Shown piece after piece: positions 1 through 64,000 of a stretch of DNA of 64,000 bases. The stretch is from Eutreptiella sp. 'Long Island Sound 2002'. Taxonomy: Eukaryota > Euglenozoa > Euglenophyceae > Eutreptiales > Eutreptiaceae. How positions within the stretch are numbered: position 1 is the stretch's first letter; each line of letters begins with the position of its first letter. Where the stretch lies: positions 38,167,833-38,231,832 of the forward strand of contig OZ038391.1 of NCBI GenBank assembly GCA_964036045.1, given 5' to 3'. The notes under the pieces were generated by a model, which did no database searches, was not told the origin of the DNA, and saw only the letters and a list, made by a program, of their open reading frames with translations. Position numbers and translations under genes: made by a program.

Positions 1-607
1 CAAGTTGGCTTTTGGGGCAGTGCGCCTAGCAATTGTGATTGATGAATAATTGTTAATGGTTTTTGGCAAAAACTGGCCACAAAGCATCTGGGGGAGGGGG
101 GGGGGTTGGCACAAGGCCTCGGGGGGGTTTGGCACAAGGCCTCGGGGGGTGGGGGGGGGAGGCTGTGCCAAAATAGGTGTGCCTGGAATTCCTGTGAGAC
201 ACATACCTCTATTCTTTTCCACTGATGCTTCACCGGAGGACGTCCCCCTCCAATTGTCCAGCATTAAATCATGCATTATGGTTCCTCGTCGTCCTGCCCT
301 GCGGGGAGGGAGGGGCATCAGCCTGAGGGCACGTTCCAGTGCGGCCACATGTGTTAGAGGCATGCTCTCATCAGCAATTGTCAAGCCACTACGACATGAA
401 CACAGCCTGACCCCCTTTCTGTTGTCTCCGTTCCCTTTGTTGGACTCTGATTTGTTCTGCACGAATTTTTTGTGTTGTGTGGTGTGACAAACAATCCACT
501 CTTACCCACTAGTTTGCGCCCCCACCCAACGACCGCAATAAACACAGGCAGGTCACATAAAAAGACATTGCACTGTTGTCTTCCGTAGGGTCCTGCACCA
601 CCGGCAG
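1..607. other. Left-edge segment, no assignable gene
   Basis: Contains two G-rich direct repeats of a GGGGGGTTTGGCACAAGGCC-like unit near positions 90-160. Open frames are present on both strands but have no domain-like composition and no clear splice signals, except that the sequence runs into the acceptor used by the exon starting at 608. Upstream exons of that gene probably lie here or beyond the window edge, but I cannot place them. Confidence 0.4.
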
Positions 608-1337
608 CCAAGCATCGGAATCTGCTTCAATTTGCAAGTGATGCAGTGGATGGCATTCAGATCAGTCAAGCCACCCCAGGTATGCAATACACATGTTCAT
701 GCAACAAACATCAGCATAATGCACGTTGCACCCTCGTCAATCAGCTTCACTGAGGGGCAGGATAGTTCCCGACCCTTGACCAATTTTAAGTTAGATGGGA
801 TGGTTTGCCTCTGGTATGCATCCCTTCATTCTCGGTTTGGTGATGGTTCAGAGGGTCCGTTTTCAGTGAGGGCGAGGGAATCCGCTGGGTTGTATGTGTC
901 ATATGGTGATCACATAGGGGCAAAAGGCAGGTATTGTATTTTGATCTCTTCTTGGAAACCATGGCATGCCCTGCAGTGGGTTTTTTGCTGTTGGACAGTT
1001 AAGTTTACCAATTCGCACTTGTTACACGTCCCGTGTTTCAGATCAGCTGCTGCGAGAGATCCGTGGCCACGTTGAGCACATCAAGGACCTAGAGAGACAA
1101 TTGGGCACCATGGAGTCTGAGAATTCTCATACCTCTGGATATGGTGGGATGCCGTGGACTGTGCTGTCATGCTTTGCTGTGTTGATGCTTGGCATTTGGA
1201 TTGGGGCCCGTCCCACTTATAAAACAAAGGAGACACCCACAGATCTGTCGCCTTGCAGCTCGTGCTCTCCAGTGCTGAGAGAGCCCATTCTTTCTCTAAC
1301 AGCGTTGACCAAACGTTTTGCTAGTGGTTCCGTCTAA
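608..1337 (+). CDS. 3' end of a coiled-coil, C-terminal membrane-anchored protein (two exons: 608-679, 1042-1337)
   Basis: Exon 608-679 follows a CAG acceptor and ends at CCCAG|GTATGC. Exon 1042-1337 follows TTTCAG. The junction is phase 1 on both sides and restores one frame across the 362-nt intron, which is the main evidence that both exons are real. The second exon encodes a charged amphipathic stretch (QLLREIRGHVEHIKDLERQL) suited to a coiled coil. A Gly/Ser/Tyr linker follows, then a hydrophobic segment WTVLSCFAVLMLGIWIGARP that fits one membrane span, and a short Thr/Ser-rich tail ending at TAA. The layout resembles a tail-anchored or SNARE-like membrane protein, but no family signature is visible. 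The 5' part lies left of 608, probably outside the window. Confidence 0.6.
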
Positions 1338-2110
1338 GATTCCATTGCAATACGTTCAGACCACCCATCCCCATTTGTGTAGCTAAGAGCAAAGCAGATA
1401 CAACAATGCCGTTGTAGACCCCGGAATCGCAGTTTTAAAACAGATATCAGCCATGCAGCAGACAGATAGAAATCGGAAGCACTGTGCCACAGACCTTCGT
1501 GTGCATGTGCCTCAACCGTTTCCTGCACACCATCCCCCACGCAGCAGATCACCCATCTCTGCTCCATGCATTTCTGCGTCAATGTTTGGCAGAAACAACA
1601 GGACATTTTTATATCTCGTTCTGTACACTGGGAAAGGGCAATATCCCTGACTCACCTGCATCCAGTTTGTTTAGAGCAATGCGCCAGGGGGCTGGTATCA
1701 CCTGAAAGCTACCAGGAAGCTGCCTGTAGGGAGCTGAACCGGCCTGGAAGGTGTTTTAACCACTCAGAACCGCTAAGAGTGGTTCTGGTGGCCTGCTTAC
1801 CCTTGCCACTGCCCTTCTCGCGAATACCTGAGCCAAAAGTTGCTCCCGGATCCGTTTTTTCTGGGGAGTGAATAGGCGCGCATTGCAGCCCTGGAAAATT
1901 CACTCCCATACCCTCGTCTCTCTCCTTCGGAAGGGTCCCTTTCATGCAGCGTATCCCCATATCCCAGCAGCATTACCCTGCCGAGTGGAGAAGCCCCCTT
2001 TACAAACACCCGGATCGCTCTCCCCTGCAGTACCCCTCAGGGACCCATGCGCTCGCGGTGGAAGATTGCACTACGTAGGTAGGTCTCTTCTATGTGCTGC
2101 ATTGACCATC
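1338..2110. other. Intergenic, nothing assignable
   Basis: Overlapping short open frames occur on both strands between 1450 and 2000, none with domain-like composition or convincing splice borders. Probably downstream flank of the preceding gene. Confidence 0.35.
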
Positions 2111-2225
2111 CTGCTTGTCGTGAAACATGCCAAAGGACCCTGCTTGTCCGGAAACATGTCAAAGGACCCTGCTTGTCCGGAAACATGTCAAAGGACCCTG
2201 CTTGTCCGGAAACATGTCAAAGAAC
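2111..2225 (+). repeat. 29-bp tandem repeat, about 3.5-4 copies
   Basis: A GAAACATGTCAAAGGACCC-containing unit starts at 2122, 2151, 2180 and 2209, exactly 29 bp apart, with almost no divergence except the first copy (CGTGAAACATGCC). Confidence 0.9.
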
Positions 2226-3627
2226 AGAGGCTTTGTACTCCTGCAAACCCAGTTGTTGGTTCTTGTAATTTAAACGGTAATCATCCATGCATTTTGGTTT
2301 AGAACACATGCGCCCTGTGTGATCATGGTCAAGCATGGCCTGACAGCAAAAACGCACTCTGAAGGCTTGCTGCCTTGCACCAAGCCTGTCACGGTGCATC
2401 ATGAAACTGACCCTGGCAGCTTGACAGCAACAGAACAATACTGCAGTCCGACAGGGTTCTTGTTGTCGGACAAGCAAGACAGTGGTCTTGTTCATGGACA
2501 ACCAGGTTTATCGACATGGGTGAGTCGGGCAGGGCAAGCATGTGCAGGTTTAGGATAGCCACAAAGTGTGCGATGTGTTACTGCAATTTGTTTCCACCAA
2601 GTATTTCTCTACCAACACTCTCCCATATGCTTGAATGAATGATGATATATACCTCCAAGCATTTCGCTGTACATACAGTCTCACTCCCAGGCATGAGCTA
2701 AGCTACCCCACATTGAATGGCTCAATGAATTTTGTCTCTGACGCCTGTTTTCTGCGCATACACCGAGAACAGGAGTACGAGCTTCTGGGCAACCAATGAA
2801 CAGCTGACTGAATGAAACCATGCATTACAAGCACAAGTTCTCCCTGAATTTCCTCATCAATGACAGAACGCAACTATTCATACAGCAATGACTCACCACC
2901 AGATTCGTTTATTGGTGGTGCCGAATCTGGGCAACAACGGTTGGGTGTTGTCTTGGTGATGAGATCAATGGTATCAACAGTCACTGCGGCCTTGTTCACA
3001 CAACGATGATTGTCCAGTGGGGTTGCTGACCCCACTGGTGTCCACACATTTGTGGATTGGTATGGTGGTGGTGATGAGCTTCTCACTGTACATACAAGCC
3101 TATGTGCACTGATCACCAGTGTGTCAGGGCATTGGGGTCCCATCTGGTGCGGGAACACACAACAAAACAAGACATTTGTCGTACTGAGCAGTTATTGAAG
3201 CCTGTGTGATTGCCATAACCCATTGAGGGTTGCTTAGCAGGGTTTCAGTAGCCACTGAAGAGGTGTAGGTTGAATAAGATGTTGCATTGTCTACGCATCA
3301 GCATGTGGGGACAGAAAAGTAAGCATCTTTGAACATGCTTGGGAGACAGATTTCTGTTTGGCTGCTTCAGATGTTGTGCCCTGTGTGTTGCATTTGCTGG
3401 TTCCTTCATATCACAACAATCTGGTTCAGGTTTTACGAGCGACGGACGACAACGCAAGACCAGTAGAATGCAATGTGCAGCGGCAGATGGAAGGTAGAAG
3501 TGAACAGAGAAGCGGGTCAAGGGGTTGCACAGCCCCCAGCCCAAAGCCCTTGCTCTTTTTGCAGGTAGGCTCATGCTCAGGGGCCCAAGGTGGCTGGGGT
3601 TTTGTAGCCCGTGGGTTGTTCTGCCCA
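2226..3627. other. Intergenic with weak open frames on both strands
   Basis: Around 2874-3198 both strands are open for 60-100 codons (plus 3010-3198, minus 2874-3170) and neither is clearly the coding one. No splice pair or domain supports a gene. The remainder shows no structure I can name. Confidence 0.35.
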
Positions 3628-4060
3628 TGAGCATGAATTGGTAAAAGGTAGGATACAAATGATTGAGCTGGGGTGGGGGATAGTGCCTTTTAACATGAAT
3701 TGGTGCCAAGTAGGACATGGGAGATACTGCCCATAAATATGAACTGGTGCGAGGAAGGACACACATGGGTGACCTATTGTGGTTTCCTTCCCATGAAAAT
3801 GAATTGGCACCAGGTAGGACACACACAGGTGACCACGGGTGGGGGATATTTGCCCATGAACATGATTTGGCGCAAGGGAGGACACACAAGGGTGAGCCGG
3901 AGGTGAGGGATGCTGCCTATTAACATGATTTGGTGTCGGGTAGGACACACAGGGATGACCAAAGGGTGGGGGATGCTGCCCACAAACACTACTTGGCGGC
4001 ACGTAGGACAGAGAGGTGACCAAAGGGTGGGGCATACTGCCCATGAACATAAATTGGAAT
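3628..4060 (+). repeat. Degenerate minisatellite, about 70-bp unit, 6-7 copies
   Basis: The phrase GCCCATGAACATGAATTGG, followed by a GGTAGGACACACA block and a GGTGACCAAAGGGTGGGGGA block, recurs about every 65-70 bp from 3628 to 4055 with substitutions and small indels. The open frames seen on both strands are by-products of this array. Confidence 0.85.
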
Positions 4061-4211
4061 CTTCAACTAGCAACAGTGGTAGTGGTGTGTGCTCTTTGTC
4101 CAATGGTTGGGATATTGATGAGGATAGTACTGCTAAACCTCAGGCTACAATTTCAATCTCCCCACCACAAATAACACGAGCATTGGATGCAACACCCACA
4201 CCCTCCCAAAT
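4061..4211 (+). other. Short coding-like Ser/Thr/Pro-rich segment left of the retroelement
   Basis: One frame reads through a Ser/Thr/Pro-rich low-complexity peptide (for example SNGWDIDEDSTAKPQ and ISISPPQITRALDATPTPSQ) and runs directly into the left repeat of the retroelement at 4212. It could be a host exon cut by the insertion, or chance. No acceptor or partner exon is established. Confidence 0.3.
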
Positions 4212-4308
4212 CTGCTGTTTCCCCAGTAACAGTAGTTGTACACCATACTTTGTTTTGTTCATTATGATGCCCTGTTCCATTCAGAATTTTATAAACTATA
4301 ACAGGGCC
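4212..4308 (+). repeat. Split direct repeat A1 (left terminus)
   Basis: Matches 9313-9409 at a constant offset of 5,101 bp over 97 bp. It starts CTGCTGTTTCCCCAGTAAC and ends AACAGGGCC; similarity stops on both sides. Confidence 0.95.
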
Positions 4309-4431
4309 TTCAGACGAAGGTGCTGTTCCTTTTGCTGCGCAGGCCGAACAGCTGATCTACTTCCACTCCTTTGAGAGTTGTTCCTACTGATTTCGTGGAG
4401 TTCAATTTGGTGGCAACGCAGCAGTATAGAA

Positions 4432-5466
4432 ATGGAGGATGCACTGTCGTTCGCGGATTACATCCAAGGAGATGCCCATGGAGATTTTCGGCTTGGGGCG
4501 GATACCAAGTCGTGGACGCGTCGAAAGCTGGTCCTGATGCGAGAACTTCGGGGTATGCCTGACGAGGGGGAGGCCTGGGCCAAGAATTTCGCGTCCACCG
4601 TCTCGTTCACGGGCTCTCGGGACGAGTTCATCGACCGCTTGGTGGGTTACATGCTTCTGGAAGACGTCACGCCGGACTTCGCCACTGGGGCGTTCAAGAA
4701 GTCTTCCTCCGCAGCACCGACAGTGCCGGCGCCTGGGCAAGTGGACCCTGCAATCCTTAAATTGCTGGAGGACCAGGGACAGCTCATCAAGTCCCTTACC
4801 GCCAAGGTCCAAAGCATCACTGAGGCGCCACCGAAGGACCAGTTGCAGGTACGTGCATTATCACTAAAGGCCATCCACGATGCGGACACAGCCACCAACC
4901 ACCCCCAATGGATTAATCGGGCTCTCTTCCTCCTGGTACGGCTGCTCAAATTCGAGAATGTCCCTGCCTCCGCAGTCACTATGATTCCGAAAATGTCCGA
5001 TGCCGCGGCTAAGGAGATCATGCTGGGCCTCACTGACGAGGACAGGAGGGACGACACGCCGTGGACCGACCGTAAACACCCAGATGGGTCCGACAGTATG
5101 GACACGTCCGACTCCGCGCAGGTCTCTGAGAGATTTCACACCCTGGTGCAGGCACTGTGGACGCTCGTTTTCTCTGCGACGGCCTCTTACAAAGAACGGT
5201 ACGAGGGGACGTCTGGTTCTTCATCTACCTCTGGATCTCAGAAGGAATCGGATGTTCGGCTGGAGGAGGGCCTGTCGGAGGCGGGCAAACGCCTAAAGAA
5301 GGCTATGCGGCGGCGTTTCAAGGTCATCGACGGTGAGGAGTTCTTCGAGATTCACAAGAATGAGTGGGTATGCACGACTGAGGATCCCGTCGGCCCATGC
5401 AAGACTTGCAAGGCTCGTGGTGAGGTGACCCGTCACTGGGTCTGGAGGTGTCCCTTTCTTGAGTGA
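4432..5466 (+). CDS. gag: Retroelement Gag-like protein
   Basis: From the ATG at 4432 (first in frame after A1) the product is 344 residues, ending at TGA 5464-5466. It begins MEDALSFADYIQGDAHGDF; the middle is charged and moderately helical with a Ser-rich stretch near residue 270. The C-terminus has a Cys/His cluster, CKTCKARGEVTRHWVWRC, spaced C-x2-C-x8-H-x4-C. This resembles a retroviral-type zinc knuckle (C-x2-C-x4-H-x4-C) with a longer first loop, and probably binds nucleic acid. Gag would package element RNA in cytoplasmic particles. The reading frame after the TGA stays open in the same frame for 3.4 kb, so the stop is the only barrier between Gag and downstream coding sequence. Assignment as Gag rests on position and the Cys/His motif, not on sequence recognition. 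Confidence 0.7.
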   Translation: MEDALSFADYIQGDAHGDFRLGADTKSWTRRKLVLMRELRGMPDEGEAWAKNFASTVSFTGSRDEFIDRLVGYMLLEDVTPDFATGAFKKSSSAAPTVPAPGQVDPAILKLLEDQGQLIKSLTAKVQSITEAPPKDQLQVRALSLKAIHDADTATNHPQWINRALFLLVRLLKFENVPASAVTMIPKMSDAAAKEIMLGLTDEDRRDDTPWTDRKHPDGSDSMDTSDSAQVSERFHTLVQALWTLVFSATASYKERYEGTSGSSSTSGSQKESDVRLEEGLSEAGKRLKKAMRRRFKVIDGEEFFEIHKNEWVCTTEDPVGPCKTCKARGEVTRHWVWRCPFLE

Positions 5467-7070
5467 CGCGACGCGCCGGGGGGGCTGGAACCGGTCTTGG
5501 AGCTGGCGAGTTCGGCGGTGGCAGTGGCACCGGTATCAGAGTGGGTCGGAAAAACCATCGACTGGAGATCCATTGCGGCCTTGTGGCGAGAGCTCGGGTA
5601 TGCGGATCCGGCGGACGATGTCCAGACATGCCTCATCAGCACTTGGAAGGAGGGGACACGAAATTCCTACGGTTCTTCCATGGGTCGGCACCGGCGGGGG
5701 ACACGCAGGGCCTGGCGGAGAGTATTTTGCTCCTCCTCTTCCGATCGGGATATCGACCCGCAACGCTGCGGGGCGCTGTGTCAGCGTTACACGCAGTGTG
5801 GGTCATGGGGTGGATACCGCCGCTACGATGGGAATGCCTCTGGCGCCTCGCCCGTGCGCCGGTGGCTACCCCAGGAGACCGCCCTTACGCAGGCCCCCAT
5901 GTTCTGCAGGTCATGGCCGAGGCCTGCCAGACTCCGGAGGACTGGGCTGTCTTCGCCGCCGCCGTCCTCTCCTTCAGCAGCCTCACACGCGTGGGGGAAA
6001 TCGCGTCTGTCCGGCGCTCCGGCCTGCGGGGGAAGGCGGTGGCTTTCTGGGGCCTCAAAAGGGACTCGCGCTGGGTTTCCCGTGACCTCGGCAGCTTTGC
6101 GGGCGAGTGGGCCCACTGGTTGCGGCGCCAGTTCCCTGGACGGGACGTCATGGTCGACAGAGCCGCCGTCCTCGAAGAGGGTATGGCCAGGCTGCTCCAA
6201 GGCAGCCCTTACGCTGCTTACCGCTGGCACTCGTGGCGTCGCGCGGGGGCTGCCTTCCTCCGCTTCCGTGGCCTCCCCTGGCGCTACCTATGCTGGTGGG
6301 GACGCTGGGCCAGTGTGCGCATGGCACACTTCTATGCAGCGGCGCCGGAGGACTTCACCTTCCACTCGAGTTCGCGCCTACCATGGCCAACGAGTCAGGG
6401 GGTCAAGTGGATCACCACCGACACGGCGGAGTTCTGGCCGTCATCGCTCATGGGACTCTGCTTGCCGGACGAGAGGCCCGCTAAGCTCCCGGCCACCGGA
6501 TCGAAGCGCGACAGGGGTTCCGAGGCCGTGGTGGAAGGGGACGACTCCGGGGACGCTATGCAGCCGCCTACCGCCAAGCGACCCTCACGACCCACGCCGC
6601 CTCGAAAACCTTCGCGGAGAAACGGGCAGTCGACCCCCTCGGGTCCGTCGGTGGCTGCCCCGCAGTCCGCGTCGACCACAGAGCGCCGAAAGGTTCCGCC
6701 CTCCCCGGCCCAAGACTCCCCTCCTGGAGGTCCGACAGGAGAGGGCATTACCCCCGACTCTTCCACCACCGCGCCAGCCCCCGAGTCCGGCTCATCGGTC
6801 GGAGCCGACGGTTCCCCCCAACGCCAGTCCGTTGCCGCGAAGTTCAAGGGACGGGCCCGGGACCACCAGCGCACCGCCCCCGTTGTGCGAGGAGGAAGCG
6901 GCGGGTCTGGACTTCTTCGCATGCGGTCTCGAGGAAGAGGGCCCGGAGCTCCTGTTGAACTCCCGCCGGGGACAGCAATGGCTGGATCGCGTGTCCGAAG
7001 GCTTAAGGGTGCCTCTCGCGGACAGCGGTCTCGTCAGGTCCCGGATCCGATTATTATTGATGAGGGGTAA
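5467..7070 (+). CDS. Tyrosine recombinase of the retroelement, frameshifted
   Basis: The catalytic part is in the frame closing with TAA at 7068-7070. Box I arginine lies in the motif LTRVGE (codon at 5988). Box II has HSWR (His codon 6228, Arg codon 6237) and a tyrosine in HFYA (codon 6333), giving the R...HxxR...Y signature of the tyrosine recombinase family that cuts and joins the circular DNA intermediate. The N-terminal part appears in a different frame, the Gag frame: the region 5490-5680 encodes WKEGTRNSYGSSM, typical of the N-terminal DNA-binding domain start. The frames switch between about 5660 and 5690, consistent with a one-base loss or a -1 recoding event. A Pro/Ser/Arg-rich tail of some 230 residues follows the catalytic Tyr. 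No ATG initiates the catalytic frame before 5628, so fusion to Gag by readthrough or recoding is possible. Confidence 0.8.
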
Positions 7071-8898
7071 TGTGGTGGCGAGGGATTTGGGGGTTTTTGA
7101 TTTTCTGGAGGCGGCTGTTGCAGCGCTTGACCGCCTGGAGCCAGACCTTTGGCCGGTGGTTTTTCGTGAATCGACGTCTCCAAAGCCGATCCTGGTGGGA
7201 TTGTCCCTGGACGTGCTGGAAAGGGGGATTGGGGCGGTGGGTAGCATTCGCATCCCGGATTTCATTTGGCATGCAGTGGCCCCAAATGATGTCCTGTCGG
7301 TGTCTACGCGCGCGTTACCGGGCATCCAAAATATTTCTCCTGAAGGTTTGGTGATGGCTAGAGCCTTGGTGCGGGATGGCGTTTTGACTCGGTGCCCTTC
7401 CAACCTACCCCCTAATGGCTGGCTGCTCCCGGTTCCCAAAAATTCGGAGAAAGCATCCATGATAGTGCATTTGGTGCAGTTCAATAAGCAGCATGCCAAC
7501 CGCCCGCCGTCCTTCACCCTCCCGGTCGTGGAGGATTTGGCTTTCCTCATTGAGCTGCATTACTTGCGGGCGGGCCAGGGGTGTCTTGCGTTTTCTGAGG
7601 AAGTGGGCCGCTATTTGTGCGACCCTTTTTTGCGCGCGCTCGATGACCTGCGTTTGGAGGCGCCTGAGGGGGCCCCCCTGCTGGCATGCCATGTTGATCT
7701 TAAGAATGCATTCTGGTCGTTGCGTTTACCCGATGCCTTCAAGCAGACCTTCAGGGTCAGTATTGACGGACAGACGTTCGCCTTCAATTGCCTACATTTT
7801 GGATGGCAATACTCTCCAGTGATTTGCCAGACCGTGCTAGGCTACTTGCTGCAGGGGCTGGATTTGGTTTCGGTGTTGGTTTTGCACTATCTTGATGATT
7901 TTCTAGTTTTGGGATTCGGGGCAGGCAACGTGCGTTCAGCGGCGGCGCGACTCTGTGACCTGTTGGGTCGTGAGGGGGCGATCATCAGCCCCAAGAGCAT
8001 CCTTGAGCCTGTGCCGTCCATTGTCTGGTTGGGTAAGCAATTGGTGCTGTCTGGGGCGGGACAGGGCGTTTTTGTGGTCACCAACCAATGGATCGTCCTG
8101 CTGGGTCTATGGTTGCGCGTTGCGCTGCTGCCTTTGTCCCGGAAGCTCGCTCGACGGGTTTTTGGCCGTTTTTCATGGGCCCTGAGACCCCAGGTGGGCG
8201 CTTGCCCCTTTTTGGCTGGTTGGTGGTCACACGTTATGTGGGGCTCTTCCTTTTTGCCCTCAGCCCCCTTGAAACTGGTTCATAGCCTCCTGCACTGCCT
8301 TGTCATGTCACGGCGTGGTTGGACTCCGAGACGAGTCGATTCCCCCTCTTCTGCGGGCAGAGGCCTCGTTTTCGTCGACGCTGCCTTCGATTTGGACCGC
8401 TTCAAGGTGGGTCTCTGGGGTCCAGCACTGGGGGGCAGGGTTTTTCGCTGTGGGCACGAGGTTTTGACGCAGCAGGAGGCAGAGTTGGACTCCCTGGTCC
8501 AGGGCCTTAGTTTCATAGTCAATGTGGGCTGGCCCGTCTTCAGGTTGGTCGGAGACAATGCCTCCTCCATCGGCCAGATGGCGGGAATGCGCGCCCGGTC
8601 CGGTTTAAAGAGACATAACAGGAACCTGCGCAGAGCTTTCTACCTACTCCAGAGATCTGATTCAACAGTTTTCCTCGAGTGGGTCCCAGGCGATTTGAAC
8701 CCGGCCGACTGTTTCTCCCGTATTGACGGTGATTTTGGCGGCGACTTCGCTGCGGCGGGGTTGGCAGCTTGGGACAGGTTTCGGTCCCTGCAGGCTTTCC
8801 CCGCCCTCCCTTGCCCTGTGTGGGTTGCGAATTTGCCCAAGGGGCGCACTGCTATGGACCGCCAGCTTGCAGAATGTCCTGTGGGGGCTGTCTCTTAG
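7060..8898 (+). CDS. Reverse transcriptase-RNase H of the retroelement
   Basis: The same frame as Gag is open from 5467 to 8898, but RT-like composition begins near 6880. An ATG at 7060 overlaps the recombinase TAA by a few bases (ATGAGGGGTAA), suggesting reinitiation, and gives 612 residues. RT motifs: LLPVPKNSEKASMI (fingers), CHVDLKNAFWSLRL (motif A Asp), FGWQYSPVICQ (motif B region), and catalytic YLDD at 7888-7899 (residues about 277-280 from this ATG). RNase H follows at about 8360-8740 with Asp in VFVDAAFD, Glu in EAELDSL, Asp in LVGDNASS and WVPGDLNPAD. The enzyme copies element RNA and removes the template. No DAM-like methyltransferase domain follows, unlike DIRS1. Both catalytic cores look intact. 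Confidence 0.9.
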   Translation: MRGNVVARDLGVFDFLEAAVAALDRLEPDLWPVVFRESTSPKPILVGLSLDVLERGIGAVGSIRIPDFIWHAVAPNDVLSVSTRALPGIQNISPEGLVMARALVRDGVLTRCPSNLPPNGWLLPVPKNSEKASMIVHLVQFNKQHANRPPSFTLPVVEDLAFLIELHYLRAGQGCLAFSEEVGRYLCDPFLRALDDLRLEAPEGAPLLACHVDLKNAFWSLRLPDAFKQTFRVSIDGQTFAFNCLHFGWQYSPVICQTVLGYLLQGLDLVSVLVLHYLDDFLVLGFGAGNVRSAAARLCDLLGREGAIISPKSILEPVPSIVWLGKQLVLSGAGQGVFVVTNQWIVLLGLWLRVALLPLSRKLARRVFGRFSWALRPQVGACPFLAGWWSHVMWGSSFLPSAPLKLVHSLLHCLVMSRRGWTPRRVDSPSSAGRGLVFVDAAFDLDRFKVGLWGPALGGRVFRCGHEVLTQQEAELDSLVQGLSFIVNVGWPVFRLVGDNASSIGQMAGMRARSGLKRHNRNLRRAFYLLQRSDSTVFLEWVPGDLNPADCFSRIDGDFGGDFAAAGLAAWDRFRSLQAFPALPCPVWVANLPKGRTAMDRQLAECPVGAVS

Positions 8899-9260
8899 TA
8901 TTGGCGGAACGCCTCGCAGGGCGGGATGCTGGGGGCCTCTTGCCACTTTTCGGCGGGTCCCTGGTGTCCTCTTGCCCGTAGAGGCTCTGCCTTCCCTGAG
9001 GGACCTGACCCAGCACGGCTGCTTTCCGTTTCCGGTGCCTGTATTTTTGTTTTAGATTCAGTATCAACTCTGGTGGCCTCTCCACGACCGCGCGGCCACG
9101 TGCTCTTGGCCGGACGCCTGTTGGCTGGAATGCCAGTGGCGAGTTCGCTGCGGCGTTTCCCACGGTGTCTGTGCTTGGAGGTGTCGTGACCGCGTGGGAA
9201 GACACAACACTATCTATGGTCGCTGGAGTATGGATTGGTGCTGGCTGAATCACAAAGACC

Positions 9261-9314
9261 GCGCACCAGGAAGTCATATGGCCTTTGAATGAGTTTTGTT
9301 TTGCTTGTACAACT
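9261..9314 (+). repeat. Split direct repeat B1
   Basis: 54 bp starting GCGCACCAGGAAGTCATATG, repeated at 9521-9574 (offset 260 bp). Its last two bases (CT) are also the first two of A2. Confidence 0.95.
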
Positions 9315-9409
9315 GCTGTTTCCCCAGTAACAGTAGTTGTACACCATACTTTGTTTTGTTCATTATGATGCCCTGTTCCATTCAGAATTTTATAAACTAT
9401 AACAGGGCC
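9313..9409 (+). repeat. Split direct repeat A2
   Basis: Copy of A1 (4212-4308), directly adjoining B1. It also carries the short motif ACAGTAGTTGTACACC found in A1. Divergence from A1 is minimal, implying a recent insertion. Confidence 0.95.
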
Positions 9410-9520
9410 CTCCCACCCACCCAGGGAAGGGGAGAGGGGGATGGGGTCCCACCCGCCCGCCCATACTGTCACTGTACGAGTCTCTATGGAGGTGATCACC
9501 TCTCATGACGTCGAGGTGCT

Positions 9521-9574
9521 GCGCACCAGGAAGTCATATGGCCTTTGAATGAGTTTTGTTTTGCTTGTACAACT
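9521..9574 (+). repeat. Split direct repeat B2 (right terminus)
   Basis: Copy of B1. Similarity ends at ACAACT, where host DNA resumes. The 111 bp between A2 and B2 (9410-9520) is specific to the element's 3' region. Confidence 0.95.
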
Positions 9575-9744
9575 TTGGGTGTTGTGGGCGTATGCAAAGC
9601 GCGGTCCGTTCCCAAGTAGGGATTGTGTCAAGCACACAACCTCTAGCGTTCCCCTTGGGTAGAGTCGAGCACCTGGCATCTCTTTGGACCCGTTTTCCAA
9701 CCATAACCTATTTTCCCCACACCGGGGGCCCCGAAATGGTAGGG

Positions 9745-9935
9745 GTTATTTTACCATTCGTCCCCACCTTGGGTACCCCGAGATGGCATGCGTTATGCAG
9801 CCACTTCTGGTTGGGGATATAGACTCACAATCCACAAGTTGAGTGGCCCCTTGAGTTGGGGACATGGATTCACAATCCACAATTTTTAGTGGCCCCTTCA
9901 GTTTGGGATATGGACTCACAATCCACAAATTTCAG
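9745..9935 (+). repeat. Tandem repeat, about 45-50-bp unit, three copies
   Basis: GGGGATATGGACTCACAATC and a following AGTGGCCCCTT-type block recur from 9812 to 9935 with point differences. One further copy sits alone at about 30750-30790, so the unit is dispersed as well as tandem. Similar wording (GCAGCCACTTCTG, CCCCGAGA) links its left edge to the minisatellite at 44.86-45.34 kb. Confidence 0.75.
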
Positions 9936-10721
9936 CAGCTAGTTCTGATTTTGTTTGCGCACTGACACGGCAAGGGTTAAGCAGCCCTCTCTGATTTTGT
10001 CCGTTTGCTGAGTATCGTTAGAACGTTCCAGCCTCTTGGGAATTCGAGTTCCAGTTCCAGTTCCAGTTCCAGTTCTAGTTCTCAAGTTATGGGCCATGGG
10101 TCCATGTTTCACCTCGGTTTTGGAGTAATGCAAATAACTCAGCCGCCACGTACAATGATGGAGAGGATGAGGTAGAGGTGTGTGCATTGTGTTGCCAAAG
10201 GTGCGCCACCACCACAGTTTGTGGTGTGTGCAACCAACACTGTTGTTCTGAATGTATTCACCCTCACACTTGTAGGGATGACATTGTTTATTAGAAACAT
10301 GACATGTCACTAGTGGTGATGTGGAATTCACAATTTTCGTCTTATGCAATGTGCTTTGTAGGGAAGGATTGCAATTTATTCTGCTGTGCTTGGGGGGCCT
10401 TCTCTAGGGGAGGATGAAGCTGGGGTTAGCGTTGGGATCACGAATACAAAAGTAGTGCTGGGCACGCGCCCAGCAAACGTCCCCCCCAAATCATCTCAGA
10501 TCACCCTCCAAAACAGTCAACAATACCCCAACCCAAGACATGGTGCTAGTTGTATCTAGCGACAATGATATGATCACCCAACAACATCCTCCAAACCAAA
10601 GGGTGTGCACGTCTTACTGCCTATTCAAAGCAATAGAATGCAGGAGAGCATGTCTAAAAAGACAGTGCCATGTGTAGAGTAGTGCCCCTCCCCCCTTTGA
10701 CATTTTCTGGGTGTCCATTTT
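9936..10721. other. Intergenic with a (GTTCCA)n microsatellite
   Basis: A GTTCCA hexamer array lies at about 10045-10082. The rest has no convincing gene. A minus frame 9939-10349 is open but contains the microsatellite as a (TG)-like Thr/Gly run and is probably spurious. Confidence 0.5.
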
Positions 10722-10946
10722 TTGTTCGGTGTCTTTATTGCAACAATGTACAGCCCCAAGAGGGGTTTGTGCGCTTACACCAGTCTCCTTGACCAAATGA
10801 GTGTGAGCGACACCATTGCCAGGCTTGCCATGCAAGGTGAGCGTGTCATCCTACCAACAGACTCTGGGCAAGTCATGTGCCTGGCGTCTATCGATGATGC
10901 TGATTTTATTACTCACGATAAATTTTTTTTGGTCAAGGCCTGCTAG
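10722..10946 (+). CDS. Coding-like segment, unknown protein
   Basis: The frame reads a protein-like stretch containing MYSPKRGLCAYTSLLDQMSV and TIARLAMQGERVILP, ending at TAG 10944-10946. A candidate donor CAAG|GTGAGC occurs near 10838, so the exon may end there rather than at the stop. Composition is ordinary, without simple repeats, which favours real coding sequence. No domain is recognised and no partner exon could be phased. Confidence 0.4.
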   Translation: MFGVFIATMYSPKRGLCAYTSLLDQMSVSDTIARLAMQGERVILPTDSGQVMCLASIDDADFITHDKFFLVKAC

Positions 10947-11223
10947 ACACCCTGTCATTGACATTTTCCAACTTCAAACACTTTGACGCAGCGGAGAAAT
11001 GCACTACGACCCCCCATGGTGACCATCCCAATGCTGTTCTGGTAAGATCACATGCGGCAGAGGTAGGATTTGGGGCATGTGCAGAAGAAGCAGAGCAGGC
11101 GTCGAGAAACAGTGGGACCACAACAGAAATCGGACCAATGCTGACATTGGTAGCAGGGACGGGGTGTACCAAGGCACTGGTGTTGCTGGGGCATCGGGTT
11201 CAACATTTCCCTCCACCTTCACA

Positions 11224-11892
11224 TTGCCCCGTTCGCAACAGAGTCCAATGGAAAAGGAGGGCGTGCACCTTCCCCTGCTCCCCAGCTCGAAGCTGTCGCC
11301 TGCGCACCCTCGGGATGCGGAGCGAGGCCTTCACGGTGTCCCCCTGACCCCTTCGCCTCCAGCGTGCCCATTCCTAACCAGTCCCCTGGCTTCTGCGCCA
11401 CTGTCACCCCCGTTCCCGCGCAGTCCCCTGACCACAAGCCCCCCCCGTACCTCTTCACCCCTGAACCCCCCTTTCCCGACCAGCCCTCTGACGTCCAGCC
11501 CCCCAAAGTCCTCAGCCCTGCCTCTGCCCTTGTCCCCGGCCAAAGCCCAGCCGGATGATGCGCCAGACAGTGAGCCCACCTCCGCGAGAGGTGAGACTGA
11601 GACCAAGTCCGATGCCGACACCAGCCCTGCGCCGGACATACCCACATCACCGACCTCTGGCACTGTCGCAGGCCCCCTGTTGGAGGCCCAGGGTCTCACA
11701 GCCTCGTCAAAGCTGTTTCAGGGCTTTGTGCAGGTCTTTTTGAACCCCAACCGTGCAACTTTGAGGGCACGCAGTGGGCACACAGGAAAACAGTGTATCC
11801 CCCCTCCAAAACACAAAGCACGGAAATGGTGCCCTCCCCTTTTAGTGCCCCCGACCGCACCTTCAGAATCCTTGCAGAAAATTCCAGGTTAG
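11224..11892 (+). CDS. Pro/Ser/Thr-rich open frame, unknown
   Basis: The frame from 11077 stays open to TAG 11890-11892. It encodes low-complexity repeats of the type PLTSPLASAPLSPPFPRSPL, then a more ordinary tail (GLTASSKLFQGFVQVFLNPN). Such sequence could be a disordered cell-wall or linker region, or C-rich non-coding DNA read as Pro/Ser. The opposite strand is also open. I lean to coding for the last 70 residues only. Confidence 0.3.
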   Translation: MPRSQQSPMEKEGVHLPLLPSSKLSPAHPRDAERGLHGVPLTPSPPACPFLTSPLASAPLSPPFPRSPLTTSPPRTSSPLNPPFPTSPLTSSPPKSSALPLPLSPAKAQPDDAPDSEPTSARGETETKSDADTSPAPDIPTSPTSGTVAGPLLEAQGLTASSKLFQGFVQVFLNPNRATLRARSGHTGKQCIPPPKHKARKWCPPLLVPPTAPSESLQKIPG

Positions 11893-14011
11893 CACGGTTG
11901 GGCCAGCAACACCATTCAAACTGGAGAGCGAGACTACATCAGGGCCAACGCGTTCTCAAATTGAGGTGCTCAGGGCAGTTGGAAAATTGCTCCAGGAGAA
12001 CGGGGGGTCCAATAGAGCCCCCTGGACCCCGGGGAGAGGGGTCTTGAAAAGGGGGCTCTTCTGTCAGGGACCTAGATTTTGGCTGTTCTCTGGGCAAAGA
12101 TTTCATGAAAACGGGGGCAAATGATAACTTTTATGACTCCCATCGATGGGCTGATTCCAAAAAAAAAGGGGGGGCCATTTTCATGTTTTTTCGTCCCTGA
12201 CTCGTCCAGTTGGCCTGGAAATAGCCTGACAGGAGAGCCCCACCCCACCGGGGGAGGGGGGTATTGAAAAGGGGGCTCTAGCGAACCCCACTCCTCCTTC
12301 CTGGAGCAATTTCCCCCAGCCCACTCCCATGAGACTCTCTACTTCCAAATCTGCACAGCGAGATATTTGTGCGGGTTCAGACGCTTCTTGGCCCCTGACA
12401 CCCTCGCTGTGCGAGTCCCTAACCTTACTCCCTCTTTGGAGTTGCGTTCAGGCTACCACTCGCGTTACACTACAGCCCCAGTCCTTCGAGTGCAGGTCAT
12501 ACTAGTTCTATGGGTAACCGGGTCGCATGAACGCTTGCCATGACACAGTAGCCAACCAGCCTCTATGGAACGCCTCCCTTTCCGTTCACTGGCATGCTCA
12601 GATGGGCGAACTCAAGGCCACATCGATGATGTGGCAGCCTGTACTCTTCACAGAGGCAGCCCACAAGACCGTTGTGCAGCAGTCCTAAAAAAACGTGCTG
12701 ACATCCTTGGGACAACAGGTCCCAGGACACAGCCCCCCCCCCCCCCCCCTTGAGCACGGACGGACACGCCTCTTGGCCAAACAGCACAGTCCCACAGTCC
12801 GACATGCCTCCCGCCCTTGGACAAGCCCCTGGCAGGGCAGTTCTGGACGGAGAACCGGGCTTACACCCCCATTCGAAACTGCCTAACACGAGGTCAACGT
12901 GGCAAGGCACGCGCACCCACAGGCCCTGGTCTGGAGATGCTGACATCCGATGCAGGCAGCACGCTCCAATGCGTGCCCCGCAGGTCCAGTCAGCATGGCA
13001 ACAAACCAAGACCCCATGAACGGCGAGCAGCGGAAGCGCTGTACCGCTGAGCATCGGCCGTCTACAGCCCCGTGGCCACACGTCCACAAACACAACCGTG
13101 TGCGTTAAACCGGAAGCACCAACCGGCAAACCAACCCCATTTTTATGGTTCAACCCCCCGCCTTCCCCCGCATGCGGCAGGCCAACACCTGACCCTGCCA
13201 GACCACATTCCCCGGGTTGTTGTTCTCCCACACAAACTGATATTTTCATCACTTGTCAAAATGGCCAGAATCTCAGGGCTTTTGCCATCAGGCGTGGCGG
13301 TTGCCTGCCGCACTAGAGAGCACCTCCTCTTTCCTTGTATATGAGCCATGGGTCTGTGCCTTGTGTCCTGTCTAACAGGGATCCAGTGTATCACATACCT
13401 GAGTCGCCCACTTTCCAAGAGCTATCTTGAGTACTCGTGAACATTTCGAGTCAGCCCCCCCACCCCCCAAAAGAATCTCATGGGGATCCCAAATGTGCTG
13501 CTTTTGGGCTGGGGTTTAGGTCCCTCCTCCGGAAGCCCAAAGTGTGGGTGGGGATGTTTGGAGCCGCCCCCCCCCCCCCCCCCAAACTTGTGCAAACCAT
13601 GTCCACCCCCGTTATGAAGGCCCGTACGCTGGGGCTGTACATCAGGAATGACATGTTTCCTGTTTGTTTCATGATTGAGAAGTCTCAGGCCTGAGGTTGC
13701 AGGATTTTGTCAGGACAAACGGACGGCAGTTGGCAGGTTAACCGATGACAGTCGATAGTCAACCAATGGCAGTGGGTCAGTGCCCACGTGCAATCCCCTC
13801 AGGGGTGGGTGCAGGCGAGGGGAGTTCAAGGGGCGCAGGGGGTGAGGATCCAACTGCCAAAAGTGTGCATGAAGTCCACCGTCATGCTATCGGACCATTC
13901 CAAACCCGGAAGTTGAGCGCACTCACAATCCCTCTGCTTCAAGCGCAGCCCTCCTCGCCCTTGCCATGGTCTCTCTTTGTGCCCCCGCATCACTGGCCTG
14001 CGCCTCTGCAG
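11893..14011. other. Low-complexity intergenic or intronic DNA
   Basis: Contains a direct repeat (a GAAAAGGGGGCTCT core with G-rich flank) at about 12034-12060 and 12250-12281, a C18 run near 12727-12744 and a C17-C18 run near 13566-13583. Minus frame 12563-13252 (229 codons) is open but spans the poly-G and has no domain features; I do not call it a gene. Confidence 0.4.
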
Positions 14012-22459
<8,448 letters not shown>

Positions 22460-24407
22460 GTGAGCGGTTCGCTTGCGTGTGGACAGGGCAGTGGCATTGG
22501 CCCCGGTGGTGTGGCCCCCCGTCCCAGATCCCCAACGTGGGTCTAACTGCCAGCACGCCTGGCCGCTGCCGCGACAGCTCAGGGGCGCGCAGGTCCATTC
22601 CGGCTCAAATCCCTTGATCGTCCTGCTAACAGCGCCCCGTGCCCTGCAATGAATGACTGAAGCCCGCGGCGCAGTGACAAGGCCAAGGCACTCGTTGTGC
22701 ACAGAGACCCTCCTCCCTGGTTGCAGGCCTTGAGCGGGGACACAAAAGGCCGAAAATCTGCTTTCAGCTGAGATCGCCAACGTCGCTGGTGCAGTCATCA
22801 CCCGTGCCACCGCAGCCGTCACCCTTACTGCCCGGTGTTTAGCAGGCTCTGCCCAATGTGCACCATGGCACCCGGAGGCATGACCAATGTCACAGGATGG
22901 TGTCCTTCCCGGGTAAGTGTTAAGGTTAAGGTGCGGCTTTGCACTGCGCATGTCCTTGTTTTTTTTTCTTCGCATGAAAGGGACGGCTGTGTCTAAGGTG
23001 CAGTCAGAGTTGATACCCTATGGATTGAGGCAGCAGCGGGATCACGGCCTATGCAGAGCAAAGGAGGGGAAACACTAGAGCAGGGGCAGAATGGGCACCG
23101 AACCAATGGCCAGGCAGAGCCCTGGAGGTGTGTCATACTGTCACCAATTTTTTTTGCAACTGCTGCAGCCACGACCAGTGCTCCCGCTGCCGCTGCCATC
23201 GTCATCATTCATGGCAGGTTGTCATAGGGCGACGCCCCTGAGGTACAGGGCCCGTCACAGCAACGGAGTCCAAGCGCTTGCGGTCCCTCTTGTGTTGGCT
23301 GCAGCGACGTCCACAGGCCGCAGCCCCCGTGTGTGTGGCACTGCCTGGACCATGAGGCTTGGCTCCGTATGGCCGAGATCCTTGAGACCCTTTTGACGAC
23401 GTGACGTTGTCTCAGTGCGCCCCGATCGATGGACTTCCCCCATGCAAACATCGTCAATGTCTCGCTGGAGGCCAGTGGCGAGTTGTTGGCAGCAAACGTG
23501 GCGGCGGTGAACCTTTCAGGTGGAGCAACTGACTCACTGCTTTCACAAGAGAGCTGCTCCCGCTACCAACAGCCAGCACCTTCGCTCCTAGTGGGCCCTC
23601 GGGTGGGCGGGGGTTGAGGGGGTGGTGCTGCGGGGTTTTACAACATCTATTCTTAAGCTCTGCGTTGCAGCAGCGCGATTTCAAGTAGTGTAGCGCTGCT
23701 GGATGTGATTTCAACTGATCCCCACGACGTGCCGATCATTCGGAAGTGTGTGTCACGGGGTCGAAAGCCGAAACATATCTCCAGGCCACTTTGCCAAGTC
23801 CCTCCTGACGGCACATGCACATAAGCTCATGAGATCCCTGGTTTGAACGACATACCCCCCTTCTCGAAATCCTTCAGCGTTTGAGTTGCTGGGCTGGGGC
23901 ATTGAACGGCCCCAACCGGAGTGAGAGCCGGAGGGGCAGGGGCCGGGGCAGGGGTCGGGGGGCATGAAGAATATCTGCAGGAGAGACTGTCGTGCCCTGT
24001 GGAGGTGGAAGCAGGATCACGAGGAATAGTGGGGGCACCCAGCCAAAGCTGCTGGGCTGGCCCCTTTCTGGGTCAAATTAAGTGCCGACTAAATGCGTGA
24101 TCAGCCTTTGCAATCATGCAGGAGGCTCTCCAAAAGTGCCCAAGAATGCCACACACCCGTGCGTGGCACCACATCGGCGAGGCTGACAGGTGGGTAGCAG
24201 GTGCAACCTCTGGTTTTGTGTCGGATCCTTTTCCTGCTAGTGCCACCCGGCAATGCCTTGTATGGTTTACCCCAACGGATTAGCAAAACGCTGGAAGAGT
24301 CTGACAAGACAATGTTGCTGTGGTCCTCTCCCCATGAGATTCCATTGCCCAAGCAATGCCAGCCACATGGCTCTTTTGAGTCACGATTTTCTTGCATGGT
24401 GATGCTA
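22460..24407. other. Gene-poor stretch with a possible exon at 23416-23518
   Basis: A plus frame with DFPHANIVNVSLEASGELLA and ANVAAVNLSG follows a CTCAG acceptor and ends before CAG|GTGGAG. Its frame does not match the phase-1 end of the exon closing at 22459, so linkage is unproved. Elsewhere only overlapping low-quality open frames are visible. Confidence 0.3.
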
Positions 24408-26424
24408 CCCCCCCCCCCCCCTAGTGCAGGGAGTTCTGATCACCAGGATCATTGGCTCTGACGCAGACCATCCTTGTCTTACTCTTGTCTTACTGCCAAA
24501 GGTGCCAGCCTCAGCAGTCAAAGGTGCCAACTTCAGCAGTCCATGGGTACCAAAGGCGCCCAAAGGAAAATTTTGTCCACTTTGCTGCGCCCCAACACTA
24601 TCTTGAAACCCAATCACAACCCTAACGCCCACCCCAACCCGAACCTAGCCTACCCCTGACCAGGATTGAATATTGGCAGCGAGCTGGTGGGGGAAGGAAC
24701 ATCGTCTTCAACGACAAATGAGGTACGCACTGGAAATTGGATGAGAGTGGCTCAAAAGGGGCTCAAAATGAGCTGTATTCATCCGTTTGGGCACCACAAT
24801 TGGACTAGGATCATTTTTGGAAAACCATGGGTTTGTGGTCCCATTTGCGGTCCCAAATTGGCCCATTTTCAAGGCCCTTTCAGCCTTGAGAGGGGCCAAA
24901 ATTGCTCAACATGGGCTCAAAATGGGCTGATTCCATTTGTTTGTGCACGCCAAATAGTCCAAAAGTATCTTTGGAAAAACACATTTTTTGATCCATTTTT
25001 GACTGATTTTTGGTCCCAACACAGCCCATTTTCAAGGCATTTTGTGACTTTGGGGTGGCCAAAAAGGCTTGCAATGGGCTCCAAAAGGGCTCATTTCACC
25101 TGTTTGTGCACCCCGAATGGTCTAGGATCATTTTGGAAAAACACATTTTTGACCCATTTTTGACCCATTTTTCGCCCAAAACAGCCCATTTTCAAGGCAT
25201 TTTGGGATTTTATGAGGGCCAAAACGGGCCACCACGAGCTCAAAACGCACCAAAAACACTTGTTTTGGCATTCCATGTGGTCCGGGATCATTTTTGAAAA
25301 AAGCCTTTTTTTTTTTGCACCCGGTGGACCTTGTTGACCCATTTTGGCACCCACCTCTTTGGGCTACACTTGCAGCTTGCCGCAGCCCACTGGGCCTAGG
25401 TACGGGGGTCGGTTAGGGCAATTGTAAGGGGTGGGAACCACCAAAAGTGGGTGGTTGCGGGTGGATTAGGTGCGCTCGAAATTGAATTGATACTAGACCA
25501 TTTGGGGTGCCTAAACAGGTGAAATGAGCCCATTTGGAGCCCATTGCAAGCCATTTTGGCCCCTCCAGAGTCACAAAATGCCTCCTTGAAAATGGGTTGT
25601 TTTGCGACCAAAAATGGGTCAAAAATGGGTCAAAAAATGGGTCAAAAATGTGTTTTTCCAAAAATGATCCTAGACCATTTGGGGTGCACAAACAACCACC
25701 ATTGAGTTTCTAGCTCATACTTTGTTTGGTTGTCCCTCACACCCATAGGTAGCATCCACCAAAATTCTGGCTGAATCCGAAGCACCACGACAGAGCTGTG
25801 ATTGTTCCCCATTTCGCGCGTGCTTGCTGCTTACTTGCTTTGCTGCTTGCTTGCTGCTTGCTGCTTGCTGCTTGCTGCTTGCTAAACCCAGTGGGTCCAC
25901 CCTAGACACTAAAGAGGGTTATAAAACCAAGACTGGTTCCACCAGCTCGGTGACCCTAACCCTCGCCCTATCCCAACCCTAGCCTAGGGTTAGAGTTGGT
26001 GTTGGGGTCCAAAATGGAGAGCAATGATATGGCAAAAAGCAGCCATGCACAAAAATTGGAAGATCTTGTTCAGCCTGACCAACATGGCTAGCATGCTTGA
26101 TTCAGCATGCTGCAAAGGTTAGGGTTAGGTGATGGTATGGTTGAAAAAAAAAGGGGGGGGGATGAAGGGGAGCCTGTGATTAACCAACGCTTGGCCCTGG
26201 GGGCACGGCATGCACCCCTCCCCCAGCCCCCCCCCCCCAAATTGCCCCTCCTGGGACCCCCCCCCCCCAATGGGCCCCCCAAGACCCCCCCCCCCCCATT
26301 GCTCCTCCCGGACCCCCCCCCCCCCGGGGGCCTTCGGCCAACAGGTATTGGGGGGGGGAGTCCGCGTCGAAACCCAAGGGGTCAGCGCCCCTGGGTTGGG
26401 CGCTGCGCACTAGGGGGGGGGGGG
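24408..26424. mobile_element. Repeat element R1, relative of the element at 28532-30443
   Basis: Shares with 28532-30443, in the same order, these blocks: ATTTTGTCCA...CCCAACACTAT, GAATATTGG..GAGCTGGTGGGGG, GGGCTCATTTCACC and GACCCATTTTTGACCC repeats, a CTTGCTG-repeat array, CCACCCTAGACACTAAA, telomere-like CCCTAA runs, GGGGTCCAAAATGGAGAGCA and GGTTAGGGTTAGG. The edges are poly-C followed by TAGTGC (24408-24427) and the inverted form before 26424, but these arms are short. It contains two to three direct copies and one inverted copy (25490-25700) of its own GACCCATTTTTG block. No transposase-like protein is visible. Confidence 0.7.
25940..25998 (+). repeat. Short interstitial telomere-like run (CCCTAA-type)
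   Basis: ACCCTAACCCTCGCCCTATC and following CCCAACCCTAGCC. A parallel run at 29944-29998 occupies the same place in the sister element. It is degenerate and internal to repeats, so not a chromosome end. Confidence 0.6.
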
Positions 26425-26555
26425 ATTTCGCCAGGGGAGAATTTCGCGGGGAAAATTTCGCCGTTAAGAAAGGTGGCGAAATTTTCCCCTGGCGAAATTT
26501 TGGCGTACCAGTTCCATCCTTGACCACAGCTGCAGGCATTGTGTTTCCTGAGCAG

Positions 26556-26695
26556 GGCCAGGCGCGATTACGAATGCGCCCGTGCCTGTTGATGCCTTGA
26601 AAAAGAAGCCTGCACCTTCTGCACCAGTTACTGGATCGTCTGCATCAGATTTCATGAAGCTGCGCAAGAAACGGTTGGCTCAGGCGCGTTCGTAG
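26556..26695 (+). CDS. Terminal-exon-like segment, unknown protein
   Basis: Following a GAGCAG acceptor, one frame (phase-1 entry) encodes 45 residues with Ala/Pro/Ser-rich and then basic composition (VDALKKKPAPSAPVTGSSAS, then DFMKLRKKRLAQARS) and stops at TAG 26693-26695. It looks like the C-terminus of a protein with a lysine/arginine tail. The upstream exon is not found, and the segment lies between inverted repeats. Confidence 0.4.
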
Positions 26696-26884
26696 GCGCG
26701 CCTGGCTCCTCTTGGAAAACACAATTCTGGGACCATGTTGTGCCAGCCTGTTGCAGTTTTGGACCCTCTGTGTAGTGCATGTGTTGTTGTTTTGTGACCA
26801 TTGGAGACTGCTTCAGGCAGGGTTTGTTTGTGCATGAAAAACCAATCTCATCAGATTCACAAGTGCTGGACAGATGAAAAACAT

Positions 26885-26958
26885 TGCGTCACCGGGATTT
26901 GAACCAACGCCTGTGCAATCAGAATCAAGTGCACTTACCACCAGAGTAATGACCACAT
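26885..26958 (-). tRNA. tRNA-like sequence, probably degenerate or SINE-derived
   Basis: On the minus strand a perfect B-box-like GGTTCAAATCC (26905-26895) is preceded by a D-arm/A-box-like ACTCTGGTGGTAAGT. Four base pairs of the acceptor stem and three of the D stem can form. The T stem has mismatches and no seven-base anticodon loop with a clean stem is seen. I therefore regard it as a tRNA pseudogene or SINE head rather than a working tRNA. Confidence 0.35.
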
Positions 26959-27119
26959 CTGACACCTACCGAGAGACAAAATTTTTTTTTCGAAAATTGA
27001 GAGATATTTTGCGAGACACATGCTTGCTTGGGGCTTTGGGGATTTCAAGGGTGGCGAAATTTTCCCCTGGCGAAATTATCCCCTGCGAAATTGTCCCCGG
27101 GCGAAATTTCCCCCCCCCC

Positions 27120-28531
27120 TGTACCCCCGGCAGATGTGGCATGGGTATGTGGTGGGAGCACAGCACAGGAGTCCACCATCCAGCATGAGGGTTACTGTAT
27201 GCAGTTTGCTGCCTGCCCTACCTCTGCATGTTGATTGTTTTCCCCACCATCTGCAGAGAGAGGTGCAAAGACAAAAGAGGCTTCCTTTTCATGTCTTCGA
27301 AGGGGGCATCGGATAGGACCTGATTTGCTTCGTTTGCAGCTGTTTTTTTCCAGGGCAAGGGGAATTTAGGTGTTGAAGCCACGGAACCTGAAGCCCCATC
27401 TGAGACCCAGGCACATTGGTGGTCGAGAGTCCAGGGCTACAGACAGCCTAGGAGAACTACTAGGGCATGCTTGCCCTAAAAACGTAACGGAGGAATGCAA
27501 GAGTGGCAGGAGCGACATAATTGGTTCGATCCAACGAACATAACTGGGATTGCTCAGGGCCCTGTAGACTGAAGCGTAAAAAGAGATGAGAAACCCGGCG
27601 GATTGCCTTTTTTGGGTTTGGTGGCTCAAATGTCTCATAGAGGGTACCTACACCCTGCACGCTCTTTTTGGTGCATGTACTGGGGCAATGCCGTCAAATG
27701 GATGTGCCTCCAGGTAGCCGACATGCAGCACATGATGCATGATGTGCTTTCACATGGTGGCCTGTTGGATTGGAAGTTATGCTTGAAAGTCTGTTCTGGT
27801 GTGCCAGAATCCTGCAGCATGGTCAGGCATTCCTGCCTCATGGTCACTGTCTGCTGCCAACAGGTCAAATGGATGCAGTGGTCACTGTGCAACCGCGCCG
27901 AAACTACTTAACGATACGCAATGGTGAGTCACAAGCGAGAAGCACGACATGAATCTATGAAGTTTGATGACAAGAACGCACGAAACCCTTCTGAAGCACA
28001 TTGTCGTATGTCCTGGCAGGCCTGTGTACTCCGTGGATGAATTCCTGCCTGCTGTATCGTTGTGTTGCTGCTACCCTGTGCCCCAGCTTCCTGTGGCTTC
28101 CTGTAGCTGGTTGTGGCTGTCTTCTATGTCAAAGGATATCCAAGACTGGAGGTCAGAAAGGGTGGCTCGAAGAGGGGCATGCAACCAGGAAATGCGTTCT
28201 GGCTGTTTGGGGGGGGAGGGGGTGCAGAGTCTAAGGGCCTCCCTCTTGCCACCCTCTTAACCCCTGCGCTGCCTCAGTATACAAACTCGCATCTATGCCT
28301 TGGGTGCTGTGACCTTTGCATTAAAAAACCCCAGTCTTGCATTGCATTGCACTCTTCAAGTACATGAGATATTGAAGCGCCAGCTTACCATGCAGCAAGG
28401 TACTGTGAACACAATGTCAAAAAAAAGGGGGTTGATGCTTGTCCTCTCTCATGCTATTTGAGGTCAAGAGTCCTCCAGAGCCCCTGCTCTTTGCCTGCTC
28501 TTGGCATATTTTTCCGGAGAGGCCCTTGTAC
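27120..28531. other. Intergenic, nothing assignable
   Basis: Open frames on both strands at 27366-27960 and 27960-28370 have mixed composition, no domain and no convincing splice pairs. Confidence 0.35.
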
Positions 28532-30443
28532 CCCGGGGGGGGCGACTCCGCGGGTCCTAGGACGCCAACTACCCCTGCCCCCCCCCCCCCCCCTAGGGGC
28601 CTTCGGCCAACAGTTAGTTGCCAAAGGTGTCGCCCTCAGGCCTCCATGGGCGCCTAAGGCGCCCGATGCTCCATGAACACCAAAGGTGCCCTAAGGAAAA
28701 TTTTGTCCAATTTGCACCCCAACACTATCCTTAAACCCAACCTTGACTCTAACACCCACCCCCAACCCTCAGCTTGCTCCTGTCCCTACACCCAACCCTA
28801 ATCAAGACTGAATATTGGGACCGAGCTGGTGGGGGAGGGAACATTAGATATGAATGGTGAGGGACATCAAGAATGATTCACACATTGATGGCTCTTGACA
28901 AAGTGAAATGCACCTGAACCCCATCACCACGAGGCCCACTTTCAAGGCTTTTTGGACTTCTCAGGGGCCAAAATGCCCCAAAATGGGCTCAAAATGGGCT
29001 CATTTCACCCTTTTGTGCACCCCAAATGGTCTACGATGAGTTTTGGAAAAATGTGTTTTTGACCCATTTTTGACCCATTTTTGGTCCCAAAACAGCCCAT
29101 TTTCAAGGCATTTTGGGATTTTTGGAGGACCCAAATGGGCCACCACCAGCTCAAAACAGTCCAAAAACACTTGTTTTAGCGTCGCACATGGTCTAGGATC
29201 ATTTTTGCGGAAAGTCATATTTTTACCCCTTTCGGACCCTGTTGACCCATTTGGGTACCCACCTGTTTGGGCTTGAGCTTGCAGCTTGCCACAGCCTAGT
29301 GGGCCTAGTTATTGGGGTCTAGGCGTCCGTTTGGGCAATTCTGAGGGGTGGAAACCACAAAAAGTGGGGGGTTGCGGGTGGAGTAGGTGCCCTCGGAATC
29401 GCATTTTGAGCCATGTAGCCAAAGATATGGCCTATTCTTGGTTTGTGGCTGTCGGCAGTTGGAGCTTCTGGGGGCCTTTTTGGGCCGCTTCCGCGGCATA
29501 TCATGGAGTTAGAGGGCCGCAAAGAGCTCGTTGACACGGGGAAGTCAAGCGGCACGTGGAGTGTACCCACCGTTTCCCTTCGTTTGGCCGTTTTGAATGT
29601 GTTCCAGGGCATTTTTGGCCCAAAAATGGCTGTTTTTGGCCCTAAACTGCAGATTTTGAAACCGAGGTCCGCCACTTGCGAATCCCGTTCCCGGCCGCCA
29701 CCGTTGAGTTTCTTGCTCAAACTTTGTGTGATTGTACTTCACACCCATAGGTATCATCCACCAAAATTTCACCCGAATCTGAAGCACCACGACGGAAATC
29801 TGATTTTTACCCATTTCGCGCGTGCTGCTGCTTGCTGCTTGCTGCTGCTGCTTGCTGCTTGCTGCTGCTGCTGCTAAACCTGGTAGGTCCACCCTAGACA
29901 CTAAAAAGGGTTATAAAACCAAGACTGGTTCCACCAGCTCGGTGACCCTAACCCTAGCCCTAACCCTAGCCTTGGCTCTCACCCTAGGCTAGGGTCAAAG
30001 TGAGTGTTGGGGTCCAAAATGGAGAGCAATAATGTGGCAAAAGCAACCATGAACCTAATTGGGGGGATCTTGTTCAACCCAATCAACATGGCTGGCATGG
30101 CCAAACCAAGTGGCTGCAAAGGTTAGGGTTAGGTTTATGGTGATGGTATGGTTAGAGGAGGGCAAGGGGAGGTAAGGGGAGCCTGTGCCCCCCCCCCCCC
30201 CAACACCCCAAATCGCCCCACCTGGACCCCCCCCCCCCACCACCACCCCGAATTGCCCCACTTGGACCCCCCCCCCCAACCGACCCTCCCGGAGCCCCCC
30301 CCCCCCCAGCCCCTCCTATACCCCCCCCCATTCGCCCTCCCTGAACCCCCCCCTCAGATGCCCCCCCCCCCCAAGGGGCCTCCGGCCAACAGTTAGTTGG
30401 GGGGGTAGTTGGCGTCCAGAACCGAGGGGTCGCCCCCCCCGTG
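28532..30443. mobile_element. 1,912-bp non-autonomous DNA transposon R2 with about 40-bp TIRs and 8-bp target duplication
   Basis: The left end reads CCC G8 CGACTCC and onward to GACGCCAACTACCCC. The right end, reverse complemented, reads CAC G8 CGACCCC and also reaches GACGCCAACTACCCC; about 85 percent identical over roughly 40 bp. Immediately outside, CCTTGTAC occurs at 28524-28531 and 30444-30451, a perfect 8-bp direct repeat. Direct subterminal repeats around GGCCTTCGGCCAACAGTTAG lie at about 28599-28620 and 30379-30400. An 8-bp duplication is typical of hAT and P superfamilies, but the G-rich termini do not match ones I know. The interior is repetitive and encodes no transposase. Confidence 0.85.
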
Positions 30444-30989
30444 CCTTGTACGTTAGCAACGGTTCAGACCCGATGCGTTGCCAATGCACACGACCACTGC
30501 CGGGGGAGCGAGTTGCCATACCGGCTTGAGTAAACGTGTCGGAAAGTATTTGTGGTTTGAGGGCTGCAATCTGGTGCCAAGAATGGCATGTATCACAGTG
30601 CTCAAGGCACAGTTTCTATTTTCGTGATTGGAGTGCAGATGCAATGTGGGTGCCCCAAGGGAGCACAACCCACAAACACACAAAATTCCCACCCATGACT
30701 GTTTTTGCCCCCCTCCCCAGCCCACCCCACCCCCTCGGCAAACAAATTACAATTTTGAGTGGCCCCTTGAGTTGGGGATATGGACTCACACAGTCTGGTT
30801 GTGTGGTGCAGCCGAGTGAGTACGGGTGCACTGAGTGCCTAGAACACAAGGGATCCACCGGTGTGCATACACCTAGGTCCAACAACAAGTGCTCGGTGAC
30901 CACTATCTATGTGGACTTCTTTTATGCGTTTCGGTGCCTTTTATTTGTTGTCAACTATGTGTGGGTGCAAGGTGTGGCAGGGTCGTCCA

Positions 30990-31350
30990 AACAGGTGGGT
31001 TTGTTTGGTCAGGTGTGGGGATTTTTTTCGGAGGAATGGGGGGCGGTTGGTAAGAAACGGGCGGGGGTAAGCATTGGGAGGGGGGGGGTTGATGAGATTG
31101 TTGGTCGGGGTGTTTTTTGGTAATATTGGGTTTTGTCTGGTAAGATTTGGGGTTTTTTGTGGTAAATTTTTTTCTCTGGTGGAGGGTTTTCTGGTAAAAA
31201 CACAGGGGGGTAAGAATTTTGGGGGGGGGTGGTACAAAAATGGAGGTTTTTTTGTACAAAAATGGGGTTTTTGGTAATTTTTGGGGGGGGTTGGTACAAA
31301 AGCGGGTTTTTTTTCTGGTAAACACAGGGGGTTTTTTGGGGTAAACACAG
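30990..31350 (+). repeat. Strongly strand-asymmetric G/T-rich block with GGTAA spacing
   Basis: Nearly all bases on the plus strand are G, T or A, with C almost absent. TGGTAA followed by A/T and a G run recurs irregularly every 15-40 bp (for example at 31049, 31119, 31138, 31160, 31192, 31273, 31316, 31341). It ends with two copies of a GGTAAACACAGGGGG string. Confidence 0.75.
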
Positions 31351-32104
31351 GGGGTATGTACCACGAACAGACAGACCCTTAGTAGCAACCTGTAGGATTG
31401 CACCCCTACGCATAGCGTGGGGGGCCACCGTTATAGGCAGAGGGCTGTGCCTCCATAGCAAGCCGCCCCTCCACTCCCAGCAGCCCCCAGTGCTAATGGG
31501 GCAGCCCAGTGGGGTTGCATTTTTGCTGGGGGCCAGGGCAGGCAAATGCACAACCCTGTTAGTACACCCGCTGAAGGTGGGTGCCCAGCCTCTGTCATAT
31601 GGAGCTCGGCAAGCAGCACGGCCCTGGTTGGATGGGAGTGGGTGAGTGAGTGTGGGTGTGTGTGGGTGTGGGTGAGCACACACACATTTTCCTAACAAAT
31701 TCTGTGTGTCTGCTGGCATGGTGCACCCCCGCATGAATGTGCCCCACATGTGTCTTTTTTCACATTGCACACACCTGTTTCTTCAGTCCCAAGACTCCAA
31801 ACGTTTTGCATTGATTTGTTGGAATCAGGCTGCAACGAAGCAGAGCTTAGGGCTCAGGATGGTGTTGCAGTACCCTAATCCATGTGACCACGCTGCACCG
31901 GACAAGCCATCACATATAGCACTGGCATGTGCTTCAGTGTTTGGTGTTCCAGTCCTGCCAACGTGGTATGCAATGGCAAGGGCCATCAAAGAAATCGCCC
32001 AGACATTTGGCCGATCCTCTGCTTGAGGCGCAATTGCAGTGCATAGTGCAGATCCTGTAGGGTCAGGCAGCAGACCTATGCTTCTCAGTTCTTTACCCAA
32101 ACAT

Positions 32105-32345
32105 GCCACTGCATTTACCTGCCCTCACAACTGCCTGTTTCCACTGAATGTTTCATTGTCCTCACCCTGATGCACCACTGCGTGCTCCGACTGCATGCTT
32201 CCACTGCCTGTTCAGTTGTCCTCACCCCAACATACCACTGCATTTTCCACTGCCCTCACTCAACACACCATGCATGTTGCACTTTCCTGACTGATACACA
32301 ATATTGCATGTTGCCTCGTCCTCACCCTAACACACCATGCCCCTC
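32105..32345 (+). repeat. Degenerate 55-60-bp tandem repeat
   Basis: GTCCTCACCCTGATGCACCA, followed by TTCCACTGCCTG-like text, recurs about four times with many substitutions. Confidence 0.65.
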
Positions 32346-34279
32346 AAGTGTCCTGGGTGGATGGGGGCACTGCCATTCCCCCTTCAACTAATTCTACGAC
32401 AACTATTCTGACAACAGTCAGGATTTTGCACTGGAAAGATCTTCTTGGGCTGTGATTTTGCCCCGTTTGCCCCTGCAATTCAAAGGTGGATTGTGCGGGT
32501 CAAGTATCAATGTACATACGCCCAGATGTTTCAGCCGTGCAAGTCTCGGTGCAACACATTCTGCGTGTGCTGACTCCGATACGTGGCAGTTTTGCCAGGA
32601 TGATATGAATGTTATGGATGATATATTGTTAATATTTCGCGCGTTTCTGGATCATTGTTTTTATGTGGCATGGTGCTCATCTCTGCTGTGTTGCAGACAG
32701 GTCAGCATTTTGGAATGTCTACGCGCCAGGTAGGGGATTGGGACCTTCTATTGGCAACATCCACCTGATGGGCCAGAGTCTAGTCACGCAACCTTTGCAA
32801 GCACTTTCGGGGGTTGGGGTTTCTGCAATTGAGTGTGGCTGAGTGTTGGGGGCTCGAAGGTTTGTGCTGGAGCGCGAGGGGGGTGGGGCTGGCCAGGGTT
32901 TTGCTGTAATTTTCATTCCAGCCGAGAAGGGCTCCTCCCTGGACCCCCTTCCCCCATACCCCCCTCCGCTCAAGCAAAGCCCTGCAGCTGGCCCCACATT
33001 GCTCGCTCTTAGCAACAACCGTCCTGGTGTTTGGTGTTGTGATGTCAAAGTTATCATGTTCAGCCATATCAAGGTACATGTGGACATGGGATGGGCAGTC
33101 TCCCTGGATTGCCTGGCAGCAACAGACAAGATAGGAAGTGAGTGCTAAAGGATGGGATGAGTTCAAGAGGGCTGCTAAGCGACGTTCCATAGGAACATGA
33201 GGAAGCCGACCTTCTGGTGGGAAATGGACGACTCCGTCATCCGATGTTGCACAATTCACACACCATTCGTTCTATCCCAGTCGCACTGGTTGTAGTGATT
33301 GTGGCTTTCGCCCCCAGAGCGCTGCCCTGCTTCACCACGATCCCCTTTACCCCCTGGATATGACCCCTTGCGAATCAGCGTCTTGGATCTTACAAGGCCA
33401 GTGCCCTCCTGGATTTGATTTGGACCAGCGGTTGGGGCAGAGGAGCTGTGTTTGACTGGGGGGAGTGGGGGGTTGTACGGCTTTGTCTGCCAACTTCCGA
33501 GGGGTCAACATAGAGGAATTCTTTAATGCCGCACTAGCAGAGAAACTGCATGCAAGGTTGGAGGACAAAGGCTTTTCCTGTTGACACAACTACCACAAAC
33601 TCTTTGACAACATCCGAATCCTGGTTCTGCCTGCCAGGGTTTGTATTTGTCGGTATTTGTTGGAGATCCGGAGATGGTGAAAATGTTCGAGGAGCATGCA
33701 ACAGAGAAGCATGTAACAGCAGAGGGTCCAGTAGTGAGCCCCTGTCCACTCTGTTCACAGTCACACTGCCAGGTAGCATGGACCACAACTCCTTTATTTT
33801 GGGGGTAGCCTCTCCAAAATTTAGAAGTGCCCCCCCCCCCACCCCCAATGCACACTTTCTGTTCATTTTCACTTTCTGCAATATATCAGCGGGGAAGAGA
33901 GGGATCTCTCACACTTGTGGTGTAAAAAACAAAATCGAAGGTGCTTGAGAGGTTCCCCACGGAAAGCAACCTCAGGACCTTGCCAAAGGCTGTGGCATAT
34001 TCAGCCTTTGGGACAGGGTCCTGAAGGACAGTGTACCCCACCCCATTAACAAATTGCTGGCAGCCCTTTGGGTTGATGCAGCAGAAGAACTTGGGAAAGT
34101 CAAAGGAGAGTTTTTTTGTGGCGTACCTGGTGGATGCCCTCATCCACTCCCTCTCCTGCTTTATATGGATATGATTTTCTTTTCCCTTGGGACCATTGCC
34201 CCACTTCTCATCAGCCCTCTGACCACTCCTGCTTTCGTTTTTTTTTTTGGTATTTGACCCAGCCCAAATGGTTGAACAT

Positions 34280-34315
34280 CCCCCCACCCACCCACCCACC
34301 CACCCACCCACCCAC
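34280..34315 (+). repeat. (CCCA)n microsatellite
   Basis: Nine uninterrupted CCCA units after a C5 start. Confidence 0.95.
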
Positions 34316-34398
34316 ATCAAAAGCAGATATGCAATAGGTTCTTGCTCTAACAGTGCGCTTGGCCAGTGCATTTTTCAGACACTAATTTGCATCCTCCC

Positions 34399-34834
34399 TT
34401 TTGAAATTATGTGCCTTTGAGTGGTTGCTGTCCAGTAGCTCTTGGTAAGTGGCTGTGTTAAACAGGGTAAGTCCACCAAAAGTTTCACCTCCACCTTTGC
34501 TGACCCCCCCCCCCCCCCACACACACCTCGCATACGGGGGCCCCTGTACCCACATCCTGAAATTGGTAGCACCAGGGTACCCCCCTTCCCCCCCTTTTGT
34601 TATTTTTATTGTTGTTATTGCAAGCGGCTTTGTCACCCACAACACTTTCTTGATGCCGTGCTGTATGCAGACAACACTCTGACAGTGTGTTTTCTCACAC
34701 CTATTTTCATTGTCCTTCATTCCCACACCTTTTGAAGTTATGTGCCTTTGGGTGTTTGCAATCCAGTAGCTCTCTTGGTGGCTGTGACAAACAAGATTAG
34801 TGTATCAAAGGTTCCACCTACACCTTCGCTGAGC
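34399..34834 (+). repeat. Direct repeat pair, about 105 bp, 331 bp apart
   Basis: 34399-34503 and 34730-34834 share TTATGTGCCTTTGxGTG, a TCCAGTAGCTCT block, GTGGCTGTG and a TTCACCTCCACCTTTGCTGA-like end, with about 80 percent identity. Confidence 0.8.
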
Positions 34835-35473
34835 TCACCTTATTTTGGTCTCACCCTCCTTGGTATCTCTTTTACTGGCCCATTGCTTGCCCTCTTGCTA
34901 AAGTGAAGGTCCCCTGTTTGTCAACAGTGCGGGAGGAGGGGCACCTTGAAGAGGGGAATTCTTGTTGAAGAGCGAGAAATTCTTGTTTGATTTCACAGGC
35001 GCAGCTGGTGCTTGTGCCCAAGCATGCGCCCCCCCATCCTTTGTGTGTACCTGCTTGGCACCAAAACTTTCCCAATTTGTGGTATGCAGGGCTCTGTGGA
35101 CGCCCTAAAAGAAGATTACGAGCCCCTAATTCCCAATTTAGTGGATGCAGGCACTTGAAACCTCTGCTCCTGCCCGTCTGCATACTGCAAATGACATGCG
35201 CAGTTGTTGGTATTGTGTTTATCTGTCCCATTTTTGCCATGTGCCCATTTGGTGTTTTAATTCTGCCGGTGCTATGCAGAGGTCTTTTTTGAAAACACAA
35301 TTGGGCCTGAACCTGCGCTTCAAGCACAGCCCCTGTGATGTGATAGGTTTTTGTGTCCCTGCCGGCCATGACATTTGCTGATGTATCGTGTTGATTCATA
35401 TTGAATTGATGTCATCTCAATAATCACAATAATCATTTACACTAGACCCTCCAACTTCTTTACCAACTTTAGG

Positions 35474-36095
35474 AATATGTGAAACATACACTGCTTTTGG
35501 CGACAAACTCGGATGGGTTTGCACAACTGAGTGTGGGGACCACACTTTACAACCTCCCCACAAGGAGTGTTCTGATATGGATTTACGACTCACCATCCAC
35601 CATCCAGGAGGAAACACGGAACAAACCCCTCCGGTCGATGTGGGTCCCAAGTCACACGGACAGAGCTAAGGCCGAAACCAAGGAAGAGCGAATGGAGGTG
35701 ATATTGCTGTCAATGCGGGTCCAGTACCTACTCCAGCTAGAAAATGGGTCATAGAGAGGAGATACTATGGCCTATTTTCAGGAACGCACTGTTGGGAGAC
35801 GTGAGCGGTGGGATGGATGTGGCGCACTATAGGATCATAATGTTGCAATCTGCCTTTTGTGCAACACCAAGCACGGCACCACTGTGCACAAGCGGCTGAT
35901 ACAATGCCAAAAATGGGCGCTTGCTTTTTGGAAGGCATGCACACGGTCATGGGTGAATACACAGAGCAATGGTACGATAGTGCGTCTCCAAAAGAATTAC
36001 ATCATGTCGCGTGCCTTAGAGTTCCCCATTCTTTCTATAGCCAACTGCCCCCAGGATATGTGGTCGTGGGTATAAAACCACCCCCAAATGGGGGA
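35474..36095 (+). CDS. Two coding-like segments (35474-35754; 35859-36095), unknown protein
   Basis: After an acceptor-like AACTTTAG, the first frame gives a well-mixed sequence (ATNSDGFAQLSVGTTLYNLP, then VLIWIYDSPSTIQEETRNKP) ending with TAG at 35752-35754. The second, in its own frame from 35859, gives KMGACFLEGMHTVMGEYTEQ and CLRVPHSFYSQLPPGYVVVG before entering a satellite at about 36065. Both look like real exon sequence, but splice borders linking them are not resolved and no domain is recognised. The second frame's last residues come from the satellite. Confidence 0.4.
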
Positions 36096-36312
36096 TAAAA
36101 CCACCCCCAACCCCCTTTTTGGCCATTTTTGACCCCTGGGGTGGTTTTATGCCACCTGGGGGTGGTTTTATCCCCCCTTTTGCAGGGGTGGGTTTATCCC
36201 CCCATAGGGGTGGTTTTATCCCCCGATTTGGTCATTGGGGGGGTTTTATCACTCCTTTGGGGTGGTTTTATCCCCCATTTCTGGTGATTTTATCCCCTTA
36301 TTGGCCAGGGGG
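36066..36312. repeat. Satellite of GGGGTGGTTTTATCCCCC units, first two units inverted
   Basis: Two units in the orientation GGGGATAAAACCACCCCC are followed by about seven in the opposite orientation, spaced 20-40 bp. A second array with the same unit lies at 37846-38062. Confidence 0.9.
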
Positions 36313-36389
36313 GGGGGGTTGGCCGATCTCAATGTGAACCAGGAAACTCAGTCCCGGAAGACAGACAGACACACAGTGCACTCTTCAGC

Positions 36390-36435
36390 CTGCTTTGCTT
36401 TAGATTGTTTTGCTTTGCTTTGCTGTGTACTACCC
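36390..36435 (+). repeat. Dispersed block shared with about 37765-37820
   Basis: GCACTCTTCAG, then CTTTGCTTTAGATTGTTTTG, then CTTTGCTTTG, occurs at 36378-36422 and 37767-37818. It lies beside each of the two satellites: after the first and before the second. Confidence 0.75.
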
Positions 36436-37845
36436 CCCCCCCCCCGTGCCTAGGAACCGCCTTGTGCAAGAACCGCCCCCTGGTTCCGCAGTCGAATGCT
36501 CACACAACTTTTTTTACCAGTGGATATTGGGTTTTCCATGGTTGTGGTGGATGTAGGACGGCTATTCAGGTGTGCAGGACATCATTTCATGTGTGTTGCT
36601 ACGGGTCCCCCCTATCAGTCACTGACAGGCGCACATACCCCTTAAACCCCTCCCCCCTGCTCTCGACCCCTTCCCCGAAGCAACCAGCCCCAACAAGAAA
36701 CAAACAAAAGTCAGTTAAACACAGGGGGCCACTGACAGCACCGCTTTGCAAGTTTATTTTTTCATTTTTGGCGAACCATCCTTTCTTAGTTAAACAGGTG
36801 CTGTTTGATGGCTGGGTGCCTGGGCAGGCAGGTTTCACCTTCTTGCCCACCTGGGGGGAGAGGAGAGGACGCCCAGGCACTCAAGGGGTCCGAGAGAGCA
36901 GGGTGGGATATAAAAATATAAACCTGTAAGTTCCTCTCCTGCCCTCTTGCCTGGGCCACCCCCGCCTTCTTGCCCCCTGCCCTCGGGTTCCACACATTTT
37001 TGGACTTCAACAGGTCAGGGATGTTGCAGACATGAAATTTTTCTGTGCCGTGTCTGTGTTACTTGTGTTACTGAAGGTCATCTGGCCCCAAGGGGCAGTA
37101 GAGACAGGAATTCAGGATGGTTTATCACAGGAAGAAGAGTTTCACATCTCAGCCAGTTGAACAGTAGATCATCCCATGCACGTTGGAAGGCACACTACAG
37201 CCTAGTCAACTGAGATTCACTCCTTGGGTGTTCATTTGTCAACGCACCCCGTTCTGCACCCTGCTTTACTTCCAGAGAATGTGTCATGAGTCAGGGATCA
37301 AGGATGAGGGAATCAGGGATCATCCAGGTGCCAGGGAGGGATTTTTGTTTGTGTCGCTGGTTGGCAAAGCATCTGTATTATTATTCCGCAAGCTGTTCAC
37401 ACGTCCTGCTCAAGCACAAAGGAAGAAGTCCTGGTGACCACACACAACGAGCACAGTGGAAGACACATGAAAGACTTGTATGGAGTTGGGGGGGGGGCGG
37501 GGGGGGGGGGCTAATGCAGAGGGCTGGCCCTGGAGGGGGCTACTGCACAGAAGGCCTGAATCTTCGTCCGATACCAATTCATTGATGGAATAAGCATCGG
37601 CTTAGGGCCTGCAGGCTTTCCGTGCCCTGAGGCAAAGTTGTGGAATTGTTGCTGCTCAGTCAGAACCTGGTATGACAGGGATGACCCGGCTCCAGGAGGT
37701 TTTTGTTATGGAGGGGTTTGTAAGTGTGTGGATATCATGCTATCAAGCCATATAAGTATCGTTTCGCACATTGCACTCTTCAGATTTCTTTGGTTTAGAT
37801 TGTTTTGCTTTGTTTTGCCCTGTTGTGTCATTTTATGCTTTGGTG

Positions 37846-38062
37846 GCATAAAACCACCTTGGGGTGGTTTTATCCCCCCGAAGGGGGTGGTTTTAACAAG
37901 GGGGGGTGGTTTTATCCCCCATAAGGGGTGGTTATATCCCCCCAAAGGGGTGGTTTTATCCCCCAAAAGGGGTGGTTTTATCCCCCATAAAAGTGGGAAT
38001 AAAACCACCCGGGGTGGTTTTAAGGGTGGTTTTATCCCCCATTTGGGGGTGGTTTTATGCCC
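37846..38062. repeat. Second GGGGTGGTTTTATCCCCC satellite
   Basis: One inverted unit (ATAAAACCACC), then six forward units, then a mixed group with another inverted unit near 37998. Spacing is about 27 bp. Confidence 0.9.
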
Positions 38063-38065
38063 GGG

Positions 38066-38460
38066 ACCACAGGATATGGACCCCATTTCACTGCTGCAAT
38101 GCTTGTGGGGTGTGATTAGGGGTACACACCCTAGCTTTGATCTTACCATGCCATGCTGTTACACATGCACTAACGGACCGACGGGGTTGTGATTCTTGGT
38201 TTTCTTTTGCAGGCATGGTGAACTCTTTTCTAAGCTGGTAAACAATGTGAAGCATCATGTATTAGTGATGTGCTACGCGCTCCCTCAAGTAATGTATAAA
38301 CCTCAGAAGCCAAGGCATACAGAAGTCGAGGCACCCGCCATTGCAACACAGCAAGATGACAAGGAGTGTCACAAGGTAATGCAAAGCCAGGATACATACC
38401 ATGCCAAGGTTAAGGCGCTAAGATACTTTGAGTTCACCCAGGATACTAGCGGCTATCAAA
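38066..38460 (+). other. Possible exon at about 38214-38504
   Basis: After CTTTTGCAG at about 38213, a plus frame reads HGELFSKLVNNVKHHVLVMC and a Lys/Glu-rich continuation (KPRHTEVEAPAIATQQDDKE) before entering the next minisatellite. It is protein-like but alone, with no phase partner established. Confidence 0.35.
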
Positions 38461-38765
38461 AAGTAAAGTTTTTTTTCATGGATATTTTCATCGATTTTCA
38501 TTGATATTCTCATTGATTTTCATTGATGTTTACATTTATGGATGCATTGGGGTAACGCCCCGGGCGAGCATAATTCAAAGCGGCTTGACCACAGGCAAGT
38601 GAGCGTTCATTGCGGCGTTCATTGATAATTTCACTGATTTTCATTGGTATTTACATTGATTTTCATTGATATTTTCTTTGGTTGTCATTGATATTTTCAT
38701 TGGTTTTTATTGATATTGTCATTGATTTTAATTGATATTTTCATTGATGGTCATCGGTATTTTTA
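38461..38765 (+). repeat. Degenerate 12-24-bp repeat (TTTTCATTGATA type)
   Basis: CATTGATTTTCATTGATATT variants fill 38475-38535 and 38610-38765, split by about 90 bp of unrelated GC-richer DNA. Confidence 0.85.
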
Positions 38766-39604
38766 TTATGGAAAAGACATATCACAAGTGGCTGCATGGG
38801 GTGGATGTAATAAGCTTGGAGAGGAGCTTATCGTCGTATCTATGGCGGGTGGTGTACTTTGAGCCATGGAGCACAACATCAAAATTTATTATCCAAGCAG
38901 GGTGAACAAAAAAAAAAGAAAAAAAATCTTTCAAAAAATGCAACCCAAAAAGCTTAAATAATGTAAAACGTAAAAGAAGCATTTTAAGAAGTTAAGAGTG
39001 GTGACTGAGAGGTTCAAACAAAATTTCTGCAATCAATCCACCATAGCTATCCCCTTTTTGAAACCCCACTGCAGCGTATCCGGAAAACACCAAAAATTAA
39101 TCACGAGGCCAAGCACACAATCCTTCTACCCCCAACACAACAGCCTCCCTCCCCCCCGAAGTAGCAAACGGCCAAACCCACAACCCTCTATACGATCAAA
39201 ACCCTCTCTAGGACACAGATAAACAAAGGAACCGCAGCCACAGCGGCCCTCCCCCCCCAGCCAACCACCCCAAGCACCACAATAGCAGCACAGACACACC
39301 AACACATCAACAAAAGCCCCCAGGTCTATATAATGTACATAAAACAGCCGCCTTCGGGGAACATTGATGTGATTCAGCATTGTTTGGGCGGTATGCCGCC
39401 ATGCATAAAAAAAACGGGTGGTGATTGACATGCCTTGGTGTGGTTGCCCATAATGTTCACCGTTACCTCTCTAAGGATTGGTGACATCTTCTTTCACGGG
39501 GGTATATCGCAAAATAAAGTATGCAGTTCATGCCCTCCCCACCCCTTTTTAAGGTTAAGCCGGATCCTAGATACTCTGAAGTTTCATCTATTTACAGTGC
39601 TTCT

Positions 39605-39782
39605 AGTCTCTAACTGTTTGTGAATTCAGTTGCATGGCCACATTCGCCAAGCCATATCATCTGTCTGTCCCACTCCTCCCACCTCAGATCTTGGATATCA
39701 TAAAATTTGATCTCCTTATTGTGATTTTAGTTTGTAACTGTTTGTGAATTCAGTTGCATGGCCAAGTTCGCCAAGCCGTATC
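39605..39782 (+). repeat. Direct repeat pair, 54 bp, 124 bp apart
   Basis: TAACTGTTTGTGAATTCAGT followed by TGCATGGCCA and TTCGCCAAGCC occurs at 39605-39658 and 39728-39782 with about five differences. Confidence 0.9.
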
Positions 39783-40018
39783 CTGTGTTTGGCGCAACCT
39801 ACTTGCACCGGATTCCTAACCAACTCGACTACACACAATACAGTGCACATCAAATGGTGATTTCGGGCTATCTGACCGCAATGCTTTCATTTTTGCATGT
39901 AAAATTTTTTCAAAACTCATTTGTACTGTAGAAACATTTGACTATCTTTGTCTGCAGCCGCTCTTTGCTACTTATGCTTTGATTTGGAAGGAGACTATCT
40001 TGAAGAATGTACGTCGCG

Positions 40019-40190
40019 ATACATCTAGCGGTGCATTATAATGTTAAATTCGGTATGGTTATAATATTCCGCTAGATGTAACACTTATTTGGCTAGACGT
40101 AAGTAGAAATTTATACATCTACCGGAACATTATAAGCGCCATTAGACGCAAGTAACACAGCTAGTTGTTCCGGTAGACGTAAGTATCTAC
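40019..40190. repeat. Two adjacent palindromic elements
   Basis: 40020-40081 is bounded by ACATCTAGCGG and CCGCTAGATGT with inner ATTATAA/TTATAAT. 40111-40182 is bounded by ACATCTACCGGAAC and GTTCCGGTAGACGT. The bounding words are related, so these are two copies of one tiny inverted-repeat family. Confidence 0.8.
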
Positions 40191-40668
40191 ACCATCCTAC
40201 AAAATATTACCTTGTTTCATGTAACCCCAACAAAAGATGTTTCTTCATGTTGTTGGGCCAAAATGATAGCACGCACCCTAAATTACGTACTAAATCTAAA
40301 TTTGGCATTCTAGTCATCCTATGCTTCTTTTGGGTGCCTTGTCAAAAACACCAAAATCTACCTTGATCTTTGCCATCACGGCACACATGCAACAGTGAAG
40401 TTTGAATGTTGTTAACAAGTATTGTGAAGCTGTTCGACAAACAATGCGCACACGTGAGCCACATTACCCACATTTTTCATCTTGGATTGGGAAGACACCT
40501 CTTCTCGAATGATGATCTTTAAGTTTTCTTTACCCCAAAGCTTCTTCGGATCACTCACAAATCCAAGAAACTGTGGACCACAATAACACGATAATTCCAC
40601 TTGAGGAGAAAATGTGCCAATGCAGACAACGACCTTCATTCGGTGCAAGTGCCACTTTAGAGTCCAAT

Positions 40669-40755
40669 CCAGTGGTAGTCCATTGGTCTAAGCGATGCGA
40701 CCCAACCGGCTGCTCCCTAGTTCAGTCCCTGCTGAGGGCAGCTGCGTGTTGTGCC
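40669..40755 (+). tRNA. tRNA-like sequence, probably SINE-derived
   Basis: An A-box-like TAGTCCATTGG (40676-40686) and a B-box-like AGTTCAGTCCC (40719-40729) are 32 bp apart, the usual spacing in tRNA genes. Cloverleaf pairing is incomplete, so a SINE head or pseudogene is more likely than a functional tRNA. Confidence 0.35.
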
Positions 40756-42715
40756 GGCGGCGCTAAGATTTTCTCAATTTTCGAACAAAGTGTCCAGTCG
40801 TTCATGTTGAAAATTTGAGGCCTTATATGTCTCCTTCAGACAGTTAAATCGGTTGGTCGCCACAAATTCAGCTCCTCACTCGCAAAGCTGTCCATGCGTC
40901 CAAAAAAAAACTTTGCGGCAGTGAAGAGAAATCCGCAAAATTTGAACGCGGCCGCTGGTACCGTCATCGCCGGTAAGTCGCGGGTGGAACAAACGATCTA
41001 ATTGTGACAGCCGTGATAATTTATGTGATACTTTCCATATCAGCGCCCCTGATGTCTGGTAGACTGTTTATAATTTTGCATTTGATGCAACAAAAAGTAT
41101 GGGAAATTTCCATCGTGTCTGGTAAGGGAACGCTCTTTTTGCGTTGTGGCCATGGTACGCGTAATTTTCATTTGTGGCTTCGCGTCGGACAACTCTAGGC
41201 TCCTCACAAAGATGTCCCGTCATTTTCTGATTCCGCATGTGTGGAACCTTTCACACTTATTTCCCCTATGCCCGATAGGTGGCATTTCGAGATTTTATCA
41301 AACCAAAAGAAAGGCAGTAACCGTTGTGCCCCTCGTGCAAGTTGCTCTCAATTATAGAATTTCGCCCAAAATGTCCGATTGCTTGAGATTTGCGTTGCTA
41401 TGGTTTTCGCTCCTTATCTCCTTCGTGATGGGCAAAAATGCAGGTGCATGATGCATACATGCATGCGAATGCACCCTATCAACCGAGTATAATTTTGTAG
41501 ATGGGTTCCGCGCACTTTTGCGCGCACACACGTTCACAAGTCTCACTTCAATGCTTATCAATGCATGGAACATGCATGGCAAATAAAGGAATCCGCGGCG
41601 CGCGTTTCATGACCTCCGAAGGCGGTCCAAGGGAGTGCCCGTGGACTTTTTGGTGGTTTGTTCCATGATCCTCCGATGAGTTGGGGACATGTGTCATAAG
41701 AAAGAAGAATAGCGACACCTTAGTGACACAACCTAGTGAAGCGACGCGCAACACATTCATGCATTAGTAAGATTACCGGTACCTCTTATGTGCCCACGCG
41801 GGATGTGACCGCGGCATGTCCCAACGCAACTTGGTACCATAAGTTTTCCTTTCAAGGAACCATGTTATTCCCCGTCCGTAGATTGGACCCCACAAACCTC
41901 CCCGATGCCCGTTTGTGCATGGGTTACTTGCTAGTGAAGGGGCTAGCTCGTGTTGAGCCAAGGGCGCGCCTCATTACGTCATCTGTCCAATATTGAGATT
42001 TGTCTAATTTAGCAAAGGCGACAAAACCGACTTGTGCAACGTCCAGCACGGACTCCAAGCTAGGGGCCGTACATGGGGTGTGGTCGACATCTTCGATTCC
42101 GAGTCCGTGTGATGCAGACCACGGAAGAAACTCGACATGGACCGCGAGTCAACTTTTAATGCAAAGTTTCCAATTTCATACTTTATGAAAACAATGTGGG
42201 CGACCTTATCCTCTTGTCCCCCGTCATTTGTTTGTCGTTGTCACCTTACGTGGCCATTTCGCCTCGTTCTTAGCCCCCGCCTTGCCCTTGTACCCGATTT
42301 GAATGTGAACGATGTTGTGCCGGAGCTTTCCAAACAAGGTTTCCAACCGCCGGTGTTCAACTTGGTTTGGCTCCGATTCGCCTTAATTCAGAATCACATC
42401 GTCTCGGTGCAAAGTGAGTTGTGGTGTATGGTTTGTGTTCGTGTTCAAAGGTGTGTGGTGTCCGTTCGTGTTCAAAGTAATGCAAAGCAAACGAAGGATG
42501 CACTTTCGTGCTGCCGTGACAACGCTCCGACCGCCAAAACATTTTTGCGCCAAATCCCCAGTGGAAGCTCGTTCGTGTGGTCATATGACTTCTATTGTTG
42601 GCACATGCAACACCACGGTGACTCGAAGAGTGGGCTCACATCGTCCACACCAAAAAACCAAACCAACAAAAGAAAAAGGCGCCCTGATGGGATGCACGGG
42701 AGCACCTATGCAATC

Positions 42716-43000
42716 AAACGAGGCGTACCACCACCGTAGCCATGGGATTGTCTGCACTCCATGACGGGAACCTCCCAAGTAATTTTTTTGGCCCGGTGCC
42801 CACCTCACAACCACGGGGCCACCGAGATTTGAAATCGCGCCAATAAAGATGGCAGCACCGCAAATACCCGAGCCGCTGGTGAAAGGCCCCACGCCCCACA
42901 CTCGGTCCGCTAAGGATTGACAACCACTTGGGCACATGATAGACTTGGATCCAAAGTCCCGGTCACCCCAAAGACCCACAGCGGTGTCGACGCATGAAAT
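42716..43000 (-). CDS. LCCL-domain exon
   Basis: On the minus strand the frame from about 43000 down to 42716 reads an LCCL domain: IMCPSGC, then VWGVGPFTSGSGICGAAIF, then GAISNLGGPVVVRWAPGQ, then a YLGGSRHGVQT block and the closing YASF. The four conserved cysteines (SCV, CPSGC, GIC) and the AAI..GAI..GGPV..PG pattern match the family, which is extracellular and probably binds lipopolysaccharide or mediates adhesion. A likely acceptor (GAGAG|ATTTC) lies at 43001-43002 and a possible donor (ATAG|GTGCTC) just after the domain. It is oriented opposite to the kringle exons starting 1 kb to the right, so it belongs to another gene or to an inverted fragment. Other exons are not identified with confidence. 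Confidence 0.75.
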
Positions 43001-44020
43001 CTCTCGTGTATCCTCCCCATCTTCGTTGTACGCGCCTACCAGAGACCAAGGAGAGGGACATTTGCAATGTGGTGCTAATCGAAGAGAGAGACAAGGTGAT
43101 GAAAGGTAGAAGAAGTGAAGGTTTCGACAAGTGACAAGCTGTGCAATATTGGGCCTAGAGTTTGCGGCAATGTGGGTCGTAGGGTTTACTGGTCCACTTC
43201 GCTTTGATCGCTATTTTCACATTGCTAATTGATTGCAAAAATTAACTTCAGGCTCAAATGTGGGCGTGCTACATACAATTCTAGTATCCATCCAAGGCAA
43301 AAAGTGGGAGGGTATCGTGGGCATTATGTGGGCCCATCAATTGCAAATTGGTTAGAGAGTTAGGGCGAAAACGCTATTTGACAAGTCAACCGATCCGCCT
43401 ATAGTCATGATGTCGCATTGGTCCTAAGCACCATGTGATTGAGCCTTCGCTCATTTGCTTCGGGTTGGTGCGGATGTTGTTTTCAACTTTTGTTCGAAGG
43501 TAGTCAAACTCCACCTTGTTGGTGTTGTTCGGGTAAACCAAGCACGGTAGTGAATGCCATTGTTGGTTCAAACTGAACAACATGCAAACCATATACCATT
43601 TCTTTGGGGATCCAAAGTAGTTGTGCTTGGCTTGTGTGTGATCAAGCCCGACCTGCTCCGATGTTGCAAGAATGCAAAGTGTCGATGCCCCATGTGCGGG
43701 CGCGCTTGACTACGCTTGCATTTGCAGTTCCATTGCACGTGAGCGAGTATGATAGCCAAAATGGCGCACGCGCACCGTACCTTGGCGCAAATGACCACAA
43801 CGTGCGCGATGATCGCCGTCATGTCAAGTCAAAATAAATCAATTGGTGGTGCCTCCATTGGTTTGAGCGTGCAATGGCCACACCTTAAGCCATGTTAGGA
43901 ACGAGGTCACAAAGACCCGAAGAAGATGCCATGATTACGTGGCAATTGCTCTCACCACCGGTGCCGATAGCAACCCTTCTCCCGACCGTGAGTTGTGAAT
44001 CAATTTGGCTTTTGTTGCAG
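43001..44020. other. Between LCCL and first kringle exon; possible minus-strand exons
   Basis: Minus frame 43592-43386 reads a well-mixed sequence (YPNNTNKVEFDYLRTKVENN, then IRTNPKQMSEGSITWCLGP) ending in TGA, which may be a further exon of the LCCL gene or unrelated. A minus frame 43822-43568 overlaps it. No phase match to the LCCL exon could be shown. Confidence 0.3.
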
Positions 44021-44272
44021 TGTGCAACGAAGCGCTCAGTGGTGCCGGTGCTGATTATCGAGGCTGTCAGACTCGGACGCGTAGTGGGCACCTCTGCCAA
44101 CAATGGGACAGCCAGAGTCCCCACGGCCACAGCACTACGTCTTCAAGCTACCCGACAGCAGGGCTGGTCTCGAACTACTGCCGCAACCCTGACGGAGAAT
44201 CCTCCATTTGGTGCTACACCACAGATCCAGACCAGCGCTGGGAATATTGCGACCCCTTTCCCTCTCCAACAG
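44021..44272 (+). CDS. Kringle exon 1
   Basis: An 84-codon phase 1-1 exon between TTGTTGCAG and CCAACAG|GTGCGT. Six cysteines in kringle spacing, with RGCQTRTRSG, NYCRNPDG and IWCYTTDP, then RWEYCDP. It is nearly identical to kringles 2-5 (about six base changes plus a 6-bp longer end, CDPFPSPT), but the introns on both sides are not homologous beyond about 20 bp. Confidence 0.9.
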
Positions 44273-47200
44273 GTGCGTGTTGGTGCTCCACGTGATTTTA
44301 AGTTTGGGTTCTCCGTTCCAAGCACTTTGACCTCAAGTAGCTTTGCGTAGATGCAGCAAAATGCTGGATGGTAGGCAACCAATCTGCCTGCCCTATCACT
44401 CCCCTTCCCCGTGCTACCTAGGCCAAGGGAACCAACGGGGCGCCCCGCACCAACCTATCGTGCCACACGCGAACCATGACCCAAACCACTATTGTGCAAG
44501 AGGTTAGTTGCTAGGTCAGAGGAAGGGAGAGTCTACCACCCTTCTCCCTTGCAAGAGCAACACTGAAGTCTCAACATTTGACGGAACAACACCCAATATT
44601 GCTCTAACAAGAGTGTTCTTCGTGTGCACTGCATGAAGACGCACATAGTGACCGTTGTGTTGTGAATAGTTGTTAGGTGGTTCCCCAATCTCCACCTCCA
44701 GAGGACAAGAACGGGTGAAAGTGGGTTAAGTTCACCAAAGCACCACCCCTCAGGGCGGTAATTAAGGAACCAGAACTAGTTTGTTAAGGATTGCCCTTAA
44801 GGACCACCCCTCAGGGCATTCTCAAGCGGCCCGCCGCAGACCATTCCTGTCCAGAGTTCTCGGGGGTCCCCTTTTTCGGGGACCCCCAAGAACGCAGGGG
44901 TTACGCTGCAGTTTCGCCCACTTCTGGCCCCCGAGAAGGCAGGGGTTACGGAGCCTTCTGATTTTGTCCCCTTTCCTGGGAACACCCCAGAGTACAGGGG
45001 TTACGTAGCAGTTCCACCCACTCCTGGGCCCCCAACCAACCACTCCTGGCCCCCCAAGAAGGCAGGGGTCACAGAGCCACTTCTGATTTTTTCCCCTTTC
45101 CTAGGCCCTCAAGCACGAAGGGGTTATGTCGCACTTCCCCCCAACTGGGTGATGTAGCCACTTTTGATTCCATCCCCTTTTCTGGGGATCCCTGAGAACG
45201 CAGGGGTTAAACAGCCACTTCTGATTTTGTCCCCTTTCCTGGAGACCCCCAAGAACGTAGGGGTTACGTAGCACTTCCGCCCAATTGTGGCTTCCCGAGA
45301 AGGCAGGGGTGATGTAGCCACTTCTGATTTTGTCCCTGCGCTGGCGGAGGTAGGCCCCGGCCAGCATGTGGAGCAGGCACTGCAGTCCTCGGCGGCGCCA
45401 GCAGCAGCGCGTCTGCAAGCCTGTACGGTGCGAACCAGTTGCAACACCTTTTTTCCCACATGTTTTCCCATCCCCCCCCCCCACATCCGGAAACGGCGGA
45501 CCAAAACAGCGGCTTGGTGGACCTTCACTGAAGGAAAGGGAAGGGAAGGGCAGCGAATGGCGATCGGCCAGTGGGCGCCGCCAGCTGCAGACGAGAACAC
45601 AAGACCATGGCTTCTTGCCCCCGAGACGGTAAGGGTTAATTAACCAATCTGCCCACTTGTGAGCCACTACAAATTTTGTCCCTGGCCCTAGAGGGTACGC
45701 ACACCTGGTGCGCCCAACATCCAAATGAATGTTCCGGCCATCTATCACAATGGTTTACCCCCAAACATCACTCCCTCCTCCAGCCCAGGAACCCTAAGCA
45801 CAGGCACATTGTATGACTGTTGGCAATCAAATAACTTCCCATTTTTTCACCCAACAAATTGGACGACCACATGCACCCTACCCTTGTTGGCCCCATCATG
45901 GCCACCCACCTCAAAATCAAAGAATCCCCCTCTTGCGCGTGACGGACCACTCAAGTGGCCACAACGAAGAGTGGGAGTCCTTGGCCCCAACTTGAGGGGC
46001 CAAACCAAAGCGTCGGAAAACTTTGCCCGGCGCGCTAACGTACTGTCCAAAGCGTTGGGGACCCCAGACGGCAAGGGTGATGTAGCCGATCTGCGGGGGA
46101 ACCCCCCGAAAAGGAATCCCCTGCTGTCTCGGCATCCCCACGGCGAGGAGTATTCAAAATGGCAGCATGGCCCTCTAAAATGAGAGAAAAGTTGGCTGCG
46201 TTAATTTTTGTCTTTTGTTGTAGGTCACATGCACTGTTTTTTTTTCAAACTAAGATGAGCCGGCGTAGCCCACTCACTTCACAGTACTCGAGATAACCTC
46301 TCGGAATCAAGGTTCAGAGCTGTCCAGTGCTACGATGATCCCACAATGGCGTGGTAGCGGATCTGACACGCATGCACTTTTTTTTATGGGTGTGTACTTT
46401 TGTTTTGGATGTAGGTCATGTATAAAAAAGTGTATATTTTTGGCTGTAGCTCCTTTGCCCTTTTTCTTGGATGCAGGTCGCAAAAAAAAAAGAAGCAATT
46501 GCGTACTTTTTTTTTGGGATCCATCATGTGTGGAAAAAAAAATGAAAATGCTGTGGGTACGTACGCAAAAAAAAAAGGTGCACGCGACCTACAACAAAAA
46601 TAATACAAAACTTACGCCTGACACTGCTGTGGCACCATAGCAAACACTATGGCACCAGTAGTGCTTTCGCCAATTTATCGTAAAAAACGGTAAGGGGGGT
46701 TTACCTGGTGTGCCCCCGCCCAAAAGGCTACTGTACAACGATGGGGCCCAAGCCCCCACTCAAGCTTTCCCGGCAAACCTTTTCTCAGCCCATATATGAA
46801 ACAGTGCATTCACAAAGTTAAGGTATTTTATTTCTCACCACAGGTGACCAATCATACCGAAATTGGCGTAAAGTCTCCCTTACCCCTATCACTAATTGAA
46901 CAACAAAATTTGGATGCGAATATTGGGACCAAAATGGGAAGAACCACATCGAGCTAAATGTCAGAGCCAAAATTCCAGCTGTGGCAACAAGGGGTCTCGG
47001 CAGGGGGCTCCTTTGCACCACCAAGATTGAGAACCCTTCAGTTCACGGAAGTTGCAACGCCCCCCCCCCCCCACATTGTAGTCAGACATGATGTTCTGTT
47101 TTCTGTTTCAGACACAGTGTGTGTCTTGAGGTTTAACCAGGTTTGGCATGGAGAATAAAGATGCATTTATGCCCGACTGTGGAGTGCATTACCTGTGGTT

Positions 47201-50200
47201 TGCATGTGTCTGTTTTTTAATGAGGTCACCCCCCCCCACTCACATTCTTCCTCTTTTTCCCCACATTGATGCAGCAATGTTGTTGGGAAGCTTATTGCCA
47301 GTGATTTCTGGTTCTTGAACCCGCCACCTGTTGCCACGCTGGGAATGAGAAATTGTGCTGATTGAATTGCCAGTTTTGATGCATACAAGCCTGGAGGGTT
47401 TTAGAGAGAGCCCTTTGCAAATGAGCGGCAGTATCCTTGCCCCTTGACATGCACATAGCATTGGGCCATGGCGATTGGGTCGGTGCCCTGGAAATCTGTC
47501 ACGCATAAGTACACGCATGCCCGGGCACACAGGTCCAAGAACCTTTGACGACTGCACGGGCGCGGATGCAGTGGCATCAGCAGCATGTCCCGATCCCAAG
47601 AGCGATTACTGGTACTGCATCTCGGGTACAGCCGCAGGCGGATGCTGGCTGAAGTCCGAAGGCGCGTTCCCTGAAATGGATTGCACTGCGCAGTGCGGTG
47701 CAACACCAACAACAGGTGCTGCTGCTTCTGGGCTGGTGAGACGAGGTTCTACAGCCAAATACCATTATCAGCTGTTCCATTGTGCAGTAACCAGAGCTAT
47801 CAAAGATTGGCCTTTTAAGCCTGTTTTTGCAGATCTTATGGTGAGGGCAGCTCTTCGAGAACCTGAAAGAATGATTTTCGCACGTTTGAGGATAGGATGA
47901 GCATCACCTCAATCATTTTCACATTTCTTCGTTGAGAATCTTCCCACTATCTGAAGTAATTGCAAGTCCATTGCTCTAACGATTTCCGAACCGCTCCAGT
48001 GGTCGAACAAGAGCCCATGCGCTGCACGGTGCTGCGCTGGCGGAGGTAGGCCCCAGCCGGGATGTGGAGCAGGCGCCGACAGCAGCGCGTCTGCAAGCGT
48101 TCACTGCTGGGGTTCACCCCATCGATGGGACCTCCATTTGGCGTGTCTCCCCAGGGTGCTGATCCCATGCATCCCCAGTGTCACCTCAGCTGTGTACCAT
48201 CCGCATCCCTCAGCAGTCGGCTCTCATGCATCTGAGGTAAGCCTTGTCTTCCGCGCCCAACCCATGGCTTGTTCCCTTTTTGTAGGTTGCAACGAAGCGC
48301 TCAGCGGTGCCGGTGCTGATTATCGAGGCTGTCAGACTCGGACGCGCAGTGGGAACCTCTGCCAACAATGGGACAGCCAGAGTCCCCACGGCCACAGCAC
48401 TACGTCTTCAAGCTACCCGACAGCAGGGCTGGTCTCGAACTACTGCCGCAATCCTGACGGAGAATCCTCCATTTGGTGCTACACCACAGATCCAGACCAG
48501 CGCTGGGAATATTGCGATCCTCTGCCCACAGGTGCACGTCGGTGCTCCGCCACTGTGTTTTTGAATCTGTTTCTTGTGTTTCAGTCTTCAACGGCTCCAC
48601 AGTGCAGCCCAGCCACAGAGCTGCTGGGGGGTCTGGGGCACGTTGGGGGAATGGGGTGGCATTCTTGCATCCCCAAGCAGAAGAGATGTCCTGGCGCTCA
48701 TTGCGAAAACCAGTGTTTTGAAGGCGGCAAGGATGTGTCAAAAGAACCAGGCGCTTGATTCCCTTTGTGTTTTCCGTTGCAGATTTTGCTCCCTAGCGCT
48801 GCTCAATCTTTGCCATTTGTGTGCATGACAGTTGAGGCCATTGAGCAAAGCCCTCTATTCCGGGGGCTGTGACCTCAGAAAAAAATGGGGCAAATGGAGA
48901 AAATGGGGGAAGTTCGTGAAAAATTGTTGGGAGATGACTGGCTAACATGGAACACATGGGTCTCTGTACATGCGGTTGCCTCTTTTGTCACGTCTGTGTT
49001 GTCATGGAGTATATGCACACCTACAATGGGGTGTGATACATTCCAATGAAGGTTATCTGGGACCTGGACACAGCATTGCAGACACTATGCTGAGGGCAGC
49101 TCTTTGAGGACTTCAAACAGTGATTTCCGGCACATTGTAGGATAGGATGGCAACACCTCCATGGACCAGAAGTTACCCCTGCCGGAACATCATGGGAACA
49201 CTACCCGGAAATGGGCAAAATTAGAAGAAAAATTATGGAAATGGGTGAAAACTGGGAAGTTTTGGAAAATTCTGTGGAAAAATGGCAAGCAAATACCCCT
49301 GCAATGCCCCTGCAATGGTGTGTAAAGGTGGTTTTTGTCGGTGATGGTGCGAGGGGGGGGTTTACTTATGAGGCAAGGGACGAACCCCCCTCCCCTCTGG
49401 ACCCCCCAACCCATCATACTTAGCCTCTGGTTGGATCTAGCAACCTAGGCCATTTTTTTTTGCCGCCTCGAAAGTTTGCAACACACTTAATTTCCCCCCA
49501 CTTGTTTGCATTCAAAATGCTCACAATTAGTTAGGGAATGCCGTGCCACGTGTCTTCTTCCGTTGGCTGGGAAGCTTTTCCCGATTCACAGGTACATCTA
49601 GGTACATCACTTGGTACTCGTACGAAAAGTAGTATTGTTCTAAGTCATTTTTCATAAATGAACGAGTCACATATGAACAATGAATTATGAATAGCTTTTA
49701 TGAACGCTTCTTTGTCCACAGTTTTTGTTATGTCTTACCCTTACTCTGTCTTCACGGAGCCGAACATGATGGTTGTTCGGCTTAGTGGTGCCACCAATCT
49801 TCGGGACAGCAAGTGTTCCGACCTACTGGCCCAATGGATGTCATCGTCCCCCCTCATCCGGGCCCGTTTCTCGCAGGCAATGGACCACGCTCCCCTCCCG
49901 GTCCACAAAACGAAGGTGCAGGCCATCCGTGCGTATGCGGAGGCGCTCTTTCCCGCACCTTATCGAATAGGGCTCCTTTTGGAGTTGGGTGCACCCCGGT
50001 CCGGCTTCCGTGTGTTGTCTGGGTACATCACCTGGCGGGGCGACGCCTACACCGCTCGCACCGGGCTGCCCTTCCCATGGCCCATCCCCACACGGGACCA
50101 ATTTGATGCAACGTGGAAGTCATTGACCGCTCCGCTTGCGTTGTCCCCCCCGGTGGAATGTGCCGACCCCCCGTCGTCGGCACGGTGGTGACCAACACCA

Positions 50201-53200
50201 ACTACACAAAGTGAATGAAGTCAACACGTGCACCGAGTTCTTCTCGGGGGGTCCAACGGGGCCTCGGCGAGATGCCCGATGTGGCAACGCAAGCCCACCA
50301 GGGGCCGCGCTCTCAAGGGAGTGACCACGGTAGTAAGTCCCAGCGTGCTAGCACCAAGAAGCGAGCAGGGGAGAGACATCTTCCCCGGCGTAGCAACTCA
50401 ACCAGAAAAGGGACGCACCACATCGTTAAGCGCCCGGACCAAGCCGGGATCAGGATGCCACCAAGGGGCCCATCACACCTCCACCCAACACGGGGCAACA
50501 ACCTCAACCCAGCAACAACTCGCTCCTATGTGGAGGTGGTCCACGGAGTCGCGCCAAGAAGTGGGCGGCCAACCACGGCAACTGGCGCACCCCACAACAC
50601 TCGCTACATCCTACTCCCCCGCACAGCACCCGCCCTTTCTCGCCCCTCAATCCACAACACCCACTACGCCGCCCAACACCCACCATGGGGTGGAGCCGCC
50701 CGCTCCTACCCAACAACGGTCAACACCCGCCACAACCCACACCCATGCGCGCCATGCGTGGCTAAGGGGACGCCACACGCGCAGCAAAGGCACGAAGGAG
50801 AGGGTAGGGGGTTGTTGTTGCGCTCCCCAAAAGAAGGACCGAGCACGGGAGCTTGGAGGCGAAAGGTTGTTATGTGCCCCCGTTGGGGAAACGACCACGC
50901 AAGTGGACATCCCAGGGCCCACCAGCCGCCGTTGGGGAGAGGTACCTCACCGCCGGCTTGGGATGGCCGCTTGGACGCACCTGGCCAACGGCGAAGGCAT
51001 TTGCCTTCCTCTGCGTGGACTCGACACGGAGAAGTGAAACAGGGCAAGTCCGGGGGCTCTGTTGGCACAACCGATCAAAGGAATGGAAAGGGAAGGAGTG
51101 GTGAGAGGCTGAGGGGCACCACGGCCTATGGAGGGAAAGGCCAAGGGAAGGGAAAGGGAAGTGGAGAGGGAAGGTCGGGGCAAGGAGGAAGAGGAAGGTC
51201 AAAGGGTGGTGAGAGGCCGATGGGCACCACTGCCTATGGAGGGAAAGGGTCCAAGGGAAGGGCAGCGAATGGCGATCGGCCAGTAGGCGCCGCCAGCTGC
51301 AGACGAGAACAACACACCACGTCCCCTCACCTTTGTGGTGCGGGGTGACGGGTACCCGTGCGCCGGTGGCTGTTGGTGGCAGCTATCGATTGGTCTATTG
51401 AACCATGGGGTAAAGGCGAGAACACCCGCCTTCGTATGGGTCGCCGGCATGGCCGTCACGGGGGACAAGGATATGGTTGCCCTGGGCCAAATTTGGGCTC
51501 AGGTGCTGCAGGTTTGTAGTCTGCATTTTCGTGTTCATATGTTGTTCATAATTCGCCCGTTCATAATTCGAAATTACCGTTCATAAAACACCGTGCCGCC
51601 GATTTATGAATTGTGAACACGTTTTATGAACACAAATTATGAACACTTTTTGTTAACACAGGTCCTCCAGTCCATTATTGACTGCAAAAAATTGTATTGG
51701 TGCGACGGTTGGGTGCCGGCAGCGGTCCTCCTTGGGGGGGACCAACCGTGGCTGCGGCGGCTGCTGGGCATTAGCATGGCTCCCCAAGTGGGGAGTATTT
51801 TCAATCAAGCCGTGCGGGACAATATGGCCAAGCGGTGGAATGGCGTCGCTGCTCGGAGGACAACCGAGTCCGACACCACCAATCATCGTCGGTATCGGGT
51901 GACCGGCAAAAGTTTGGATGCGGCAAGATGCACCGGCGGGCCGCTGCTGGTCATAGCCAGAAACTGGGTATTTTTGTGCATTTTGCACTGTTGCATGGCC
52001 ATGGGAAGGCTTTTTGTGGCCTGTGGCCTTCCTGGAGGCCCGGTTGGGAAATCATCCCCCTCAGGTCGTAGGGGAGGTACAAAAAATTCTGTACTGGAAC
52101 CGGTGTGGGGTGCGGTTGGGGGTGCACAACGCACCGGACGGGGAGGAGGCCCACAACCCGTTCTAGGCCTGGGAACAGATTGCGCCCCTGCTTGCATATG
52201 TCGAGGAGGACCCCACGTGGCAATCGGTTGTGGCCCTCCGCAGCCCCTCAGCTTTATTACTCTTCGCCCATCCATGGACGCCGCCGAGTTGAGGAAGCTC
52301 CTTGAGGAGATTCAGAAGGCTACCCTCGCCCTAGTGGTATGTTGTCTGTCTGCTGTTGTTTGCGTTCATATTGCGTTCATAATTCGGCGTTCATAAAACC
52401 GAAACTGCCGTCATAAATGATTTATGAACTGATTTATGAACCGATGAATTATGAACCGGTTTTATGAACGATTTATGAACAGCTTCTGCCACGTCCACAG
52501 GAGCAGCGACTGGCAGCCCAGGCTCCAGCTCAAGCTCAAGCTCAAGCCCAAGCTCCGCCCCCACCTCCACCTCAAGCTCCTCCTCCCCCTCAAGCCCCGA
52601 CGCAACCCCACTCCTCCGGGCGACCCCCCGCCGCTCACCCCGCATCCCCACCCGCCGGCGACTCCTTCGGTGAGGAGTTGTCGGACTCGTCGGAGCAGGA
52701 GAGGAGGAGGAGGAGGAAGGAGAAGAAGGAGGAGGAGGAGAAGAGGAAGAAGGAGAAGAAGAAGGAGGAAAAGAAGAAGAAGAAGGAGGCAACGGGGGGG
52801 AGGGGGGTGAAAGAGGAGGACCCCGAGGAGGACATCGAGGTGAAGGCCAAGATGGTGGAGGTGGCAGTGGAGGACGCACGGGGTGGGGGGGGGGTTTGGT
52901 TGTGACCCCGTGGTTGAGGGGGGAGGCTGGCCATGCATGGGGCCTAAGCCACGCCAACCAGCGCAATGTGCTAACCCTCCCCTGGGTGTAGGCAGCGCTG
53001 GACAGTGGGTACTCCCCCGATGCCCCCCCTTTTTCGGCGCTCGATGTGGCGTAAGTCACTTCCCACTGTGGGATGCACTCCAATTTGCGCCCCGAGCGCT
53101 GCAACTTCACCCACCTTTTTTCCTCCCAGTGGAGGAAGCACAGTTCTCAATGGGACCCCCGCATCAAAGCACCGCGCGGGCCTGTAAAAACTTTAGCTTG

Positions 53201-56200
53201 CATCAAGTCCCCGGCACCAATTGGTTCGGGGATGGGGGACAGGGGTTTTCCCGGCTGGGGTTTCCATGTCCATGCCCCCCCTGTGTGCCGCCAGCCCCCC
53301 CCCGCACCCTTGTTCCGGATGCGGTGCCGTAAAAGACGGCGAAATGCCCAGCGCAGGGTGGCCATTTTGGGGGGGGTGTATGACCCTGGGCAGGAGGCCT
53401 TGTACGAGGGGGCTGTTGAGGGCCTCACCATCACCTGCCCCATCAAGCCCCTTGGCTGGGTAGCCCCGGCCACACACAGCACCGCAGCCCCTATGGGTGC
53501 CCCCCAGGGCACCCCTCCCAGTGCAGCCGCGCATTTCCGGATCGCCCTAGGCGCCATGGGCACCGTTGGATTGGAGCCGGATTTTGAGGTATTTGCGTTC
53601 ATCATTCGTTCATAATTCGTTCATAATTAGCCGTTCATAATTTAGCGACGCTGCACTGCCCGTTTATGAACCATGAACGTGTTTTATGAACCCGTTTTAT
53701 GAATGCATTTTATGAACGGTACTGTCACAGATCCTGGACGTGGAGGTGAACCCGGCGGACGTCGCCCGGGGGTTCGCATCCGCTACCGGCTGCAGTCCGC
53801 CAAGTACACCATCGCCCTGTCCGCCCTGTACCAGCTGCTCCTCCTCAACCCGCAACGGGGGTGCTCTATCCTGTCCGGGTTGCGCGAGTGGGAACGGTCC
53901 CGGCGCCTAACGGACACTTGGACGGCGAATACGCCATGCTGGGCTAGCTTGGGTGAGTTGGGGTGGGAGGGCTGTGCTGATGAGGAGATCCTGCTGTCGA
54001 GCTGTGGGTTGACCCCCCCCCCCCCCAGCCCCCGCAGCCCCTCCCTAGCAAAGCCCCCCCGCCCGCCGAGAAACCCAAACCCCCCGCCCTGCCCCCCCCC
54101 CCCAAACCCACCAAACCCAAAAAGCGCCCCGCGGACAACCGCAAGTCCTTCGAATTGGGCAGCAGCTCATCGTAGTCGGACCACGCACTCCCCCGTGGAA
54201 AGGGGAAGGAGGTGAAGGGGAAGCAGCAGCAGCAGCAACAGCAAAAGCGGCGTGAGGAACCCCCCTCTTTGGAGGGGGATGAGTCACCTGACCCCCTGCT
54301 TGGTGCACAGGTTTTGTGCCCTACACCGAAGGTGTCTACCCGGGGGTTGTGACCTCGGTTGTGGGGGGGGGGGGGGAGAAGAGTGTGGGTGGAACACCTA
54401 GGGGAAAAGGAGATGTTGCGGGTTGAGAGGCATCTGTTGTATGCCTCTCATGCTTCAACAGTGACCCATTGGGAGCAGCAGAAGGTTGCTGCTGCAGCGA
54501 AGAAGGCCGCCAAGGCCAAAAAGAAGCCTAACCCCAAACTGGACGCTGACCCGCCGGCTGAGCCGGCCCCTAAGCCCGCAAAGCCTGACACCAAGCCTGA
54601 GGCTAAGCAGGGCCCCAGCCCCAGCCCAAAGCGGCCCCTGAGGCGGCCCCCATGAAGGTGGATGCCCCAGCGCACACGACGAATGAAAAACAATACCATA
54701 TTCCAACAGATCCCTTGGTACCTGTATGAAAGGTAGTTTTGTTCATCATAACTTGTTTTATGAAAAATGAACGCATTTTGCTCTTGCTAGGGTACCCATG
54801 GGCCATTTATGTTCAAAACTTGGGGGGCTGGGTCAACACCCTCGAGGTGAGTTTTTTTTTTGTGGACCGGGGGTTTTTTGTAAAAATTGCCATTTTTGCC
54901 AGGTATGCAAATTATGAAAACATTATCTCCTGTTCATAATTCGATTCATAATTCAGAACTCGTTTTATGAACGCGGCGACCGTTTTATGAACATGTTTAT
55001 GAACAGATGCACAGGCACACAAAAATTCCTCGGTTTTCAATTTATTCTGTCCACTTCACTATCCCTTGTGCTTGCTTGTTCTTGCTGCCCTACACCTCAG
55101 GGCTGGGGCCTGTCGGGTCCTCCCAAAGGGGGGCCGTGGCCTGGGTTTCGCCCCCATCCGGGGCCTGGGCATGGGTTTGGGCAGGGGGTTGGGCTGGGGG
55201 TTGGACCGAGGGTTGAGTGGTAAAACCAACCCCCCCCCCCCCCCCGCCCCCCCCTCCCGGACCCCCCCGCCCACACCACGTTGTTGGTTCATGTCTAGAG
55301 TTAAACTGCAGACCCCCCTGTGGATGGGGCGCAGGGGGTGGGTCTAAATGGGCTGTGACCTCAGAAAAATGGCGACAAACAGATGAAATTGGAGAAACTG
55401 CTGAAAAATGGTGGTTATCCATGTTTATTGGAAACAACCGCTTCAATACAAGCTTCAAGATTCTGGATTGGTGGGAAGGAATGATAACCACAATAACTTG
55501 ATGTTGGAAGCCACATCTTTGCCGTCAACATTTGTTCTCGGCTTACGGTTGTCCACCCGTACTCTCCTCCCTCCTCCCACCAGGAGTACTTGGGCCTTTG
55601 GCGGGGGGGGGGGGGAACATGTGGGAAAAAGGTGTTGCAACTAGTTCGCACCCTAAAGGCATGGTGTGGGGATTATGGACCGTGCACAATTATTATGCAC
55701 CCGTATGGCTACCGGAGTATAGTGGACAACTCAGTGAGACTCAGGGCCCAACTAAACCACGCAAACATCATAGTAGCAGAAGTGGGGTTGAGAATGTATG
55801 GACACGAACACACACAACAACACGGAATACCACACACCACAACAACCACACAGGGGCACGGAGATGTGGGGGAGACTAGAGAGTGGTGGGGGACTGATGT
55901 TGGTGGTGACCGAACCATGGGTGATCCGGCAACTGAGGGACAGGGTCACCGATGGCGGACACAGCCTCGTCAGGACTTGGAGATTGGGACTGATTTGTTT
56001 GCCAGTGCCGCAGAAAACCGCATCACCAGCTGCATCGCTAACACCACTCAGAATGGACAACCCCCCTCCCCCCCCCCACACCACACCCTGGCGACCACCC
56101 CAACAACTCCGCCAACGCCACAGCAACACCGACACCAACAATGGCGGAACACGCACATCCATGCAACAACAATAGAGGGCAGCCCAGGACAGCACACAAC

Positions 56201-59200
56201 AGCCCAGAAAAGACGCTTGGGTCACTGTGTGCCCTGTGTGATGTGTCAACAAACATTTTACAGGGTTGGGGGGGGGAGGCCGTGGACTCCTCCCTCGCCC
56301 CAACTGCGGGGACGCGTACGAAGGGGAACTAGCCCCGGTCCCGAACCCTTAGACTGACGGCGGGCGCTATGTGCATGGTCTACCACCGCCGCTCCAGCTA
56401 AGGCCAACATGCCACCAAACAGCATGCAAGTACGCCCAGGACAGACTGGGATATGTGGGCAAGCAGAAGCAAGTGGCCAAAACCACCAACACCAAGCACA
56501 CCGATACCAACAAGGAGCCCCCTTGAGCCAGGATCTTCCTCCTCAATGGGAAGGAGGGGACAGGGTGCGATGAACCCACTCCCACTCCCCCTCCCCCCCG
56601 CCCCCTCCTCTACCCGCTCCCCACAGCAACACACTCCCCCGCCACCCAATGCCCCCCAGGGCAGAAAGAATAGGGAGGACCCCGAGGAAACTGGGCATGG
56701 GGAAAGGGACGAACAAGGGGAGATAACAGGACAGGGCAGACCGCGCACACCGAAAACGGTGCAGAGTGCAGAAAGAGGAGAAGGAAAGGACAAAAGGGAA
56801 AGAATCATTGTGGTTGTTAGAAGCCCCTGTCAGGAATATTATCCTGCAGATGCACTTCCCTGCGCGCAGAAGTCTGTGCTGGAGTCAGCAAACCCGGCAT
56901 CGAGTCGAAGTGTGCATCTGGATGCGCCTGGTCAACGACACGGGCAACAGCCTGTCTCCGGGACAGCTGACCCTGGAGTAGTCAAACAGGACAAGTCATC
57001 CAGGGGCTCCGTTGGCAAAACAAAAGCACAGTCGATCCACAGAGGGTCAGAATGAGCAATGGCGAGAGGCCAATAGGCGCCGCCAAAGGCAAACAACCTA
57101 TTACCGAGGCGTTGTGCCCCCCGCCCCCGCCCCCCCCCAGTGTTCTTTTTCCTTATATTGATGCAGCAATGTTGTTGGGAAGCTTATTGCCGATGATTTC
57201 TGGTTCTTGAAACTGCCAACCGCTGGCTTGTTCCCTTTTTGTAGGTTGCAATGAAGCGCTCAGCGGTGCCGGTGCTGATTATCGAGGCTGTCAGACTCGG
57301 ACGCGCAGTGGGAACCTCTGCCAACAATGGGACAGCCAGAGCCCCCACGGCCACAGCACTACGTCTTCAAGCTACCCGACAGCAGGGCTGGTCTCGAACT
57401 ACTGCCGCAATCCTGACGGAGAATCCTCCATTTGGTGCTACACCACAGATCCAGACCAGCGCTGGGAATATTGCGATCCTCTGCCCACAGGTGCACGTCG
57501 GTGCTCCGCCACTGTGTTTTTGAATCTGTTTCTTGTGTTTCAGTCTTCAACGGCTCCACAGTGCAGCCCAGCCACAGAGCTGCTGGGGGGTCTGGGGCAC
57601 GTTGGGGGAATGGGGTGGCATTCTTGCATCCCCAAGCAGAAGAGATGTCCTGGCGCTCATTGCGAAAACCAGTGTTTTGAAGGCGGCAAGGATGTGTCAA
57701 AAGAACCAGGCGCTTGATTCCCTTTGTGTTTTCCGTTGCAGATTTTGCTCCCTAGCGCTGCTCAATCTTTGCCATTTGTGTGCATGACAGTTGAGGCCAT
57801 TGAGCAAAGCCCTCTATTCCGGGGGCTGTGACCTCAGAAAAAAATGGGGCAAATGGAGAAAATGGGGGAAGTTCGTGAAAAATTGTTGGGAGATGACTGG
57901 CTAACATGGAACACATGGGTCTCTTTACATGCGGTTGCCTCTTTTGTCACGTCTGTGTTGTCATGGAGTATATGCACACCTACAATGGGGTGTGATACAT
58001 TCCAATGAAGGCTATCTGGGACCTGGACACAGCATTGCAGACACTATGCTGAGGGCAGCTCTTTGAGGACTTCAAACAGTGATTTCCGGCACATTGTAGG
58101 ATAGGATGGCAACACCTCCATGGACCAGAAGTTACCCCTGCCGGAACATCATGGGAACACTATCTGGAAATGGGCAAAATTAGAAAAAAATTATGGAAAT
58201 GGGTGAAAACTGGGAAGTTTTGGAAAATTGAATGGAACAATGGCAAGCAACTACCCCTGCAATGGTGTGTAAAGGTGGTTTTTGTCGGTGATGGGGCGCA
58301 GGGGGTGGGTCTAAATGGGCCGTGACCTCAGAAAAAATGGGGGCAAATGGAGGAAATTGGAGAAATTGCTGGAAAACGCTGGTTATCCATGTTTATTGGA
58401 AACAACCGCTTCGATACCAAATTTCAGCATTCTGATTGGTGGGAAGGAATGTTAACCACACTACCCCGATGTTGGAAGCCACATCCTTGCCGTCCCTGCC
58501 ATTGCATGTGATGTGGAGCGTTGCCTTTCGTTCCTCATGGGGATGCGGGACGAAACACCACATGTGACAGTCACCGTGGGGCTGTGTTGTTACACCACCA
58601 TGGTATTGCGGTGTAAAGATGTCCACTTGGCACATCCACTTGCATTGTTGCATGTGTTGTTCGCCAAAGGCTGGCCACAATGAGTCCTGGTGGGGGATGA
58701 GACCACTGATGATTGAGTAGATAATAGGTTCCTGAGGTATGTAACCACGCCATGCCGGTAGGGTGCGAACCAGTTGCAACACCTTTTTTCCCATATGTTT
58801 TCCCAGTCCCCCCGCCCCTCCCCCCTTATTCCTTTTTCCCACATTGATGCAGCAATGTTGTTGGGAAGCTTATTGCCAGTGATTTCTGGTTCTTGAACCC
58901 GCCACCTGTTGCCACGCTGGGAATGAGAAATTGTGCTGATTGAATTGCCAGTTTTGATGCATACAAGCCTGGAGGGTTTTAGAGAGAGCCCTTTGCAAAC
59001 GAGCGGCAGTATCCTTGCCCTTTGACATGCACATAGCATTGGGCCATGGCGATTGGGTCGGTGCCCTGGAAATCTGTCACGCATCAGCACACGCATGCCC
59101 GGGCACACAGGTCCAAGAACCTTTGACGACTGCACGGGCGCGGATGCAGTGGCATCAGCAGCATGTCCCGATCCCAAGAGCGATTACTGGTACTGCATCT

Positions 59201-62200
59201 CGGGTACAGCCGCAGGCGGATGCTGGCTTAAGTCCGAAGGCGCGTTCCCTGAAATGGATTGCACTGCGCAGTGCGGTGCAACACCAACAACAGGTGCTGC
59301 TGCTTCTGGGCTGGTGAGACGAGGTTCTGCAGCCAAATACCATTATCAGCTGTTCCATTGTGCGGTAACCAGAACTATCAAAGATTGGCCTTTTAAGCCT
59401 GTTTTTGCAGATCTTATGGTGAGGGCAGCTCTTCGAGAACCTGAAAGAATGATTTTCGCACGTTTGAGGATAGGATGAGCATCACCTCAATCATTTTCAC
59501 ATTTCTTCGTTGAGAATCTTCCCACTATCTGAAGTAATTGCAAGTCCATTGCTCTAACGATTTCCGAACCGCTCCAGTGGTCGAACAAGAGCCCATGCGC
59601 TGCACGGTGCTGCGCTGGCGGAGGTAGGCCCCAGCCGGGATGTGGAGCAGGCACGGGAGTCCTCGGCGGCGCCGACAGCAGCGCGTCTGCAAGCGTTCAC
59701 TGCTGGGGTTCACCCCATCGATGGGACCTCCATTTGGCGTGTCTCCCCAGGGTGCTGATCCCATGCATCCCCAGTGTCACCTCAGCTGTGTGCCGTCCGC
59801 ATCCCTCAGCAGTCGGCTCTCATGCATCTGAGGTAAGCCTTGTCTTCCGCGCCCAACCCATGGCTTGTTCCCTTTTTGTAGGTTGCAATGAAGCGCTCAG
59901 CGGTGCCGGTGCTGATTATCGAGGCTGTCAGACTCGGACGCGCAGTGGGAACCTCTGCCAACAATGGGACAGCCAGAGCCCCCACGGCCACAGCACTACG
60001 TCTTCAAGCTACCCGACAGCAGGGCTGGTCTCGAACTACTGCCGCAATCCTGACGGAGAATCCTCCATTTGGTGCTACACCACAGATCCAGACCAGCGCT
60101 GGGAATATTGCGATCCTCTGCCCACAGGTGCACGTCGGTGCTCCGCCACTGTGTTTTTGAATCTGTTTCTTGTGTTTCAGTCTTCAACGGCTCCACAGTG
60201 CAGCCCAGCCACAGAGCTGCTGGGGGGTCTGGGGCACGTTGGGGGAATGGGGTGGCATTCTTGCATCCCCAAGCAGAAGAGATGTCCTGGCGCTCATTGC
60301 GAAAACCAGTGTTTTGAAGGCGGCAAGGATGTGTCAAAAGAACCAGGCGCTTGATTCCCTTTGTGTTTTCCGTTGCAGATTTTGCTCCCTGGCGCTGCTC
60401 AATCTTTGCCATTTGTGTGCATGACAGTCGAGGCCATTGAGCAAAGCCCTCTATTCCGGGGGCTGTGACCTCAGAAAAAAAGTGGGGCAAATGGAGAAAA
60501 TGGGGGAAGTTCGTGAAAAATTGTTGGGAGATGACTGGCTAACATGGAACACATGGGTCTCTTTACATGCGGTTGCCTCTTTTGTCACGTCTGTGTTGTC
60601 ATGGAGTATATGCACACCTACAATGGGGTGTGATACATTCCAATGAAGGCTATCTGGGACCTGGACACAGCATTGCAGACACTATGCTGAGGGCAGCTCT
60701 TTGAGGACTTCAAACAGTGATTTCCGGCACATTGTAGGATAGGATGGCAACACCTCCATGGACCAGAAGTTACCCCTGCCGGAACATCATGGGAACACTA
60801 TCTGGAAATGGGCAAAATTAGAAAAAAATTATGGAAACGGGTGAAAACTGGGAAGTTTTGGAAAATTGAATGGAACAATGGCAAGCAACTACCCCTGCAA
60901 TGGTGTGTAAAGGTGGTTTTTGTCGGTGATGGGGCGCAGGGGGTGGGTCTAAATGGGCCGTGACCTCAGAAAAAATGGGGGCAAATGGAGGAAATTGGAG
61001 AAATTGCTGGAAAACGCTGGTTATCCATGTTTATTGGAAACAACCGCTTCGATACCAAATTTCAGCATTCTGATTGGTGGGAAGGAATGTTAACCACATT
61101 ACCCCGATGTTGGAAGCCACATCCTTGCCGTCCCTGCCATTGCATGTGATGTGGAGCGTTGCCTTTCGTTCCTCATGGGGATGCGGGACGAAACACCACA
61201 TGTGACAGTCACCGTGGGGCTGTGTTGTTACACCACCATGGTATTGCGGTGTAAAGATGTCCACTTGGCACATCCACTTGCATTGTTGCATGTGTTGTTC
61301 GCCAAAGGCTGGCCACAATGAGTCCTGGTGGGGGATGAGACCACTGATGATTGAGTAGATAATAGGTTCCTGAGGTATGTAACCACGCCATGCCGGTAGG
61401 GTGCGAACCAGTTGCAACACCTTTTTTCCCATATGTTTTCCCAGTCCCCCCGCCCCTCCCCCCTTATTCCTTTTTCCCACATTGATGCAGCAATGTTGTT
61501 GGGAAGCTTATTGCCAGTGATTTCTGGTTCTTGAACCCGCCACCTGTTGCCACGCTGGGAATGAGAAATTGTGCTGATTGAATTGCCAGTTTTGATGCAT
61601 ACAAGCCTGGAGGGTTTTAGAGAGAGCCCTTTGCAAACGAGCGGCAGTATCCTTGCCCTTTGACATGCACATAGCATTGGGCCATGGCGATTGGGTCGGT
61701 GCCCTGGAAATCTGTCACGCATCAGCACACGCATGCCCGGGCACACAGGTCCAAGAACCTTTGACGACTGCACGGGCGCGGATGCAGTGGCATCAGCAGC
61801 ATGTCCCGATCCCAAGAGCGATTACTGGTACTGCATCTCGGGTACAGCCGCAGGCGGATGCTGGCTTAAGTCCGAAGGCGCGTTCCCTGAAATGGATTGC
61901 ACTGCGCAGTGCGGTGCAACACCAACAACAGGTGCTGCTGCTTCTGGGCTGGTGAGACGAGGTTCTGCAGCCAAATACCATTATCAGCTGTTCCATTGTG
62001 CGGTAACCAGAACTATCAAAGATTGGCCTTTTAAGCCTGTTTTTGCAGATCTTATGGTGAGGGCAGCTCTTCGAGAACCTGAAAGAATGATTTTCGCACA
62101 TTCGAGGATAGGATGAGCATCACCTCAATCATTTTCACATTTCTTCGTTGAGAATCTTCCCACTATCTGAAGTAATTGCAAGTCCATTGCTCTAACGATT

Positions 62201-63958
62201 TCCGAACCGCTCCAGTGGTCGAACAAGAGCCCATGCGCTGCACGGTGCTGCGCTGGCGGAGGTAGGCCCCAGCCGGGATGTGGAGCAGGCACGGGAGTCC
62301 TCGGCGGCGCCGACAGCAGCGCGTCTGCAAGCGTTCACTGCTGGGGTTCACCCCATCGATGGGACCTCCATTTGGCGTGTCTCCCCAGGGTGCTGATCCC
62401 ATGCATCCCCAGTGTCACCTCAGCTGTGTGCCGTCCGCATCCCTCAGCAGTCGGCTCTCATGCATCTGAGATAAGCCTTGTCTTCCGCGCCCAACCCATG
62501 GCTTGTTCCCTTTTTGTAGGTTGCAATGAAGCGCTCAGCGGTGCCGGTGCTGATTATCGAGGCTGTCAGACTCGGACGCGCAGTGGGAACCTCTGCCAAC
62601 AATGGGACAGCCAGAGTCCCCACGGCCACAGCACTACGTCTTCAAGCTACCCGACAGCAGGGCTGGTCTCGAACTACTGCCGCAATCCTGACGGAGAATC
62701 ATCCATTTGGTGCTACACCACAGATCCAGACCAGCGCTGGGAATATTGCGATCCTCTGCCCACAGGTGCACGTCGGTGCTCCGCCACTGTGTTTTTGAAT
62801 CTGTTTCTTGTGTTTCAGTCTTCAACGGCTCCACAGTGCAGCCCAGCCACAGAGCTGCTGGGGGGTCTGGGGCACGTTGGGGGAATGGGGTGGCATTCTT
62901 GCATCCCCAAGCAGAAGAGATGTCCTGGCGCTCATTGCGAAAACCAGTGTTTTGAAGGCGAACCAGGCGCTTGATTCCCTTTGTGTTTTCCGTTGCAGAT
63001 TTTGCTCCCTAGCGCTGCTCAATCTTTGCCATTTGTGTGCATGACAGTTGAGGCCATTGAGCAAAGCCCTCTATTCCGGGGGCTGTGACCTCAGAAAAAA
63101 ATGGGGCAAATGGAGAAAATGGGGGAAGTTCGTGAAAAATTGTTGGGAGATGACTGGCTAACATGGAACACATGGGTCTCTTTACATGCGGTTGCCTCTT
63201 TTGTCACGTCTGTGTTGTCATGGAGTATATGCACACCTACAATGGGGTGTGATACATTCCAATGAAGGCTATCTGGGACCTGGACACAGCATTGCAGACA
63301 CTATGCTGAGGGCAGCTCTTTGAGGACTTCAAACAGTGATTTCCGGCACATTGTAGGATAGGATGGCAACACCTCCATGGACCAGAAGTTACCCCTGCCG
63401 GAACATCATGGGAACTCTATCTGGAAATGGGCAAAATTAGAAAAAAATTATGGAAATGGGTGAAAACTGGGAAGTTTTGGAAAATTGAATGGAACAATGG
63501 CAAGCAACTACCCCTGCAATGGTGTGTAAAGGTGGTTTTTGTCGGTGATGGGGCGCAGGGGGTGGGTCTAAATGGGCCGTGACCTCAGAAAAAATGGGGG
63601 CAAATGGAGGAAATTGGAGAAATTGCTGGAAAACGCTGGTTATCCATGTTTATTGGAAACAACCGCTTCGATACCAAATTTCAGCATTCTGATTGGTGGG
63701 AAGGAATGTTAACCACACTACCCCGATGTTGGAAGCCACATCCTTGCCGTCCCTGCCATTGCACCGCCACTCTGTTTCTGATTCTTCAGTTGCACTTTTT
63801 TCACCCCTGTTGGATCTCCCTGCTGTTCCGTTCTGCTGGACGCTCCTCAATTCGATGATAACCAACAGCGGGAAATGGCAGGAAGGAAGCTATTTCTGGT
63901 TTTCCGATGCCTGCTCAAATTACCCTGACCGCGAAGGGATGGTCCAGAATTTTCGCAG
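44021..63958 (+). CDS. Multi-kringle / six-cysteine mosaic extracellular protein gene (partial)
   Basis: Exons seen, all on the plus strand: kringle 44021-44272; six-Cys 47533-47715; kringle 48286-48531; kringle 57245-57490; six-Cys 59111-59293; kringle 59882-60127; six-Cys 61749-61931; kringle 62520-62765; terminal-side exon 63790-63958. All module exons enter and leave in phase 1, and the last enters in phase 1, so any combination splices in frame. Predicted order is K-6C-K-K-6C-K-6C-K-X. Kringles are disulfide-bonded extracellular protein- or ligand-binding modules, so the product should be secreted or on the cell surface. Start codon, signal peptide and 3' end are outside what I can identify. 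Introns contain large insertions (49348-55322 and about 55530-57137). Whether one gene spans everything, or recent duplications created several, needs transcript data. Confidence 0.65.
44273..44860. other. Intronic, with ACCACCCCTCAGGGC direct repeats
   Basis: ACCACCCCTCAGGGC at about 44741 and 44800; otherwise nothing assignable. Confidence 0.4.
44861..45340 (+). repeat. Degenerate 55-65-bp minisatellite
   Basis: AGAACGCAGGGGTTACG, a CACTTC block and TCTGATTTTGTCCCCTTTCC recur about eight times from 44875 to 45335 with frequent indels. Confidence 0.85.
45331..45610. repeat. Copies of two dispersed repeat families
   Basis: 45331-45420 (CTGGCGGAGGTAGGCCCC to CAGCGCGTCTGCAAGC) matches 48029-48097, 59610-59697 and 62250-62335. 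45424-45475 (GGTGCGAACCAGTTGCAACA then CTTTTTTCCCACATG) matches 58759-58805 and 61397-61443, and, inverted, 55608-55660. 45530-45605 matches the GGCCAATAGGC family. Confidence 0.7.
45611..46204. other. Intronic, nothing clear
   Basis: A plus frame of 152 codons (45725-46183) is open, as is the minus strand. Composition is Pro/Asn/Thr-rich without domain features. Confidence 0.3.
46207..46602. mobile_element. About 400-bp MITE-like element
   Basis: The left end TTTTGTTGTAGGTCACATGC (46211-46230, then ACTG and T9) is matched in reverse complement by 46570-46602 (A10 GGTGCACGCGACCTACAACA AAAA). Inside, GTAGGTCATG and GCAGGTCGC recur and T8-T10/A9-A10 runs alternate. No coding capacity. A target duplication is not clear. 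Confidence 0.65.
46603..47246. other. Intronic, nothing assignable
   Basis: Contains a C13 run near 47060 and no convincing exon. Confidence 0.35.
47533..47715 (+). CDS. Six-cysteine module exon 1
   Basis: A 61-codon phase 1-1 exon between CACACAG and CAACAG|GTGCTG. Cysteine spacing is C-x10-C-x9-C-x8-C-x12-C-x3-C, with the motifs SDYWYCISGTAAGGCW and EMDCTAQC. Six cysteines in 60 residues point to a small disulfide-bonded extracellular module. I do not recognise the family. It splices in phase to the kringle exon at 48286. Confidence 0.75.
48286..48531 (+). CDS. Kringle exon 2
   Basis: An 82-codon phase 1-1 exon from TTTTTGTAG to GCCCACAG|GTGCAC, with six cysteines and the NYCRNPDG core. 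The donor-side intron starts with the same 20 bp as kringle 1. Confidence 0.93.
49592..49721 (+). other. Hairpin intron I1
   Basis: Candidate donor CACAG|GTACAT, acceptor GTCCACAG. Contains TTCATAAATGAAC, TATGAAC, ATTATGAAT and TTTTATGAACG. It may lie in a 5' UTR, since an ATG follows at 49731. Confidence 0.5.
49722..50191 (+). CDS. Insertion ORF 1, unknown protein
   Basis: From ATG 49731 the frame reads MSYPYSVFTEPNMMVVRLSG and a continuous globular-looking sequence (RIGLLLELGAPRSGFRVLSG, then YITWRGDAYTARTGLPFPWP) to TGA 50189-50191, 153 residues. Composition and the preceding acceptor support coding. No domain is recognised. Downstream, 50200-51330 has two overlapping open frames of low-complexity Ser/Thr/Arg/His-rich sequence that may be intron or disordered coding sequence. 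Confidence 0.5.
50985..51310 (+). repeat. Dispersed GGCCAATAGGC-family repeat inside the insertion
   Basis: Shares ordered blocks with 17645-17880 and 56925-57095. The middle has two to three local copies of GGTGAGAGGC...GGCACCACxGCCTATGGAGG. Confidence 0.7.
51335..51900 (+). CDS. Insertion ORF 2, two exons (51335-51511, 51662-about 51900)
   Basis: Exon one reads GYPCAGGCWWQLSIGLLNHG and ends WAQVLQ in phase 0 at CAG|GTTTGT. Exon two starts in phase 0 after AACACAG and reads VLQSIIDCKKLYWCDGWVPA and LLGISMAPQVGSIFNQAVRD. The exact phase match over the hairpin intron supports the splice. After about 51900 the protein-like sequence continues in two other frames (GIFVHFALLHGHGKAFCGLW, then EVQKILYWNRCGVRLGVHNA with an internal TAG near 52164), so this copy is frameshifted or has unresolved introns. 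Family unknown. Confidence 0.5.
51512..51661 (+). other. Hairpin intron I2 (150 nt)
   Basis: Three to four GTTCATA(A) words (51533, 51544, 51559, 51579) in the 5' part and three TTATGAA(C) words (51604, 51624, 51638) in the 3' part. Because the two words are reverse complements, the intron RNA can fold on itself with the splice sites at the base. Confidence 0.8.
52274..52905 (+). CDS. Insertion ORF 3: coiled-coil, P/Q- and K/E-rich protein (exons 52274-52336, 52501-52905)
   Basis: MDAAELRKLLEEIQKATLAL ends at GTG|GTATGT and joins in phase 0 to EQRLAAQAPAQAQ after GTCCACAG. The helical heptad pattern continues across the junction, good evidence that the intron is real. A Pro/Gln-rich stretch follows, then a Ser/Glu acidic patch and a long Arg/Lys/Glu block, ending in TGA 52903-52905. 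About 155 residues. Likely an elongated or nucleic-acid-associated protein; no family assigned. Confidence 0.55.
52337..52500 (+). other. Hairpin intron I3 (164 nt)
   Basis: Donor GTATGT, acceptor CCACAG. The 5' part has GTTCATA words at about 52369, 52380 and 52392. The 3' part has TTTATGAAC or TTATGAAC words at about 52420, 52432, 52448, 52462 and 52472. Confidence 0.85.
53073..53940 (+). CDS. Insertion ORF 4 (exons about 53073-53588 and 53731 onward), frame broken
   Basis: Exon one reads APRGPVKTLACIKSPAPIGS, a basic RMRCRKRRRNAQRR block and GGVYDPGQEALYEGAVEG, ending in PDFE in phase 0 at GAG|GTATTT. Exon two starts in phase 0 as ILDVEVNPADVARG. The protein-like continuation (RIRYRLQSAKYTIALSALYQ, then LLLLNPQRGCSILSG) is one base out of frame, with the change at a G5 run at 53770-53774. 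One missing G would explain it. Unknown family. Confidence 0.5.
53589..53730 (+). other. Hairpin intron I4 (142 nt)
   Basis: Donor GTATTT, acceptor GTCACAG. GTTCAT(A/C)A words at about 53597, 53609, 53620 and 53633; TTATGAAC or TTTATGAA words at about 53665, 53685, 53697 and 53711. Confidence 0.85.
54000..54174 (+). CDS. Pro/Lys-rich C-terminal segment in the insertion
   Basis: After a C-rich start one frame reads Pro/Lys-rich sequence and a clear end, KKRPADNRKSFELGSSSS, then TAG. It probably ends the protein of ORF 4 or a neighbour. A second Lys/Ala/Pro-rich frame (54413-54655) follows, with VERHLLYASHASTVTHWEQQ and an AKKAAKAKKKPNPK block, ending at TGA 54653-54655. Confidence 0.4.
54733..55014 (+). 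other. Hairpin introns I5 (54733-54790) and I6 (54903-55014)
   Basis: I5: donor AAAG|GTAGTT, acceptor TTGCTAG, with GTTCATCATAA and TTTTATGAA. I6: donor CCAG|GTATGC, acceptor GCACAG, with GTTCATAATTC and ATTCATAATTC, then three TTATGAAC words. Between them is a short exon-like stretch. Confidence 0.6.
55323..55520 (+). repeat. Right remainder of the interrupted unit
   Basis: Matches 58289-58495 (GGCGCAGGGGGTGGGTCTAA through GATGTTGGAAGCCACATC) with about 10 percent divergence, clearly more diverged than the units at 57-64 kb are from one another. Confidence 0.85.
55521..57137. mobile_element. 1.6-kb segment filling a unit junction, possibly mobile
   Basis: It replaces the 333-bp segment found at the same junction in the next units. 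It contains an inverted copy of the GTGCGAACCAGTTGCAACAC family (55608-55660), a 200-codon plus frame (55671-56357) with IIVAEVGLRMYGHEHTQQHG and CVPCVMCQQTFYRVGGG, a Pro/Thr/Gln/His-rich middle, and at its right end a GGCCAATAGGC-family copy (56925-57095) followed by a C-rich run. No defined TIRs. Confidence 0.5.
57245..57490 (+). CDS. Kringle exon 3
   Basis: Same 82-codon phase 1-1 exon as kringle 2 with only a few base differences. No six-Cys exon precedes it in its unit. Confidence 0.93.
58494..58827 (-). other. 333-bp junction segment with a minus-strand coding-like frame
   Basis: The minus strand reads GKHMGKKVLQLVRTLPAWRG and on through YIPQEPIIYSIISGLIPHQD and CHMWCFVPHPHEERK. An identical copy is at 61132-61465. 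The GKKVLQLVRTL part belongs to a dispersed sequence also at 45.4 kb (minus) and 55.6 kb (plus), so this is probably a transposon fragment. Confidence 0.45.
59111..59293 (+). CDS. Six-cysteine module exon 2
   Basis: Protein identical or nearly identical to exon 1 (same six-Cys spacing), phase 1-1, 588-nt intron to kringle 4. Confidence 0.75.
59882..60127 (+). CDS. Kringle exon 4
   Basis: 82-codon phase 1-1 kringle exon, same borders as kringle 2. In its downstream intron the usual GCTCCCTAGCGC is GCTCCCTGGCGC (60385-60396). Confidence 0.93.
61749..61931 (+). CDS. Six-cysteine module exon 3
   Basis: Third copy, phase 1-1, 588-nt intron to kringle 5. Confidence 0.75.
62520..62765 (+). CDS. 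Kringle exon 5
   Basis: 82-codon phase 1-1 kringle exon. The GAGGTAAGC found about 50 bp upstream in the other units is GAGATAAGC here (62468-62476), so if that site were a donor it is lost in this copy. Confidence 0.93.
63790..63958 (+). CDS. Exon following the kringle array, continues off the window
   Basis: After GATTCTTCAG, a phase-1 entry (compatible with the kringle phase-1 end) reads VALFSPLLDLPAVPFCWTLL and ITNSGKWQEGSYFWFSDACS, then NYPDREGMVQNFR, to a CGCAG|GTGATG donor in phase 2. It begins where the array units end (after 63765), so it is the first unique sequence right of the tandem repeats. Domain not recognised; two cysteines and several aromatic residues suggest an extracellular fold. 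Confidence 0.55.
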
Positions 63959-64000
63959 GTGATGAATCCGTTCAGCTGAAACTCCCACCTCCTGACACGT

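Follow-up and report, generated by a model that had tools for sequence, protein, structure and literature searches.

Subterminal repeats of CACTA (En/Spm) transposons are bound by TNPA-like proteins, and in the sections available from the same source (PMC2613891) the motifs near the ends are family-specific, occur in direct and inverted orientation, could form stem-loops and have a core that is partly common between families. The element described here has motifs of the same kind, but unlike CACTA elements it also carries arrays of them in all three of its introns and beyond ORF2. Introners derived from DNA transposons (PMC9860276; Amoebophrya, PMC7789003) are likewise introns with inverted repeats that are linked to DNA transposons, at least in the parts of these papers that bear on the question; in contrast, the introns described here sit at old, common positions within the transposon's own genes. 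Euglenids have intermediate introns with GT-AG borders and a secondary structure that joins the intron ends, and the available part of the description (PMC4770533) mentions no word common to the introns or to transposon ends.

The window is a stretch of 64,000 nucleotides from Eutreptiella sp. 'Long Island Sound 2002'. Alignment to three intact units of a 2.64-kb kringle-gene repeat showed that the proposed 5,975-bp insertion at 49348..55322 is real and interrupts this repeat, and that near-identical copies of about 16 bp lie at its two edges. Its content is a decayed and rearranged copy of a DNA transposon of about 4.9 kb with terminal inverted repeats (TIRs), which is present repeatedly in the 2.28-Gb genome. 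The features are as follows.

49343..49358, no strand: left copy of the near-duplicate, outer edge of the insertion in the kringle-gene repeat (alignment to three intact repeat units)
55323..55338, no strand: right copy of the near-duplicate, outer edge of the insertion (alignment to intact repeat units)
49607..49729, plus strand: 5' TIR and subterminal word array, its 3' end a splice-like CCACAG ahead of the ATG (homology to the left ends of L035, L037, L041 and L042)
49730..50180, plus strand: ORF1 exon 1, part one (MSYPYSVF...); the protein is transposase-like and has no Pfam match
50181..51319, plus strand: nested unrelated repeat splitting ORF1, other copies at most 93% identical (repeat search, query 822-1960)
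51320..51511, plus strand: ORF1 exon 1, part two (...QIWAQVLQ)
51512..51661, plus strand: predicted intron 1, phase 0, array of GTTCATAA (fold z -5.8; own-family word match)
51662..52233, plus strand: ORF1 exon 2 (VLQSIIDCKK...), frame broken in the window copy
52274..52336, plus strand: ORF2 exon 1 (MDAAELRKLLEEIQKATLALV), from sequence and a similar start in L037
52337..52500, plus strand: predicted intron 2, phase 0, array of GTTCATAA (fold z -3.0; own-family word match)
52501..53588, plus strand: ORF2 exon 2, subsegment 53060-53360 inverted relative to its neighbours in 8/8 copies holding it
53589..53730, plus strand: predicted intron 3, phase 0, array of GTTCATAA (fold z -4.5; own-family word match)
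53731..54675, plus strand: ORF2 exon 3 region (homology to L035/L037)
54712..54790, minus strand: 3' TIR and subterminal word, within the inverted segment (copy comparison)
54903..55014, minus strand: 3' array, within the inverted segment, beyond ORF2 in intact copies (copy comparison)
54712..55215, minus strand: 504-bp segment, orientation reversed relative to its left neighbour in 7/7 copies containing both (copy comparison)

The original prediction of a gene-bearing mobile element with a family of self-similar introns was correct, and the words of introns 1-3 are common to one another and to the element ends. Three of the six introns first proposed (51512-51661, 52337-52500 and 53589-53730) stand as coding introns: they join open frames in phase 0 and share the design of GT...CACAG borders, the word running forward in the 5' half and reversed in the 3' half. 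Of the remaining three, two are end regions and one is a 3' array. The stretch at 49592-49721 is mostly the 5' TIR and subterminal region, with CCACAG just 5' of the ATG (z -0.6), 54733-54790 belongs to the 3' TIR region (z -0.9), and 54903-55014 is the 3' array, which lies beyond ORF2 in the copies read (z -1.7 on the plus strand and -3.1 on the minus strand). Among the reference introns of five families, 14/15 start with GT and 15/15 end with AG; intron 1 of L037 starts with CT, and that of the window with GT. The introns are predicted from borders and open frames, and we infer that they are removed from the mRNA by splicing.

The structure of the element, with TIRs beginning CCCT, 2-bp target duplications and a two-gene coding region, is that of a DNA transposon. 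The TIR tips read CCCT(A/T)G in families A, B and C (CCTTTGG at the left end of L037), CCCTGG in E and TCCTAGG in F, and none of the five families has TIRs that start with CACTA. Identical 2-bp flanks (TT, TT, CA, AC and CA) surround all five copies in which both tips are readable, and the flanks of a sixth copy, L050, fit TC/TC if one tip base may differ. The right end of L042 is eroded. Target duplications of 2 bp are also made by some CACTA-like elements. As in CACTA/En-Spm elements, the subterminal repeats diverge between families. The 3-bp target duplication given for CACTA in the sections available from PMC2613891 was absent from the readable copies, and the present element differs further in its CCCT-like tips and in having no Pfam match to a transposase.

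A Pfam scan of 26 homologues detected no Tnp2-type transposase domain; the first gave zero families, and four families had one or two members each at E 0.037-0.12, none of them a transposase. ORF1 has no transposase or DNA-binding domain recognised by Pfam, pieces of ORF2 gave weak, low-complexity matches only, and no relatives were found in the PDB at E up to 10. The Pfam, PDB and homologue searches yielded no named family, and the homologues among the matches listed (26, 120 of 298, and 80) are unnamed 'ena' proteins. Elsewhere in the assembly, a uL14 gene is most similar to chloroplast uL14c chains. A viral origin was considered and rejected: a scan of viral contigs gave four hits, of which L001 and L003 look coding and the other two, L002 and L004, are rich in AT. 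There is a row of inverted GTTCATAA-like words in L004, which we assume to be chance in AT-rich DNA.

Exact matches to GTTCATAA/TTATGAAC number 23 in the window, counting both strands, and all lie inside the insertion, from 49698 to 55004; dinucleotide-shuffled versions of the window (n=100) have a mean of 1.08 and a maximum of 4. The original prediction that the words are not clustered outside the insertion therefore holds within the window (23/23 inside), but in the genome a scan for two words within 30 bases gave 1,701 and 1,738 matches, compared with 472 and 144 for the reversed-pattern control. All ten stretches retrieved around such genomic clusters contain the element or pieces of it.

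Families B, C, E and F share their three phase-0 intron positions with family A, the family of GTTCATAA, but carry other words (GTTAATATT in B, GTTCCGGCGAC in C, GTTCTAG in E and GTTTAAATTTT in F). Protein identity among the families is 37-73% in exon 1 (five families) and 39-78% in exon 2 (four compared), with the sister families B and F at 73% and 78%, respectively. Given that three positions are common to five families while the words are family-specific, the words changed and the positions did not. The same comparison does not support the introner-like spread inside the element that had been suggested originally, at least as a recent process.

The words of the introns follow those of their own element's ends. 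In a comparison with the 5' ends of all five families, the best 7-mer match was to the own family's end in 14/15 introns, and when family pairings were permuted (n=120) the observed match total was reached by the true pairing alone. In families A, B, C and E, tested with both ends of A, B and C plus the 5' end of E, 12/12 introns matched their own ends best, with every value higher than in any of 200 shuffles. These tests used one reference copy per family and, for E and F, the left end; in second copies, own-family matching recurred in 9/9 delimitable introns, two E introns not being delimitable. Introns of one family shared on average 0.267 hits per base, those of different families 0.038, and those that occupy the same position in different families 0.039. 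Intron C3 matches its own 5' end no better than chance (25/200 shuffles), and the match values of C2 and C3 fall inside the range of exon chunks from C.

Exact words in the four reference copies (26 in A, 20 in B counted as TTAATATT, 11 in C as GTTCCGG and 15 in E as GTTCTAG) are confined to introns (48 of the 72), the first 150 bp at the 5' end (9) and the region beyond ORF2 (15), with none elsewhere, coding sequence included. Stray foreign-family words occur once each, TTAATATT in C and GTTCCGG in B. In the TIRs printed out, the word or a near-variant starts about 28-30 bases inward from the tip; the left TIR of A and the right TIR of C carry the exact word, and the opposite TIRs of these two families, like those of E and F, carry a variant. 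Word sharing, family specificity and the conserved intron positions can all be read directly from the sequence, in which the words vary jointly across introns and ends, by family rather than by intron position.

Might this joint variation have arisen without function? In that scenario, arrays would grow neutrally via slippage and template switching on palindromes. Unit number does vary between copies: L042 has lost 11 bp from I1, and L037 the same length from I3. However, neutral growth would neither converge separate introns and both ends on one word nor keep coding sequence clear of exact words, and we regard it as very improbable. Word columns in family A copies were more conserved (0.93/0.93/0.91 against 0.83/0.89/0.86; I1 from 8/11 copies, L037, L040 and L044 missing, and I2 and I3 from 6/11 each), a difference that depends on column choice and is no proof.

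It is also conceivable that the introns arose from the element's end arrays, which were copied in an ancient introner-like event, and that recopying or gene conversion between arrays has since kept them similar. Family words common to introns and ends would fit this origin, and introners with TIRs are known, as reported in parts of PMC9860276 and PMC7789003. However, the 15 introns of five families share three positions and are therefore old, B and F still agree in the ten bases at the start of intron 1 despite their different words, and TIR-tip motifs, sought in all 15, gave a single 6-base match, in C2. Such a descent appears unlikely.

Alternatively, the inverted words may fold the intron and bring the splice sites together, in which case the pairing would be under selection and the sharing with the ends inherited. 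Folding of each intron, as originally proposed, showed that introns 1-3 of the window beat shuffles, as did 13/15 introns across families (at most 3/100 shuffles fold as well). C2 (shortened to the 201 bases at its 3' end in this test alone) and C3 are near-perfect hairpins with z of -14 and -8, and the arms of C2 pair best with each other. Pairing could also explain the forward-then-reverse word order present in A and E introns, and euglenids are known to have introns with conventional borders and a structure that joins the ends (PMC4770533, in the part available). Against this, B3 and F3 fold no better than shuffles (24/100 and 45/100, respectively), and swapping of arms in five copies of family A reached the native pairing total in 41 to 107 of 120 permutations (arms cut by rule; first five of six arrays in L037 and L042). 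Selection on RNA pairing also fails to predict that all three introns and the ends of the DNA carry one word, or that this word changes jointly between families. A hairpin role in splicing, as had been suggested, is possible but not specific, given two unremarkable introns among 15 and swapped arms that pair as well; as an explanation of the words we find it doubtful.

Our preferred reading, to which we give a probability of roughly 0.5, is that the introns bear arrays of the element's own putative end-recognition site. The words are related to the inner part of the TIR, and arrays of them lie just within the element's ends, past ORF2 in the 3' region and inside each of the three introns. The word may be the binding site of an element-encoded protein, either the transposase-like ORF1 protein or that of ORF2. 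The introns would then serve as extra binding arrays free of reading-frame constraint, possibly for assembly of a transposition complex or for damping of the element's own transcription, and splicing would take the arrays out of the mRNA. A shift in protein specificity would force the arrays to follow, producing the joint change of words, and hairpin potential would be a consequence of the inverted layout. Slightly short of an even chance, in our estimation, is the broader proposal that the introns are part of a transposition or self-control system in which the ends and the introns diversify jointly with the specificity of the protein, as a single module.

If this is true, an intron may be a site for cis-acting transposon signals that leaves coding sequence untouched. 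This would bear on the way in which the ends of transposons and the proteins that bind them split into families that do not interfere with one another, and on the reason why inverted repeats occur in some introns. Five related families with five words are natural replicates within one genome, in which the prediction that each protein prefers its own word is directly testable. If introns carry such signals, the introns of transposons would not be neutral for studies of introners and intron origin.

The original proposal of five or six hairpin introns needs correction. The GTTCATAA words are present and, within the window, restricted to the insertion (49348..55322), where three of the six proposed introns are coding introns of a family A DNA transposon and the rest belong to its end regions or to the 3' array. 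The window copy of this transposon is decayed, and it lies among 2.64-kb units whose open frame encodes a kringle domain.

Features of the insertion and its surroundings (window coordinates)
47225-63763: tandem array of 2.64-kb kringle-domain units, broken by the insertion
50181-51319: ~1.1-kb repeat nested in ORF1, with copies elsewhere up to 93% identical
53060-53360: inverted versus its neighbours in all eight copies holding it
54712-55215: inverted versus its left neighbour in 7 of 7 copies holding both segments

A few further rearranged copies appeared in the comparison that found the ~1.1-kb repeat. Comparison with intact units places the left edge of the insertion at ~49358 and the right edge at ~55323, and a ~16-bp near-duplicate accompanies these edges; since this is at odds with a 2-bp target duplication, a further event is indicated. 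The flanking pieces 49358-49606 and 55216-55322 lie within the insertion and external to the transposon.

Other arrays were seen in the window: a second inverted word array (CATTTTTGACCC / GGGTCAAAAATG) at 25144-25650 and 29056-29083, perhaps subterminal repeats of another element; inverted GGGGTGGTTTTATCCCCC arrays ~2 kb apart at 36059-38090; and an array of units like TTTTCATTGATA at 38473-38767. Elsewhere, inverted GTTCATAA-like words occur in an AT-rich part of a viral contig (L004 13200-13290), and chloroplast-type uL14 genes on large contigs (G000 C8:45797545 and C25:7750747) are perhaps nuclear copies of plastid DNA.

In the assembly (G000; 2.28 Gb, 2,205 contigs), related elements occur in all 10 stretches retrieved at word clusters. 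Near full-length copies of ~4.9 kb lie in L035, L037, L041 and L042 (with an eroded right end in L042), and partial or rearranged ones in the remainder. The ends are inverted repeats (CCCTTGGTACCTGTATGAAAAG...), and 2-base flanks are identical in all five copies with both tips readable.

Two-base flanks
L035: TT
L037: TT
L041: CA
Family B copy L051/L053: AC
Family C copy on contig C13: CA

The short family B copy L050 is a sixth case (TC/TC), provided that the last tip base may differ; its TIRs are ~2.3 kb apart, perhaps marking a deletion derivative. In L057, a family C copy contains or adjoins a run of ~80-bp tandem repeats (12 matches).

ORF1 encodes ~540 aa in two exons (537 aa when joined in L037), with no fitting Pfam family and no match among solved structures. 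ORF2, a longer reading region with two introns, includes a lysine/glutamate-rich stretch, and its lysine-rich piece gives weak Pfam matches that fall short of curated cut-offs. The homologues found are database proteins without names. Conserved motifs include RGDxYPxAGG, GGDxPWxRR, DGEE and DVVES, which we take, as a general impression, to resemble an RNase-H-type transposase.

Four related families share the genome, with match counts that are lower bounds.

Matches of related families
B (P0016): at least 132 (132 scored of 9,262 first-look candidates)
C (P0028): at least 144 (99 scored of 25,380)
E (P0168): at least 144 (144 scored of 7,244)
F (P0033): at least 113 (113 scored of 7,368); 11 at >=92% identity, the others at 65-80% and mostly family B by place

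Protein identity is 37-73% in exon 1 (five families) and 39-78% in exon 2 (A, B, C, F). The three family A intron positions recur in the reference copies of the related families, with phase 0 judged by eye from flanking codons (E intron 3 from translation). For certain borders, among them C intron 2 and the acceptor of F intron 2, likeness of the flanking protein was the sole guide. All 15 reference introns end in AG and 14 start with GT; the exception, L037 intron 1, starts with CT, and its window counterpart with GT. Judging from frames and conservation, introns 1-3 are probably spliced.

The words vary by family, yet the introns and ends of one family carry the same word.

Family words, with exact-word counts in four reference copies
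A: GTTCATAA; GTTCATAA 26
B: GTTAATATT; TTAATATT 20
C: GTTCCGGCGAC; GTTCCGG 11
E: GTTCTAG; GTTCTAG 15
F: GTTTAAATTTT

In the reference copies of A, B, C and E, introns hold 48 exact words, the first 150 bp hold 9 and the region beyond ORF2 holds 15, with none outside these places. Each stray match in another family's copy is single: TTAATATT in C, GTTCCGG in B, and C's second word, GGCGACGT, in L035.

Matching of 7-mers points the same way. When the 7-mers came from the 5' 150 bp alone, the own family was the top match of five for 14 of 15 introns; the exception, C intron 3 (C3), had 9 matches, equal to A's end, and 25 of 200 shuffles reach 9. Of 120 possible pairings, just the true one attained the total summed over families in this 5' comparison. 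When A, B and C were represented by both ends and E by its 5' end, the own family came top in 12 of 12 introns of these families, each exceeding 200 shuffles. In second copies, all nine delimited introns matched their own family (2 of 11 tried lacked delimitable borders). Against the 5' 150 bp, matches per base were 0.042-0.385 in introns and averaged 0.007-0.025 in exon chunks (maximum 0.094, in C); C2 (0.055) and C3 (0.042) fall inside C's exon range. Introns share 0.267 matches per base on average within a family (minimum 0.086) and 0.038 between families (maximum 0.230), or 0.039 between families at the same intron position. Some 7-mers are common to B and F introns, as expected of AT-rich sister words.

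By-eye alignment shows that the outer TIR part is alike in five families, with the word or a near-variant ~28-30 bases inward. The left TIR of A and the right TIR of C have the exact word; A right, C left, E and F have a variant. In A, B, E and F, a segment earlier in the TIR is similar to the reverse word. This placement suggests that the word is the variable portion of an end-recognition sequence.

Folding beyond that of shuffled sequence was seen in 13 of 15 introns (<=3 of 100 shuffles equal to native), and not in B3 (24 of 100 as good) or F3 (45 of 100). Across five family A copies, pairing of the native 5' arms with their 3' arms was no better than that of swapped ones, 41 to 107 of 120 permutations attaining the native total, so pairing in A is accounted for by the common word. 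A second form of the arm-swap test gave no clear native advantage in A, B and E; the C2 arms pair best with each other, and bespoke pairing may be present in C.

Among the titles and abstract openings listed by term searches of open-licence PMC full text, none dealt with transposon-end words repeated inside a transposon's own introns. As best read, the arrays would be putative binding sites for an element-encoded protein, reaching into the introns. They would resemble CACTA subterminal repeats (PMC2613891) in being binding-site arrays, and differ in occurring here also in introns. Protein bound at the intron arrays might assist complex assembly, might damp transcription, or might do nothing.
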